From: Tubulanus polymorphus
Lineage: Eukaryota > Nemertea > Palaeonemertea > Tubulaniformes > Tubulanidae
NCBI RefSeq assembly: GCF_964204645.1
Contig: NC_134027.1
Location: 9,164,485 to 9,228,484, forward strand
Direction: 5' to 3'
DNA length: 64,000 nucleotides
Part shown: positions 1-64,000 of the stretch, one piece after another
How the letters are laid out: every line of letters starts with the position of its first letter
How positions within the stretch are numbered: the first letter of the stretch is position 1
Notes under the pieces: model-generated
The model's database searches: none
What the model was told of the DNA's origin: nothing
What the model saw: the letters and a program-made list of their open reading frames with translations, nothing else
Made by a program: the position numbers and the translations under genes

Positions 1-35
1 GATGAAAAAGTCTCGCGCGGTGGACTGCTGCTTAC

Positions 36-554
36 CAAAAGATGAGTCGACCTGCTTGAACAAAGCCTTATATCCAGATTTGTTTATGGAGCCGTCGGAC
101 TTAAAGGTGACTTTCACCTTGTTACTTGTCGATAACCAATCAGCGCCTTTCGGACGGGTACCGCACATGTTGCCGGATTTGCGTCCAGAAATGACGTCTT
201 CGATCTGAGAATGGAAAAAAATCGCCATAGATCAGTAACTGCTTTTAGAATTTCACGGCAATACAATCTTATGATTATCACATGAGAGGGATATCGTGCG
301 CCTTACCAATACGTAATCGTTTCTGCAACCGCTCCCACCTTCCAAATTGAACTCTTCGAATTTCAAGTGAACGCGCATGCCGGTAGCGGCTTGTATATTT
401 ATGACGCAATTCCTGTTGTTCGGGTATGATAGCGGGTAACTCGGAGAACTGATTTCACCACTAGTATCACTGAGCGTCTTACCGCAGAGGTCCGGAAGGG
501 TTGGCACGGTCGTCGTTGGTGCTGGTGTGGTTGTTGTCGTCAAAAGCAGGACTT
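36..554 (-). other. Thr/Pro linker plus CUB8 (exons 16-17, residues about 913-1051)
   Basis: Exon 16 (307-554) starts with a Leu-rich step, then a TTTTTPAPTTTVPTLP linker, likely O-glycosylated, then the CUB start DLCGKTLSD with SPSYP and CRNDYVL. Exon 17 (36-204) begins IEDVISGRK and has MCGTRP, WLSTSNKVKV, FKSDGSINKSGY and a phase-1 donor at 35-34. The linker separates this domain from the tightly packed CUB1-7 block. Confidence 0.85.
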
Positions 555-3500
555 CTGTTGGGAAAAAAAATTAAACTAAGGATCCCATATATATCCTTAC
601 TTGATGAAATGCTTGACGATCTGACAAATTCAAAATCCAACCGACAACGACGAACGATGAAAATTCTGAATTGTACCTCGTTCCGAACTGGTCAGTGCTT
701 GATAATGCAACCAATATCCACGTTCCTCAGAGTTTATTCCTCCTTGCATCCTGAGGATAATGTGCACCTTATTGGAGTCGGACACCCAACGAGTACCAAT
801 AGCGTCGCTATTCTGACCATTTAACATCCCGGTAGATTTTGACGTTTTTAAATCACGTAGCTATAAAGATACACGTCGAAAACTTAATTCGAAGAAAGTA
901 TGAATCCCAATCGCATCGAAAACGTGCGTATTGGTATAGACTCTGATATATAGGTGCTGAATACAATATGATATTTTTTTTCTAAATAATTTCATGTACG
1001 TAGACCAATGGTAAAAAGAATGTTTTATCAAGGTGGTCAAGCGATTGTAGAAGATCTTCAACAATTTGATGTATGTACCTCGAGGAAAAACCCAGATGAC
1101 CTAAGACTCAGATCCTTGATGTCAAAGCGAATGGTCAAACCTTCGTCTACCGCCACGATTACGTCACACGATGTATATGGTTCGACTGTATCCGGATAAT
1201 TGGGCGATTTGATGTCACCAGACGGCGCTGTCAAATATCCGCTACACTTGTCGTAATATTCTGAAAACAAAGAACGTATACCGGTATTGAAAGACACGAA
1301 GGATAAACTTGATTCGGAGTGACGTTCGCCTGAATACCGTAAGGTTTATTAGCCGGTACTGTTTTATACTTTGCTTTGAAGCCACGTGAATTGCTCGATC
1401 GGGAATCACTTCTGAACATCAGTTCGACCCTGTTCGAGTCGGACACCCAGGTTTTTCGGTTGAACGCGGAGCCGCACTGTCGTTCACTGGTACGCCTACT
1501 GTTCATATCAATTATCTACAATAAAGAATACATACATTTTTGCTTCAGGTAATATGATACCGGCAATCATGTCTTCGATGACTTCATCACCAGCTTGATT
1601 ACAGATATATACCTCCAAAGAATCCGTGGGACAGTTGGGTAATGCATTGATAAGGTGAAAATCGATGAAATCTATCACAATTTTCTTTCCAGTCGGAACG
1701 TGGATACGTGTTCGACAGAGAGCTTTTTCGTAGAATTCATCCGGGTAGTTCGGTGAGCGCAGTTCACCAGTTTCTGCTCTCAGAAGTCCGTCACAATAAT
1801 CGTAGAATTCTATGAAACCAAGAATGAAAAAATGGTTCAAACTAGGTGAAAAAAATCAGTCTTACCGTCACAGTGTATAGATGTGTATTTCAGAAGTGTT
1901 TCGCGTAATCTTTTGCGTATTACCGTCATCTTTAGGTTCAACTTGTTGATATCTAAGCTTGAAGCCGTTGTATGTATGACTATTATGTTTGCCGCTTATG
2001 AACGAAACTTCGGCCCGGTTCGAATCCGAAATCCATTCTTTCCCGATTCCGACTTTGGTGCCGCACAATTTCAGGCTTTCTTTGGAGCTGACCAGATCGC
2101 GGATCTGTTCATGAGAAAATGGTGATGAAATGATACGGTAATTCGCGTAGCGTACAAGGAGCTAGATTGTTTTTTGTTGTTGTTGTACGAGAAGATCTCT
2201 TTTCCTCAATAGCGAACTGACCAGATGAAGGCTTCATAAAAGACGTCTTACCATTGGCAGACGGACATTTTGTGATCAAATCTTTAACTGCGATCTCACT
2301 ATCATAGAATGATTTCCCGTTTAGTATTTCTATTTTCGATAGTGCATTAACACGCGATAACAAACAAATGACAGTTATACAAAAAGATACTTTACATCTA
2401 AACATTTTTAAACCTGATTTGTGAATCCATATTGTCTGACCTGCAAAGAATCGACGCGACATTCCGGAAACGCGTGAGCCAATTCCACGTCATCGAAGTG
2501 GAATTTGATTTTTTTCCCCGGTTGTACTTGAATAATTGTTCTACATTTGTCGTGGTCGTACCAAGTTCCGGGGTAGTTGGGACTCGTCAGTACACCGTAG
2601 GGTAACGTCATGAAACCGTTGCAGCCATCGTAATAAACTGAAATTGAAATATGTCATATATATAGCAACGATATGTGACACTTGCCAATCACATATAGGA
2701 CGGGATTTGTGAAATTAATTGATAAGTTGAATATTTAGGCCTAATTTGTAACCTGAGGCCAGTTGCATGGCCATGGCTTAGATTTGAGACTGGTCTAAGA
2801 CCAACTTAATTCTCAAGTCAATATAACAAAGACCAGTCTTAAGATTTAAGACCACTTTTGGATTTGTGCAACGAGATGGCTCTGTACCTGCTGGGGTCGT
2901 GGTATCTATTGCGGTGTATTTGGCAGAAAATCCACGTCCACGATTAGACTGATCTCTCGGTGACGTATGCAAACTGATTCGGATTCGATTCGAAGTAGAG
3001 ACCCATGTTCTGCCGCTGAATCGCCGGCCGCACATCTTTCCGGTGCTGGCACCAGTTTCTAAATCGTCCAACTAAAATCAAGACGTAAGCGAAATCTGTT
3101 TCCATAAACTAATACCAATATTGTAGATACATGTACTGGGAATCTTTCTACGGTAACCGATTTTTGTAAGTTTTCAGGGGTCCATTCAACTTATTTATCA
3201 GAAAATAGATAATCATAACAGTGATATTGATAATAATAATCAATGATAATAATAATATATAATACGTAACTATATAACTTCATTTTTCACTCTAATTAAT
3301 TTTCGATCTTGAAATAGGGATTGTCCTTGTTATCTATTTGATTGGTAGATTTGGTATAATCTGTTTTGATTTGGTTTCCCTTCCAAACCCACCACACCTG
3401 CCGGGAACTAAAACCGTACTTTTCAATGGCTAATTTGGATTTTGAAATTTGAATTTGAATAAACAGAGGACCGACGATTGGAAAATTTGTAGAGGCCTTT

Positions 3501-6500
3501 TTCCGAAGACTTCTTTATCTTGTAAAATGTTATGCAAGAATGGTTTTTCTTTTTTCCCCATTGATGCCACAACCTTAACTTACCATCACATAGTCGTTAC
3601 TACACGCTGGGTACGTCGAATAAACGAGATTAAAATCCGTAAAGTCCACTCGGATCTTTTGGCCTTGATTGACTTCCAATACAACCCTGCAGTCGTAGCT
3701 ATAATCAAGGTCGTTGGGATAATTAGGAGAGCTGATTACACCCGTTTGTTTCTTCAGGTACCCATTACAGCCATCATAATGCTCTGAAATAAATAGATTT
3801 CTTTTCAGGTGGAAAAAGTGTATCGCAACTTTTACAAAAGGCCTTTAGGCGCTTTTTAAATCACATACTGTAAATATTAATTGATAAATGTTATATATCA
3901 TAAAGCTAGTATTTTGGGGACTGAAACGGATGACAACTGATGTTCTGACGGTCTGTTATAAATTCACATCTTGTTTTAGACCAAGTTTTCGCTTGTACAT
4001 TACTTGATCCACCATTCAGTCTTATTTGCATTTTACTCACGTATCTTTCCGGCCGACTTCTTGACAGCTTCGTACGTCAATTTATAACCTCGGGCTAATT
4101 GCGAATTTGACGAAGACGAGAAGATGAGGTCGATTCTATTCGAATCCGATACCCAGATCGTGTTTTTATATCGATTAGCGCACAGTTTTGCGGTTTCCTT
4201 CTGACTTTCCAAATCTCTCAGCTTTTTGTGCAATAAGAAACAAAAACAAAAATCAGAATTTCATCCTCTCTCAGATGTGCGACATTCTTTTATCAAAATA
4301 GAACGACGTACAACGAGCAACTTTTAAGAAAAAAAAGGATGAACTACATTGCAATGGGGATACAAAATTTAAATGGAAATGCATTGGCATGCATAGAAGA
4401 TTTTGAGTTGAACATACGTACCAAGACGAAGTCAGTGCAAGACCCGGGTCTTCCGTAGAGCTCCAGAACCTCGAACTTAAATACAACGCGCACACCGTCT
4501 GGCAAACGGAATTGCGTTTTGCAATTTTCTCCTTTTCTATAGAAATTGTTAGGAAACCCCCAGGAGGTAACGGTGCCGCTTGTCTGGCGTACAACTCCAT
4601 TACAACCGTCGCTATACTCTGAAATGATACCGGCGATAAGAAAAAAAAACATTGCTGATGTCGTTCGATTTCCGAAAATGATAAAAACGTTTCGCGTACC
4701 TATTTCGTTTGGTTTGACTGCTTCGTACGAAAGTTTATAGCCGCGAAGATTGTCTTGACTTCCGTTCGGGTCGACTTGGAAATGAATTTGGACTCTATTC
4801 GAGTCGGATTGCCATACTCTTGCAAATTCCGGAAATTTCTCACCGCAGTATCGTTCAGAACGACTGGTCGACAAATCTTTTATCTGAAGGCAGGAACTTG
4901 ATCAATGTACAAGATATTCCCAAGTGCATTCGCGTTCGTAAACATTGTTCAAGAGCGTATCTGACTTTTTTTCAATGTTTTTTATTTCCAAGAGCTTGTG
5001 GCAGGTTTTCTTTTATTTCAAAATATAGGGAATGACCTGCTACGTATTTGATTGGTAGATTTCGTTTGTTTTGTTTTGATTTAGTGTCCCTAACAAACCC
5101 ACCATTTTGAAATCGTAAATCCAAGTACATGTTATAGCTGTGTGATCGGCGGTCGAATTTACAGTATTTTTCTTTAAATCGAAGTACGCAATTGTAAATT
5201 TTGGTTCCGGTTCATTTAAACAATCTTAGCAGGTACATGAAAGAGCGTTTTTAAGATGAGGCTATTACGGACCGACCCCGTCCCTCCTTTGATGACCCAT
5301 GAAAGGTGTTCTCGTCAACTACAATCCATTACCTCCAGGGAACTTCTGCCGCAGGTGTATACGTAGAAATCGTCGAACGTTATTTTCACAATTGTGCCAG
5401 GTTCCACGTTTATCGTGACTTTACAGTCAATTCTATCGGGATACCAATTCGGATATCTCGGTGACGTCACAACTCCTGTAGATGCTTTCATGAACCCATC
5501 ACATCCGTCAAAATACTCTACAAAATGTATTAACTCAATACAGATACATACATTAAATCATTTTACGACAACGCCGTTTGACGATGAAATCCTATTCAAT
5601 GATATTGCCAGGTAAATGCCATCGAACTAACGTAGACAGTAGCAGGGCGAATCCAAGGGGGAGGAGGCGGTAGGGGTCTCGACGCGCCCTGCTCCATTTT
5701 CGATATTTTTTTGATAGTGTCACCAATTATATCAATGATATAAAAAACCGCAATGCAAATCTTTATCGATTGCTGTTTCGGTGTCTGCCAGAAACTACTG
5801 TAAGGTAATGCACACATTTTTATGAATGCATTTTTCAATGTAATGTGAAAAACTGTACGTAGGAAAACACTGCGCTTGACCCCCTATGCTCAAATTTCTG
5901 GGTCCGCCTTCAAATTCATTGAGTTGCCTTTGAAAATATATTTCTGGAAAGAAAAATAGACCCATTGGAGGACACTAAGGGACACCATAAGACGAGGGCT
6001 AAGAGATATCTTGCAGACTCGTGAGGAGGGCAAAGAGGTGCTGATTTTAGAAACACGAATAGATGCATACCGTGTTGGATCTTTTCTACGGCTTCAAAAA
6101 CAATTCGGTAGCCTCTTGAATCACTGGATGAATATTTGTACGTTTTCAACAATATCTGTACTTTGTTCGAGTCGGAGTACCAGATACGACCCCTGTGACG
6201 CCACGTCGCGCATGACTTTGGTGATCGCCTGTGAGTTCCAACGTCAACAATCTTATGAAAACATAAACATCCCATGCTAAACAAATTTCATCATCTACAT
6301 AATAAGATACGACTTTGATCATACAGTATTCATACCTCAATGAATTCATCATTGCAATCGGTCGATTGTCGCATAGATACATCTTCCAATAGCAGACGGA
6401 TTTTCTTGTCTTGTGGAACCTCGATTGTCTGAGCGCACTCTAAACCACCTTCAAGACGACGGGGATACGACGGCGATATAGCCTCACCGGATGTCGTGAC

Positions 6501-7082
6501 CAGATGCCCTTGACAAGATTCTGTAGATTGTAAATTTATGATAAGAACTAGCGAAATACACGTGGAGAACATGGGTTTTTATCCCAGAACTTGCAAACTT
6601 TTCGAATACATATATTTAACCTCTGCAATCATACTATAATCGTCGGTGGCAAGGAAATGTTTGTCACGTCACTCCTTTTAAGCATCGGCACCTCCAGCCG
6701 TCAAATTCATCAATGCATGACCAGGAATATGGATGGAACATGGTTAACATTTTTTCAAAGTTCAATTAAAAACCTACGATATAGAACTTTTTTGTACATG
6801 AGTGACGTTACTACATTCTAGCAATCTTACCCGTGCTGGTGGCTGGGTATTTGCTAGTATGGTATAAAAGCTGTATATCTACTTAATTTCTCTAGCTAGC
6901 ATAGCGGCAAGTTTGCTTCAGACACCGTCTTCGAGACTAGAGAAAACGACTTTGCATATACCTATTTTGTTTGCCGTCGAACTCGTGTCAGTAACTAGTC
7001 CAGAAGTTATAGCAGCGACGCATAATATCCCCAAAAGATTCATCGCCACGCAATCTATCAATTCTATCTCGAGGAACTTCAT
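36..7082 (-). CDS. Secreted protein with at least eight CUB domains (3' end off the window)
   Basis: Seventeen exons, in order of transcription: 6962-7082, 6336-6520, 6071-6251, 5333-5517, 4700-4883, 4422-4618, 4041-4221, 3584-3783, 2888-3071, 2441-2637, 1924-2104, 1613-1809, 1338-1515, 1079-1260, 677-860, 307-554 and 36-204. All have GT-AG borders. They encode about 1051 residues and end in a phase-1 donor, so the gene continues to the left. Exon 1 gives a signal peptide; the rest is a string of CUB domains, each with the C-x-G start, the SPNYP turn, the DSLEV-type strand, the WVSDSNR strand and a final RGFKAKY-type strand. CUB domains bind proteins or glycans outside the cell, and long arrays occur in cubilin-like and tolloid-like proteins. 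No protease, EGF or transmembrane part is visible here. The first Met is at 7082; an in-frame Met at 7043 gives a cleaner signal peptide and may be the real start. The ligand is unknown. Confidence 0.9.
677..1260 (-). other. CUB7 (exons 14-15, residues about 791-912), second disulfide missing
   Basis: Exon 14 (1079-1260) begins EYYDKCSGY and has SPNYP and the second Cys, but the place of the third Cys and the acidic residue reads LRSSGFFLE. Exon 15 (677-860) begins LRDLKTSKS and has RWVSDSNKV, but no Cys in the usual CG position, and MQGGINSE where a calcium-site Asp would be expected. The fold is otherwise typical, ending ERGYWLHY. Confidence 0.82.
1338..1809 (-). other. CUB6 (exons 12-13, residues about 666-790)
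   Basis: Exon 12 (1613-1809) begins EFYDYCDGL and ends NCPTDSLE. Exon 13 (1338-1515) begins IIDMNSRR and has QCGSAF, WVSDSNRVEL, the calcium-site type FRSDS and RGFKAKY. The open frame of exon 12 runs on past its donor into the 97-nt intron, but splicing at 1612 keeps the module pattern. Confidence 0.87.
1924..2637 (-). other. CUB5 (exons 10-11, residues about 540-665)
   Basis: Exon 10 (2441-2637) begins VYYDGCNGF and has SPNYP and ECRVDSLQ. Exon 11 (1924-2104) begins IRDLVSSKE and has KLCGTKV, WISDSNRAEV and YNGFKLRY. All four cysteines are present. Confidence 0.88.
2765..2885. repeat. Intronic foldback element
   Basis: In the phase-1 intron between CUB4 and CUB5. The segment has imperfect inverted arms built on GACTGGTCTTAGACC and AAGACCAGTCTTAAG, the pattern of a small MITE or a decayed foldback element. 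The boundaries are approximate. Confidence 0.5.
2888..3783 (-). other. CUB4 (exons 8-9, residues about 412-539)
   Basis: Exon 8 (3584-3783) begins with HYDGCNGYL, has SSPNYP and ends ACSNDYVM at a GTAAGT donor. Exon 9 (2888-3071) begins LDDLETG and has KMCGRRF, WVSTSNRI (Thr for the usual Asp) and GRGFSAKY. The intron holds one copy of the dispersed repeat at 3290-3440. Confidence 0.88.
3290..3440 (+). repeat. Dispersed repeat family D, copy 1
   Basis: Shares the sequence TATTTGATTGGTAGATTT, the AAACCCACCA block and further flanking similarity with 5000-5165. The family is present in reverse orientation at 34105-34310. It lies within a CUB gene intron and has no coding capacity. Confidence 0.6.
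4041..4618 (-). other. CUB3 (exons 6-7, residues about 286-411)
   Basis: Exon 6 (4422-4618) begins EYSDGCNGV and ends SCTDFVLV. Exon 7 (4041-4221) begins LRDLESQKE and has LCANRY, IWVSDSNRI and ARGYKLTY. The SPNYP turn is altered to SWGFP. All four cysteines are kept, and the donor at 4040 is the strong GTGAGT. Confidence 0.85.
4700..5517 (-). other. CUB2 (exons 4-5, residues about 163-285)
   Basis: Exon 4 (5333-5517) begins EYFDGCDGF and has SPRYP and the third Cys in TCGRSSLE. Exon 5 (4700-4883) begins IKDLS and has RYCGEKF, WQSDSNRVQI and LRGYKLSY. All four cysteines are present. A dispersed repeat (5000-5165) lies in the phase-0 intron. Confidence 0.85.
5000..5165 (+). repeat. Dispersed repeat family D, copy 2
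   Basis: Same family as 3290-3440. This copy extends further and contains GTGTGATCGGCGGTCGAATT, found reversed at 34140-34160. It sits in the phase-0 intron of CUB2. Confidence 0.65.
5640..5915. repeat. MITE-like element with GGCGGATCCAGGG-type ends
   Basis: Imperfect inverted ends: GGGCGAATCCAAGGGGGAGG on the left, and a reverse-oriented GGCGGACCCAGAAATTTG on the right. Related ends occur at 20263-20415 and 22850-22935. No open frame of note. Confidence 0.5.
6071..6520 (-). other. CUB1 (exons 2-3, residues about 41-162)
   Basis: Exon 2 (6336-6520) carries the first half with Cys 1-3 and the SPSYP turn. Exon 3 (6071-6251) carries the fourth Cys and IWYSDSNKVQI. The intron between them is phase 0; the module is bounded by phase-1 introns. 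The exon 3 acceptor at 6251 is less certain than the others: an AG closer to the SDSN motif would break the phase. Confidence 0.8.
6962..7082 (-). other. Exon 1 of the CUB gene: signal peptide
   Basis: The reading frame from 7082 contains a second Met at 7043, followed by the hydrophobic run NLLGILCVAAITSG and then a polar Thr/Ser-rich stretch. This is a classical secretion signal. The exon ends in a phase-1 donor at 6961-6960 and joins the acceptor before 6520 in frame, giving the ESCQGHL start of CUB1. Confidence 0.75.
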
Positions 7083-8494
7083 ACCTGAAATGATTTCAGC
7101 ACTGATAAATCATTGCCGTTTGTGAAATTCGATCACCAATAACACGTGTTTATCAACAAAACCAGTTATCAATCTATCCGTATTAAATCAATTTTTTGAC
7201 ATTTTTATTTAACCACAAATCTAATCACGTTCATCCACATGTTCAAATTAGTTTGGTTAATTTGAAATATACTGTATACGGTACCTTAAGCTTTCACTGT
7301 ATAGTCTAATAGTATTTGCTGCGTGATACAGATGCTCTGTACTCTTTGAAGCTAGAACTGAATAAGATAACTACGGCTTATATCTGTATTAGAAATTTTC
7401 AATACCTTTTGATATAAGACGGTAGTTAACAAATCTTCAAGTAGTTAGCCCGTGTTTACAGCTTATGAGAACATAGTTTCCCGAGTGACGTATACAAACA
7501 AGATAATTAGAAGTTCCGGCAGGTCAAGTGCATGTTTTCTGAATAATCGTCGTCATAGTAAACAATTCTAGATAACAGTTATATCACCGTCTCGGCGAGA
7601 ACTCTCATAAGTAAAAAACAGATGTTTTCTAGAAAAAGAATCATTGAACAGTCACATATATACGTTACGTAGATTTTTTGTTCTTCATCGTGGCGCCCGG
7701 TGCACGGAACGTTCGTTTTTTTACGAACGAACAAAATGAGAAGAAATGCAGGGATGGATTTTCTATGCATAGCTGAATTTAACACTCTTAATGAAAGCTA
7801 CTTAAAATATTCCGAATGGTTATTGAGAATTCTGTTTGTCATAACGCTCAGGTGATACCTTATACCTCCGTCTTCCCCGGGTGAGGCCCCAGCAACCGTG
7901 CTCGGCGTACCGGTTTCGTCAGGGGAAATTGGGGGCTGACTTTTGCATCTTCTGATTTACATGGGAATGTTCCCTGGAAGAACCCATGGGCATGGAGATC
8001 ACATAAAACGCACATATTCATATATTCTAAAAAGCACAGACAAAAATTACGTGCAATAGATTACAAACATTTGGCATTCTAAGCTAAAAACCCAGTGGCT
8101 TTCTCGGGATGAGTATAACAGGCAATCGCGGCGTTACAGTTTATTCTTCTGCATTCTTATCGTATCGTATCGTATCCATTTGGTACTCTGGTCTCTTAGA
8201 CCTTGACCTCTCCTAGCGTAAATAAAAATCACTTGCCGCGTAATAGAAAGTAACGTTCGCTAAAAAAAATCATATTGCAATAATGTATGAACAATAAACA
8301 AAAGTAACAGTTGCGAGTGAATCGTTTCGCAGAAGACGTTTGACAGTTCGTTACACAATTAATCTAATTTAAAGAATGTCATGCTTTTGAATTAGAATAC
8401 TTAAGATCAAAACTGGTTTTTACACAGTTCTGTTGACGTTAAGAAACTATTTATGTATTCAATTTGGTATGCAGAACCACCTAGTTATGTATAT
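7083..8494. other. Divergent intergenic region between the CUB and CD225 genes
   Basis: The CUB gene is transcribed leftward from 7082 and the CD225 gene rightward from about 8560, so this stretch should hold both promoters. I see a short ATCGT tandem run near 8158-8176 but no coding exon and no convincing TATA box for the CUB gene. Confidence 0.5.
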
Positions 8495-8533
8495 GGTAAG
8501 GGGCGTGTGACGTGACGATACTGGCCTATTTCT

Positions 8534-8540
8534 TATAAGC
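8534..8540 (+). promoter_or_regulatory. Candidate TATA box of the CD225 gene
   Basis: TATAAGC lies 43 bases upstream of the ATG and is kept as TATAAAC at the same place in copy C (15533-15539). The stretch TCAGTTGACTGCTGAACGTA between it and the ATG is identical in both copies, so transcription probably starts close to the ATG with a very short leader. Confidence 0.45.
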
Positions 8541-8576
8541 ACCAAGAGAATCAGTTGACTGCTGAACGTAGATATC

Positions 8577-9158
8577 ATGGCTCAACCAGGTTAGTCTTTT
8601 AAGAAACTCTGAAATCTTCATTTACTTCCCAGTTTGAAAAAGTTAGCATTGTAATGAATCCGATAATCCCTATGTAAAATATTCCACCATATTTCATTGT
8701 ATATCTCTGTATTTCATTTAGCTAAAGGGGAAGCGTATGTAGTGGGTCAACCGCCAGCTCAGTACCCGGGTCAACCACCAGCTCAGTACCCGGGTCAACC
8801 ATACCCACAACAACCTCAGGGCACATATTATGGGCATCCAGCAGGACAGGGGATAACCACAGTCATCGTTGGGCAAGGTCCGTTGCAAAATCCGCCTCCC
8901 GATCATCTTGTCTGGTCGATCATGATGATTATCTGTTGTTGTTGGCCGCTGGCTATTCCGGCAACGATCAAATCTTGCGATGTCAGAGACGCCGTCGCCG
9001 CGGGAGATCTACCGAGAGCGCAGACCGCGTCGAAGAGCTCGAGATGCTGGAATATCGCAGCATTGGTCGCCGGGATATGTGCCCATCTGATTTGGATCAT
9101 CTACGTCATCGTAATCTACACTGTGTATGCGCATACACTATATAACAGGGCCGGATAA
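8577..9158 (+). CDS. CD225/IFITM-like small membrane protein
   Basis: Two exons: 8577-8589, a 13-nt coding exon giving MAQP plus one base, and 8722-9158, together 149 residues. The N-terminus is rich in Pro, Gln, Tyr and Gly with two identical AQYPGQPP-type units, like the cytosolic tails of dispanins. The CD225 domain follows at residues about 68-140: PPDHLVWSIMMIICCCWPLA is the first, partly membrane-embedded helix with the triple Cys typical of S-palmitoylation. Then come GDLPRAQTASKSS, the conserved cytosolic loop, and NIAALVAGICAHLIWIIYVI, the second membrane helix. Family members act in membrane fusion control, and some vertebrate IFITM proteins restrict virus entry; nothing here shows which role this protein has. 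It is the only intact copy of three in the window. The donor GTTAGT and acceptor TTTCATTTAG are good. Orthology to vertebrate IFITM genes is not claimed. Confidence 0.9.
8754..8801 (+). repeat. Perfect 24-bp tandem duplication in the coding sequence
   Basis: Two identical units (8754-8777 and 8778-8801) each encode PAQYPGQP in frame. Pseudogene copy C has a single unit and copy B has none, so this looks like a recent expansion of the Pro/Gln-rich tail. Confidence 0.85.
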
Positions 9159-9594
9159 GCTACAATATATTCGAATTGAAAACATTTCAAAAAAGGAATC
9201 TGGGACTAATCTCCTCTCGAACTGTAATCGTCTAAATTATGTCATATTGCCACCAGAAAGGTTTGGGCAAACATTGCCCAGAAGAGTGGGATAAGCTGCA
9301 ATTCGAATTAAAAATTAAAAAAAGAGATGCCAGGAACTAATCCGTCTCTCGAACTGTAATTGTCTTAATTATTTCCTATTGTCACCAGAGAAAATGATTT
9401 AAACGTGGACCTTAATCTATGAAATTGGAAATCTTTTCATATTTGAAATATGGAAATTTATAATTTCCACTAATATTCAGTGTACTTGATATTACAGCGT
9501 TTCAATGGACTAACAAATTATATCGCGCGAGCTTCGTCATTTCTTTAATGCGTATAATATGCAGAATGTTATTAACATAAAATACAAAACCAAA

Positions 9595-9720
9595 ACCACT
9601 AACTTGCAAGTTATTTGACGCCTTGAAAAATAAAATTGCTGACGTAGTGCACATTTCCCCACACTATACACCTTATTATAATGCAGAGTAGTTCACTATG
9701 TATTATCTGAAAACATATTG
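9595..9720 (+). repeat. MITE family T, partial copy in unit A
   Basis: Contains TTTGACGCCTTGAAAAATA followed by TGACGTAGTGCACAT, hallmarks of a family seen at 10905, 16360, 30955, 45590, 50075 and 59270. It also supplies an AATAAA (9629-9634) downstream of the CD225 stop codon, which could act as the polyadenylation signal. Confidence 0.65.
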
Positions 9721-10285
9721 GAAGTGTGTGACATCGAAATTAACTAAAATTACGAAAGACTTAAATCTTCCTTGAAAAGACAAATACAAAATGTTTATGT
9801 TCTATCACACTTCATCTATTATAGTCTATGTCTTATGTTGTCTCTATGTAGACCAATATTATATTTCAGTCGGCTCCATACGGCCCATTAATAACTGAAT
9901 CTAATTTCGAAATTTCAACCCACGACTTTGAATCTGACCTCGAAAACTGGATCACAACGGCTCATTATGAAAAATGGATCAAGTATTATATTCATGTATA
10001 AATATAGTTTAAAGAAATAGATTTGTTATTACATGTGACATTTATCTTATCTTTTATTACATTAAAAATGGTGACTCGTCACAGAAACGAATTATTGAGT
10101 CGGAGGAGACCAAAACTTCGATCTATCGCTGGCTCTATGTGTCCATGCGTGAGCCTAAAGACAAGCGAACCTAGGGGATCGTGAAATACTTTTGTGAAAG
10201 TTTGAAAAAGTTAGCATTGTACTGAATCCGATAATCACTACAATGTTCCATCCCATTCCATTGAACATCTCTGTATTTCACTTAG

Positions 10286-10650
10286 GTAAAGGGGAAAACT
10301 GTCAATCGCCACAACAATCCCAGGGCGCATATCATGGGCCTGCAGGAGAAGAGGGGACAGCCACAGTCATCGTTGGGCCAGGTCCGTTGGAAAATCCGCC
10401 TCCCGACTAGTTTATCTGGTCGGTATTGATGCTTATCTTTACTTTTTCGCCTTTGGCTATTAAGGCAATGCTCAAATCCCTCGATGTCAGACACGCCGTA
10501 GCCAAGGGAGATCTACGAAAAGCGGAGGTCGCGTCGAAGAGCGCGAATGCTTGAATATCGCCGCATTGGTCAACAGGGTATGTATCCATCTGATTTTGAT
10601 CACTGTACTCATCGTAATGTACGTTGTGTTTGCATCCACTGGATTAGATA
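10286..10650 (+). pseudogene. CD225/IFITM-like pseudogene, copy B
   Basis: Corresponds to exon 2 of the intact gene. There is no first exon and no promoter. The repeat-rich N-terminal part is shortened, a TAG replaces the His codon in the PPDH motif at the start of the CD225 domain (about 10408), and further small changes shift the frame in the second half. It is the most decayed copy. Confidence 0.85.
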
Positions 10651-10904
10651 AATTGGGAACTTCATCTGGCTCCACAGGATCAGATGCAATGTCAAAATGG
10701 AATAGTCCATATAGTGTCTAAAAAGGAATTGGATCGCCTTCAATCATTCCAGCCTTCGCACTCTAGCGACAAAGCCGTCGCAACAACGACGCAATAACGA
10801 CGTGTCTATTTCATATTGTCACCACACCAGAAAAATGATTTAAACCCTGTGCTCAATGTATGAAATTGGAAATCTTATCAAATTTGAAATAAGGAATTTG
10901 TTAT

Positions 10905-10990
10905 TATTCATCTTCAGATTTTAATGACGCCTTGAAAAATAACATCGATGACGCATAGACTCACACAGTACACGTGTCATCAATGTATGT
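10905..10990 (+). repeat. MITE family T, partial copy in unit B
   Basis: GACGCCTTGAAAAATA and GACTCACACAGTAC match the family consensus. It occupies the same place relative to the gene as the copy in unit A, so the insertion predates the duplication. Confidence 0.6.
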
Positions 10991-11510
10991 TTAAAAGCGT
11001 ATTGGAAGGGTGTGAATTCGAAATGAAATACAAAATGGGCATGTTTTATCGGATTTTATTATGTATTATATTGTATGTTTTACATGTATGTCTCTATTTA
11101 GATATATATTATATTCCAGTAAAGTCGGCTCTGTACGCCTCAATCAATATCTGAATCTATTTTTCAAATTTCAACCAAAGCCTGTGAATCGGGCTCTTAA
11201 AGCAGGATCACAATGACTCATTACGAATAATGTACAAGGCATTATGTTCATGTATGTATAAATATAGTTTTGATACGCATTAAAAATTGATTTTCCTAAT
11301 GCGTGTTCCTTTTCTGTAAAGCCAGTTTCACTCTATTTCCAAAAGCGTTCTGTGCGTGGTGATTTTCTGTTCTATTAGATCACAGAAAAATAAAATCAGA
11401 AAGATAATTTTCAACAAAAAGGCACACCAGAATCTAATCTTTATTGCCTGGAAACATACATCTCGATGCACTTTGCATTTCTAGGAAGCACTTTGCATCA
11501 GTATACTTCA

Positions 11511-11516
11511 TTTATT
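11511..11516 (-). terminator. Candidate polyadenylation signal of the GH3 gene
   Basis: AATAAA on the minus strand, about 170 nt downstream of the stop codon; a second AATAAA lies at 11440-11445. Confidence 0.4.
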
Positions 11517-11686
11517 GCTTGGACATTACTCACCAAAAGCAGAACATTTTCAAGATTTTCGGGACGGGCCCCTTTTGACGTGGATCAGGCCCATTTTTTA
11601 AAGATGTGCTTCCCTCAACAGTGGTCTCTGGATCTTTCCTGGATCCCAGACCTTTACCCGATTTTTTTGCAAAAATTGCACGGGAA

Positions 11687-14187
11687 TTAATCGCACTCGG
11701 CATTATCGACAAAGAATTGAATATGCTCGTTTTTCGTAAGTAATTTAGGTTGTTTGAATTGTATTGCGCTCGTCAGCGGATTCGACGATAGCACCAACTG
11801 TCGAAATCTCGAAAACGTTCCATCCTTTACCGAATACACCGACATCGGCTGTAAAATTCCTTGATGACGTTTGGCCCGATAGTTTTCTTGGGCCTCCATC
11901 AAACCTTCGTCAAACTGTGAAAAGATTAGACATTTTCTTAGATGCACTCTCAACTAAACCTTTTATTTCTTTTTTTATTTCGTCGTATATGAAACTGACC
12001 TTGGTTCTTGCGTGTCGAGACAATTCAACCGTATTCCCGTCCTTCGTTTTCAGTTCGACGAAGATAACTTCGTAAAGCCCTTGATTTACCCCATCCCTAG
12101 TGACTAAAAGAACAATGGAAATCACGACAGAAATAAACAGGAAATTAAATACGTTTCGATATTCGGGGCTTCAGAGGGTTTTTATAATTACTTACTTTTC
12201 GTTACCTCCTCAAACAATGGACCTTCGACGGATGTGTACTCTACAATGGACACGTTTAATGAATCCGCAGCGATGTTCAAACCTTCTGCTAGGGCGGTTT
12301 CGGTCAGTTTTTCATTAGCCACATTTAGAATCTGACCAGATCTGTTAAAAACTAGTGTTAGGTATTATTCGAACAATCTATACACACCAACTAAACTCAT
12401 CGACCGATGTAACCTCCGAAATGAAACATTTCCATCACAGAACGATTCTGAACAATGTTAATACCGCTTTTCCTCTGATGCTTACCTGTAGGAAAGATCG
12501 ATTAGTGGCAAGTCGTTATAGTATCCAACTACTTTGATGACGTCACCGCATCTATAGCGGTAAACTCCCCTGTTATTGGTTACAACAACCTCGTACTCTT
12601 CGTCTAATCTCAACTGTCGCATACCAAAATAGATACATGTTAATCATAGAGGTCAAGCCTTTTAGATAACGATATGAAATTTTCAGCAGTTGATATGCGC
12701 TTTATACCTGGTGGATTCGTTTCGTCGGAGGATGGTCGCTGCGCACTTCATCGATCGCGATGAATTCAAAGAAAACCTCGTCGACAATCGGTGTGTAGTT
12801 GCCTTCGGTTTCATCGTTAACGAATGTCAGACACGCCGCGCTGCTTTCCGTACTACCATACGCGTACGAGACCACTGGGATTTGGCCGAAATATCTCTTT
12901 TTCAACAATTCTGCGCTGTTTTTGAAAGACCCCGACGTCAAGAGGGCAATGCAGCCGGCGTTCGGCCAAATACGTGGCATGATGTCCTTAAAGCCACATT
13001 CGAATTCTTTCCTCAGTTCATCTGCGCGATGCGGGTCAGGTTTCAGCAGTGCGTTCAGTTCAGTTTTTATCGCTACCGATAGGGGGAGGGCAGACCACGC
13101 CTGGCCTATTTCTATATCTGTACATAGTTGTTTCCATTTTGCCTCGAGTAGTTGCATGAACATCATCGTTGTTCCGACGAATGTAAATATGAAAGCTTCC
13201 GTATTACGTTTTCCTAATACGAGAAGTGCGTGCACGTAGAGAACAGTTTCTTCGCCTGCCAGGGACGCCGCTTTGTTGATCTCATACGGAACGTAACCAT
13301 TTGATTCGCGGCCAGAAGAAATCGGTCCTATTCTAAGTCCTTGCGGTGACGTTTTGAACGTAGGATTAATTCGAATACCGAATGGTCGTTTTAGATGAGT
13401 AAAAGCCGGAAACATATGTTGGGCCCGATAGAGAGTCATGGCAACATCCAAAACGAAGCCTTTAATGTGTAAATTGGAAATCGGGAATAATTTGTTATTT
13501 CCAGTCGTTCCTGATGTCGCAGCATAATACACAACCTCTCCTTTGAAAGTGACGTCTTTCAGATCCCCGGTCTCAAACGTGTAATCGATGTAAGGCTTGT
13601 AATCTTTATAGTTTGTTAACGGCTGAGTCTTGAAAAAATCATCAACTGAATTCATCTCTTTAAACCCGTGATCTATACCGTACTTCGTGTCTCTTGTATT
13701 TGCGATAAGTTTCATAAGTAGACGATTTTGCGTATTTTCGACATCTTTGGATGACCTATTCAAAGACCTGTAGCGCCACCAACCGGTGATTGGGATGATT
13801 ATTCCAATCACGAAGTAGAAGCCTACGATGAACTGCAAGGACTCTGAGTCGCACGGTCGTCTTCGAGCTATATCGAAACACACAAAACTGAACGCGACGC
13901 TTCCTCCGAGTAGTATTACTGAAATATTCAATATTAAAAGACAGACTGAATACATAGAATAGCTTATACTGATGAAGCAAATTCCGAGACAGAAGTATGT
14001 CCATCTTGGTTTTTATTGCCCCCGTCTTATTCTAAAGAACTCTATGCCCACAATCAGACGATAAAACCCAAAAAAAGCTCTTACCAGAAACAAAAGATGA
14101 ACTGTTGATTGCTAGTGTCCATGCATTCCAAACCGTTAAGATGATACCAACAGTTCCAAGCATCACGAACAGCTTAACCCAAGCCAT
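11687..14187 (-). CDS. GHDC: GH3-domain protein (GHDC-like), membrane-anchored adenylating enzyme
   Basis: Six exons: 14085-14187, 12708-13918, 12486-12613, 12196-12341, 12000-12103 and 11687-11914, with phases 1, 0, 2, 1, 0; 1920 nt gives 639 residues plus stop. Residues 1 to about 90 hold hydrophobic helices (KLFVMLGTVGIILTVW and FIVGFYFVIGIIIPITGWW), so the protein is probably membrane-anchored. The GH3 domain follows and keeps all three nucleotide-binding signatures of the acyl-adenylate family: YYAATSGTTGNNK, YGSTES and YRYRCGD. The C-terminal part has YEVIFVEL and FDEGLMEAQENYRAKR, then VKDGTFSRFR. Plant and bacterial GH3 enzymes join amino acids to acyl acids using ATP; the animal substrates are not known. 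The exon 4 donor was placed at GTAAGT (12195) because the nearer GT gives the wrong phase. The gene lies between two CD225 pseudogenes on the opposite strand. Confidence 0.92.
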
Positions 14188-14399
14188 GATGAATTTCGCG
14201 ATACAATGCTATGATTGAAGGTCCGGTCAATTCTTTACGAAGATATTCTGTGAAACCGATTTTCGTTAAACAACAGTTTATATGCGAAATATATAACTCT
14301 ACTGGAATGAGGTCATCAACGACAATAGCGATATAACGAAAATGACACTTTTTACGATATCTCGACCAAATGTACATATATACAACCACTCCGTTCATA

Positions 14400-14650
14400 T
14401 CTATAGATAAAGCGAAAACACGAATCTATGTAGAGTATAGGAGTTATTTCTTGACGAAATCGGCTGCTTCCTTGGAATTGGCATCATCGTCTTATGATTG
14501 TTTTAAAAGATCGAATGATTTCCAAATCTTAAACTACGTATAGCTATTGCACATTATGCGCTCCTTAATTATTCAAGCTGAGACGAGTAAGAAACGAGCG
14601 AGTATGACATCTTTATGTGGATAAAATTGAATATATTACATTATCACCAT
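14400..14650 (+). repeat. Distal arm of the duplicated unit, GH3 side
   Basis: Matches 18065-18300: shared landmarks include AAACACGAATCTATG, CATTATGCGCTCCTTAA and AAAATTGAAT-ATATTACATTAT. This shows the duplication extends beyond the GH3 gene. Confidence 0.7.
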
Positions 14651-14765
14651 ACCGCCACCACGACGATGACCACGACGACGACCACAACGACGACCACCAC
14701 GATGACCACCACCACGACCACCTCCGCCACCACCACCACTGCCGCCGCCGACACCACAACCACCA
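14645..14765 (+). repeat. CCA/CGA trinucleotide low-complexity tract
   Basis: An imperfect run of ACC, ACG and ATG triplets. It reads as poly-Thr in one frame but has no start context or neighbouring exon, so I treat it as simple repeat. Confidence 0.8.
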
Positions 14766-15289
14766 GATTAAAGGTTTACTACCCTAAGCAAATTCTCAAA
14801 AGTCAATAGCAGGTCGTTTCGAATTTGGTTATTGAACATGCATACATTACGTGCATTTTTGTTCTTCATAGGCGGATGGAGTTGCATTCTTCAACGCTCT
14901 TACAGAAAGGAAAAATAAATCTGATTAGCATTCGAACCTCGGAATCACCATACGTCTTAAGCTACATTCAGCTTTCACTAAAAAATTCATTTTGCATTAA
15001 TGTATATGACCAATGACCAATGACTAAAAATTTTGAGTTCATCATATCGTAGAAGAATGCATCGATGCATACTAGTGTCGAGTCTGTTACACACTTAGAC
15101 CTACACGCGAGCTACCTAAAAACCAGTTATATTATTATGAGCTTAAGTTAACACATAAGGGGAAGTACCTTCTTTGACGCGGCAATGTGTCTTCCTGCAA
15201 ATATCGAATTGAAAATGACGTTCTTTTGAGATTCAACCTGAAAATTTAAAAGCATAATTTATTCGTATGCACCTAGCTATAAATTTGAG

Positions 15290-15496
<207 letters not shown>

Positions 15497-15532
15497 ATAT
15501 AATTCGGGCGTGTGACATAACTATTACTCGTC

Positions 15533-15539
15533 TATAAAC
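15533..15539 (+). promoter_or_regulatory. Candidate TATA box of pseudogene copy C
   Basis: TATAAAC lies 43 bases upstream of the ATG, at the same spacing as in the intact copy. Confidence 0.4.
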
Positions 15540-15575
15540 ACCGAGAAAGTCAGTTGACTGCTGAACGTAGATACC

Positions 15576-16130
15576 ATGGCGCAACCAGGTTAGTTTTTGT
15601 TTTCCAAATTGTGAAATTTTTTATTCATTTTCAAGTTTGAAAAAGTGAGCTGTGTAGTGAATCCGATAATCCCTACAATATTCCATCAAATTTCATTGCA
15701 GACCGCTGCATTTCATTTAGCTTAAGGGCAGGTGTATGTAGTGGGTCAACCGCCAATTCAGTGCCCGGGCCAACCGTATCCACAACAACATCCGTGTGCA
15801 TATTATGGACCTGCAGGAGGAGAGGGAACAGCCACAGTCGTCGTTGGGCAAGGTCCGTTACAAAATCCGGCTCCCGACCATCTTTGCTGGTCGATCATGA
15901 TGATTATCTGTTGATGTTGGCCGCTGGCTATTCCGGCAACGATCAATTCGTGTAATGTCAAACACACCGTCGCCGCGGGAGATCTACCGAGAGCGCAGGC
16001 CGCTTCAAAGAGCTCGAAATACTGGAATGTCGCGGCATTGGTCTTTGGCTTATGTATCCATCTGGGTTGGATGGCTTACGCCATTCTACTCATTTCCATG
16101 TATCAGCGTTCGTTCATGGCCGAATATTAA
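15576..16130 (+). pseudogene. CD225/IFITM-like pseudogene, copy C
   Basis: Keeps the 13-nt first exon (15576-15588), the splice donor GTTAGT, the TTTCATTTAG acceptor and most of exon 2 (from 15721). Two nonsense codons disable it: TAA at the second full codon of exon 2 (15723-15725) and TGA in place of one Cys in the triple-Cys motif (about 15912). Elsewhere the frame is open, including KSSKYWNVAALV and a terminal TAA at 16128-16130. The decay looks fairly recent. It could still be transcribed, because the promoter region is conserved. Confidence 0.88.
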
Positions 16131-16359
16131 TGCTACAATCCGTATTTCTGAGGATTTCTAAGCAATCTGGGACTATAACCAGAAAAGTTATTTAAACCAT
16201 GACCCTAATTTCTGAATTTGGAAATCTTCGCATATTTGAAATATGGAATTTGTTAATATTTCAACTTATATGCAGTGTACTTGATATTACAGTGTTTTAA
16301 TGGACAAACAAATCATATCGCGCGAGCATATGTAGAATGTTAACATGGAATGCTAAAAT

Positions 16360-16570
16360 AAAAAGCTAACTTGAAAATTATTGACTCTTTGAAAAAAAAA
16401 CATTGATGACGTAGTGCACATAGACTAACACAGCACCTTAGATAACGCATATTAGTTTACAATTATATCTAAAAACATTATTGTAACGGTTTTTACTGCA
16501 TCAAAAAGTTAGAATGATAATATCTTTATGATATACATATGTGACATCGAAATTAACTAAAATTACAAGA
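16360..16570 (+). repeat. MITE family T, copy in unit C
   Basis: Contains TTGATGACGTAGTGCACATA, the ACATTATTGTAACGG block and a TTTTTACTGCATCAAAAAG end. It is in the same position as the copy in unit A. Confidence 0.65.
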
Positions 16571-18064
16571 CTTGAATCGTAATTACATGATAACAATATA
16601 ATCACATAAGACACTACATAATAGGGGATTTCTTTTAATCATATTTTATCTTCCATTTAAGTTTCAAGTTTCAAGTTAAGTTAATTGTTCCAAAAAAGAT
16701 TTTTCCGAGCATAACAAAATAATATCGATAGATAACGAAGCTGGCAAATTTATACATAACGATAGCCATAGCTTTAACAACCGGGTAGCAGTCGATAGAT
16801 ATTCTGATTCTGATAGATTGTATCAGATTGTAAGTTTTCATTTTTAAGCAATTGATTAAATCTAATATGATTTGCACCAATTTAATATCTGTTAGATATT
16901 TACAAATTCCTAATATCGTTGAAAATTTACACCCAAGGATAGAATGGTATTCGCCACCGATAGATTCAGGTTGCAATTACAAACTCGTTCGTTCCGTGTT
17001 TTGTTTTCATATCTACTCGTCTCTATAGTTGGAACATCTAAATCTACTGAGTGAGATTCTTTGGCTTCGCGATCATGATTCGGGATATTTTTCCTCTCTC
17101 CGATCAGTTTTGAATATTCTATACGTATCTAACTTAAAGGACGATACCGTCGATCCATGTCAAGTTTGAATTCTTAAGTTTTACGAGTTCCCCGTGATGG
17201 AAACTATATTCGGAAAAGTTTGTTCCAATCATACATTACCAAGACCAATTCTGTAACATTGATTTGATACTAGAGATCCGTTCAATATGTGAACTATTCA
17301 AATGACTAAAGAATGCGGCACATTCTACCAGAATATGTCTCTTCATTATTCTGCATGTTTTACGTTGTCTCATTGTAGACCTATTATATTCCAATCAAGT
17401 CGGCTCCATACGCTTCATGATTATCCGAATCTTATTCTAACATTTCAACCCATGACTGTGAATCTGACTCCATAATGACGCATTATGAATAATGTATCAG
17501 GTATTATATTCATGTATACACATGTTTTTTACGCATAAAATCAAAAATTCATGAAGTTCTAATAAAATTGAATATATCTAATAGATATTTCTTAATGCTT
17601 GCCTTGTATCTTTTGTTTTAAAGCCAGTTTTACTCTTTTCCCGAAAGCGCTCTGTGTATATATTTGCGGTGGGTTTCTGTTTCATTTAGATCACAGAAAA
17701 AAATGGCGAGCGTCACAGAAAAAAATGCGAGTCGGGACGACCGGTACTTTAACTTTGATTTTCCGCTGGTTGTATGTGTCCATGCCTGAGGCTGTGACAT
17801 GCGGGATTATTCTTAGGTTAGCCATTTCGTATTTTCCTTGTTTTATAAAGTTCTCGTGCCTCGAATATAATACACCCTGCTCTGAGAAAAACTAGGGGTC
17901 CGAGGGCACCATGCCCAGTTAACGATATACTTTAAAATCTGACAAATTCAACACTACTCTCACAACTGTGGAACTAGTCCTGTGTTGATTGCGAAAACCA
18001 AAGTTTGCCCTGTCATTGTGGAATTCAATCGGTGCTACCAGCTATTCATTCACGAGGTGGCGGA

Positions 18065-18300
18065 CTAGTAAAGCAAAACACGAATTTATGCAGAGTATGG
18101 GAGTTTTTTTTTACAAATCGTTAACTTTGATGTGGGGTATTACCGTCTTGCCTAAAACCCAGGTCACTCTTTATACAGTCCATGGCGAGTTTTCATTATG
18201 CGCTCCTTAAATAATCAAGATAAGACCAGTTAAAAACCAGAGTATGATATTTTATTTCAACAAAATTGAATTTATATTACATTATTATTACGTATCACCA
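18065..18300 (+). repeat. Distal arm of the duplicated unit, GH3-less side
   Basis: Matches 14400-14650. Between unit C and this arm there are only about 250 bases, where unit B and its arm are separated by the 3-kb GH3 gene. Confidence 0.7.
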
Positions 18301-18339
18301 TCAACATCATATCAATCGAGATGATACACAATATCCGTG

Positions 18340-18500
18340 TAAGATGAGTATACGAGAGAAATGCCATAATAAATCAGTACGCCTGATGATGGCTAATAGT
18401 CTTTAACCGAAACGTTGCTCAAATAGATACTATTCTTCTATTGAACTTTTCATCTTTGGCTGAATTAATGTCGGATTTCTCTCGTATATCGTCATATTGT
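18340..18500. repeat. Inverted-repeat element family G, copy 1
   Basis: Ends are TACGAGAGAAATGCC and the inverted GGATTTCTCTCGTATA. The centre carries CCTGATGATGGCTAATAG and CCGAAACG, a motif common to dispersed foldback elements of many invertebrate genomes. The second copy is at 48525-48735. Confidence 0.7.
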
Positions 18501-18653
18501 TCATGAACATCGTATACCTTTCTTCATTACAAACGTATTCCTTCTTTTCTTTATTCACCGGGCATCAGTGGGCTGCTTATAATCGTTCCTAAACAACCAT
18601 ATAAATGAAGTAAACGAATCTTTAACTAATATTGAACTGTGATCTATTTCATC

Positions 18654-19031
18654 CAGGGCCGTACCTAGCACGTAAACGTTGGGGGGGGGGGGTATAGCAG
18701 AGCAACGGGAAGGGCATCACCTAACATCTACATAACGACTCTTCTCATTGGCCGTAATGATTAATTTGTGGTTAGGTTCATGACAAAAATGTATTAATTT
18801 TCAATTGGATGATAACAATATTTTTACAAATCTCGTTCCAATATGGTTTTGTTATAACGGTTTATGGTTGTATTTTGTTGAAATGCCCAATGCACAGCGT
18901 TTCGGTGAGTTTGAAATAAACTGGTTGTTTGGGGTAGATCGATAAGAACGATTTTAAAATGGCCATTGGCACTGCCTTTTTTCGGGTTTCCGTAGGAAAC
19001 TGCCCCTGTCGTAAGCAAAGTACGGCCCTTG
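18654..19031. repeat. MITE with CAGGGCCGTAC ends
   Basis: Left end CAGGGCCGTACCTAGC, right end the inverse of CAAGGGCCGTACTTTGC. The interior has a G-run and no long frame. Confidence 0.6.
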
Positions 19032-19569
19032 AATCAACCTGGTGATTACGCGAGCACGATTAAATGCGCAGGACTGCCGTGAACCAGCCACTTGCAGGAC
19101 TGGCTGAAAATCGTGGGTTTCATCGTTCTATATACAATATTCGGTATAACTAATGGCGTAACGTTTTTGATTACAATAGTTTATGATTTGAGCTTCGTCG
19201 TGCGATGCTAACGAATGCATGATGGTCATAAAACAATATGAGGATTTTTGTAATGTTTGTGCATTACTCAAGATACAAACTTCGAGTCCCATCCAGACAG
19301 TGTTATCACCTATTCACGATAAATCGAAATCCTAATCAGGAGATAACTAAAACATAACCAGCCGTCTGGCAGGGGTATTTACTCCAGGGCCTGGTCTAGA
19401 AAAGCTTTGCATCTTCTTTCTGGTCGAAGATGTCGCGAATATAAACAATAATAGCGACTAAACAAATAATCTAGTTATAAAACCAGGCCCGGGATACATC
19501 GGTCGTGATCTCGATATATCATGGTAATCGAATACGTGAATACGTGAAGTACTACTGCTTACCAGGGTA

Positions 19570-19575
19570 TTTATT
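19570..19575 (-). terminator. Candidate polyadenylation signal of the receptor gene
   Basis: AATAAA on the minus strand, about 160 nt past the stop codon at 19737. Confidence 0.35.
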
Positions 19576-19736
19576 AAAGATGAAGTCGATATCATGGATA
19601 TTATATACAAAAGAACTGTATCAAAATATGAGCCCTTATTAACCCTTTTACCGCGATTTCCGAGACACGTTTCATTGATATGAATCAACGAGTTCCAATA
19701 GAATAAAGCTCCTAAATATCAAATATTCGATCGATG

Positions 19737-20696
19737 CTACACACTCGTCGGATTTGTATATTCGTCTAAACTAATCACGACCCGCTTTCCGTTTATGTTC
19801 GGCGTAGAAGGTACGGAGTCCGTGCACGTAGTTAGTTGGTCTTCAGTCCGAGTTATCACTTCGCACATCGTGGCTATCTTCCGAGCCAGGATCGTGTTGC
19901 CGAACTTTAAGTTCTTTTGTTTCAGTAATTCCAACTTCATATGTATATTAAAAAACTCATCCTGAAATCAGACACAAAAAAATCGAACGAGTTCTAAAAA
20001 TCGTAAGCTTATGTTTATGATGATAGTGATAAATTTTAATAATGATATCAATGATGATAATTGAAAGTGCCCTTCAAAATTTCTTGTCAACAAAGCGTTC
20101 CATGGTGATAATCATGTAACATTCTTTCCGGACCTCTCCCACTAGAGCGATTAGTGACTCGTTTTTGATGGACTAAATGCCCCAGGCGAGGGTCCAGGGA
20201 GTGTTTTGGGTGCTAGAACACCCTTCCTTTCCTTCGTATTATTCATTTTCAGTTTTCCAATGCTAAATTTCAAAGTACACGGTACATTTTGAATCATGAG
20301 ATGAACAAGCAGTGAACAAAAACTCTCGGAACGCGTGAAATTTAGACAAACTTTTCAAAACTTTCTGTAGGATGACCAGGAGAGCACCTCCACTTTGAAA
20401 ATCCTGGATCCGCCCCTGTGCCCCTAGGCAAAAGAAGCTATTTTGCAATCATGCGTGGGCGTGTACCCGAGACTTCGAAATTCGGTTTGAGATACCTGTA
20501 GCTCTTTCTCTATCGAATTGCAGTATTCATGGTCGTCCATTTTTTTATCCGGTGCAGCGCCCGCCGTTGTTACAGTGCTTAGTACGGTAGACGTGGGTAC
20601 GCCTTTCGGAGCTGCCATGTACTTTGAGCCACGGCTGATTGTTGTTTGCGCTTGTTCTTTGTATCTATTTTTATAAACAACATACGCTTGAAAAGC
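19737..20696 (-). other. Receptor exons 12-13: short cytoplasmic tail
   Basis: Exon 12 (20496-20696) starts AFQAYVVYKNRYKEQAQTT, right after TM7, and has a Thr/Ala-rich middle. Exon 13 (19737-19961) starts DEFFNIHMKLELLKQKNLKF, a probable short coiled coil, and ends SLDEYTNPTSV with a TAG stop. No VCPWE-type motif is seen. Confidence 0.85.
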
Positions 20697-23600
20697 CTAC
20701 AATGAACGATAAACAAAAACATGGTTGCAACTTTTACGATTAAATCGAACTGGATAACGGACATTAGCATTAGGAATCCATGGTTCTAATCAACCCTTAT
20801 TTGTCGTTCGGAAGTATGGGGTTCCGGAGGTGACACGGAGAAAATATTTTTCTCGTGGGAATGAAATAATCATTTCGTTCGAACGAAATCAGTTTCGTGG
20901 AGGCAAAATTATTCTTTTTGTGGGAAAGAAATTTTTTCGCCAACCCCGAGAATTTGCCCCTTGAAAAAACATTATGTTATCACTTTATTTCGTTTGACCA
21001 AATGAGAATTATGCAATAATTTGGTCATCTTAATATACATACGAGGTTAGTAACATAGATAGATTCATGAATTTTAGTTAGTCATGAAGTTGGTATGACT
21101 GCCAAATGGCTCTAATCTCCAGAGTAATCTGTTTGACCACCTCAATGGCTACGTGGGGACCTCTGCGGATACGAATTGACTATGATATTGATGAAACACT
21201 ATTCCGTGTTGTAACGATATATAGAAAATCCTACACTCATATAACGGAAAATTAAGTCCGAAAAGTATCCTTTCAGCTATAAATTCATTCATTGATCGAA
21301 CGTTTAGATCATAATCTAATAGTCATCTTCCTGAAGATGACTACGAATTGCCGACGAATAGACTAGCACGTTGTCCATCCTTTGAAAACTATTTGAGAGA
21401 ATTGTTTTGCTCCCACGAAAAAGATTACGTCTGAAAGAAAACATTTCGTTCGTACGAAAAGGTTATTTTGTTCCCACGCAAAAAAAGCTTTTTCGCCATA
21501 TTACCTCCAGGGCTTCGTACGGAAGATACTTAGAATCGCTATATATGAATATATGTACATATAATGTACTTACTTTACTGCCGAATAAGAAGGCTAATGT
21601 GACAGTAGTGGTTAACTGAGTATGCAGGAAGAGCACGAGATAAAGAAGATCTGGATTGGAAGGTGATTGTAAAAATAACCTGAAAATCATTCATAAACAG
21701 TGTTGCAGTTAGTTTTTGCAGGGCGGAAGGAGGAAACATTATTGCACGGGTGATCACAAACTATTGTGTCAAAATGAAATGTAAAAACCCTGGTTTTATA
21801 AACTGGTATTGCCTTTAACCCCAGGGCTAACACAATTGATAATGAATTGAGTTAGCCCCCGGGTTAAATGTAATACCAGTCTATGAAACCTTTTGGGTAA
21901 GGAAACAACCGATAAATACTTTATTTTCTGGGAATCAAACCCAATAAAGCAAATTCTAGTTTACAGCCAGGGTTAATTAAGTGAAAGACCCACAAAAAAC
22001 TAGGAGAATCTGACGGTTCGACTCATATCTATGAGCCTTTTCAAAATCAGATTTTGGTACGACTGCCATACAAATGGCTACATTTCGACTAAGATCTGTG
22101 ATTCTTTCCCAGTTTTTTCGATCTTATTATGGGTTTTTCACTTCATTGATATCAGACAGTCACTTTTCCTGCCAGGGTTAAGTTCCTATTTTCTTAAACT
22201 TTTAGTATAAGCCGCTGATTATAATAAGTTTTGCACTCTGTACCCATAAGGGAGCAAGTTTACTTACATTGATATATTTAAAAATAGCGATAGTAGAAAT
22301 TCGTTATATATAGCCCAGCTTATGAAGCGACTTTCGTTGAATTCCGAAGGAGCTTTTCTAACGACGATACAAAGCCGAATGCCCCATAGTAGCAAAAACA
22401 ATTCCGCTGAAACGACGATAATAAAAAGCGAGTTACTCCGATGAAATATCGTATATTGACGTTGACCCGGAGGGATATTGACTTGGCTGTCACTCTCGCT
22501 CAGTTTCAACACAAATGATGGGCTTCCGCTTCCTGACTGAGGGAAGTATCAGATAACCAAACAAACTTGTGGTTTGTTGCGAGTGCCGCACTGACGGCGT
22601 TACAAGCTTCCCCTAGTGGCTGGTTTTGCAGACGAGATACGAATCCCCCATACGAAGGTATATGGTACGTGGCTTTACCTATTGCGGCGCAGTAATCCCA
22701 TACATCAAATGAGCATTGGAAGGCTTTTAACCCACTGGAATGTTTACCTGCAATGTAAATTCTAAAAAACTAGAACTAGACGTAAACAACGACAATTGTA
22801 ACACGGAAACAACGTTCATTTTTCGATATTGCAACTAAAATCAGGCCGGCGGATCCAGGGTCAAAGGAAAGGGGGTGACTGTCCACTTTCGAAATTTTGG
22901 GCCATTTCTGAGCTCGGCTGCAATTTCGTTGTTCACATACACAATTGTCTTATTTAATTATCCTTTATTCGAAAATTGAATTACGTAAGAATGTGATAAC
23001 AGGATAATGCAACTTAAGTCGGTGTGATTTTTTAGATCTAGATTTTTATTTTGATAAAATAGCAAATTGCCACAAGAAAATGTTGGTATTTTTTCAGTTG
23101 GTCAATCATGATGTTGATCTTTCTTCAGAAAATATTCAGTCCGGAATATTTGAGGATGGAAACTTTAAGGGACCTCGAATTCTAGGGGAGGTGTTCGGTC
23201 CCCGTGGACACTACTGGAACGCCACTGAAATTCCCCTAAAACATCCCCGTTCATTTTCACACTCGTCATTCTTTGCTCGAAGTTCGCAGCGGGCGCATGC
23301 GTCGGCTTACCCTGAATAACCTTCGGTCGGCCGACCACCGTTCTGACGGACATCCACGCACAGAACAGGAACGTTATGAACGCTAATCTCTTTATAAGAT
23401 CGGTGTCCGATATTTTGATGCGCTGCGCCGATTTCACCCTGAATACCATGGAGATTCTACAAAAATGAAAAACGATCGCGGGTGTGTCAAAAGAAAAGAT
23501 TTTCATAGCTTTTGCAGCTGCTATGATGCGGGGTTTTGCGAGAAGCGATTTTCAACTGTAAATATTTTATGTTATAAGTTTTTGCGTGAAGTTTCTCTCT

Positions 23601-26600
23601 TCGAGCACCGGCGGCGGTGGCAGTAGACTTAGCAAAAACTGCGTATAATTCGTCGCCTTTTCTAATTGATGCGGTGGATGCGCGGAAGCCTCCGGAACAG
23701 GTGCAATTCAAGGTGTTTTAGAATTCAGTCTAAATACACAAAATATCAGAAAATACATTCCATCAATTGGAACACTGATAAAAATTTATCATCAACAATT
23801 ATCAAATTATGGATGGCTATCTTTGGATTGTAGGTCTACTAATCATCTATGTTTCTTGAAGCTTATTTTTGAAATAGAAAGAAGACACTTAAACCTATAC
23901 GAAAGAAATCTTTTTCGTCTACGTTGACTTTTACCTCCATGTTTTAAGCAACAAAGCACCATAGGATATTGAAAAGCCTATTTCACGTAACCACAACCGC
24001 AATGAACACGTGATTTCAGTCGGTTCGAAGTAACTAACTATCATCTGAAACGAGAAATCCCGAGAAAAATGCACTTCCAAAAAGTCTAGTGGGATTGCTA
24101 AAAAAATCGACAGAGCTCATTTCTCATTGGACGACTGATTAACAAAAAAACGCAACCAAACTTACCGGACTGTATAAAAGCATCGCTCCTAACAGTATTA
24201 TCTTTAATAAAACTGGACTAGCTGCCTTGAGAACCTGCAAATATAATGTTTATTCGGTAACGACATTTTCTCGAAAGAGGTGTCCAATAATCTAATTCAA
24301 GAAACGTCTGCGTCGCTTGGCACTGCGCAGTTCTGTTTGTCTAGGTGGGCATTTTTTGTTGAGTTGCAACCACCGACTTGAATAACTTAATTATATATAT
24401 CCTGTAGTGCCTAGTTCTGAGAGCAAACGACCAGTTGGTATAGGGGGCCACTTAAAAATCCGATAGAAAATAACAAAATGATAATACATGTGATATCAGG
24501 CTAAGGAAGTTGATACCTTGTTTCTCCAATGCTGAGATTAAAAGTTGACCCGGCCAGCCACCTATCTGCCCTATATATATATATATATAACTTTTTGTGA
24601 TTTTTAGAAAATCATGACCAAGCGAAACAATTACAAACCCAGTATCTATAGAAATGAACTGATTACAAATTTCATTGCGGTTTACAAAAGTTACTCAGCC
24701 GATTAGGAGAAAAAATGCATCATTTTTTATCCTTACTATTCATAAGTTTCGATGATTCATTTGAATGATAAATAGATAAATCTGATATACATAAAACGCC
24801 CAGAAAACACATATTAGAATCGGCTCCGCGGGACCAACATACAGCATCATTCACTTGTCTATAAATCGTTACGTGAAAAGTGCATTTTCCTACATCGTTC
24901 CTTTTTCGTTTGAAATTCCTGTGCGGTGCCCGTTAGAGAGTCGACGTTTCCATGTCGAAGTGTCGACCTGTCAGCAGTCCTACCCACGGCCTTGATTAAT
25001 TACGACCCAAGACCTGTCACTGGTTTTCCGTTTCGACAACAGTGTCAGAAGGCTAATTACGACACGGCGTTGATCCGAGTCGTCTGTCACGTTTGAATCA
25101 GGCGCTTTCTGTTCCAACCCTTACATCTTCGCTCACTAAAATCAGACATGTCCTTCGATGTACTATTTCAAACGGTCCTAGTCAGTCGAAGTCCACGAAG
25201 GCATCAATGCAGAAGAACGATTTTGATTTGTGAGAATGTTTAGGATTAAGGTTAGGGTCAGGGCCAGCAGCCCAGGTGATTCACCACTTAATCCGTCAAT
25301 ATTGTTGAGGGCATCTGACATCGGGGCCTCTGATTCTATGACACCCGCCCTGATCTCTGTTGTGGAAAAATATCGCTGATTAGGCGTAAATTGTGATTTC
25401 TTTATTTTTTTTTGGGGGGGGGGGGAAATCATGTTTTAATGACTTAAACAATTAAATATCCATGAAATAAGTTGATGTTTGAATACATTTTATCTAACTT
25501 CATATAACGTCTGCAGAAATTCAATAGAAGCCATACTCGGAATAACGTATCAGCTTTTTGAGAAGCTGCAATGTATTCTGTCGAAACTTGTTTGAACAAT
25601 TCATCGCTTTGATGCAGCAGTTTCCCGGAAACTTGTCTGCACACGCTATGAGACGACAGACTTAAAAATTGGCCGAATATCAGATTGATATGATGACGAA
25701 ATCAATTTCTGACATCAGGAAATCGTTGCAAATGTCAGGCGTATTTGAGTTACCGCCAAGTAAATATTACAGGACAGTAATTGTATCATGAAGTCAATTA
25801 TATTGTCTCTACGGCGAAGTAACGAAATTATATCTAATTTCATCACGACTCTGCAGAGGAGTTGAACAGACGACCTTCTCGAAACAACATTGGCAAAATT
25901 GGCCAAAAGATAGAATCCCCGATAGATTGAATCCATCTCATTGTCCTTTTAATATTCAAACTGCGATTATAGCGTAAATAATCCTGGGAAATTGGAAAAT
26001 TTCGAATCAACATCGAGGCGGCAAAGCTGGAATTCTTAAACGACGAGTGATATCCTTCGAGACACATATCCAATCGCGTCGATATTTCAATTCACGCTCA
26101 CGCGGTTATTCGCCGGAACAAAACAGTCGGGAACAATGACGTATAATTTGAAACTCGCTAACTAAACAATGCTGTTCAAATCGAGCGAGTTTGTTTCGCT
26201 TCACCCAACGTTACAGAGTATCCTTTCTTAGACATAAATCTGTTAAATTGGCCAATTTCAATTGGGTTCAGAGGACCAAACATTATGTATTTATCTATTC
26301 TCACGATGATAACGAAAGATAGTCATCTTCAGGAATACTGAGGGGGATACCGAACGTATTCGTGAAGATGACTATTAGATTATTAAAGTCGAAAAGTCAA
26401 ATAAACTACCAGCTCAGGGACACATCTTCGGACTTAATTTTTCCGGTATTATTGTGGTATGTTCTTTGCAATATCGTCACATCACGGATATAGTGTTTCA
26501 TGGCTGGTTATTGTGTTTTCTTTTGTTGTAATTAAACTGTAAGGTGAGGCTGACTGTGTGAGAAAAACAATGGACGCCAAGCTAGCTTTATAAAGCTTTG

Positions 26601-29600
26601 TTATATGATCGCTAAATATTGATTGTCACCCTGTCCATTTGATGAATCTTAGAAAGTCTTCCCGACACTTCTTTGAAGTTTTCGATCTTAGTCAAATTGA
26701 TTTAATTTGTCAACGCATTGTAGTTTGATTTCTTTAATAATTGAGCCAGTTTTTACTTTTAGATTTTACAGCACGTTCTGTTACGCATATAGGACAAGCT
26801 GTAACAGTTCTCTTTCTCTGGGATTGGAACAAACATAGCCTTGGAACAAACATGTGCGGGGGCCGGGCAGACTCATTATGAAAATCACGAGGCAATTTTT
26901 AGAATGTCAACCTGATTTTTTAGTTGTTGTTGCGCATCGAGAGGAAATGTCGACTGTTCAGAGGAAAAACTAGCACAGTACAATTTACCAATCATCTATC
27001 ATTCGTCGATATATTTTGTTTCATGGTTAATACTACATGATTGCACGTAATGTCGTAAATAAGGGGCAACTCCTTGGCCCACGTCCAGCAGAAAATATGG
27101 CGCGCATATCCGGTTGCTTGTCGTAAAATTGATGTAAATAATGGATTTTGTAAACGAGGGAAAAGATTTACGTTTACTGTCTGTTTTTATGTCAAGCCGT
27201 AGCTCCGGCGATTATTCTTTCCCCGTGGATTCGCGTCGCTTCCGTCCACCATCGGTCACACGAATTGTCACGTGACGAATGACGTTGATCGATCGTCAGC
27301 GCCTCGGCGGTGTAGACATCCGATGATTCCACCGGGAGAAGATCATCTGTAGTATAATGAACGGCGAGGTGACAATAGGGAACCGCGACCTCAGCTATCC
27401 CGCCAGATGGCGTGACGAGCCACTCAGTCTTGTAAATAGTATGTTGTAGATAACGTTTGTTATCTTTCAAAGTGCTTTTATCTACTGTTTTTGTAAATAA
27501 TTGTAAATACGGTACGGTTTTTCCTCCATATACCATGAGAATGGTTGGAGTGTAATAAATATTCGTATTCGCATTCGTATTCTTGTGTGGTCAAAATTAG
27601 AATCAAAATGAACTTTGAACTGAATTTGTAGGCTCCCGAACCCATATAGGACCCATCATATCGAATTAATTTTCCCTACTCAGATATCTCTTAAGTATTC
27701 ATGAATAATTGAATTATCAAAAAAGTCCATTCAGTTTTAATTGAAATGTGGAAGAAATCGAACGCGAAAGACCGAGTAACAATTAGCGAACCTGGTGGAT
27801 CCTCGCCTGCCATAAGTGGAATTTTCGATCGCCACAGGAGGTCGTGTTCCCAATTTCATCCGGTCACCGGCAAGCGGATGTTTTGTTACTCCAAAGTATA
27901 TAGCATGTGACGGTTTAAAGTTTCATTGTGAGTGAGCAATCTGCAGTTCGATAAGATCTCGGACCATGCGAGTGCTAGATTTGTGATAATGACAAAATCT
28001 GGTAATGAATGGTCTTCTTTTTTATATTGCCTTCATATTGCCTTCATACGGTGGGGCAGCAGCGCAATTCCATTCAATATGCATGTAAAGGGAAATTCTT
28101 TTCAGTTATATCACATTTTTATTTTCCCATCAGACATGTGACTGGTAAGGGGTGTGCCAATAATGAATGAAAACTATTTTATTGGCAGAGAATATTCTGT
28201 ACAGAATATGAAAACAGTGGACCGCATTTACGTCTCCATTGCCCAAAAACGTATGTTTTTTATAAGTAACAAAACAAGAGAAAAAAAGATTGTCCACAGT
28301 ACATTACCTTGATCTCCCTGTAGGCCCAAACGAACCACATAATGACGGGTATACCAGACATCATCGCGCACGTTATTCCCAACAGTATGCTTCTTTGTAG
28401 CCAGTCTAACGATATGATACACGGCGAGTCGTCAACGCATTCGTCGCAACCCAAGGCACACGGAAAACAGTCGAAATATTCCAAGTATCTATTCTCTAAA
28501 TTCTGCAATTATCATTAGCATAAACGATAAGACCAGCCAAATATTATTATTGTTCTGTGTACAATCTTACTCATTAGTTTCGAAATTTGATTATCGGTAT
28601 CTGGAAATATATGCCTCCTATTGTCACTGGATGTTGTGATTAAATAGATACGTACGTTTAAGTACCTGAATAGATACTCAATCTGGATGCATACCTTCGA
28701 GTGCTTTTCGAATTCTATTTCAATTTCGGTTCCGTTAAAATAATCCAAACCGGCAGAAGGGTCAGGAAAGTAGTAACCCATTTTGCAGATGCATTTGTAC
28801 GATCCTCTTCTGAATCCGAGACCAGGCACTGGCTCACACTGAATTGAGAAGAAAAATAATAATAGTAAAAATAATAATGACAATGATAATGATGATAGTA
28901 AAATTTGTATAGCGCGATAATTCCATGCGAAAAAAAGCAAAGTTCAAATGCTCCTCCAGGGTAACGTCGCGGTATGTATGAAATAGTTGAGTTTTGATCA
29001 TGGATCTAAATTCATTCAGCGTCAAATTGAGAACAGTGGGTGTAGAAATCATGGTATTCCAGTAAAATGAAAGGTATGTATTTTTTGAAAAAATGATTTT
29101 GATGTCTATGACTCACATGATGATAGATTCGTAGAGGAGCCTCTACCGGGTGCAGAAAACAACGAGGCGAGTAGTACTTAACTATTTTATTTGACGCACG
29201 AGCTTTCGCTTCTATTAAAGCTACTACCCGGTATACACTAGTTGCGAAAACTCGTGCGTCGAATAAAATAGTTAACCAGTAAAGCACTACTTGTCTCGTT
29301 GTATTCTTGATAATAATTTTAATAATGATAATGATGATGATGATAATAAAAAATGAATTGTCATTATAGCGTAAGGCTCTTTATAAAAGTGGTCAAATGC
29401 GCGCCTCTAGAAATTGTATGTAGCTATCACGGAATAGAACTGTTTTTAGTATCTGCTTGAATGACTCACAAGACACAGACATCGGATCCGGTATGTCCGC
29501 AAGAAGGTTATTCCGCAGTCTAGAATCATATGTGGCGAGTGCTCTAACATCATATGAAGCGGAAAATAGGAACAACCAGACTCTCCTGATTTGAACGTCT

Positions 29601-32600
29601 GACAGGTATATTAATACTTACCATAGTCGTTTCCTTTTTGCACTTCGCCGATCCGGCAAACACATTCGGCGTCGAGTCACCACCTTCGTGAGGGCACTGG
29701 TCGATATCAACCTTCTGCAGGTCGATATCAATACCGCTTGTACCCCTTTTTGAAAAGAAAAGCAACTGAGAATGAGAACAACTTCGACGACTAAGTATTG
29801 AGAATATTTCTGTTGATCTCATTGAAAGGAGCGGGTTTCATAAGGTCACACGAATGAGTATATGCGTCATGCCTAATCATTTCTGCACTATAAGGCGAGT
29901 GCAAATTAGAAAGGAATTATCAAAGTCATATCCGTGGCTCGAAGGCATCTTTTATGCTTCAGCCCGAAATAACACGCTCGATCTGATGTTGGTGCCTATT
30001 TTTATCGCGCTCGTCAAGGAAAGAACATCGTGGAAGTTTTTTTTAACGGCTTCCGTTTTACTAATAAAGCATTCCTCATCAATCACGCGTGGCGGAGAAT
30101 CACCGATCAAATACGAGTCTCTCTCTCTCACACGACTTGGTAAACGTTATAAACAACGCGACGGCCATCGTGAAATGCGCAATAAAAAGGGGACAACATC
30201 ATATCGGCTTCGTTCTAAAGTCTGTCGAATCTATTTCGAGCCGTGAAAACCGGTGATTTGTGAAGCGAAAAGCCGCAACGATGGGTAATAAACTCGACAT
30301 GAAAGAATTACGACAAATAATCTAAATTCCATTAATTCTAACGATAGCGTTTTTCTTTTTTTGTTGAAAACTTCGGAAAGACATCTGAAATCGATTTGTT
30401 GGTTTGGCATTGACACGAACTCTATACTTCTCAGTGTATATCGTGTTTACGTTTTAATGATTGGCCAATTACGATTTCACGTGTGCTTTTCAATAAACAG
30501 ACGAGTTGCGCGTTATTCTTCTAGTTCGGGTAACTTTAGAGAACCAAAGGGGATTGCCGGCATATCGGCTAAACACGCGCGTGTCCCGGTAGAGCTTCAT
30601 TTACTACGTCGTTGATGTTTTTTAATTTGTCGCATCCGACAAGCTGTCATTTCGAGCACGAGCCAGCGTGAAGTTGACGCAATTATGCTCCATCTGCGCC
30701 ACACGCTCGAAATTGCGGTTTGGCGGCGTGTATGGATTTCATCCTTTGTTGTGAAACCGTGTCTTCGATTCATAGAAAAACTCGAACAGATTTTCGTATG
30801 ACTCAAGGCCGAATGGCCGCCCTTAGTTACGATACGTCTTAAAAACTTTTTTGCATAATCGATGAGTTACCGTTGTTGAAGTAATATTTCTAGTGTAATT
30901 TAGAATCATACAGGTCATGGTGGCGTTGAACAGGGATGAACCTTGGGCAACTTATGTCTTTTTTGACGCCGTAAAAAACGTTATTATAATTTTTATATAC
31001 ATGGATACCTAGTATGCACTATTTAAGAGATTCTGTTTGAAGTGAGTGTACTCACTACGTCATCAATATTCGCGTTTCGAAATAACATTTCAATAATGTG
31101 AATTTTGGCGTTCATATTGTTTCCCTTATTTTTGATAAATTTTGAAAATTATTTGAGAGAATGTGTTCTACGCCATCAATATGTTGGGCTAGACTGGTTG
31201 CCGTACAATTCAATTCAATTATCGATACATTCAAATCCAAAATATCTTAATTGATTCTTGATATTATAAAGTGTGTATCTTATTATTCATTGTCGATAAT
31301 ATTAAGCGATATTATTCTTCAAGGCGTCAATAAACTTTTAAGTTAGTTTTCTTTTTTGTATCTGTTTTTGTCAGTCAAACGTCAAACGTCCGTTGTTTTA
31401 CGTTCTGATCATTGGTAGCTTTGTTACTTGTCTTGCTCTGTTACAACCTGTTACAACGGCTGCCGAATCTAAGGAATGTTTTTGTGAACGAACAAAAACA
31501 AATATTTGACTTACTTGAATTTGTAATTCTTATGCGCGTCGTAACCGAAAAACGGAACAGTGTACGTCATCATCCAGATGTTTCCGCCACCGCAGTCGAA
31601 ATAGGGCAAACTCCAGTGACCATCTTCGTAGCGAACGGACAAGCTGACGACCTCTCGCAGAGGACCTTGGTAGGACTCATTCACCCGTAGCAGCTCTTCA
31701 CCTAACAATGAAAATACAAATTGCGGTTTTTTTTAATACGTCAGCACCTTAGTCCCCATAACCTTATGTGCAGGACTTCGTGTCATATTCTATATTCATA
31801 TACTGTTTATTTATTTGACATTACATCTTTAGACAGAATAAGGGTTGAAGCAACCACCCGAAATACTTCTATATTTCAATAAACTTTTCAGTCCTTCAAT
31901 TATTGTGGGAATTTACATCCTGTGATTCTGTATAATATCGTGATGAATCTTTATCAATAACGCTTTCTTCAATTTCTTTTGAGCTATCTTCCTTAGCGCG
32001 GTAGAAGACGGATGGATAACGTTGGATTATATTACCAAGAGCAAAGAAGCCAGAAGCAATACGCGTAAACCAAGTTCTTTCTTTTTGCATCTACTACCTT
32101 CACTTGTTCTCGCGAAGTTGAGAAAGAAAGTTCCGTTACAGTTTTGTTTTTTTGTGATACGTAATTTCTCTAGTCGGATCAAATTGGATAGGTCATTTTA
32201 GTGCCTATCGCTTATAAAAAAGAATATGTGTACTTGTATTCTTTCTTTCACTGTCCCTCTCGCTTATTGGACATAGAATAAAGATCTATATCATCATATA
32301 TATTACTACGATAGTTGTAGTTATTACATCCGAGCTATTTAGCAAATCAAATCCGTTATCAGTTTCAAAAGTTCGGGCTTAAGTTTGTTGCTAATGAAAA
32401 GTTCATTACCGCCTGCTCTTGCCACGAAATGTGATACGAAACGTGATTTTCAATTTTAACGTCCATCGATTACAAATAATTATTCATATCCTAGATGGCG
32501 TGACTATTATCTTTCTATCCACGCATCCGCTGCCGATTCATGTTGTTTATTCGTAAAGCGTTGTTCCGGGGGACACGGTGTCTGAAGCATTCAGTCGTTC

Positions 32601-35600
32601 AATACAATTTTAATCAAACGGAATGAATTCTTCGGTCGGTATTAGATGCACGCAGATAGTCGCTCATGAGGTGTTGGTATCACACGGCAAATTGATAAAC
32701 TCCTCTTAAAGTCACCCCTGGTTAACAATTTTTTCACCACAATTGAAAATACAAAAGTCACCCCATGTCGATAAAATGGACCAAATCAATTCAATGGGCA
32801 TTAGCATCTCTTTGAATTGGATTTTTTAGGCTTTTTGATTCATTTTTCTACTCAGATATCGGTATAGTTCATTAATATAATTGATTTGTTTAAGAAAAAG
32901 TTCATTCAGTTTTAATTGAAATGTTAAAGAACGCGGGCGACCGAGTTACTACTAACGGCCCTGGTGGATCCTCGCCTGCCATACGTGGAATCATCGATTG
33001 CCACAGAAACACTCTATTTTGCCTCACTGGAAATGGCGCCAATGATACAGTGGTTACATTCACGCGGTAGCCTACAATGGCATTCTTATTAGGTCGTAAT
33101 AGGTTTGCCAAGAGATGAATTGACGGGTTGGGAGCAATCGCCTCGTTCGGCTTATCGAAAAGTTCTTTTTCCCATGCATATAGTATACAGAACGCGCCGT
33201 CATAGATCGACGCACAAAGTGATATGCTGGCAACAAGTCTATGGTCAAGCTAATAGCAATAAGTTACGCGGTACAACAGCATCGGGGTTCTTTTTTTGTC
33301 GACCGGACTTGTTTGCCTCACGCTGATTGGGAAATGTAGACAGATTGTTTTTGTGGAGATTTAGTCGGCTATGATGTATCGGCTTGTCAGCGCAGTTACA
33401 GGCGAATCAACGGATAGGATTTGTCAGTGTCGGGCTACTGTAACCGTGATAAAGTAGCCGGCATCTGGCTCGTGTCATCTCTTGCATTGGGTTCTGCTGC
33501 CAAAAGCACGCAGAACGGCGCTGATTTAGTGCTAGATCAGTGCGAATCGAATACGTGTTTTATATCAGCTATCGCAAGGGCATCGTAGCAATAGATTTCA
33601 AGAATCTCTGCCGACGTAGGGACTGTCTAAACTTGACGCCTCGAAGCTTCGTCGGCCTCGGATAGGAACGATAAATGTGATAAAACACGAGGAACAATCA
33701 GTTTGGTGAAATTGTCCGATAAAAATATGTTTACAGGAAGTGCGATAAAAGATGAGGCGGATTCAGTCACAGTTGAATCAGACGATCGTCGTAATACAGC
33801 ATCACACGCGAATCACTGATCAGCAAATGACACACACTTTGGATAACATGCGTTGATTTGATAAAACTTGTGTTGTACCCACTCCAAAAAATAGGTAAAG
33901 GCCGATTTTTCATATTTCAACGAGGTATTTGCGGGCATTATCGCTTTCCGACTGCCATTTCGTCGTGCAAGGATAACGTTCCAAATGTTGTTGGAATGTA
34001 ACTTTTGGATGGGTATGATCAAACCAAGTTAAAAACATAGGCAGTCGCTTGCCGGTTCAGACTGTTTGGATGATCGTTTGAATAAACCGTAACCGAAATT
34101 TATAGTTATGTACTTCGATTTAAACAAAAAATTCTGTAAATTCGACCGCCGATCACACAACTGTACTTCGATTTCCGATTTCAAAATCAGACCCGTTGTT
34201 TTGCTCCCGGCATTTGTGTTGAGTTTGTAAGAGACACCGAATCAAAACAAATCAAACGAAATCTACCGATCTAATAAATAAACGGGTCAATCCCTATTTT
34301 AAGTTTAAAAAAAACAGACTGACAAGGCTAGCAATGCTATTTGGTTGAATTTAGGGTGTAGACCTACTCGAAGTTTTCATACAAATAATGAGCAATTGAA
34401 ATTGTAATTGAATTGTAATTGAAATTGAAATCTATTTTCATTTATAGAATGTTACATTATTGGACGATATTACAAATGTAAAAAAAATGTAACAGGATAT
34501 TGGGGCTATATGGAGAGACTGGAACAGTTTATCTAGGCCGTATCACCCATTCATCGCACTCACGCACCATGCACACAAGTGATAAACAAATGTATAGAAA
34601 CAGAAAATGTTTATACATTTTAAACTTTAATAGAATTTATGAAGAAGGTTTAACGAATTGATATAAGTACGCTTGTAGGCAGGTTCGCTTTGCAATGATC
34701 GAATCGATTCCAAGAGAATATTCCATGAATGTTGATTCTTATCCGTTTTTAGTTCACTGTAGTTCGGGCACTATATAACTAGGATCAACGATCCAATATT
34801 TCAAACGATATTGGACAGTTGATAACCCACTTGGCGGGAATAGGTTCTTTCGATGATAGTTTCATAGAAATTTATAGCCAGCAAAACATCGCCACACTGC
34901 TCGGATGGCTGAGAGATAATCCAAAAAAACACTTATCATGCCAATTTACGAGATCTGATGGGGAATCATTGATTACTGCTTATCTCTATTATGTGAGTAT
35001 CATTGTTATTTCATCACATTTCGCGCCGATATTTTGCTACATCGACGCAGTGATAAATGATTACGCGATGGCCCGACTAACCCCTTGCACCACAACGACG
35101 CGTTAGAAAAATATCATTTGTCCTCGTTAGAAACAATTTCTGATGGAGAAACTATGTATATATGTTTCAGGATCAATGAGTACCGCGCGTATTTCTATTC
35201 GGGTTTCTTGTTACAGAGGGCTTCCTAGACCCTAGATAAATTCCCATTTGTAATTTAAAGTTAAAACTTATCGTGATTTCCCTATTCGAGCTGAACGCAT
35301 TTTCGCATTTTATGGCACTTTTATTGGATCTAAGCCCGTGAGAATAGGCAAGGTATCTCCACGAGTCGAACTCGACTAAGATTTAGACAAATTTTTCCTA
35401 ATGGATTGGTCGAAGTTACCGCAGACGATACGCGACGGCGCTTTGAAATGCGGTCTGGCGGGATATCATGCAAAACTGTGAACGCATCGGTAATTTAATA
35501 ATTCTAATGGATTTGTCCGTGTAAAGACTGAAACGAATTGTTACACAAACCTGTTGCTTGTGAGTCCACCCAGACAAAAAAGGGAAGTCATCGGAACAAT

Positions 35601-38600
35601 AATGGCAAAACCGGAGAGAGCTCTAATATGTACTATATTCCAAAAAATTAGAAGCCGTAGATTCCAAACCATTCATCGTCGTCATCAATATCGTTCGGCT
35701 GCGGGCAGGTGACCAGAATTTTACGTCACTCATTCTTGTCATTGGCACTCCTCGTCGACATCGCCTGTACAAACGGAAGGTAGCGCTGGTGAAACGTGAG
35801 GCGTTGTCGTGCTGGTCTACGCTTCCAAAGGGAGGGTGCATAGAGGCAGTATTTTCTGGCAGGCCCATCGCTTGGCATTCTCAGCAAATGTCCAAAGAAT
35901 GAAAACCACCCAAACCATTATTGTTTGGTATATTTGCAAATAAAGGATTATTGATAATTTGAATGCGTGTTAACATAACTTTACTAGTTGTTTTTTTCTG
36001 CTGGTGGAAGAATTCATAGTACAGATTATCTTGATGAATAAACCTATACGTTTAAGTGGCGCTAGCGTCCTTGGCGTACAAATATTTGCACGACGAGTTT
36101 CTCTGCGGCGATTTGTATCTTTATTCGATTAAATCATTAACTCCTCGGTCTGTACTGTTCTTGTCCGTGTTTTTCATTTAGTGGCCGACTATAAATGTTA
36201 AAGCGATCTGTTTAGCGGCCCGTACTACCTCAATCAGGGCCTTGCCGGCAGATTCGATTACGTACTTTACGCAGAAAGCTAACGAACGAACTATCGGTGG
36301 CAAATGGATTACAAATTAGTAGCGCGGGACAACAACAACTTAGGAACACGTCAGCTAAAATGTCATTTTTCTTCATCGGCTTAGTTCTATCCCAAACGAT
36401 CGCTGAACATCAGAATATCCCTTGTTGTCGTGTGTGTTTGTGCGTTTGTGAAGCATACAGAAATAATCGTCACCCGTTTGCGTTAGCTTAATAACGCATT
36501 AAACATTTTCCGAGAGATGACAAGAAGAAAATCATTCTGTAAATAGTATATTCACAGATACTAATGCAATAGTCTTTCTTCACTGTACATAGTTCGGACA
36601 GGAAGATATATACGATATCAATACGAAAATCAAGTATTTGCCTTTCAAAAAATCTTTTTCGTCAATTTAGTTATTGATCACTGAATCATGAAAAATATTA
36701 TAGGTTCGACATCCGGGTAAATGTGGCATTCCGTAGAATGGACAACCCCGGTAGGCGAGGACGTTGTTGATAATGAGGATGATTTCGGGTGAGATTTCAA
36801 GGAAAGGTGACAAATATCATAGATGATGACCTGCTGGTGAAACCAAAAAGACTGCTGATGGTCGTATATTACACAAATCTATTTCTGAATCTATTTTGAA
36901 TAATTCGCTATATCAGGTACCGCATCATCAAGAAAATTCGGCATTGCATCAGCGTGCACCATGCATAAGCATGCGATGGGTTCGACCTCCACAGGCCTTC
37001 AAAAGTTAAAACGCTCAACGTCAAAGATTTTGATAACTGATCTTTGAACAAATTCTGTTTTGATATTTTATCATAAACTGGAAACACATAAAAAATTTGA
37101 ACCAGTCAATTCTGTTTATTATTTCCAGATACTTTCACAAAATAAGTTAACGTTATAGTGGTCATATCAGGTCAAAGTAGAAAATCAGTTATCGCTGCTT
37201 TGCAGCTATGTTACTTTGATTTGATTTTCCTGATACGAACTGAATAATGTTTGGATGAACTTATACACCCGGCAACATCGAAACTCGGCAGTTAAGAGAG
37301 TTCACTTTCTTACGTTGATGCTGAATCTAGAAAAAGAAATGTTTCTTCATCGATATAGGATCTATGCACGCAGGTCGAGATCCACGTCGTGGGATTCGAG
37401 AGCAAGCCCCTCGAGACTGATTGCCGTAGAGCGTTGAATGAAACCAACGGACAAGTCGTTAATCGTCGATCAATAAGGACATTCAGGAGAATGAAAACGC
37501 TAGTAGCTGCGTAAGTATTATTCTAAGCGTCAATCCAGATTACAGTAATAAATGGGCCTGCTCGGGAATGGGCATATTTTTCATGCAGCATCTCAAGTAT
37601 TTTACAAGCGACAAGAATAGAACTCGGTAATACTGCTGCAACTGAGGACCCATTCACTCACACATAATTCCCCCGTACATTTCATTTTAAGCTAAGCAAT
37701 TACTTTTTAGAAATTCATGAACAGGGCACCTGCTGAAATGATATTCGATGAAGTGTGATCGGCTTCATGATGGGATTGAGATACAACAAGATACATGTCA
37801 TCGAAAACTCTGGAAAATATTCTCACCACTCCGCACATCGATCAAACATGGATTTTCGAATGATTCGAAATTTATTTACGCCGAAAATTCGAAAATCAAA
37901 TCGTTTCTTTTCTAAAGCAATCACATTCTCCGACCCGCGATATCGAAGAAAATCAGATTGATTATTGTTTAAGACTATATCACGATTAAAGTTTCGACGA
38001 ATGAATTCGATGAAATGCATTAATTTTTGAAATTAGATTTTTTTTCGATTATTCTTGCGTGGTAGCAAGGCCTTGGTAATCCAAGGTTGATGATTTGGTA
38101 ACCCATTTTCGTTTCCGTTGCTAAATTTTGCTACCCATTCACAGGCGAGGAGGTCATATCATTCTTGCATGGAAGAAACTCGTTTCTTCACTTCTTGGCC
38201 TTGATAATCTAAGTTTGGTGATTATAAAATGTCGGTTTCTGTTGCGGAGGGTATTCCCGTCAATTTCGATCTGATAAAGTTCATATCTATATTTACTGCA
38301 TGTCTTTGCGCGGTGTTAAATTTCTGTCATAAAACGTGCCTTTTTTCTCGGACGAAATTCCTTGAAATGTACCAGTCACGACACGAGGGTGCAGCGGGCA
38401 TAAGAATTACCGAAATTAGAAAAATTTCGTAGAATAATTCATGAATGAAGTAGATTTTTATTCATTGATATGCATATTATCATCAAGGATAAGACAACAG
38501 GCAAGTTGTGCACACACAGTTTATCGTTCTCGGTGGGTCGCCGTGTTACTGGGCTGTCGTACGCTGCAACTGACTTAACGAGCATATAGAGACTCATAAT

Positions 38601-41600
38601 TCAGCGAAAATGCTATAGAAACGTGTCTCGGGCTTAACGTGGCGAAGGTCGGTTAAGATTTAGGTATCGGCAGCATCACGTGGCTTCTCGGAGAACCACC
38701 ATTTGGGGGGGGGGGCATTCGATTTATGCATGTCATCTGGTCGACAACGCCGCCGTCGAGATAAATTGAAACGTACGTGTCCACCACCGTGAAAAACCGT
38801 GACAAGCGAGACTCTAGATAACAGATAATCTACCACCGGCCGCAGCACGAAAAACTCAATGCCTCATTAATTCTATTAAAAGAACAGCCAGTTGTCGGTT
38901 GCCAGCCGGTTGCCAATCAAAATCATGCAGATTGGCACTGGACAACAACTTTTTGATACTTCCGTTCAGCAGACATACCATATGGAAAAGTTGGTACACC
39001 ATTCGAAAGTTACGCATCTTGGCTTCAAATAATCGATATCCTTTTCTAAGAAAACTGGTGCAATTTCTATGGAAACGGACAACAAGGTACCAAGATACCA
39101 TTATGGTAGTTCTCAAAAAAATTCCAAATTCGTTAGATATATGTATACGATGGGCGAGTGTAAATTTGAGTGGTATCTCCCGATGCGTACGGGGTTTATG
39201 AATCATTTTCCAATTTTACTGACATCAATTCGTCTAAAACTAATAAATAATCAGTTTAAAATCGCCAGTTATTAAATTGCTCTCCATTTACTTCCCCGAA
39301 ATATGATATATATGTACAGATACGTATGAACTAAAAGAGGCTCTATCGCGGCAAGGTAAAACGTACACCCAAGAACCAGTTCCTGTTAATATTAAGTATG
39401 GCACAGTAACTGATAGCGTGAAGGCCGTGGATTTGTTACAATGATTCGCGTTCCTGTTGCCATCAATAAACCTGTGTCCGTTTGGCAAGTGCCAGCGCCG
39501 CACTAATATCCAATTTATTTAATGAACTGAAAACCATTGAATGCCTTCCGTTCGTCGTCGTTGAACACGAAAGTTCGCGTGCTTCCAGACTGACGTCGAA
39601 GAATGTAAAAAAAAAAAAACGTTTTACGAAAACCATCAACTGATGATAACGTTCACGCGGGAAGCCCTGCCCTGCATGTTACGTACTACACTATAAATGG
39701 GTTAAAAACTGAATGCGTCGCAGTTTTATCTCAGCTAGCACCCCCGTCTTGGCGCAACTATGACACAATCTATTCAGTAATCCTATTATGAAGGGAAGAA
39801 ATGTAAATGAATGACAGTCGTTTGCATCGAGGAGTTTTTATGGTTTCTACGGAAACTGATAACGTACGTACACTTTCAATTTTCATAGCGTCGCAAGCTG
39901 GCACATTTATGTTGGCGTGAGCGGAGATACATTGACAATTACATTAATGGCATTCACCCGCTTCCACAATGTTTCCCAGGACCTCTAGGATAAGTTTGAT
40001 GATTCCGGGGCCATATTCCATTCCTCTTCACTACGACCTATGAGAGAATTATCAGTTCAAACAAACAAAAACTGAACCTCATCTGCCGCCTCTTTCCGAA
40101 CTAGGAAAGTTTTTTCGTCGAATAGGATGTGGCTGATGTTGAGTCGCACGCAATCATGTCATAAAACTGGGAATTTGAAATATGGGGCATACGACAGATC
40201 GATGTCGCGCCGAGGTTATGTTGTCGTATAGGTGCCAGAAGATTCTGCCAGACAGTTCAGCGTTTAATCATTTAATCGTCGTCACAAACGAGACGACGTA
40301 TTGCATAAATAACGCGACGAGATAAGCCTGTTGACGACAACGTGCGACGTGTACTGCCGGACTAATTAATACATATTCATTCATTTTTGAAAATTGCATC
40401 ATAAAATGTCGAATTCGTTCGTGAATAAACGAAATCGACATAATAATATCCAATGTCGTAACTATTAATTCTGCAGACACATTTTATATGAATTCGTGGC
40501 ATTATATAATAATTTCGTCATTTTCCCCGGTAGGGATTCGAACATGACGGCGTCGAGACTCGCCCCGGTACGAAACGATGCTACACCAGTCCGAGTGTGC
40601 AGCTACATGCACAACTTAGATGATGCCATTATTAGGCAATCAGAAATACTTCAGCCCGGGTTTTCCATTTAAAGTTCTTCCGTGAAATTTGCCTCGACGA
40701 TTATACAACGAGCAATCTGATTGGTGCCGCAAGTTTTCACGCGGTAAACTTGCTCACTTGGTCTAGTGTGACGGGGTTTGCCGTGGCTGAGTCTAGCGAT
40801 GCCATCGGGTTCGAATCGCCGGTGGGGAGGATGTCATTTCATACAAAGGGACTCATAAGTCTGAATTAAGGCTAATGATACATATTATAATGTGGCTCTA
40901 ACAAATATGGATATATAAAAAATGATATCATACTTTATGGAAGTTGACTGCAGTTCTTGTGCAATTTGAAATGGAATTAAAAAGTTGTTAGTCTCGATGG
41001 ACCCATGGCCAGGGAAATCGGCTGTCTCACACAATACAACTACATTAACTTATACTAGATTCTTTCGTTGTGTGAAAAATACAGGGTTCTTTTCAGTATT
41101 CGAGTGCCATTACGGTATTCAGTTACACTATTTTTCTTCGACTCGTTATTCACCAAAATGTGATATATTGATAAAGAAGTTCTCGATTTTGCTTTTCCGT
41201 TCAGTCATTCGATACTTTACATTTCGGATGCAGCAAACGAAAAGTAGGCACGCGCGGTTGTTTTCAATTAGGCGTAAATACTATAGATTTATACCCGCGA
41301 AGGAAATCATGATAAATGGATTTTTATATTGGTACTCATCAATTCGGCCACGGGTCTCATCGATTAGAGATTACGTTGCGTAACCGGAGCGGGCGGTAAT
41401 TTTTTTCTACTGACCGGGAACGAGGCTCGGATCAAATGTCGAGACATCCGATGATGGATGGTCGGATGATCGAACGGTTCATTGAACGAGGAGCGACTTA
41501 TTTCGCTTTTTTTAGGTTTGAGTGGTACGGCCGATTGAGAGAGGAGAGGCAGTAACACAATAGATTCGGAACAATTCATGCGGTCAATGCGGAAATGTGT

Positions 41601-42807
41601 CCACGTAGAGTGATTGAGGCCGGTCGCATAGTCTAGACCCAAGATAAGACAAAACGGTTGATCCAACGAATTGAAAATCATTGGAATACCTAAACAAAGT
41701 TTCGGACTTATTATTGTTACGTTCTAGAATCTATTACCAAGTCAATCATTGTGGCGTAAACGATATGACAGCCATTTCATGTTACAGCCACGACTCTACA
41801 CGACAGCGGTATTTCTGCCTTCAAAGATGTGTCTCTTGCACGAAATTTGAATTTTGCGTATGAAATACGTCGATCGAACCGTGAAATTTATATGTCAAAA
41901 ACGAGACAAAAAGTCGGCAGAGTTTGTAATCACCTCAAAATGGCGGTGTCATTTCATGGGTAATCTTAAAACTGACCGTCAATTTGTCATCTGGGGAGGT
42001 TTAGGGTGCAACACAGTACAGGCGCCATGAGATCGCTGATACGGTGAATGGAATTAGAATCAGTCTTTTAAAGCCTTTGATATTTCGATCGTATTGAATA
42101 TCTTTAGCATTGGAGATAATGCTGCTGTTCGACGGATAGATGAAGATATGTCACGCCACCAGACACGCCTGGGGTCACGTGCGTACGGTTACGAAAGAAC
42201 GATAAATCCACTTACCAATTGTCAGGTTGGATCTCGATAAGGTGTTGCCTTTCTTTCGCGCCTGGTAGAACCATTCGGAATCGTTCTTCAAGTATTTGTA
42301 TTCGATGGACAAGTCTTTCACCATAATCTGTCCGTTCGGCAGACGATAAGCGTACGGGCAAAACAGTGTGTAATCCTTGAACTCTTTGTAGTCGTAGCAA
42401 TTTCCGGCCGCGAATATATCATCGTCCCCTTCGACCATATTGCGCACGTACGTATAGAATAGGTATTCGTTGTTAAGAACACTAGGTGGCGCTCCGATCC
42501 ATATCCGTGTGAGTAGATTGGCGCGATTGACCGCGGTGAGAGCCTGGCGTTTGAATCGGCGCACGCCATATTGTTGCACGACACCGTCGCCGAGGTTGAA
42601 CCCGGTACCGGTCGTGCAATTCTCTTTGGTCTGTTCGTAACGTTCGACCAGATTGAGAAACCTGGTGACGATGTCCAAATTGGACGCTCTCGACGTGGTC
42701 ATTTCACCGTTTTGATGCGGGAAAATATATTCGCTATCATCTTCGTTGTAAGAAGCGAACCGCGCCGTCGTGAACATTGTCATCAACGTCATTAACAATA
42801 CCTGCAT
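19737..42807 (-). CDS. GPR158: GPR158/GPR179-family class C receptor (metabotropic glycine receptor-like)
   Basis: Thirteen exons: 42216-42807, 31515-31701, 29622-29745, 28695-28838, 28308-28502, 24166-24234, 23935-24044, 23311-23456, 22679-22747, 22268-22406, 21574-21679, 20496-20696 and 19737-19961. All are GT-AG; phases after each are 1, 2, 0, 0, 0, 0, 2, 1, 1, 2, 0, 0, and 2307 nt gives 768 residues plus stop. Order: signal peptide, Cache-like ligand domain, EGF-like Cys-rich segment, seven membrane helices, short tail. Family signatures include FDCGGGNIWMMTYTVPFFG, IDQCPHEGG, LGFRRGSYKCICKMGYYFP, LEYFDCFPCALGCDEC, ITCSLRLWLREIGFSISYG, RVKSAQRIKISDTDL, NEFLLSLF and LFLHTQLTTTVTLAFLFGSK. 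Human GPR158 binds glycine and signals through RGS7-Gbeta5, with a long tail carrying VCPWE motifs. Here the tail is only about 140 residues and no such motif is present. Whether it belongs with GPR158 or GPR179 cannot be decided by eye. Confidence 0.93.
20263..20415 (-). repeat. Repeat with GGCGGATCCAGG end
   Basis: On the minus strand it starts CAGGGGCGGATCCAGGATTT and runs into a GCTCTCCTGGTCATCCT block. The end is shared with 5640-5915 and 22850-22935. Intronic. Confidence 0.5.
20825..21515. repeat. Foldback element with about 110-bp inverted arms
   Basis: The left arm (20830-20955) with CTCGTGGGAATGAAATAAT and CATTTCGTTCGAACGAAAT is repeated inverted at 21385-21515 (GTTCCCACG, CATTTCGTTCGTACGAAAAG). 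The inner part holds another small palindrome around GTCATCTTCCTGAAGATGAC (21323-21342). It lies in the intron between receptor exons 11 and 12. Confidence 0.7.
21785..21897. repeat. Long hairpin, 47-bp arms
   Basis: Left arm 21785-21831 and right arm 21851-21897 pair with a few mismatches around a 19-base loop. The arms include AACTGGTATTGCCTTTAACC and its inverse. In transcripts this would form a strong stem; most likely it is a small MITE. Confidence 0.8.
21955..22190. repeat. Inverted-repeat element beside the hairpin
   Basis: The left block GTGAAAGACCCACAAAAAAC recurs inverted as GTTTTTTCG-TTATGGGTTTTTCAC near 22112-22145. A related piece with AGATTCTCTCCTAGTTGTTT is at 55038-55145. Confidence 0.6.
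24490..24735 (+). repeat. Dispersed repeat family P, copy 1
   Basis: Shares GTTGATACCTTGT, GACCCGGCCAGCC and the block GAACTGATTACAAATTTCAT with 57565-57760. It lies in the large intron between receptor exons 5 and 6. Confidence 0.65.
26310..26525. repeat. Foldback family E, copy 1
   Basis: Contains ATAGTCATCTTCAGGAATAC and its inverse GAAGATGACTATTAGATTAT, then CACGGATATAGTGTTTCA. It is related to 58855-59030 and to the core of 20825-21515. Confidence 0.65.
27655..27850 (+). repeat. Dispersed repeat family W, copy 1
   Basis: Contains GTCCATTCAGTTTTAATTGA and CCTGGTGGATCCTCGCCTGC, shared almost exactly with 32830-33015 and, inverted and more diverged, with 56330-56480. Confidence 0.75.
28855..29060 (-). 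repeat. SINE-like repeat with AT-rich triplet tail, copy 1
   Basis: A run of AATAATAATG-type triplets, a TATAGCGC motif, then a body with TTGAGTTTTGATCATGGATC and ATCATGGTATTCCAG. A similar order (triplets, TTTATAAAAGTGGTCAAATG, body, GGTTATTCCG) is found at 29285-29580. This looks like a decayed short interspersed element; class uncertain. Confidence 0.5.
29285..29580 (-). repeat. SINE-like repeat with AT-rich triplet tail, copy 2
   Basis: Second copy of the element described at 28855-29060. The two lie in the same receptor intron, in the same orientation. Its body ends close to the donor of receptor exon 3. Confidence 0.5.
30955..31355 (-). repeat. MITE family T, longer copy
   Basis: Starts TTTTTTGACGCCGTAAAAAA, has CTCACTACGTCATCAATATT and GTGAATTTTGGCGTT, and ends AAGGCGTCAATAAAC plus AAGTTAGTTTTCTT. 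The two TTTGACGCC ends face each other, as terminal inverted repeats should. Confidence 0.7.
31515..31701 (-). other. Receptor exon 2: C-terminal part of the Cache-like domain
   Basis: Residues 198-259. It contains LREVVSLSVRYEDGHWSLP, the FDCGGGNIW strand and TYTVPFFGYDAH, the best match to the ligand domain of the GPR158 family. The donor is GTAAGT at 31514. It lies 10.5 kb from exon 1 and 1.8 kb from exon 3. Confidence 0.92.
32830..33015 (+). repeat. Dispersed repeat family W, copy 2
   Basis: TTCATTCAGTTTTAATTGAA and CCTGGTGGATCCTCGCCTGC match 27655-27850, with the same spacing and an ACCGAGT block between them. Confidence 0.75.
34105..34310 (-). repeat. Dispersed repeat family D, copy 3 (reverse)
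   Basis: AATTCGACCGCCGATCACAC and AATCAAAACAAATCAAACG followed by AAATCTACC are the reverse complement of blocks in 5000-5165. Confidence 0.7.
38045..38245 (+). repeat. Imperfect local duplication
   Basis: TTCTTGCGTGGTAGCAAGGCCTTGGTAATCCAAGGTTGATGATT-type sequence at 38052-38095 recurs with changes at 38162-38225 (TTCTTGCATGG, CTTGGCCTTGATAATCTAAG). Intronic. Confidence 0.45.
40525..40840. repeat. MITE family B with tRNA B-box-like inverted ends, copy 1
   Basis: Left end GGGATTCGAACATGACGGCG, right end the near inverse around GATGCCATCGGGTTCGAATC then GGTGGGGAGGATG. The interior shares GAGCAATCTGATTGGTGCCG with 55980-56290 and more loosely with 51725-52040. No frame. Confidence 0.75.
42216..42807 (-). 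other. Receptor exon 1: signal peptide and first part of the Cache-like domain
   Basis: Residues 1-197. It starts with the hydrophobic MQVLLMTLMTMFTTARFASY. Then come a basic site VRRFKRQ, the segment ANLLTRIWIGAPPSV and the Cache-type YVRNMVEGDDDIFAAGNCYD. Three NxS/T sites are visible (NCT, NDS, NLT). A strong GTAAGT donor (42215) ends the exon; the open frame runs on another 13 codons into the intron. The start is the only Met with a signal-like sequence. Confidence 0.88.
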
Positions 42808-44604
42808 ATTGATAGGTTGGACTGGGCTGATCAGTGGGCGTCAGTGAGTTCTGATAGCTGTCACGGGGATATTTGAATTTCCCATATCAAATATTATCAT
42901 CGTAAATCGTCAGTAGACTAGAAAGTCATTTCGACCAACGAATCTGCTGGAACGGTTAGTTCAGTTAACATTTCTGGACTGGTATTTCTTCATTTTTCAG
43001 CGGTGCCTAGAAATAGAAAACGTTGCACTGTGTAAAATCTATGAATCGTTAGAAATACATGTTCATAATTTACAGGGAAGGCGACTTCTGTCATGGGGTG
43101 CTACTGGACTGAAAATCCCGAGTATATTTATACTTCTTCGCGCCTAGTTTCTAAAACTTGATCAATATTTGTTGGTAGTTTTGCGTTTCATTGCTTCCAC
43201 TCAACATTGTAAATTTAGATAAGAGCTCCGCAAATACAACGACAAGCACGTATAAAAAAACCAGACGCGATGCGATTGAGTGTTAATATGCGATCGAGTG
43301 TTTATACGAGCCCCGCCAGTCAAAACTAATTTTGTACCGAGAGACCACGAAAATGCGATTCGTTGCCATATCAAAATGTCCATTCGATAGACCAACGCCA
43401 TCATCGATCATCAAAACGTCTTTCAGCTTACGTCACTTCCGCTGATTGAGACGTGGATGAATATCACTTCGAACCCGATCGTTTACGTGCTCCACAGGTA
43501 GCCATTGTACGAGGCAAAAAATCAATTGCGCGTCGAATCTTCGAACGATTCGAGTTAACTGCGGCTTTACTCGTCTAATTGAAACGAAACGACGCAGCTG
43601 AAGAGCGACTTTAAACGGTAGGCTACACTTAACGTAAGATCCACTGATAGACGTTATTCCTTGTGCTCATCTATTTCGATTCTTCGATGAAATGAGAAAA
43701 TAAAGAGGCGCGAATCGAAGGGAGATTTCAGAAAGCGTAATTGACCTTGGAACACGTATACATATACGTCAATTGACCCGGTTTTTCGTTCTTTTGAATG
43801 TCGTTTACTTAGAAAGAAAGTCATTGGGAAATGATGATATCGAGAAGCTAATCCGTACGTAAATGTTTGATGCTTTTTGTAACTGTATAAGAAAATTCTT
43901 TACGCTACAGCAAATTTTGGGGAAAAAGTCGAGAACTTGAAAGTGGATTAAATTCTCTCCGTTATTTTCTTATCTGTTGGTTTCGATCGACGGTATCGAA
44001 ATAACAAACGACCGCATATAATGGAACACAACCGTATATAATGGAGCTACGAGGTAGATTAGAAACTGGCATCATCTTTTTCGCTATCGTAGTAAAAGGC
44101 TACCGTCACCTGGATCATAGCAGGGGAACAAACCACCCGGAAAACTGGGGAAAAAGCGACAGAGCAGCCGATAAATGAATTATCACGGCGAGACGTATTT
44201 TGATATTGAAAAACAATTCGGATGGCGAATGTTTTGCGCTTTATACAAGAGTCGCATTTCAGTACGATCACGGAAACAACACTGATCCGCGGTGTGTTTA
44301 TCAAGTGATGCGTCAAGAGTACGTAACACGAGATTAATATCAGAGGGGAATAACTAAACCAAATCATACGGCTGAACATGAGCCCGAAATGTCTCGACAC
44401 ATGAAAATGTCACCTGGAGTGTGCGTCATAATGATCATCGGATGTACTTACTGATGAAATGTATATTTTGCAACATGCATTCTAACTCACGGCTTTGGAA
44501 GCTTAATATGTAATGAGTTTGAATATTTAGAAAGCCCAATTTGTTAAAGTTTGATATTCTTTACTCACCTTACCGACTCGCAGCATTCGTTTATGACAAT
44601 ATTA

Positions 44605-44690
44605 TATGAAATACATAACATCCGACTCGGATATCGCTCAAGTCGGATTCATTTTACGATCCTAAAAAGATCCGACTTGAGTGAGTGAAG
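44605..44690. repeat. Short inverted repeat
   Basis: ATCGCTCAAGTCGGATT and the near inverse GATCCGACTTGAGTGAG face each other about 20 bases apart, forming a hairpin. Confidence 0.6.
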
Positions 44691-45589
44691 TCTGCTGTAT
44701 ATTTGGTTGGGCGTCGAGTAGAAATTCGACATCTGATGATACAATATGTAAATTTTTCCGACCAATTTCGAATTATAGTTTTTGGGCAAAAATCTCATTG
44801 CGATTATGATATTTTTTGCCGTAAGCACGTATCTATTCTTCATACGTAGGTGGACAACCATTCACGCCATGAACAAATAAGAAATAAGATTAGGTTTTTA
44901 AGATGATCCACAATGACTGGATTGGGCTGCGAATCGCATCCTCGTCTTTCCGTGACAGCTCTAACCGAGCAAATTTTTTCAATAATCTATTAGGAAAAAG
45001 TGGGTCTTGGAGTTACGTGTTTGGTTTTTTCTGGTGTTGACGGAGGATGGTGAAGTAACCTACTGAGTGGATTCGTCTGGCGATCTCGAAGCACTCTCGA
45101 ATACATTTCACCCGCACAAGTAAGCTCAGACGTTGATGGATAAAGTAAAGAAAAATGAACAAGAAAACTACTTTGAAAGTTTATAATACACCTCGAAAAA
45201 ATAACATATATGTTGCATAACATAGTCCCACAATAAAAATTATATTATATCCGTATTATGTCGTTTTCTTCACTTAACTTTCATCTTATGTATATTTTTT
45301 CCTCTTTTCTAGGGCTGCTTTCTTGTATAAGCTAAATGTTGTTTCAAAGCAGTCCCTCATTTAATATCATTACATCTTTAATGCATTTCCTTATTCATTG
45401 ATTTTGTAAAATTTTTACTTGAAAAATAAATCATTATCATCTTATCATCAAAATGCAATATCAATGATATTGAGATCGATGAAGGTATTTTGGATTTGAA
45501 TGATAATTGAATTGGTCAACAACCAGTCTGGCTCCGATTTATTGATCATGTAGTGCAGATCTTCTCAAATACAATCATAAGAATAAAAT

Positions 45590-45785
45590 AAGAGGTTTGA
45601 AATGTATTTGATTACAAAGTAACCACCACAAATTCACAATTGTGATTGTTATTTCGACATGCCAATAACGATGACGTAGTGCACATCAACTCACACAGAA
45701 CCCTTAATGAAACATTCATGTACTAGGTATCAATGTATATAAACATAACAGTAACGGTTTTTACGACGTCAAAAATATGGAAAAT
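45590..45785 (+). repeat. MITE family T copy
   Basis: Has ATTTGATTACAAAGTAACC, TTCACAATTGTGATTGTTAT, GATGACGTAGTGCACATC and ends GGTTTTTACGACGTCAAAAA. Confidence 0.75.
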
Positions 45786-48524
45786 ACGAGCCGAAAACCT
45801 ACATAAGTCTTGCTAAGTATTTTTGATTGTTACTTATATAAGCATTCGTATAAATTGGACAATTGGAACAGATTATAAATGATAAACTAAAATGTATAGC
45901 TAACTGCTAAGATACCGAGATATTGAAATACCGAGCGCGCTACCCCATCGAGAGTCTTGCGTAAGAATATTTTCGATTTTCGACCGGCAGTCGTGTTTGG
46001 AAATATCTCTAAACGTCGCGGCCTCATCGCAAGAGCAGTTGTGTCAATACAACGCCATCGTAGTGTTTGCGCCAATAAAAAAAGGCGATACGTTCTTTTT
46101 GTCATCTTTTCACTTTCCACCGCGTTTTGCGTCATAGCCGCTAACGCACAATGTTTTGTTAGCCGTAGAAAAGTGGGAAAATCTAACGTATCAGCTACGT
46201 GCAGCGCCAGCGTAAATCTGGTTTTCGGCGCACGAGTACTATTTGAGTAAACATTCGATGGTTCTGTTGGGATATCAGCACCGCAAGCCGCGATCGGCAG
46301 ATTACGAGAAAACGAATAAACTGTGTATTTTGAGAAGTGGTCATGATTAATCTGCATTTTCAGAGAACTGGGTTACATAATTTTTACCGATGGAAAACTA
46401 CCGCCATCTGGAGTGATGATTTGAATTAAGTTGACGTCAATCTTATGAGTGAAATGGCATTGAATGAGTTTATATCGGTAGACGATATTTTCTATCCATT
46501 CATCTTTATTCGGGAAACAAAAGCGTAAACAAAAATGAGCTTAACCACGCAATACGCCTAATGTGGCATTGTATGCAAGGAAAAATACAAATCTAATTAA
46601 TGGTAACTAAAAGGCCGAAAAACAGTAGTTAACAACGTATTAAACATACGAAAAATGAAGATTTTGTGGGTTTAGTCGGTTCCCTCTTGATTTCGCCTTT
46701 TTACAAGTCGGCACAATATAGAAATTGATTCAAATGGTGCACCAGGATCTGAAACTACTACTACCGCAACAGAAATACGAAAATACTCAAATTACCTTTT
46801 TCATTTTCCTCGTAATATACAATCCCATATTTAGCAGACGGCACGATATTCTAATTGCATCTAATTGTAAATGTTGTTTTGTTGTCGGATACCCGTGCGA
46901 AGCAACTTATATTGCTCGAAAACAAATGCCACTAGTTGCTATCGTCGACCGTGAAGAGTTTGTGAAGCGTGCGCACGTTACCAGACGAGCGTCAATAAAT
47001 ATTGCAGATCGCGTTTCACCTTCCGATGACCGATAAGTTGTTGACGAGCCAAACGAAGGCAATAACAATGAGCGCCAATAGGCTGTAATTAAATGGCTAT
47101 TCGCAAATAGTCTACGTGCACCTGCCTACCAAAATAGTGAACACAAAATAAATGAAAAAGTACGTATAGTAATTAACTAAATATTCATCTGGTTGACGCA
47201 AATTAGTTCCATATGTATACTTATATTTCTTATTTGATATCAACTGCCTATATATTGCAACCTTTTTTCGGCGTTCGTTTCATTCATCATATAGAAGCCT
47301 TTTTACTTTTAGAATTAAGAATCTTGTGGATCTCTCCATTTGTGGGTAGCCATCCTCGGTCCGGTCACGACCATAGACGTCATATTGTCAAAGTGGATTT
47401 AGTTTGGGTGCCTGGGAACATTGAACAGCAGTTGACCACTGATTGACTTCATATGTTCTTGGTAAACCCGTTGTGAAGTAATCGAAATTTCCAGAACCGT
47501 CGGTAAAATTTCGTTTGAAAATTGATATTTGCTGATTAATCTACAATACGGTGTAAACAGACGGCATTCAGTTGCCGATAAATCAATGCAACAGCGCACA
47601 AAGGCAATTGAGATTTCTTCATTTATTCATGATTTAATACGGGACATAATAGCACCGGTCATTGGGTTGCGTACAGGAGATTATCAGACAGTATGTTCAC
47701 TTGGATCAGCCTCGTGATTCTTAACCAATTTTGGATAAGTTTCACTGCTAGATCATTTAGAAATTAAACTGTGACTGAATGCCGAAAATGCATTATTTTC
47801 TACGACTGTGAAGCATTGAGGATGTCATTTTTCGTGTGGGTGCTCATTCGAGTATATTACTGAATTGCCCGAATCTTGGATTTTTCCAGATTTCAAATGA
47901 ATTTGCCTAGCGTTTCATCAGCTAATTAAGAAGATCGACCTGATGCATTATAGTGAAATGCTGGATTCACTGGCGGTGCGCTCAGAAATGATGCTTTGTG
48001 CTTTTGTTTCTTTGCCATTCAACTAAGTGGTGAGGCGCAAGAAAACGGGCAAGATATTATTAGTACGAAGAGTGAAAAAGTGATTGGCATTTCTTTTTGA
48101 TAGCATCGATTGCTACGCAGCTTTTAATAAAACAGGGTGTCTATAATTCCTTTCGGCTTAGTGTTCACGTATTGATTAGCCGTTTGTTGACATATTCGCG
48201 TTTCACGGTGCGTCGATATTCCGCCGGTTTTTTAACTTGTTCGGAAGCAGACGAACGACGACGACTGTAGAATATTTGCTCTCCTCAAAGCTGGTCGCGA
48301 TCATTAAAAGCCCCCAAGCCGCTGATGGGAAGGTTTGAGTTCAAAGTTTTTGTCCGCTAAGAAGCTGTAGAATGCTTACGTACATCCCTATCAGATTATC
48401 GACCAAGTTCACTACGCAGATCGCAGTGTTGTGTTTTTCCCACGAAATTTATTATTCATTGATCCGCGAGTAGGATGCATCGTAAACAATGGACTCAATG
48501 AAAATCTTAAAGATAATAGCTCCT

Positions 48525-48735
48525 AGTTTAAAGAGAGAAATCCCACTATAAATTCAGCCAAAAATGAAAAGTTCTATGGTAAAATGATAATCCGAGGTAA
48601 GTTTCGGCTAAATGCTATTAGCCATCATCAAGCGCACTGACCAGTACGCCTGATGAAGTTTTCATTTTTTGGCTGAATATTTATTGTAGGATTTCTCTCG
48701 GTATTCATCTTACACGGATATCGCGTATCTTCTTG
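48525..48735. repeat. Inverted-repeat element family G, copy 2
   Basis: Ends AGAGAGAAATCCCACTATAA and the inverse GGATTTCTCTCGG. The interior has AATTCAGCCAAAAATGAAAA with its inverse, and GCTATTAGCCATCATCA. Related to 18340-18500 in opposite layout. Confidence 0.75.
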
Positions 48736-50074
48736 ACTCATTGCTCCTGTTTATTCCATTCAATCATATTTTATAAGCCACGAGGAAACGAAATCAAATT
48801 TCACGAACAGTACAAAAGATTAATGAGGTCTTTCGGTGTGGTGTAGTCCATCGGAAATAACATTTCGAGACTGTGAGCAACTGTTATGTCATCATTCAAT
48901 CGGTCGGTGTAAAACCAATCAAAGATAACATCCCTGAAAGCTCCATAAATTATCGACAGTCATTGAATGAACATATTATTCAGTGCCATTCCGGGAAAAG
49001 GGATCAATCCGAATTATTGACGCGCGACCCGAGCAGCGGTCAAACAGCCAGATATATCACGCGAACCAGACATCGGTCAAACAGGCTGCTATACGCTATC
49101 AGTTCAATCAGATCAAGAACGACCGATTTTGAACTCTTTCTGAGCTGCGTCGACCTTATTCCTCGTATGTATTCAAATCGTGGCTTATTATCTCATTCGA
49201 TAGCATTTACTATTGTGCATAACCTGATCTTGGATAATAGTCGAAATCCAAATATCATCAACTGATTTTCGTTTATGTGGTAATGCTGTTACGGTGCCCA
49301 ATGATGATCTTGTGCAAGTGTTTAAGAGAACAGCTGCTTGGGTTATTTCAAATTTTACATTCTAACCAGGATCGGGTCTAGGATCTGTTAGGGGCGCACT
49401 CCTGGATCTGTCCCTGCTAACTAATAATAATAATCACTGCTTTCCATTATCACACATAATCAATGTTTGATGAAGGTTAATTGTTGTTCCGAGATTTGTA
49501 GTAAAGCCGGTTAATCTTTTTTTTTAGATTTCTGAATATACGAACGTGCATACGCAATGAATCAACTAATTGCTTTCTGTTTACGGCTAATACCCATTGC
49601 AACGCTCAATCCTAAAAAAAAAACATTCCCCAGGGCTCCATTAAAAATCAATTTTATGGACAAAAAAAACGCTCTGCAAAAATTTTCCGATTGACTAGAT
49701 TTATTCATAAATGATACATTTGAATAAATTTGATTCATCTATATAATTGATAATTCTTCCGGTTCCCACACTGGAAAAAGATTGTTTTTCGATGGCAATA
49801 TATGCAGCATATATGTCAATTATTTCCATTGTCAGTTCCCCCACTTTCTCAGCGCGTTAATATAGCTATATGTAACATGGTAATAATAACCATGATTCGC
49901 GTGAGATAATTTCACTCTCTTTTCTAGGATATCGGCGTTGACATGTATCTCTTTGTCTTACGTCATCATTTCATTTGCCATCTAGGCTAACATATACTTC
50001 AACACCTCTTTTTTTACGAAAGATCAACGCTGGTAATACATCGTGAATTACTGACTGATTACTGATATCGAGAA

Positions 50075-50505
<431 letters not shown>

Positions 50506-51724
50506 TAAATATATCCTAAAGATTTACTTTAAGATTAATTTTATCTAAAGCCCATTAGTTTTTCATATCGATATCATCGTTCGGGACTGATAGAAAGAAC
50601 AATTTCGACTATAACCTAAAAATCATCCTCGACGCTGACTTAACATCACCATCAAAAACTACATTCGTGGCTAAAAAACCTCAAACGTCTCATTCGAAGT
50701 AATTCTGGTGTTATTTGCATTTCTCGCTTTCATCGGTTGAGCCTGTGTGTAATCGGCTTTCCATTGAGCAAGTTTAACGACGACAAACGAATCGGCGCAA
50801 TCTCAAACAGGATTTCGTCTCTTACTACGCTTAATTTAAACTGTAGCTTTTTAAAACCGTGCGCGGCGTTCTTGTCGGCGATCCTACGCACGAACCAATG
50901 GAAAAAATTCAATCGCATTTAGTATGCATTGAGTAGACAATATTTCCAGCTATTCGCTACTACTCCAGCGCCAGATTACCGATTTTAACCGATGTTTGAT
51001 CGTGAATTTGTTCACACAAATCGAGATCGGGAACTACGCAGTTTTCGAGAACGTCGACCTTTCATTTTACGAGCAGCGACCATCTGCGATTGAAATGAAA
51101 ATTCTGAAAATGATTGCCAAGTCGAATTCTTTTTATCGTACGAAGAAAAGGTCATTACGTCAACAATTATCACGCTTAAATTCACGCTGCGTAATATTGA
51201 CAAATGTATTACTTCATTTTCTGTTTACCATTACGGGGTTTCGTAGTTTTGATTAACGCTGGGAACCACGTTAACTATTATTACTAACTATAACCTGAGG
51301 TTGAGATTACGGACAAGGTATTTCCCTTGGCGCACCGGCTTGTCATTGAACACGGAGCTTTGCGCACGATATCATAGTTGAATTTGGAAAGATTCTAAAG
51401 CGGTTGCATGAATTTCTAGACGGCTGTAAATGACGCGAGAGAGTTTCAATGTCAATTTTTTTACGGTAACATTCCCCGACATCGATAACGAGTGATATAT
51501 ACGTAAATTCCCCCGTTTCATATTACGATATTCAACATACAGACATAATTTGACGGCGCGCACGAGCGTTTTATGCTCGAGGCGATATTCGTTCGCCGTC
51601 GATAGTCAACGCTTCGGGTTTACTTGTTTTAGAGTTTTAGACATGTATCCGGTGATGGTGGTACTTTATATACCCGAGGGCATTTTATGATTCTGATTAC
51701 GGATGCTCGCGGTGAGGTTGGGCT

Positions 51725-52040
51725 GTGTTCATCCTCCCTATAGACAGAGATTCGAACCTGATGGCATCGAGGCTCGTCGTGTTCCGAAACTCTCCCAAAC
51801 TAGACCGAGTGCGCAGATGATGTCATTATTGGCCAATCAGGGACCCCGTTTCATTTTCACTCGGTTTTTTCCAATTATAGTTATCCGTGAAATTTGCCAC
51901 AGCGACTACGGGCAATCTGATAAGTGCCGCGAGTTTTCGCGCGGTAAACCTGCGCATGTACCAGCGCATCCGGTCTAGTCTTGCAGGGTTTCGAGTCTAG
52001 CGATGCCATCAGGTTCGAACCGGGGGAGGATGAGGCGTAT
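51725..52040. repeat. MITE family B, copy 2
   Basis: Begins CATCCTCCCT, then GATTCGAACCTGATGGCATC. Ends GATGCCATCAGGTTCGAACC and GGGGGAGGATGA. The two ends are clean terminal inverted repeats of about 40 bp. Confidence 0.82.
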
Positions 52041-53244
52041 CATTCTAGCGAAAAAATCGAGTTGGACATCGAGTCGTCGTCGAGGGAGTATTAAGCGGCT
52101 AAAAAGCATCCATATAGTCGCCGCTGCCGCTAGACATCAATTCGACTTAGCGATTAATGTTTATTAATAGCAGGTTTAGTGACCGGATGCTAGGCATAAA
52201 GCCGTCAAATTGATATAAATACTTGACGAGACCGACATCTCGAGTCAAGGGACACTAGGTGGGCGTTTAAGCGCGGCTTACGCGAATCTCATTCAGATTT
52301 ATATTCGAGCAATGCCCACAACTGGTCATTAGGATTGCAGTTACGAACAATCATCTCACCATCCAACCGCCACGCGGTTCATTTTTCTTGTCGAAAATTA
52401 CGCGTTGTCGGGGAATGATTTTTCTTAGCATGAAAAGCACGTGGGCACGTGACTTCCAAATATATTGACACTGTCGAATCGTTTTGCACGAATAAGATTC
52501 TTCAAAGCGCTTTATTCCGGTTAATGGTTTCAACCTATACTGCTACTTCAATTAATTTTGCACTCACTTTTGGTGATCTTTTCTCGTACAAAATGACACC
52601 CACCGAAAAGAAAACAGTTCGTCCCTCCCTCCCTTAACGGGTATTACATGTTCTGACTGACCTTTACTCGAGTCAAAAGTAAATAACGTAAAATGACATC
52701 CAGGCACGTACCCAACTTTCTGATCAACCATACAAAACTTCCCTAAACTTGAAAATCAATTTCCATCTCGTCTGCCACCTTCGCTCCGGCGCTGCACTCT
52801 GTGGAAATTGGATATGATACTATACAGTCGCTGTGATATTGCTAAGCGGCAGAAGAAATCGGTTTATTCAACGTATCAAACGACACGATAACGAAGACAA
52901 TCTGAAAATATCGAACGACCGCACGTATGCGTGATAGGTGATAGGGACGCATTTGTCACCATTAAACAAAATAAACTAGCTGTAAAATATTTATAATGAC
53001 TGCGCGGCAGGGAACGTTCATCTTCTGTCTTTATTAAGCTGTCACCAAATACACAACATCGATATAAACACCTTTCCGTCTGCATAGTTATCAGAAAGCT
53101 AGCTACATTTCATATATATTTAGTATTGTACGCATTCTTGATGACACTGACTCATCTAAACTCAGATATTTGATAGCACCAGGCATTAGGCTATCTTACT
53201 GATAAGAATTGTTTCGAAATTCTACTAGGGTTACGACAATCATC

Positions 53245-53342
53245 TGAAATTCGTCTTGTTGAACCACTTTATCGAACAGAGTTCTGTGGTTCACGATCCG
53301 TCTCATCACCTTGTTTGCGGGATGATTTGCCAAAATCCATCC
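53245..53342 (+). mobile_element. Decayed LINE 3' coding end, upstream piece
   Basis: A short stretch reading DDLPKS-like just before the MITE at 53343. It resembles the C-terminus of non-LTR retrotransposon proteins (LP-S-I followed by S-FK-LKT-LF), continued at 53572. Very degenerate. Confidence 0.4.
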
Positions 53343-53571
53343 CAGGGTGGCCACTTACCTGGAAATCAGGAAAAAGTCAGGGTATTTTGTGAAATAGCTA
53401 GATCGCGTGTAAAATCAAACTGTTTGCTTCTATGTTTTACGTATTTGACTAAGTTAAGTCATTGGATTCTTAGCAGATCATGTCAGGGAAACAATATACA
53501 ACAGCGTACATGTCAGAAAATAGCCAGGGAAAAGTCAGGGAAAAATATGTAAAATAAAAGTGGCCACCCTG
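53343..53571. mobile_element. Non-autonomous hAT-like MITE, 229 bp
   Basis: Perfect 14-bp terminal inverted repeats CAGGGTGGCCACTT and AAGTGGCCACCCTG. The interior has AGTCAGGG and CAGGGAAA repeats. CATCC is present directly on both sides (53338-53342 and 53572-53576), possibly part of a target-site duplication; hAT elements usually make 8 bp. No transposase. Confidence 0.85.
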
Positions 53572-53720
53572 CATCCTTAACCTACCATGGAGTCTTTAAA
53601 ACGTGCTTTAAAAACATCTTTATTCAATGAGTTTCTATACGATTAGTGACTGTTTAAAGAAAATACATATTTTGTAAAGAGCTTTGAGATCGTTTTAATG
53701 GAAAGCGCTTTTCAATAGTA
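53572..53720 (+). mobile_element. Decayed LINE 3' end, downstream piece
   Basis: MESLKRALKTSLFNEF is the usual closing motif of many non-LTR retrotransposon ORF2 proteins. It is followed by a stop and a 3' tail with TTTGTAAAGAGCTTTGAGAT and GGAAAGCGCTTTTCAATA, typical of such tails. A frameshift separates it from the upstream piece. Confidence 0.6.
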
Positions 53721-55979
53721 AATTAGTACTAATGTCATTATAGCTCATCACTTTTTGTCGACTCGTTATTTTCGGTTCGTCGTAACAGCAACCAACACGT
53801 TTATCGTTTTTATTTTCATTTCCCACATAAGTTATCCTTCGTAAAAGTTCACCGTGTCCTCGACAGTTCTCCTTGAGATATAAACGCTTTTGTAAATAAT
53901 GATCGAATTCATCTCTGGAACCGAGATGAAAAAGAAATTGAAATGCAAAAATGCAAATTATACTGATCGTTCAATTAAGCCGTGTTTAAAGTTGCCAATT
54001 TTGTTGCCGTCCTCTCTTGTAGGGTTTCCTGCTAGAATATTCAGATTTTATAGCGTTCAATTAATACCACGGTTCTTTTGTTGAAGATACTTTTTTTAAT
54101 CTAAAGTAAACGCCTCTTCGCTTATTGTTATTAATTTTCCAGAAAATCCCGCTCGAATTCTTTCCACGAATGTCGCTTACCGTTCGAAATTGTTGGGAAT
54201 TTTCCATCGGGAAAAATTTACCCAGGCGATAATTAATTACCCAAACAACTCTCTTACCGCCCAGTATTGTATCGAATATATTTCGTTTGCATATGCGATA
54301 ACATAATAAACGGGACTTTAACGCGAAAATGTGACAGGTTTAACCGTTCAAACACAGGCCACGCGGCGACCAGGCGAACCGACCCACGAGAATCGCCCCG
54401 AAATTGACTTTAGTATGTGGTCGGTCGCAATCTACATATTATACGCGTATCGCGCTGAAACAGGTTTTCAAAATGCCAACCGTCGGGAATTAGTTGCGAG
54501 AATAATGGGAAATTTGGATATAGAATTTTTGATATTCAAATACGCGTCGATTGCCATCTTGATGTAACGATAGATTAGAGATTACCAGTCGCTGTTTGAT
54601 ACGTTCAAATAAGACAGATCGGCTTTATTTTTTCGTCTTTAAAACGTGGCTATTATATTTCTTCAGGGCATAGTTACTGGATGTAATAGTCAAATTGTGT
54701 TGTTTTTATATGATTCGGGCCATTGTGCTGATTGAGGCACGATAAAACATTTTTACATTATAAAAAATTATATCGTGTCTCTATCAATAAAGACAATTTT
54801 TTTTAGGAAAGGCCCGAATTAGCCACTATAGTTAGACCAAGACATAATGGGATTCAAATATTGTCTATACTTATATATTGTTTAGTCTTCGAGTTTTCGA
54901 GAAGGCACAACCAGGTACCATTTTATTGGAAGATACTGAGGATTATGTCGTTCGGAAATTTAATCGAGGTTAGGAAACCGAGAATCCCACATTTCAGTTC
55001 GCACTCTCACTCTTCTACATGCAGTAAGCAACCTTTTTGAATCTGATTTTGAAATTGGCTCATAGATTTGAGTCGAAATGTCAGATTCTCTCCTAGTTGT
55101 TTCATCAATTCGAGGGATTTTCATTTCATTAAAAAAATTCTCCTTTTAAAACACCGAAAATAACTTTTCTACGAAGTTCAGTTTTTTGCAGTTCTTTAAA
55201 GAACGTTAGTTAGACGCGATATATCCAATTTAGAAATGATTATCGCCTAAAATAATCCTACGAATTCAATTCAAAGAAAAAATCACTCTCCGAGTATAGC
55301 AACATCTGACAGCATACTGGAATATACAATACATATACATTGTAAATACATCAAAGGTGACACTTCATTCCGAAAACCTTCTTATTTCTCGATATTAGGA
55401 CTACCGATAGCGAGGGACGAAGTTGGCGAAAAGGGTTTCACCTAATTTCTTCGTGATTACGCGAGGTTCACACCAATACATTCGGTATTCTCGGCGATCA
55501 CGATTGCCCAAATCAACCCCCCGGTCGTTGACATTCAACATTTCGATAACTAACAATTCGATTGACATTTCAATTAATAAGACACCGAAAAGTAGGTTCA
55601 CTGATTATCTACCACTAGCAACGTCTAAACGCATACATATCCAATTTTGTCGACTGTCTCGAAATCTGCTCGATTGCAGCTATCAGCAAATAATGCCAAT
55701 TGTGTAATGTACAGTCAGCACAATATATCACGATTAACAACGGTAGTTGTTCGGATAAATTGAACCGTTTTCCTATCACGATCATTCGTTCGTTATAACA
55801 AAAAGAGCGACGACTACAAAAGGACGACGACGACCGCCATTGAACAACTGAGGAAATGGGGAGGGAAACCGATCTCATAAACCCATATATCTCACGATAC
55901 ACCACGCTCATAGTATAATTAGATATTCATTGCCAAGGGTTTTTAACATTAAACAACTTGGGCAGTCCCATAGGCGCAT

Positions 55980-56290
55980 CAACCCCCGGCAGGGGTTCGA
56001 ACCTGATGGCATCGAAACTCGCAACGGTACAAAACCCGCCACGCCAACCCGAGTGCGCAACCACCTGTCATTACTAAGCTAATCAGATATCCCGTTATAC
56101 TTTAGCCCGGGTTCTCCATTTATATTTTAGCCGTGAAATTTGTCCAGCGATTATACAAAGAGCAATCTGATTGGTGCCGCGGGTTTTTGCGCGGCTAACA
56201 TGGGCATGTCTCTGCGCACTCGGTCTAGTGTGAAAGGGTTTTGTGCCATTGCTTAGACTGGTTGCCGGTCTCTACCTTCAGTTGGATTCG
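55980..56290. repeat. MITE family B, copy 3
   Basis: Begins GGGGTTCGAACCTGATGGCA and shares AGCAATCTGATTGGTGCCGC and the CGGTCTAGTGTGA block with copy 1. The right end is degraded. A lone end-like fragment (CTCGAATCCCTGGCTGGGGA) is at 56716-56735. Confidence 0.75.
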
Positions 56291-56329
56291 TTTTTATTCT
56301 GACTGCGCGCGAATGCAGGTGGCGCAGAA

Positions 56330-56480
56330 TGAGGACTTTACGTACGACTGTGGCAATCGAGGATTCCACTTATGGCAAGCGATGATTCACCAGGATCGCT
56401 TGTGAGCATTAAGACAACAACTCTCGGATTTCTTCTCATATTCAATTAAAATCTATCCATAATTTCTCATATTCTGCATA
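56330..56480 (-). repeat. Dispersed repeat family W, copy 3 (reverse)
   Basis: GATTCCACTTATGGCAAGCG and CACCAGGATCGC, then TTCAATTAAAA, are the inverse of the family blocks at 27655 and 32830. Confidence 0.6.
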
Positions 56481-57564
56481 TGGTGATAAGTTAAGTCCAC
56501 CCTATATATGAACCTTAAGATCATCTTAGTTTATCAAGATTAGTGATTTGCCTAATTTCTGATGAGGCTAAGAATCTAGATGAAAGTTCATTGAAAATGA
56601 ACTAGATTTTGACAGGGTTGTCGCACTGATACGCACGCCATCTAGTGGAATAGCTGGAGGCACATAGTCCTCATTGGACAGGCAACAAGCCGAGTCTCTG
56701 AATATATGATCAGGCTCGAATCCCTGGCTGGGGAGGATGCATAGGTGTCGGTGGAACTACAAAAAGCTCGTTCTTTCAGTGGTTCATACGCTCATCCATC
56801 GCTTAATGGTTTGCGAGAATTGCGACGAGATGCCTTTGAATTATGATACATCGTTATTAATCATTAGCCGGATTGAGAAGAAGGCAAATTTAAGAATTTG
56901 TAATCTGAAGTGTAAATTATTTATTAACGATGTCTGTCGCATCCCGATAAAATGACTAAGCGGATGCAAATTCAACTGAACGACATCTGATATACGACCG
57001 TCTGTGGTTAAGATGTATACGCTGTAAATGGATATTACAATGTTTCAAAATCATCTTCAGGCGCATTATTCTACCGGCTACAGAGACTTGCCAAATTTCA
57101 GACAAATACCAAGATTCATCATTAACGCACAAGATACCGTTATACTGTCCTACAAACGAACCGCCGACTTCGAATACGCCATATTCTCGGCCTTGCCATT
57201 TTTACCAGATACAATCGGAAATTGAAAACTAACATGTTGTTTCTTTAATCAGAATACGACCGAACGCAACGTCAATGCTATCATTATCTCTGTATCGAGG
57301 TTTGTATGAACGACGGGGAATCGCGCGTGGGTGTTTGCGAAACAATCATAACTAAACGAAGCGACTTATAATTCCTATTTCCCCACGCACATAATTAACA
57401 TCTTTCGTTTTATACTATCTAAGCCCATCTTAAACGAGGCTATTGAACTATTTCTGCCAAGTAATGGTTGCCATTGCACAACTCAATCAGGCGAAAATGA
57501 TATCATGAATCATTACTCACTGAACAGGATGTCTTGGGGTTTTGACTGGGCGTCAGGTTAAACA

Positions 57565-57760
57565 AATTGATACCTTGTACCTCATTTTAGTTGAGTTTAA
57601 ATGCCGACCCGGCGGGCCGCCTCTTTACCCTTTACATTATTTTGTTTAATCGTCAGTTAGCCATTACATACCCGGCAGCTATGTGAACTGATTACAGATT
57701 CCATTGTAGTTTACAAGGCCAGATTACCCGGTTGATTAAAAGAAACAAAGCACCATTTTG
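57565..57760 (+). repeat. Dispersed repeat family P, copy 2
   Basis: TTGATACCTTGTACCTCATT, GACCCGGCGGGCC and GAACTGATTACAGATTCCAT match 24490-24735 in order and spacing. Confidence 0.68.
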
Positions 57761-58854
57761 CTTTAGTCCTATAGATAGATATCTCATCATTTTCCGTACA
57801 AAAAGTCGGTCGTCGTCACGAGGGAGGATAAATAAGCTCGATCCGCTGGAGCATCAGGGAATTAACGCCAAGCAAAATGCCACGCGCGCGTGTTAGGCGA
57901 TTTTCACCGGACTATGGACTAAACACGCAACACGTCATATTGTATTTACGCGAATTATTGACGGAAGACTGTCGACTGTATACCCATCGCGCTCACTTGG
58001 CAACCTAGGAAAGGCCATGTTTCCCTTGTCGACGCCGAAATACGTTCGAACACGAACCAGATGACGAGAAATAGACATGCTTAGTTAGCTATTATTGACC
58101 ATAGATTAGAAAAAAAACATCGAAAACGCGTTCTTGGTACATTGAATCCTTTGGTTTATTGATATATTCATTAATGATTATGTCCGAAAATGAAGCCTCA
58201 TTTACAGCCCCTTCTAACAGTTTACATACAAACTAACAATCATATTCCTAAACCCATGATGAAGGATATTTCAGATGTGTCAAACCAATCTTCTCCGGGT
58301 TGCAAGGTCATCAAGTATACATGTATACCAATCGGATGTGTCAATTACCGGTGGAAGTCTCGTGGCGTTGAAAAAACCCCCGTACATCGCCAGCAGCAAT
58401 GCGGCTGTTATTTTTGCACAGCATCAGATCGTCTGGATGGACTTTCCCCGACGCGTGGTTCTCCAGTTCTTCGATTATTCCGTTGGCGAACAATAATCAT
58501 TCGATCCATCACGTAATTCTCGCCTCCCGATTGCTACTTACCGACGGCCGATTGTTACCGGTCCATCTGGCTGTCGGCTGATACCGATGTCCCGCCATAG
58601 ATGATGAATAAGTAAAGCTGTTACGAGGCGGATAATGTAGGTGCGGTTGTCTATAAAATACATCGGGTTCTCGGCGAGAACGTTGTTTAATTCGCATGTG
58701 ATGGATAACGCGATAAGGCCCCGACGAAGTTGTTTACGACAGTATAGTTGAAAGTCTTACGCGACAGATTACGGCCACGACACTCACGTACGTATCAGAT
58801 CAATACAGAATCCCGCAATGATGACGAAAAAAAAAAGTTAAGTCAGAAATGAAA

Positions 58855-59030
58855 TGCTTCCTTGAGCTAGTGCATGGTTGATTCAACGTTTCGACTATAT
58901 CCTATAAGTCATTCAGAAATACTGAAGATGACTATTAGAATATAGTCGAAACAATGAATCAACTACCAGCTACAGGAAGCAAAATTCTCTATATTGTCGT
59001 CACAGCACGGATGTAGTGTTTTACGCATCA
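58855..59030. repeat. Foldback family E, copy 2
   Basis: GCTTCCTTGAGCTAGTGCAT and, inverted, CTACCAGCTACAGGAAGC enclose GATTCAACGTTTCGACTATA with its inverse. CACGGATGTAGTGTTTTACG follows, as in 26310-26525. Confidence 0.72.
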
Positions 59031-59269
59031 GATCAATTGATAACTTCACCACATGCAATCCATTTGTTGACCGGTAACTTTTTAAAGATTTAACAACAGT
59101 CCAACACTCATTTAACGGGAATACTGACTTGAAAAGTTATCAACGCCTCGAAGAAGGATGATAAATTGATATTGCCTATAGTACTATCGACAATGAATAA
59201 TATGATATAATAGCAAGGGTCAACTAAGTTTTTTTTTTAATTTGATTTTATCGACATTTGAATGAAAGT

Positions 59270-59580
59270 GGCCGACAATAAGCCCAATCAGGCTATCCCC
59301 AAAAATGATGACGTAGGGCACATCCACTCACAATTGAAAAAAAACCATGAAAATTCATGAAATAGAACATAAGAGTCATGAAGTATAAATTACAAAATAT
59401 ATACTACCATTTACTAGATAAACGCCAAAATTCACAATTGTTATTGTTATGTTAAAACGCAAATATTGATGACGTATGCACATCGACTCAGTACCAGTAT
59501 CCTTTTGATAACGCATGCTTGGGTATTATTAATGTATATAAACATTATTGTAACAGTTTTGCGTCGTTAAAAATTTAGCT
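59270..59580 (+). repeat. MITE family T copy, possibly two fused
   Basis: TGATGACGTAGGGCACATCC occurs near 59306 and TGATGACGTATGCACATCGA near 59467, with AAACGCCAAAATTCACAATT between. It ends ACATTATTGTAACAG and TTTTGCGTCGTTAAAAA. The repeated core suggests a nested or tandem insertion. Confidence 0.65.
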
Positions 59581-62249
59581 TTACGCTTCATTGCAGTGTG
59601 TATTAACCAAAGAAACGCCAGTGTATGAAGAATTTTATCTCCCTAAGCAATACTTTTCTTCGTTTAAATTCATTTAAATGGCCCACAAAAGACGTTCGTT
59701 TTACTGTGAATCTAATTGGGCGGCATTAAAATGTTGAGCAATACTAAGACGCTGCAAAATTAACTAGCTATCAAGTGATATATAAATCTAATACAATTGG
59801 ATTGAGAGTGGTTTATCGGTATATAAGCTGTTAATGTACACGTTTTGAGGGATTTTCTCCATAACAGTCTATCAGAAGATATGGCAGAAATAGTCTAATG
59901 AGATAGTCAAAATACATCTGCATCGTACTTCCAAGCTAAGTGTTGATAGCATTAATTTTTAGATGCCTGATAAATACAAAATGGCATTAGTCTACGTGTA
60001 CATTATATTAGGCCGTAATTCATTCGGCGTTTAGTAAATGGAATTTGGGATGACAACATTAACAAACGCTGCCTGTTGTGATGATTCAATCTCGGTATTA
60101 ATACGAAACATCGAAATCCGATGAAGGACACAGTGACTCGGAAAAACAGGAAAACAGACACTTTGCTAAGTTTATATTTATTGAATCAAATGTATTCACA
60201 TCTTTGGAGGTTGGGATAAGATATTTCTTATTAAATCACGAATCACGCGAAAGCTGATAATACTGGGTGTATTTGTTTTGTCAGGCCGTGTCAAGATCGC
60301 CACTGTTAGCTTTGAGCACGCATTTTTATCAACGTCAAGAAGTTACATTGTTGTCGCCTAAATAGCCAAACCACTTATCAAAGGGCGGACGATGCTGATG
60401 ATTTGTCACCTAGTATGGAATTTATTCTATACATGGAAAACGACCTTGTCGCCCCCATAACGATCAGCCATATTGGCTTGTCATAAACACATAAACTAGA
60501 AAGTTCACGACCGAAAAATATTCATGATAGCGAGAAAATTCATAATGGCATTATTATAGCTACAGGCAATATTACCGGTATATGTTTTGGAAACTGTGCA
60601 AATATATATTTCATTTCGCGTATAACATCGCCCTGGTCGCCGTCAGTGGGAGCTCTCGAGGACGACGGGCCGCCCTGCACATGACGGATCCCTTGACGTA
60701 ATCAATTCATCTGGCAGCCAATAACTCAGGAAACAGCTGCGAGCGATAACCTTGAATAGATCGTAAATTGGTTTTAACGGCTTCGGACGTATTTTTCGAA
60801 TCTCTTCTAATTGCATTTTTCTCGGGGAAACGACGTTCATTTCACTCCCACGGTGCGCACACGACACATCCAGATTAGAAAAAACCAGCAATATACCGTA
60901 ATTGACTTCCTGACACCGATTATCGAAATCGCGTGAAAGGATATAAATTCAAATCAAAAATCTCCATTCAGATTTATCCGCCTCATTGCCCAATGAGCTA
61001 CAATGGTCCATCGCCTACCGCTTCTGATGCTTGATTTTTGTATGAAAATAACTTCAAACGACAGGGCCGTAGGAACGAATTTTAAGCTGGGGTTGTAGTT
61101 GAAAATCTCGTAGTTGCCAAGAGAACCCGGACCAATCTTGGTGACCGTAGTTTATCTTCTTATCGTGCAAGCATCTTGAACCAGTTGCCAGCAGATATCA
61201 AATTAATAAATGTTATCGTCGTTTCATTAAAAAGCAAATAGTGAACACATCATCATTCCGTAGCTTTTTCGGAATAGTGCTATATGAACATTTTTTATTA
61301 TCTATCATCATTATCATTATCGTTATTATTATCAAGTAAACTTTGGCAAGCATAAGCACTATCGCGGCATATCGCATATTTCCACGATGATATATATTCG
61401 AAAAATGTTCGAATTATACATCGTCTGTGATATATGATATTTGCCGGCCTCGACGGGACACCGTAACAACGGAGCATTAAAGGGTTAACGTGCCGCATTC
61501 CCGACACCGAGAGACGACACTTTCACGCGGAAAGGCGAGCGCTACACTTTATCATTCCAATATCGAATCGGATGATAAATGCTTCAATCTTTATAAAAGA
61601 GGTTTTATCACATGTTAAATGCATCTGCCTGGCTCGATATATCACATTCACAATGATTAACCGATCGCCCGTAATGCATGTGCGCGAAATAGCCTTCATT
61701 ATCTTGCCGGGGTTATAATATTCCATTCAAACGCCGCGGCGAAGAAAAACATCAGTTTTAATGATAAATATCAACGGCCTACGGCTTTCGTCGTCTGGCG
61801 GCCATCTTTGCAGATAACGGTGATTCAAAATCGTGCGAGGTGATCCGTTCGCTTTAGTGATTCTTGGCCTCGTGCGTAACAGCAATTAATCTATGTTTTT
61901 ATCGGGAACTAAATGTCCTAACCACGCGCATTTATCGCAGCAGAAGCTGAGATATAGTACCTGTATTCTCTGAGAAAGCCTCTGAGGCTTCCATTCAATA
62001 AAATACAAAATGACGAAAACTCACCCTTTTCAGAAAGAAATTTTTTTTTCTATTATTCGAAAATCGATTTCGAGATGAAGTATTTCAAGATCGAAGCGAC
62101 AAGAAATTCGCGGGCTGCTAACACTATTCTAGAAAAGACCATACCTATATCGTGAAGATACTATCAAATTGCTGATAAATCTAGTATAGTAGTCTAGCAT
62201 CATGTTCCGAAATTCAGAACGATCCTGAATCGGTCTCTTCGGTCGGTCT

Positions 62250-62300
62250 AAAATGAAACGTACAAATTTGGAACGAACTTTGGTCCGTTCCAAATTGTAA
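62250..62300. repeat. Short perfect-type hairpin
   Basis: CAAATTTGGAACG and CGTTCCAAATTGT-type arms face each other across a 10-12 base loop. Function unknown. Confidence 0.55.
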
Positions 62301-64000
62301 CGGACCAGATTTAGTGCGAACGCGGCTTTGGTTTATCATTTAGATCAGTGACGGGAATGGTTGAGGCTGTACATTGTGCCTCGTGATATTCGACTAGGCG
62401 TCAGTAGATTGTCCCAAGGCATATCTGTTAACTAGAAATTATTGTCAATCTTTCAATTGACGATCATTATTTTGTTAATCGTGCTGGCCTTAATGTTCTC
62501 GCATTTCTCAGCCTCCAAGAAAAAAAAACTTATCAAAATCGTTGGAATGGAATAAGTGTGTGTGACCATCTTAACAATCGAAAATTCAAAGAACCAGAGC
62601 TCAAAGCACATCTTCGTTCGATGGCGGTAAACGAAGAAAATATTAGGTTTAAAAGTAGCCAGCGAAGGCTTCCCATGAAGCACACAATTGAATCTAAGGC
62701 GTTGACCTTCACCTGATATGTCATCACCCCAGTCAATAATGCATCGAGGTCTCCGTGAGCAATTCCTTTGGTCGATCGAGCGTCCTGAATTCGCAACGAA
62801 ACTCTCTCGTTTATTGAAAAGCAAGGCTGCCCCAATAACGCGCAAGTAGCAATAATGAGATAATCTAAAGTTCCTGCCAATAATTGACTTTTCCTATCGA
62901 GCACATTAATGTTTTTTATGTTCGTTTTTCACTTTCGCTTCTTGATTTAGCAGCCTTGACATCGGTCCTCGATAAATTGGTGATAGAATTTCGTACTATA
63001 TAAAACTCGTGTTCGGCTGGAAGTATTTGCTTTGTCATTTCAACTGCCGATTCAATAAGCAGAACTCTCATGTTCGGTTTACTGAGTGATTAAGAAATTG
63101 TCGCGCATGCTGTGCGCAAACGCCAATGGTGTTTATCAGTGAAGTGTTCACCTTATTACTCGAATCAACATGGTGCTCGATATCCGAAACAGGGTCTAAT
63201 TCGCTGGTTAGCGCTTCAAGATTTGAAAAGTCAGGAACAATGGAAATCAACTCCTCATTATAGTATTTGACACGGTTTTGATCTTAGGATTCATCGACTT
63301 TTTCTATATACAGGGAACAGAATATTCATTAGGGTGGTATGTATGGTGTGGCAAGACATTTCAATCGAGCTGAGCTTTTTTTCAACCACTTGATTATAGA
63401 CTTTTCAAAGAAAGTCTCAATGCATTTAGCATAGAAAATGAGAAATAAAGATAAAATGTCATGAAGGGTTGGAATTTTCAGGAATGCAAAATCCCATAAG
63501 CGAACGCCAGATCGAATGGCCGTTGTAACCTTTGTCAGGCTGAGCAGATCGAATATTGAACATTTTTTATGCGTAAGATCATATTTTCCAATATCATACT
63601 TCTAATCGATCTTTGAATGGCTTCCCTTCAATGAAAGCGGGTTTTGACTAATGTTTCTGCTGAGACGATCAAAAGAGATTCGACCAAAACAGATCGACTT
63701 TGTTGTCACCAACGTATTTGGTATTTTTGAAGGCGCAATCGCGTAGACGCCCTTTGGTTTCTCGGTAAATAAAATAAATTTTCCACCGTTAGAATTAAAA
63801 AAATATTCTCGTCTTATCAAAGGGTAAATAATATTGTGAATAATCGATTATACCTTTCTTCATGGCATTTCAGGACTTTTTATCAGTTTTAATTTATCGA
63901 AGATGAAAATAATACGGAATTGATCTATCTGTCAGCTTGGGTAAAATAAAAGGTATAAAGACGTGACATTAAAGTGTGTTCGATGCGTCCGATTGGGATG

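Follow-up and report, generated by a model that had tools for sequence, protein, structure and literature searches.

The gene running from 42807 to 19737 on the minus strand of the window (the whole 64-kb stretch of DNA analysed) raises the question of whether an invertebrate relative of human GPR158 and GPR179 has been reduced to a receptor core, with glycine sensing preceding the scaffolding of signaling partners, as the first-pass annotation had suggested. That annotation joined 13 exons in frame to 768 residues, and this model was borne out by 12 introns that are all GT-AG with fitting phases, yielding a coding sequence of 2307 bases (768 codons plus stop). Upstream of the ATG, an in-frame stop lies 11 codons away and the frame opens at 42840. 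The features of this gene (A) and the location of its paralog B are as follows.

42216..42807, minus strand: exon 1, start codon, N-terminus and first part of the Cache domain, aa 1-198
42409..42414, minus strand: F132-A133, aligned by sequence to human GPR158 S172-R173
31515..31701, minus strand: exon 2, remaining Cache domain with WSLPYFDC and TYTVPF, aa 198-260
29622..29745, minus strand: exon 3, last Cache strand (D266) and start of the EGF-like stalk, aa 260-301
28695..28838, minus strand: exon 4, EGF-like stalk, aa 302-349
28308..28502, minus strand: exon 5, last Cys-rich loop and TM1, aa 350-414
24166..24234, minus strand: exon 6, TM2, aa 415-437
23935..24044, minus strand: exon 7, TM3 with the KxxR motif (K471, R474), aa 438-474
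23311..23456, minus strand: exon 8, ICL2 and TM4, aa 474-523
22679..22747, minus strand: exon 9, ECL2 with C534 (expected to form a disulfide with C450 of TM3), aa 523-546
22268..22406, minus strand: exon 10, TM5, ICL3 (E570) and start of TM6, aa 546-592
21574..21679, minus strand: exon 11, TM6-TM7, ending at K627, aa 592-627
20496..20696, minus strand: exon 12, proximal tail linker, aa 628-694
19737..19961, minus strand: exon 13, distal tail and stop, aa 695-768
19860..19961, minus strand: possible diverged counterpart of the RGS7-docking helix (DEFFNIHMKLELLKQKNLKF...), starting at the exon 12/13 junction, as in B
19570..19575, minus strand: AATAAA poly(A) signal, 161 bases 3' of the stop
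C1:26.90-26.92 Mb, same genome: paralog B

The codon-usage score reached 0.19 for the whole coding sequence, on which it was itself trained, and was weak for exons 6 (0.06), 9 (0.02), 10 (0.07) and 11 (-0.04), the best intron frames scoring 0.11 and 0.07. These low-scoring exons nevertheless encode conserved 7TM residues. One frame in intron 1 (41690-41367), in phase with exon 1, was considered as an alternative last exon and judged a chance frame because its codon score of 0.04 fell within the range of the intron frames and under the coding-sequence mean, and it had no Pfam match.

Family membership was supported far beyond chance, and the receptor is complete, as the first-pass annotation held. 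Three Pfam domains exceeded their curated cut-offs, namely 7tm_3 (150 bits, residues 385-627), GPR158_179_EC (122 bits, 226-324) and the Cache-type MCP-like_PDC_1 (51 bits, 207-271), and a PDB search with the protein returned GPR158 as the best match (260 bits, E = 2.5e-76), followed by GPR179 (228 bits) and then a next match at 47 bits. These matches assign gene A, with its Cache domain, EGF-like stalk and 7TM domain, to the GPR158/GPR179 (mGlyR) family of class C receptors. At the residue level, the GPR158 disulfide pair C481-C573 is kept as C450 and C534, the ionic lock K502-E609-K666 corresponds to K471, E570 and K627 and is common to A and its paralogs B and C, and the layer-II residues R457, Y465, E547, E581, S585, H611 and T615 are likewise kept; residue alignment found in A neither the human ion-network residues R485, R631, H628 and Y647 nor the dimer-interface residue F540. 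PMC8611064 describes cells carrying the lock mutant E609H as making cAMP like cells without GPR158. One review (PMC9027133) holds that GPR158 is found only in vertebrates, whereas other papers name Drosophila smog and C. elegans F39B2.8 as its relatives (PMC6778782, PMC11488851, PMC10728192). Gene A is a complete and ordinary-looking animal relative of human GPR158. Among bacterial genome contigs, 80 stretches fitted the search pattern and one was confirmed (a Bacteroidales contig, residues 221-275 only); this search of bacterial contigs turned up no animal relative.

The position of gene A within the family was examined with a 7TM tree that set the five family members against this genome's 8 best-matching class C receptors from outside the family. 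The five family 7TMs formed one clade (100/100), placing gene A inside the GPR158/GPR179 group as anticipated. Within this clade paralog B joined the human pair at 91/97, and by this tree it is a closer relative of that pair than gene A. Since a topology that unites gene A with the human pair and leaves B outside was rejected (p-AU 0.017), gene A is not, on 7TM sequence, a one-to-one counterpart of GPR158/GPR179; a single clade of A, B and C was not rejected (p 0.35), and gene A would sit on a side branch together with C.

The reduction to a receptor core was not sustained once the tails were compared. Residues 665-775 of human GPR158 suffice for RGS7 binding according to PMC8611064. The tail of paralog B, MDPEDIR/AELKRLYTQLQIYKTKTMRKDNPH, matches the human helix LDPEDIRDELKKLYAQLEIYKRKKMITNNPH, which docks the signal-damping partner RGS7, at E = 1e-9, so that a receptor with a short tail need not have lost scaffolding; the genome also encodes an RGS7-type DHEX piece (135 bits to RGS7, 49 to RGS9). 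In gene A the best tail-helix match was to GPR179, with a local score of 54 that none of 2000 shuffles reached, while the score to the GPR158 helix was reached by 2 of 2000; both alignments lie in the register and at the phase-0 exon junction seen in B. With the hydrophobic pattern held over 28 residues, 14 and 10 of 20000 shuffles reached the GPR158 and GPR179 scores, respectively. A six-frame search of the window ranked exon 13 first with each of the human helices (E = 0.067 for GPR158 and 0.013 for GPR179), and the same test gave a chance match at E = 0.013 on the wrong strand of the paralog C locus. A three-helix profile scored 2.3 bits against gene A, equalled by 38 of the 1381 shuffles scored (2000 made). 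The local score between the tails of A and B was not significant (226/2000 shuffles), a search of the window with the B helix gave no match at E <= 1, and the gene A helix had no PDB match at E <= 10. Gene A therefore appears to keep at most a weak, diverged docking helix, at the same exon junction as B.

This marginal similarity is what would be expected of a diverging paralog in which the helix has decayed and RGS docking is lost, leaving ordinary G-protein coupling or a role as partner or decoy of B. Such a course is in keeping with paralog C, for which no credible docking helix was seen in the ~8 kb read downstream, and with D1 and D2, where ectodomain exons occur without any 7TM match (no credible helix was found for paralog D either). 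We nevertheless regard decay as rather unlikely for gene A, given that all 13 of its frames are open and that its lock and layer-II residues are retained.

The ligand pocket bears on the order in which sensing and scaffolding arose. Human GPR158 S172, R173, E271 and D307, which we take to be the glycine contacts, correspond to F132, A133, D233 and D266 in gene A, so that the proposed mapping of these contacts held for the two acidic positions and failed for the other two. The S172/R173 pair was absent from all four genes compared, being F/A in A and D2 and F/G in B and C. Comparison with bacterial sensors points in a similar direction: the amino-acid sensor PctA uses Y121, R126, W128, Y129, Y144 and D173, as listed in PMC10104139, and by spacing and motif only the gene A positions are Y172, S177, W179, F180, Y231 and D266, which departs from the dCache_1AA set, the carboxylate-binding R126 being replaced by S177. 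The Cache region of gene A alone matched the bacterial dCache sensor 3lic at 38 bits and GPR158 at 33, and a Cache profile from four genes matched the GPR158 Cache at E = 1e-18 (71 bits versus 65 for 3lic).

With the B helix strongly kept and the presumed S172/R173 contacts absent from four genes, RGS docking seems, in this one genome and as far as sequence can tell, to have been conserved more strongly than the glycine pocket, and the notion that glycine sensing came before scaffolding loses ground. This is the reverse of a glycine-first order. It may be, though we hold this only tentatively, that docking is the old job of the family and the glycine-type pocket came later, gene A being a divergent sensor of a different small amine-bearing ligand with a weak RGS hold; the short two-exon tail with its helix would then be ancestral, and the long tail that traps Go would have been added later. 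Distinctly less likely is a receptor core without scaffolding that kept ancestral glycine sensing, with scaffolding tails added later in vertebrates: the conserved acidic pocket positions and the short tail without VCPWE, the motif that, according to PMC9027133, regulates how human GPR158 interacts with Go, agree with it, whereas the docking helix in the short tail of B (and perhaps its diverged form in gene A), the substituted S172/R173 positions and S177 in place of the PctA arginine speak against it.

The tail of gene A after K627 comprises 141 residues over two exons, in agreement with the earlier estimate of about 140, and it looks complete at the DNA level, given the AATAAA beyond the stop and the lack of any VCPWE-like frame in the window. 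VCPW, CPWE and VC[PA]WE were sought in all six frames of the 64 kb and none was found, confirming the reported absence of the motif. The next gene on the same strand is GH3 (12705-14012). An alternative or further 3' exon encoding a long tail is highly improbable, as the longest same-strand frames between the stop and GH3 are 115 (15276-15620, mostly TA repeat) and 101 residues, the poly(A) signal follows 161 bases after the stop, and paralog B has a matching two-exon arrangement. In favour of another 3' end, the frame that continues past the exon 12 donor (20427-20696) offers a second short ending of 23 residues. Nor is the tail unusually short for its genome, the modelled tails of B and C being 159 (two exons) and ~72 residues. 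Judging by the three genes modelled in this single genome, a short tail encoded by two exons seems to be the usual form here, and the human tails, longer by several hundred residues, seem to have been extended separately, which would be the later change. Among the open-licence papers searched, we recognised none comparing invertebrate GPR158 tail lengths.

Taken together, we consider it probable that gene A is a GPR158/GPR179-family receptor on a side branch with paralog C, acting as a ligand-tuned RGS holder with a short tail of the common form. The receptor would most likely sit at the cell surface as a dimer and sense a small amine-bearing ligand through its Cache domain, while the 7TM face and the short tail helix may keep an R7-type RGS/G-beta-5 complex close to the membrane, such that ligand binding would change the speed at which G-alpha-i/o is switched off. 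Glycine has been suggested as a possible C. elegans transmitter, partly from the worm's GPR158 ortholog (PMC11488851). If invertebrate members lack the residues with which the vertebrate receptor grips the carboxylate, glycine sensing cannot be predicted from orthology alone. Genes A, B and C, with a weak helix, a strong helix and no helix seen, respectively, on a common 7TM lock, provide a natural series within one genome for testing what the tail helix adds.

Among known systems, the bacterial sensor 3lic resembles gene A in its Cache region and has no 7TM domain. Human GPR179 shares the full architecture and 35% 7TM identity, but it has a very long tail and seems to keep the R173 position (VYRALLTF, in a weakly aligned stretch), which gene A lacks. 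Human GPR158 likewise combines a Cache domain, an EGF-like stalk and a 7TM domain, with 35% identity over 253 7TM residues and the KxxR motif in common; its tail of ~550 residues carries VCPWE, whereas that of gene A has neither this length nor the motif and at most a weak docking helix, and S172/R173 are not kept. Paralog B shares with gene A the architecture, the short two-exon tail and 40% 7TM identity, and differs in standing closer to the human pair and in keeping a human-type docking helix.

The minus-strand gene at window 42807-19737 (gene A) is an ordinary member of the GPR158/GPR179 family, which confirms the earlier observation. Its 13 coding exons splice in frame into 768 residues with GT-AG borders in 12 of 12 introns, an in-frame stop lies 11 codons upstream of the ATG, and the model reproduces both the residue count and the exact ends of the complete gene proposed in the first-pass annotation. 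Three Pfam domains scored above their curated cut-offs: 7tm_3 (150 bits, residues 385-627), GPR158_179_EC (122 bits, residues 226-324), and a Cache-type domain (51 bits, residues 207-271). Among the best 60 of 70 sequences returned by a PDB search at E <= 0.01, the top chains were GPR158 (260 bits) and GPR179 (228 bits), followed by GABA-B2 (47 bits). Within the introns, two further stretches were observed. A 108-residue frame in intron 1 (window 41690-41367, minus strand), whose acceptor is in phase with exon 1, has a codon score resembling that of introns and is probably a chance frame; TATGGCAGGCGAGGATCCACCAGG, found by eye on the minus strand at both window 27781-27840 (intron 5) and 32941-33000 (intron 1), is perhaps a mobile-element remnant.

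Searching the 268-Mb, 77-contig T. polymorphus genome with GPR158_179_EC returned 18 matches at E <= 1, and the 10 above cut-off (one only together with its neighbours) fall in four places: A, C1:26.92 Mb (paralog B), C1:2.57 Mb (paralog C), and C1:4.67 Mb (paralog D, which is probably a tandem gene pair, D1 and D2). Gene models for B, C, and D were built by spliced alignment, with the tail exons of B and C picked by eye from splice sites.

C1:26904515-26922200, B: receptor whose short tail carries an RGS7-docking helix of the human type
C1:4668505-4675680, D1 and D2: probable tandem GPR158-like ectodomain genes, with EGF-type exons in both and Cache in D2

Of the 51 7tm_3 matches listed for the genome, none lies at or near D1 or D2; they are possibly soluble or decayed relatives. 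In a 7TM tree of 13 rows (A, B, C, human GPR158 and GPR179, and the eight best non-family class C receptors that the genome encodes), A, B, C, and the human pair formed one clade against the other eight (100/100), which together with the Pfam domains and top PDB chains bears out the family assignment. Grouping of B with the human pair received 91/97, below the tree program's star. Pairing A with B alone, or with the human pair to the exclusion of B, was rejected (p-AU 0.017 each). Two other constraints were not rejected, one pairing A and C (p 0.49) and one joining A, B, and C in a single group (p 0.35); an EGF plus 7TM tree of the five family members alone paired A and C (98/95). These supports and topology tests point to B as the nearer relative of GPR158/179, with A and C as a side branch.

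The short tail claimed for A also stands at the DNA level: 141 residues follow K627, the first AATAAA lies 161 bases past the stop codon, and no frame resembling VCPWE, the Go-binding tail motif of GPR158, occurs within the window. The tail of B, 159 residues long, is split over two exons at a phase-0 junction, the same arrangement as in A, and aligns with the RGS7-docking regions of GPR158 and GPR179 (E = 1e-9 and 4e-9, respectively). The aligned region falls inside the GPR158 fragment (residues 665-775) reported as sufficient to bind RGS7-G-beta-5 (PMC8611064). At C1:5.97 Mb the genome also codes for an RGS7-type DHEX piece, which scored 135 bits with human RGS7 as against 49 with RGS9, and C4 carries another DHEX piece (36 bits). 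The C tail (about 72 residues) shows no docking helix, with 1597-1884 of 2000 shuffles as good. Local scores of the A tail were 48 against GPR158 (equalled by 2 of 2000 shuffles), 54 against GPR179 (0 of 2000), and 35 against B (226 of 2000). Over 28 residues in the junction-fixed register, 0 of 20000 shuffles matched the score against B, GPR158, or GPR179; when shuffling preserved the hydrophobic pattern, 110, 14, and 10 of 20000, respectively, were as good. Against a three-helix profile the tail scored only 2.3 bits (38 of 1381 scored shuffles as good, 2000 made), and a plain PDB search found no match at E <= 10. When the window was searched in six frames, exon 13 was the best match for the human GPR158 and GPR179 helices (E = 0.067 and 0.013), but the same test gave a chance match of E = 0.013 on the wrong strand of the C locus; the B helix found no match at E <= 1. 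We read the exon 13 stretch as a diverged counterpart of the docking helix, with RGS binding uncertain.

For the ligand pocket, we take the glycine contacts in human GPR158 to be S172, R173, E271, and D307, and profile and MAFFT alignments agreed on their positions. Mapped onto A, these contacts held in part: E271/D307 stay acidic (D233/D266; D/D in B and C, K/T in D2), while S172/R173 are replaced by F132/A133, with F/A also in D2 and F/G in B and C. F/G stands there in the bacterial sensor 3lic as well, and human GPR179 carries Y/R, in a weakly aligned stretch (6.8 bits). By spacing only, the amino-acid motif of the bacterial dCache sensor PctA (PMC10104139) corresponds in A to Y172, S177, W179, F180, Y231, and D266, so that the carboxylate-binding R126 is missing, Y129 becomes F, and the remaining positions are present. 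The A pocket appears to retain the acidic amine-side positions and to lack the carboxylate side. R155 is invariant across the four genes compared (A, B, C, and D2) and could be another ligand anchor. According to PMC12834959, a glycine-bound structure of human GPR158 is absent.

In the 7TM core, the K502-E609-K666 lock is kept as K471-E570-K627 in A and also in B and C; in human GPR158, E609H is reported to leave cellular cAMP production as in receptor-less cells (PMC8611064). KxxR is K471/R474 in A, and C481-C573 corresponds to C450-C534. Layer II is mostly kept (R457, Y465, E547, E581, S585, H611, T615), except for H628, which becomes N589; D540 is the sole layer I residue kept (R485 to L, R631 to M, Y647 to L). 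At the dimer interface, W578 is kept as W539 and F540 becomes W508.

Other genes and gene-like frames were also seen in the window.

8667-9155, plus strand: CD225/dispanin-like gene (84 bits)
12705-14012, minus strand: GH3-family frame (176 bits)

The GH3 family is best known from plants. Frames resembling the CD225/dispanin-like gene lie near 10198-10512 and 15641-16160, and neither matched when scanned against Pfam. A run of CUB-like exon frames at 256-6580 (minus strand), with a CUB match in two of three frames scanned (31 and 42 bits), is perhaps one long gene.

The Cache-EGF-7TM design is regarded as a stem-animal innovation (PMC12716839), and GPR158 relatives have been named in liver fluke (PMC6114109), in sponge with low support (PMC4302439), in Drosophila (smog; PMC6778782), and in C. 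elegans (F39B2.8; PMC11488851, PMC10728192), although one review describes GPR158 as restricted to vertebrates (PMC9027133). Given these named relatives, an invertebrate family member is already known and is therefore not new. For the question of ancestral scaffolding, B is a better object than A. Judged from sequence comparison, what T. polymorphus appears to share with the human receptors is not the glycine grip but the RGS-docking helix, carried by B.
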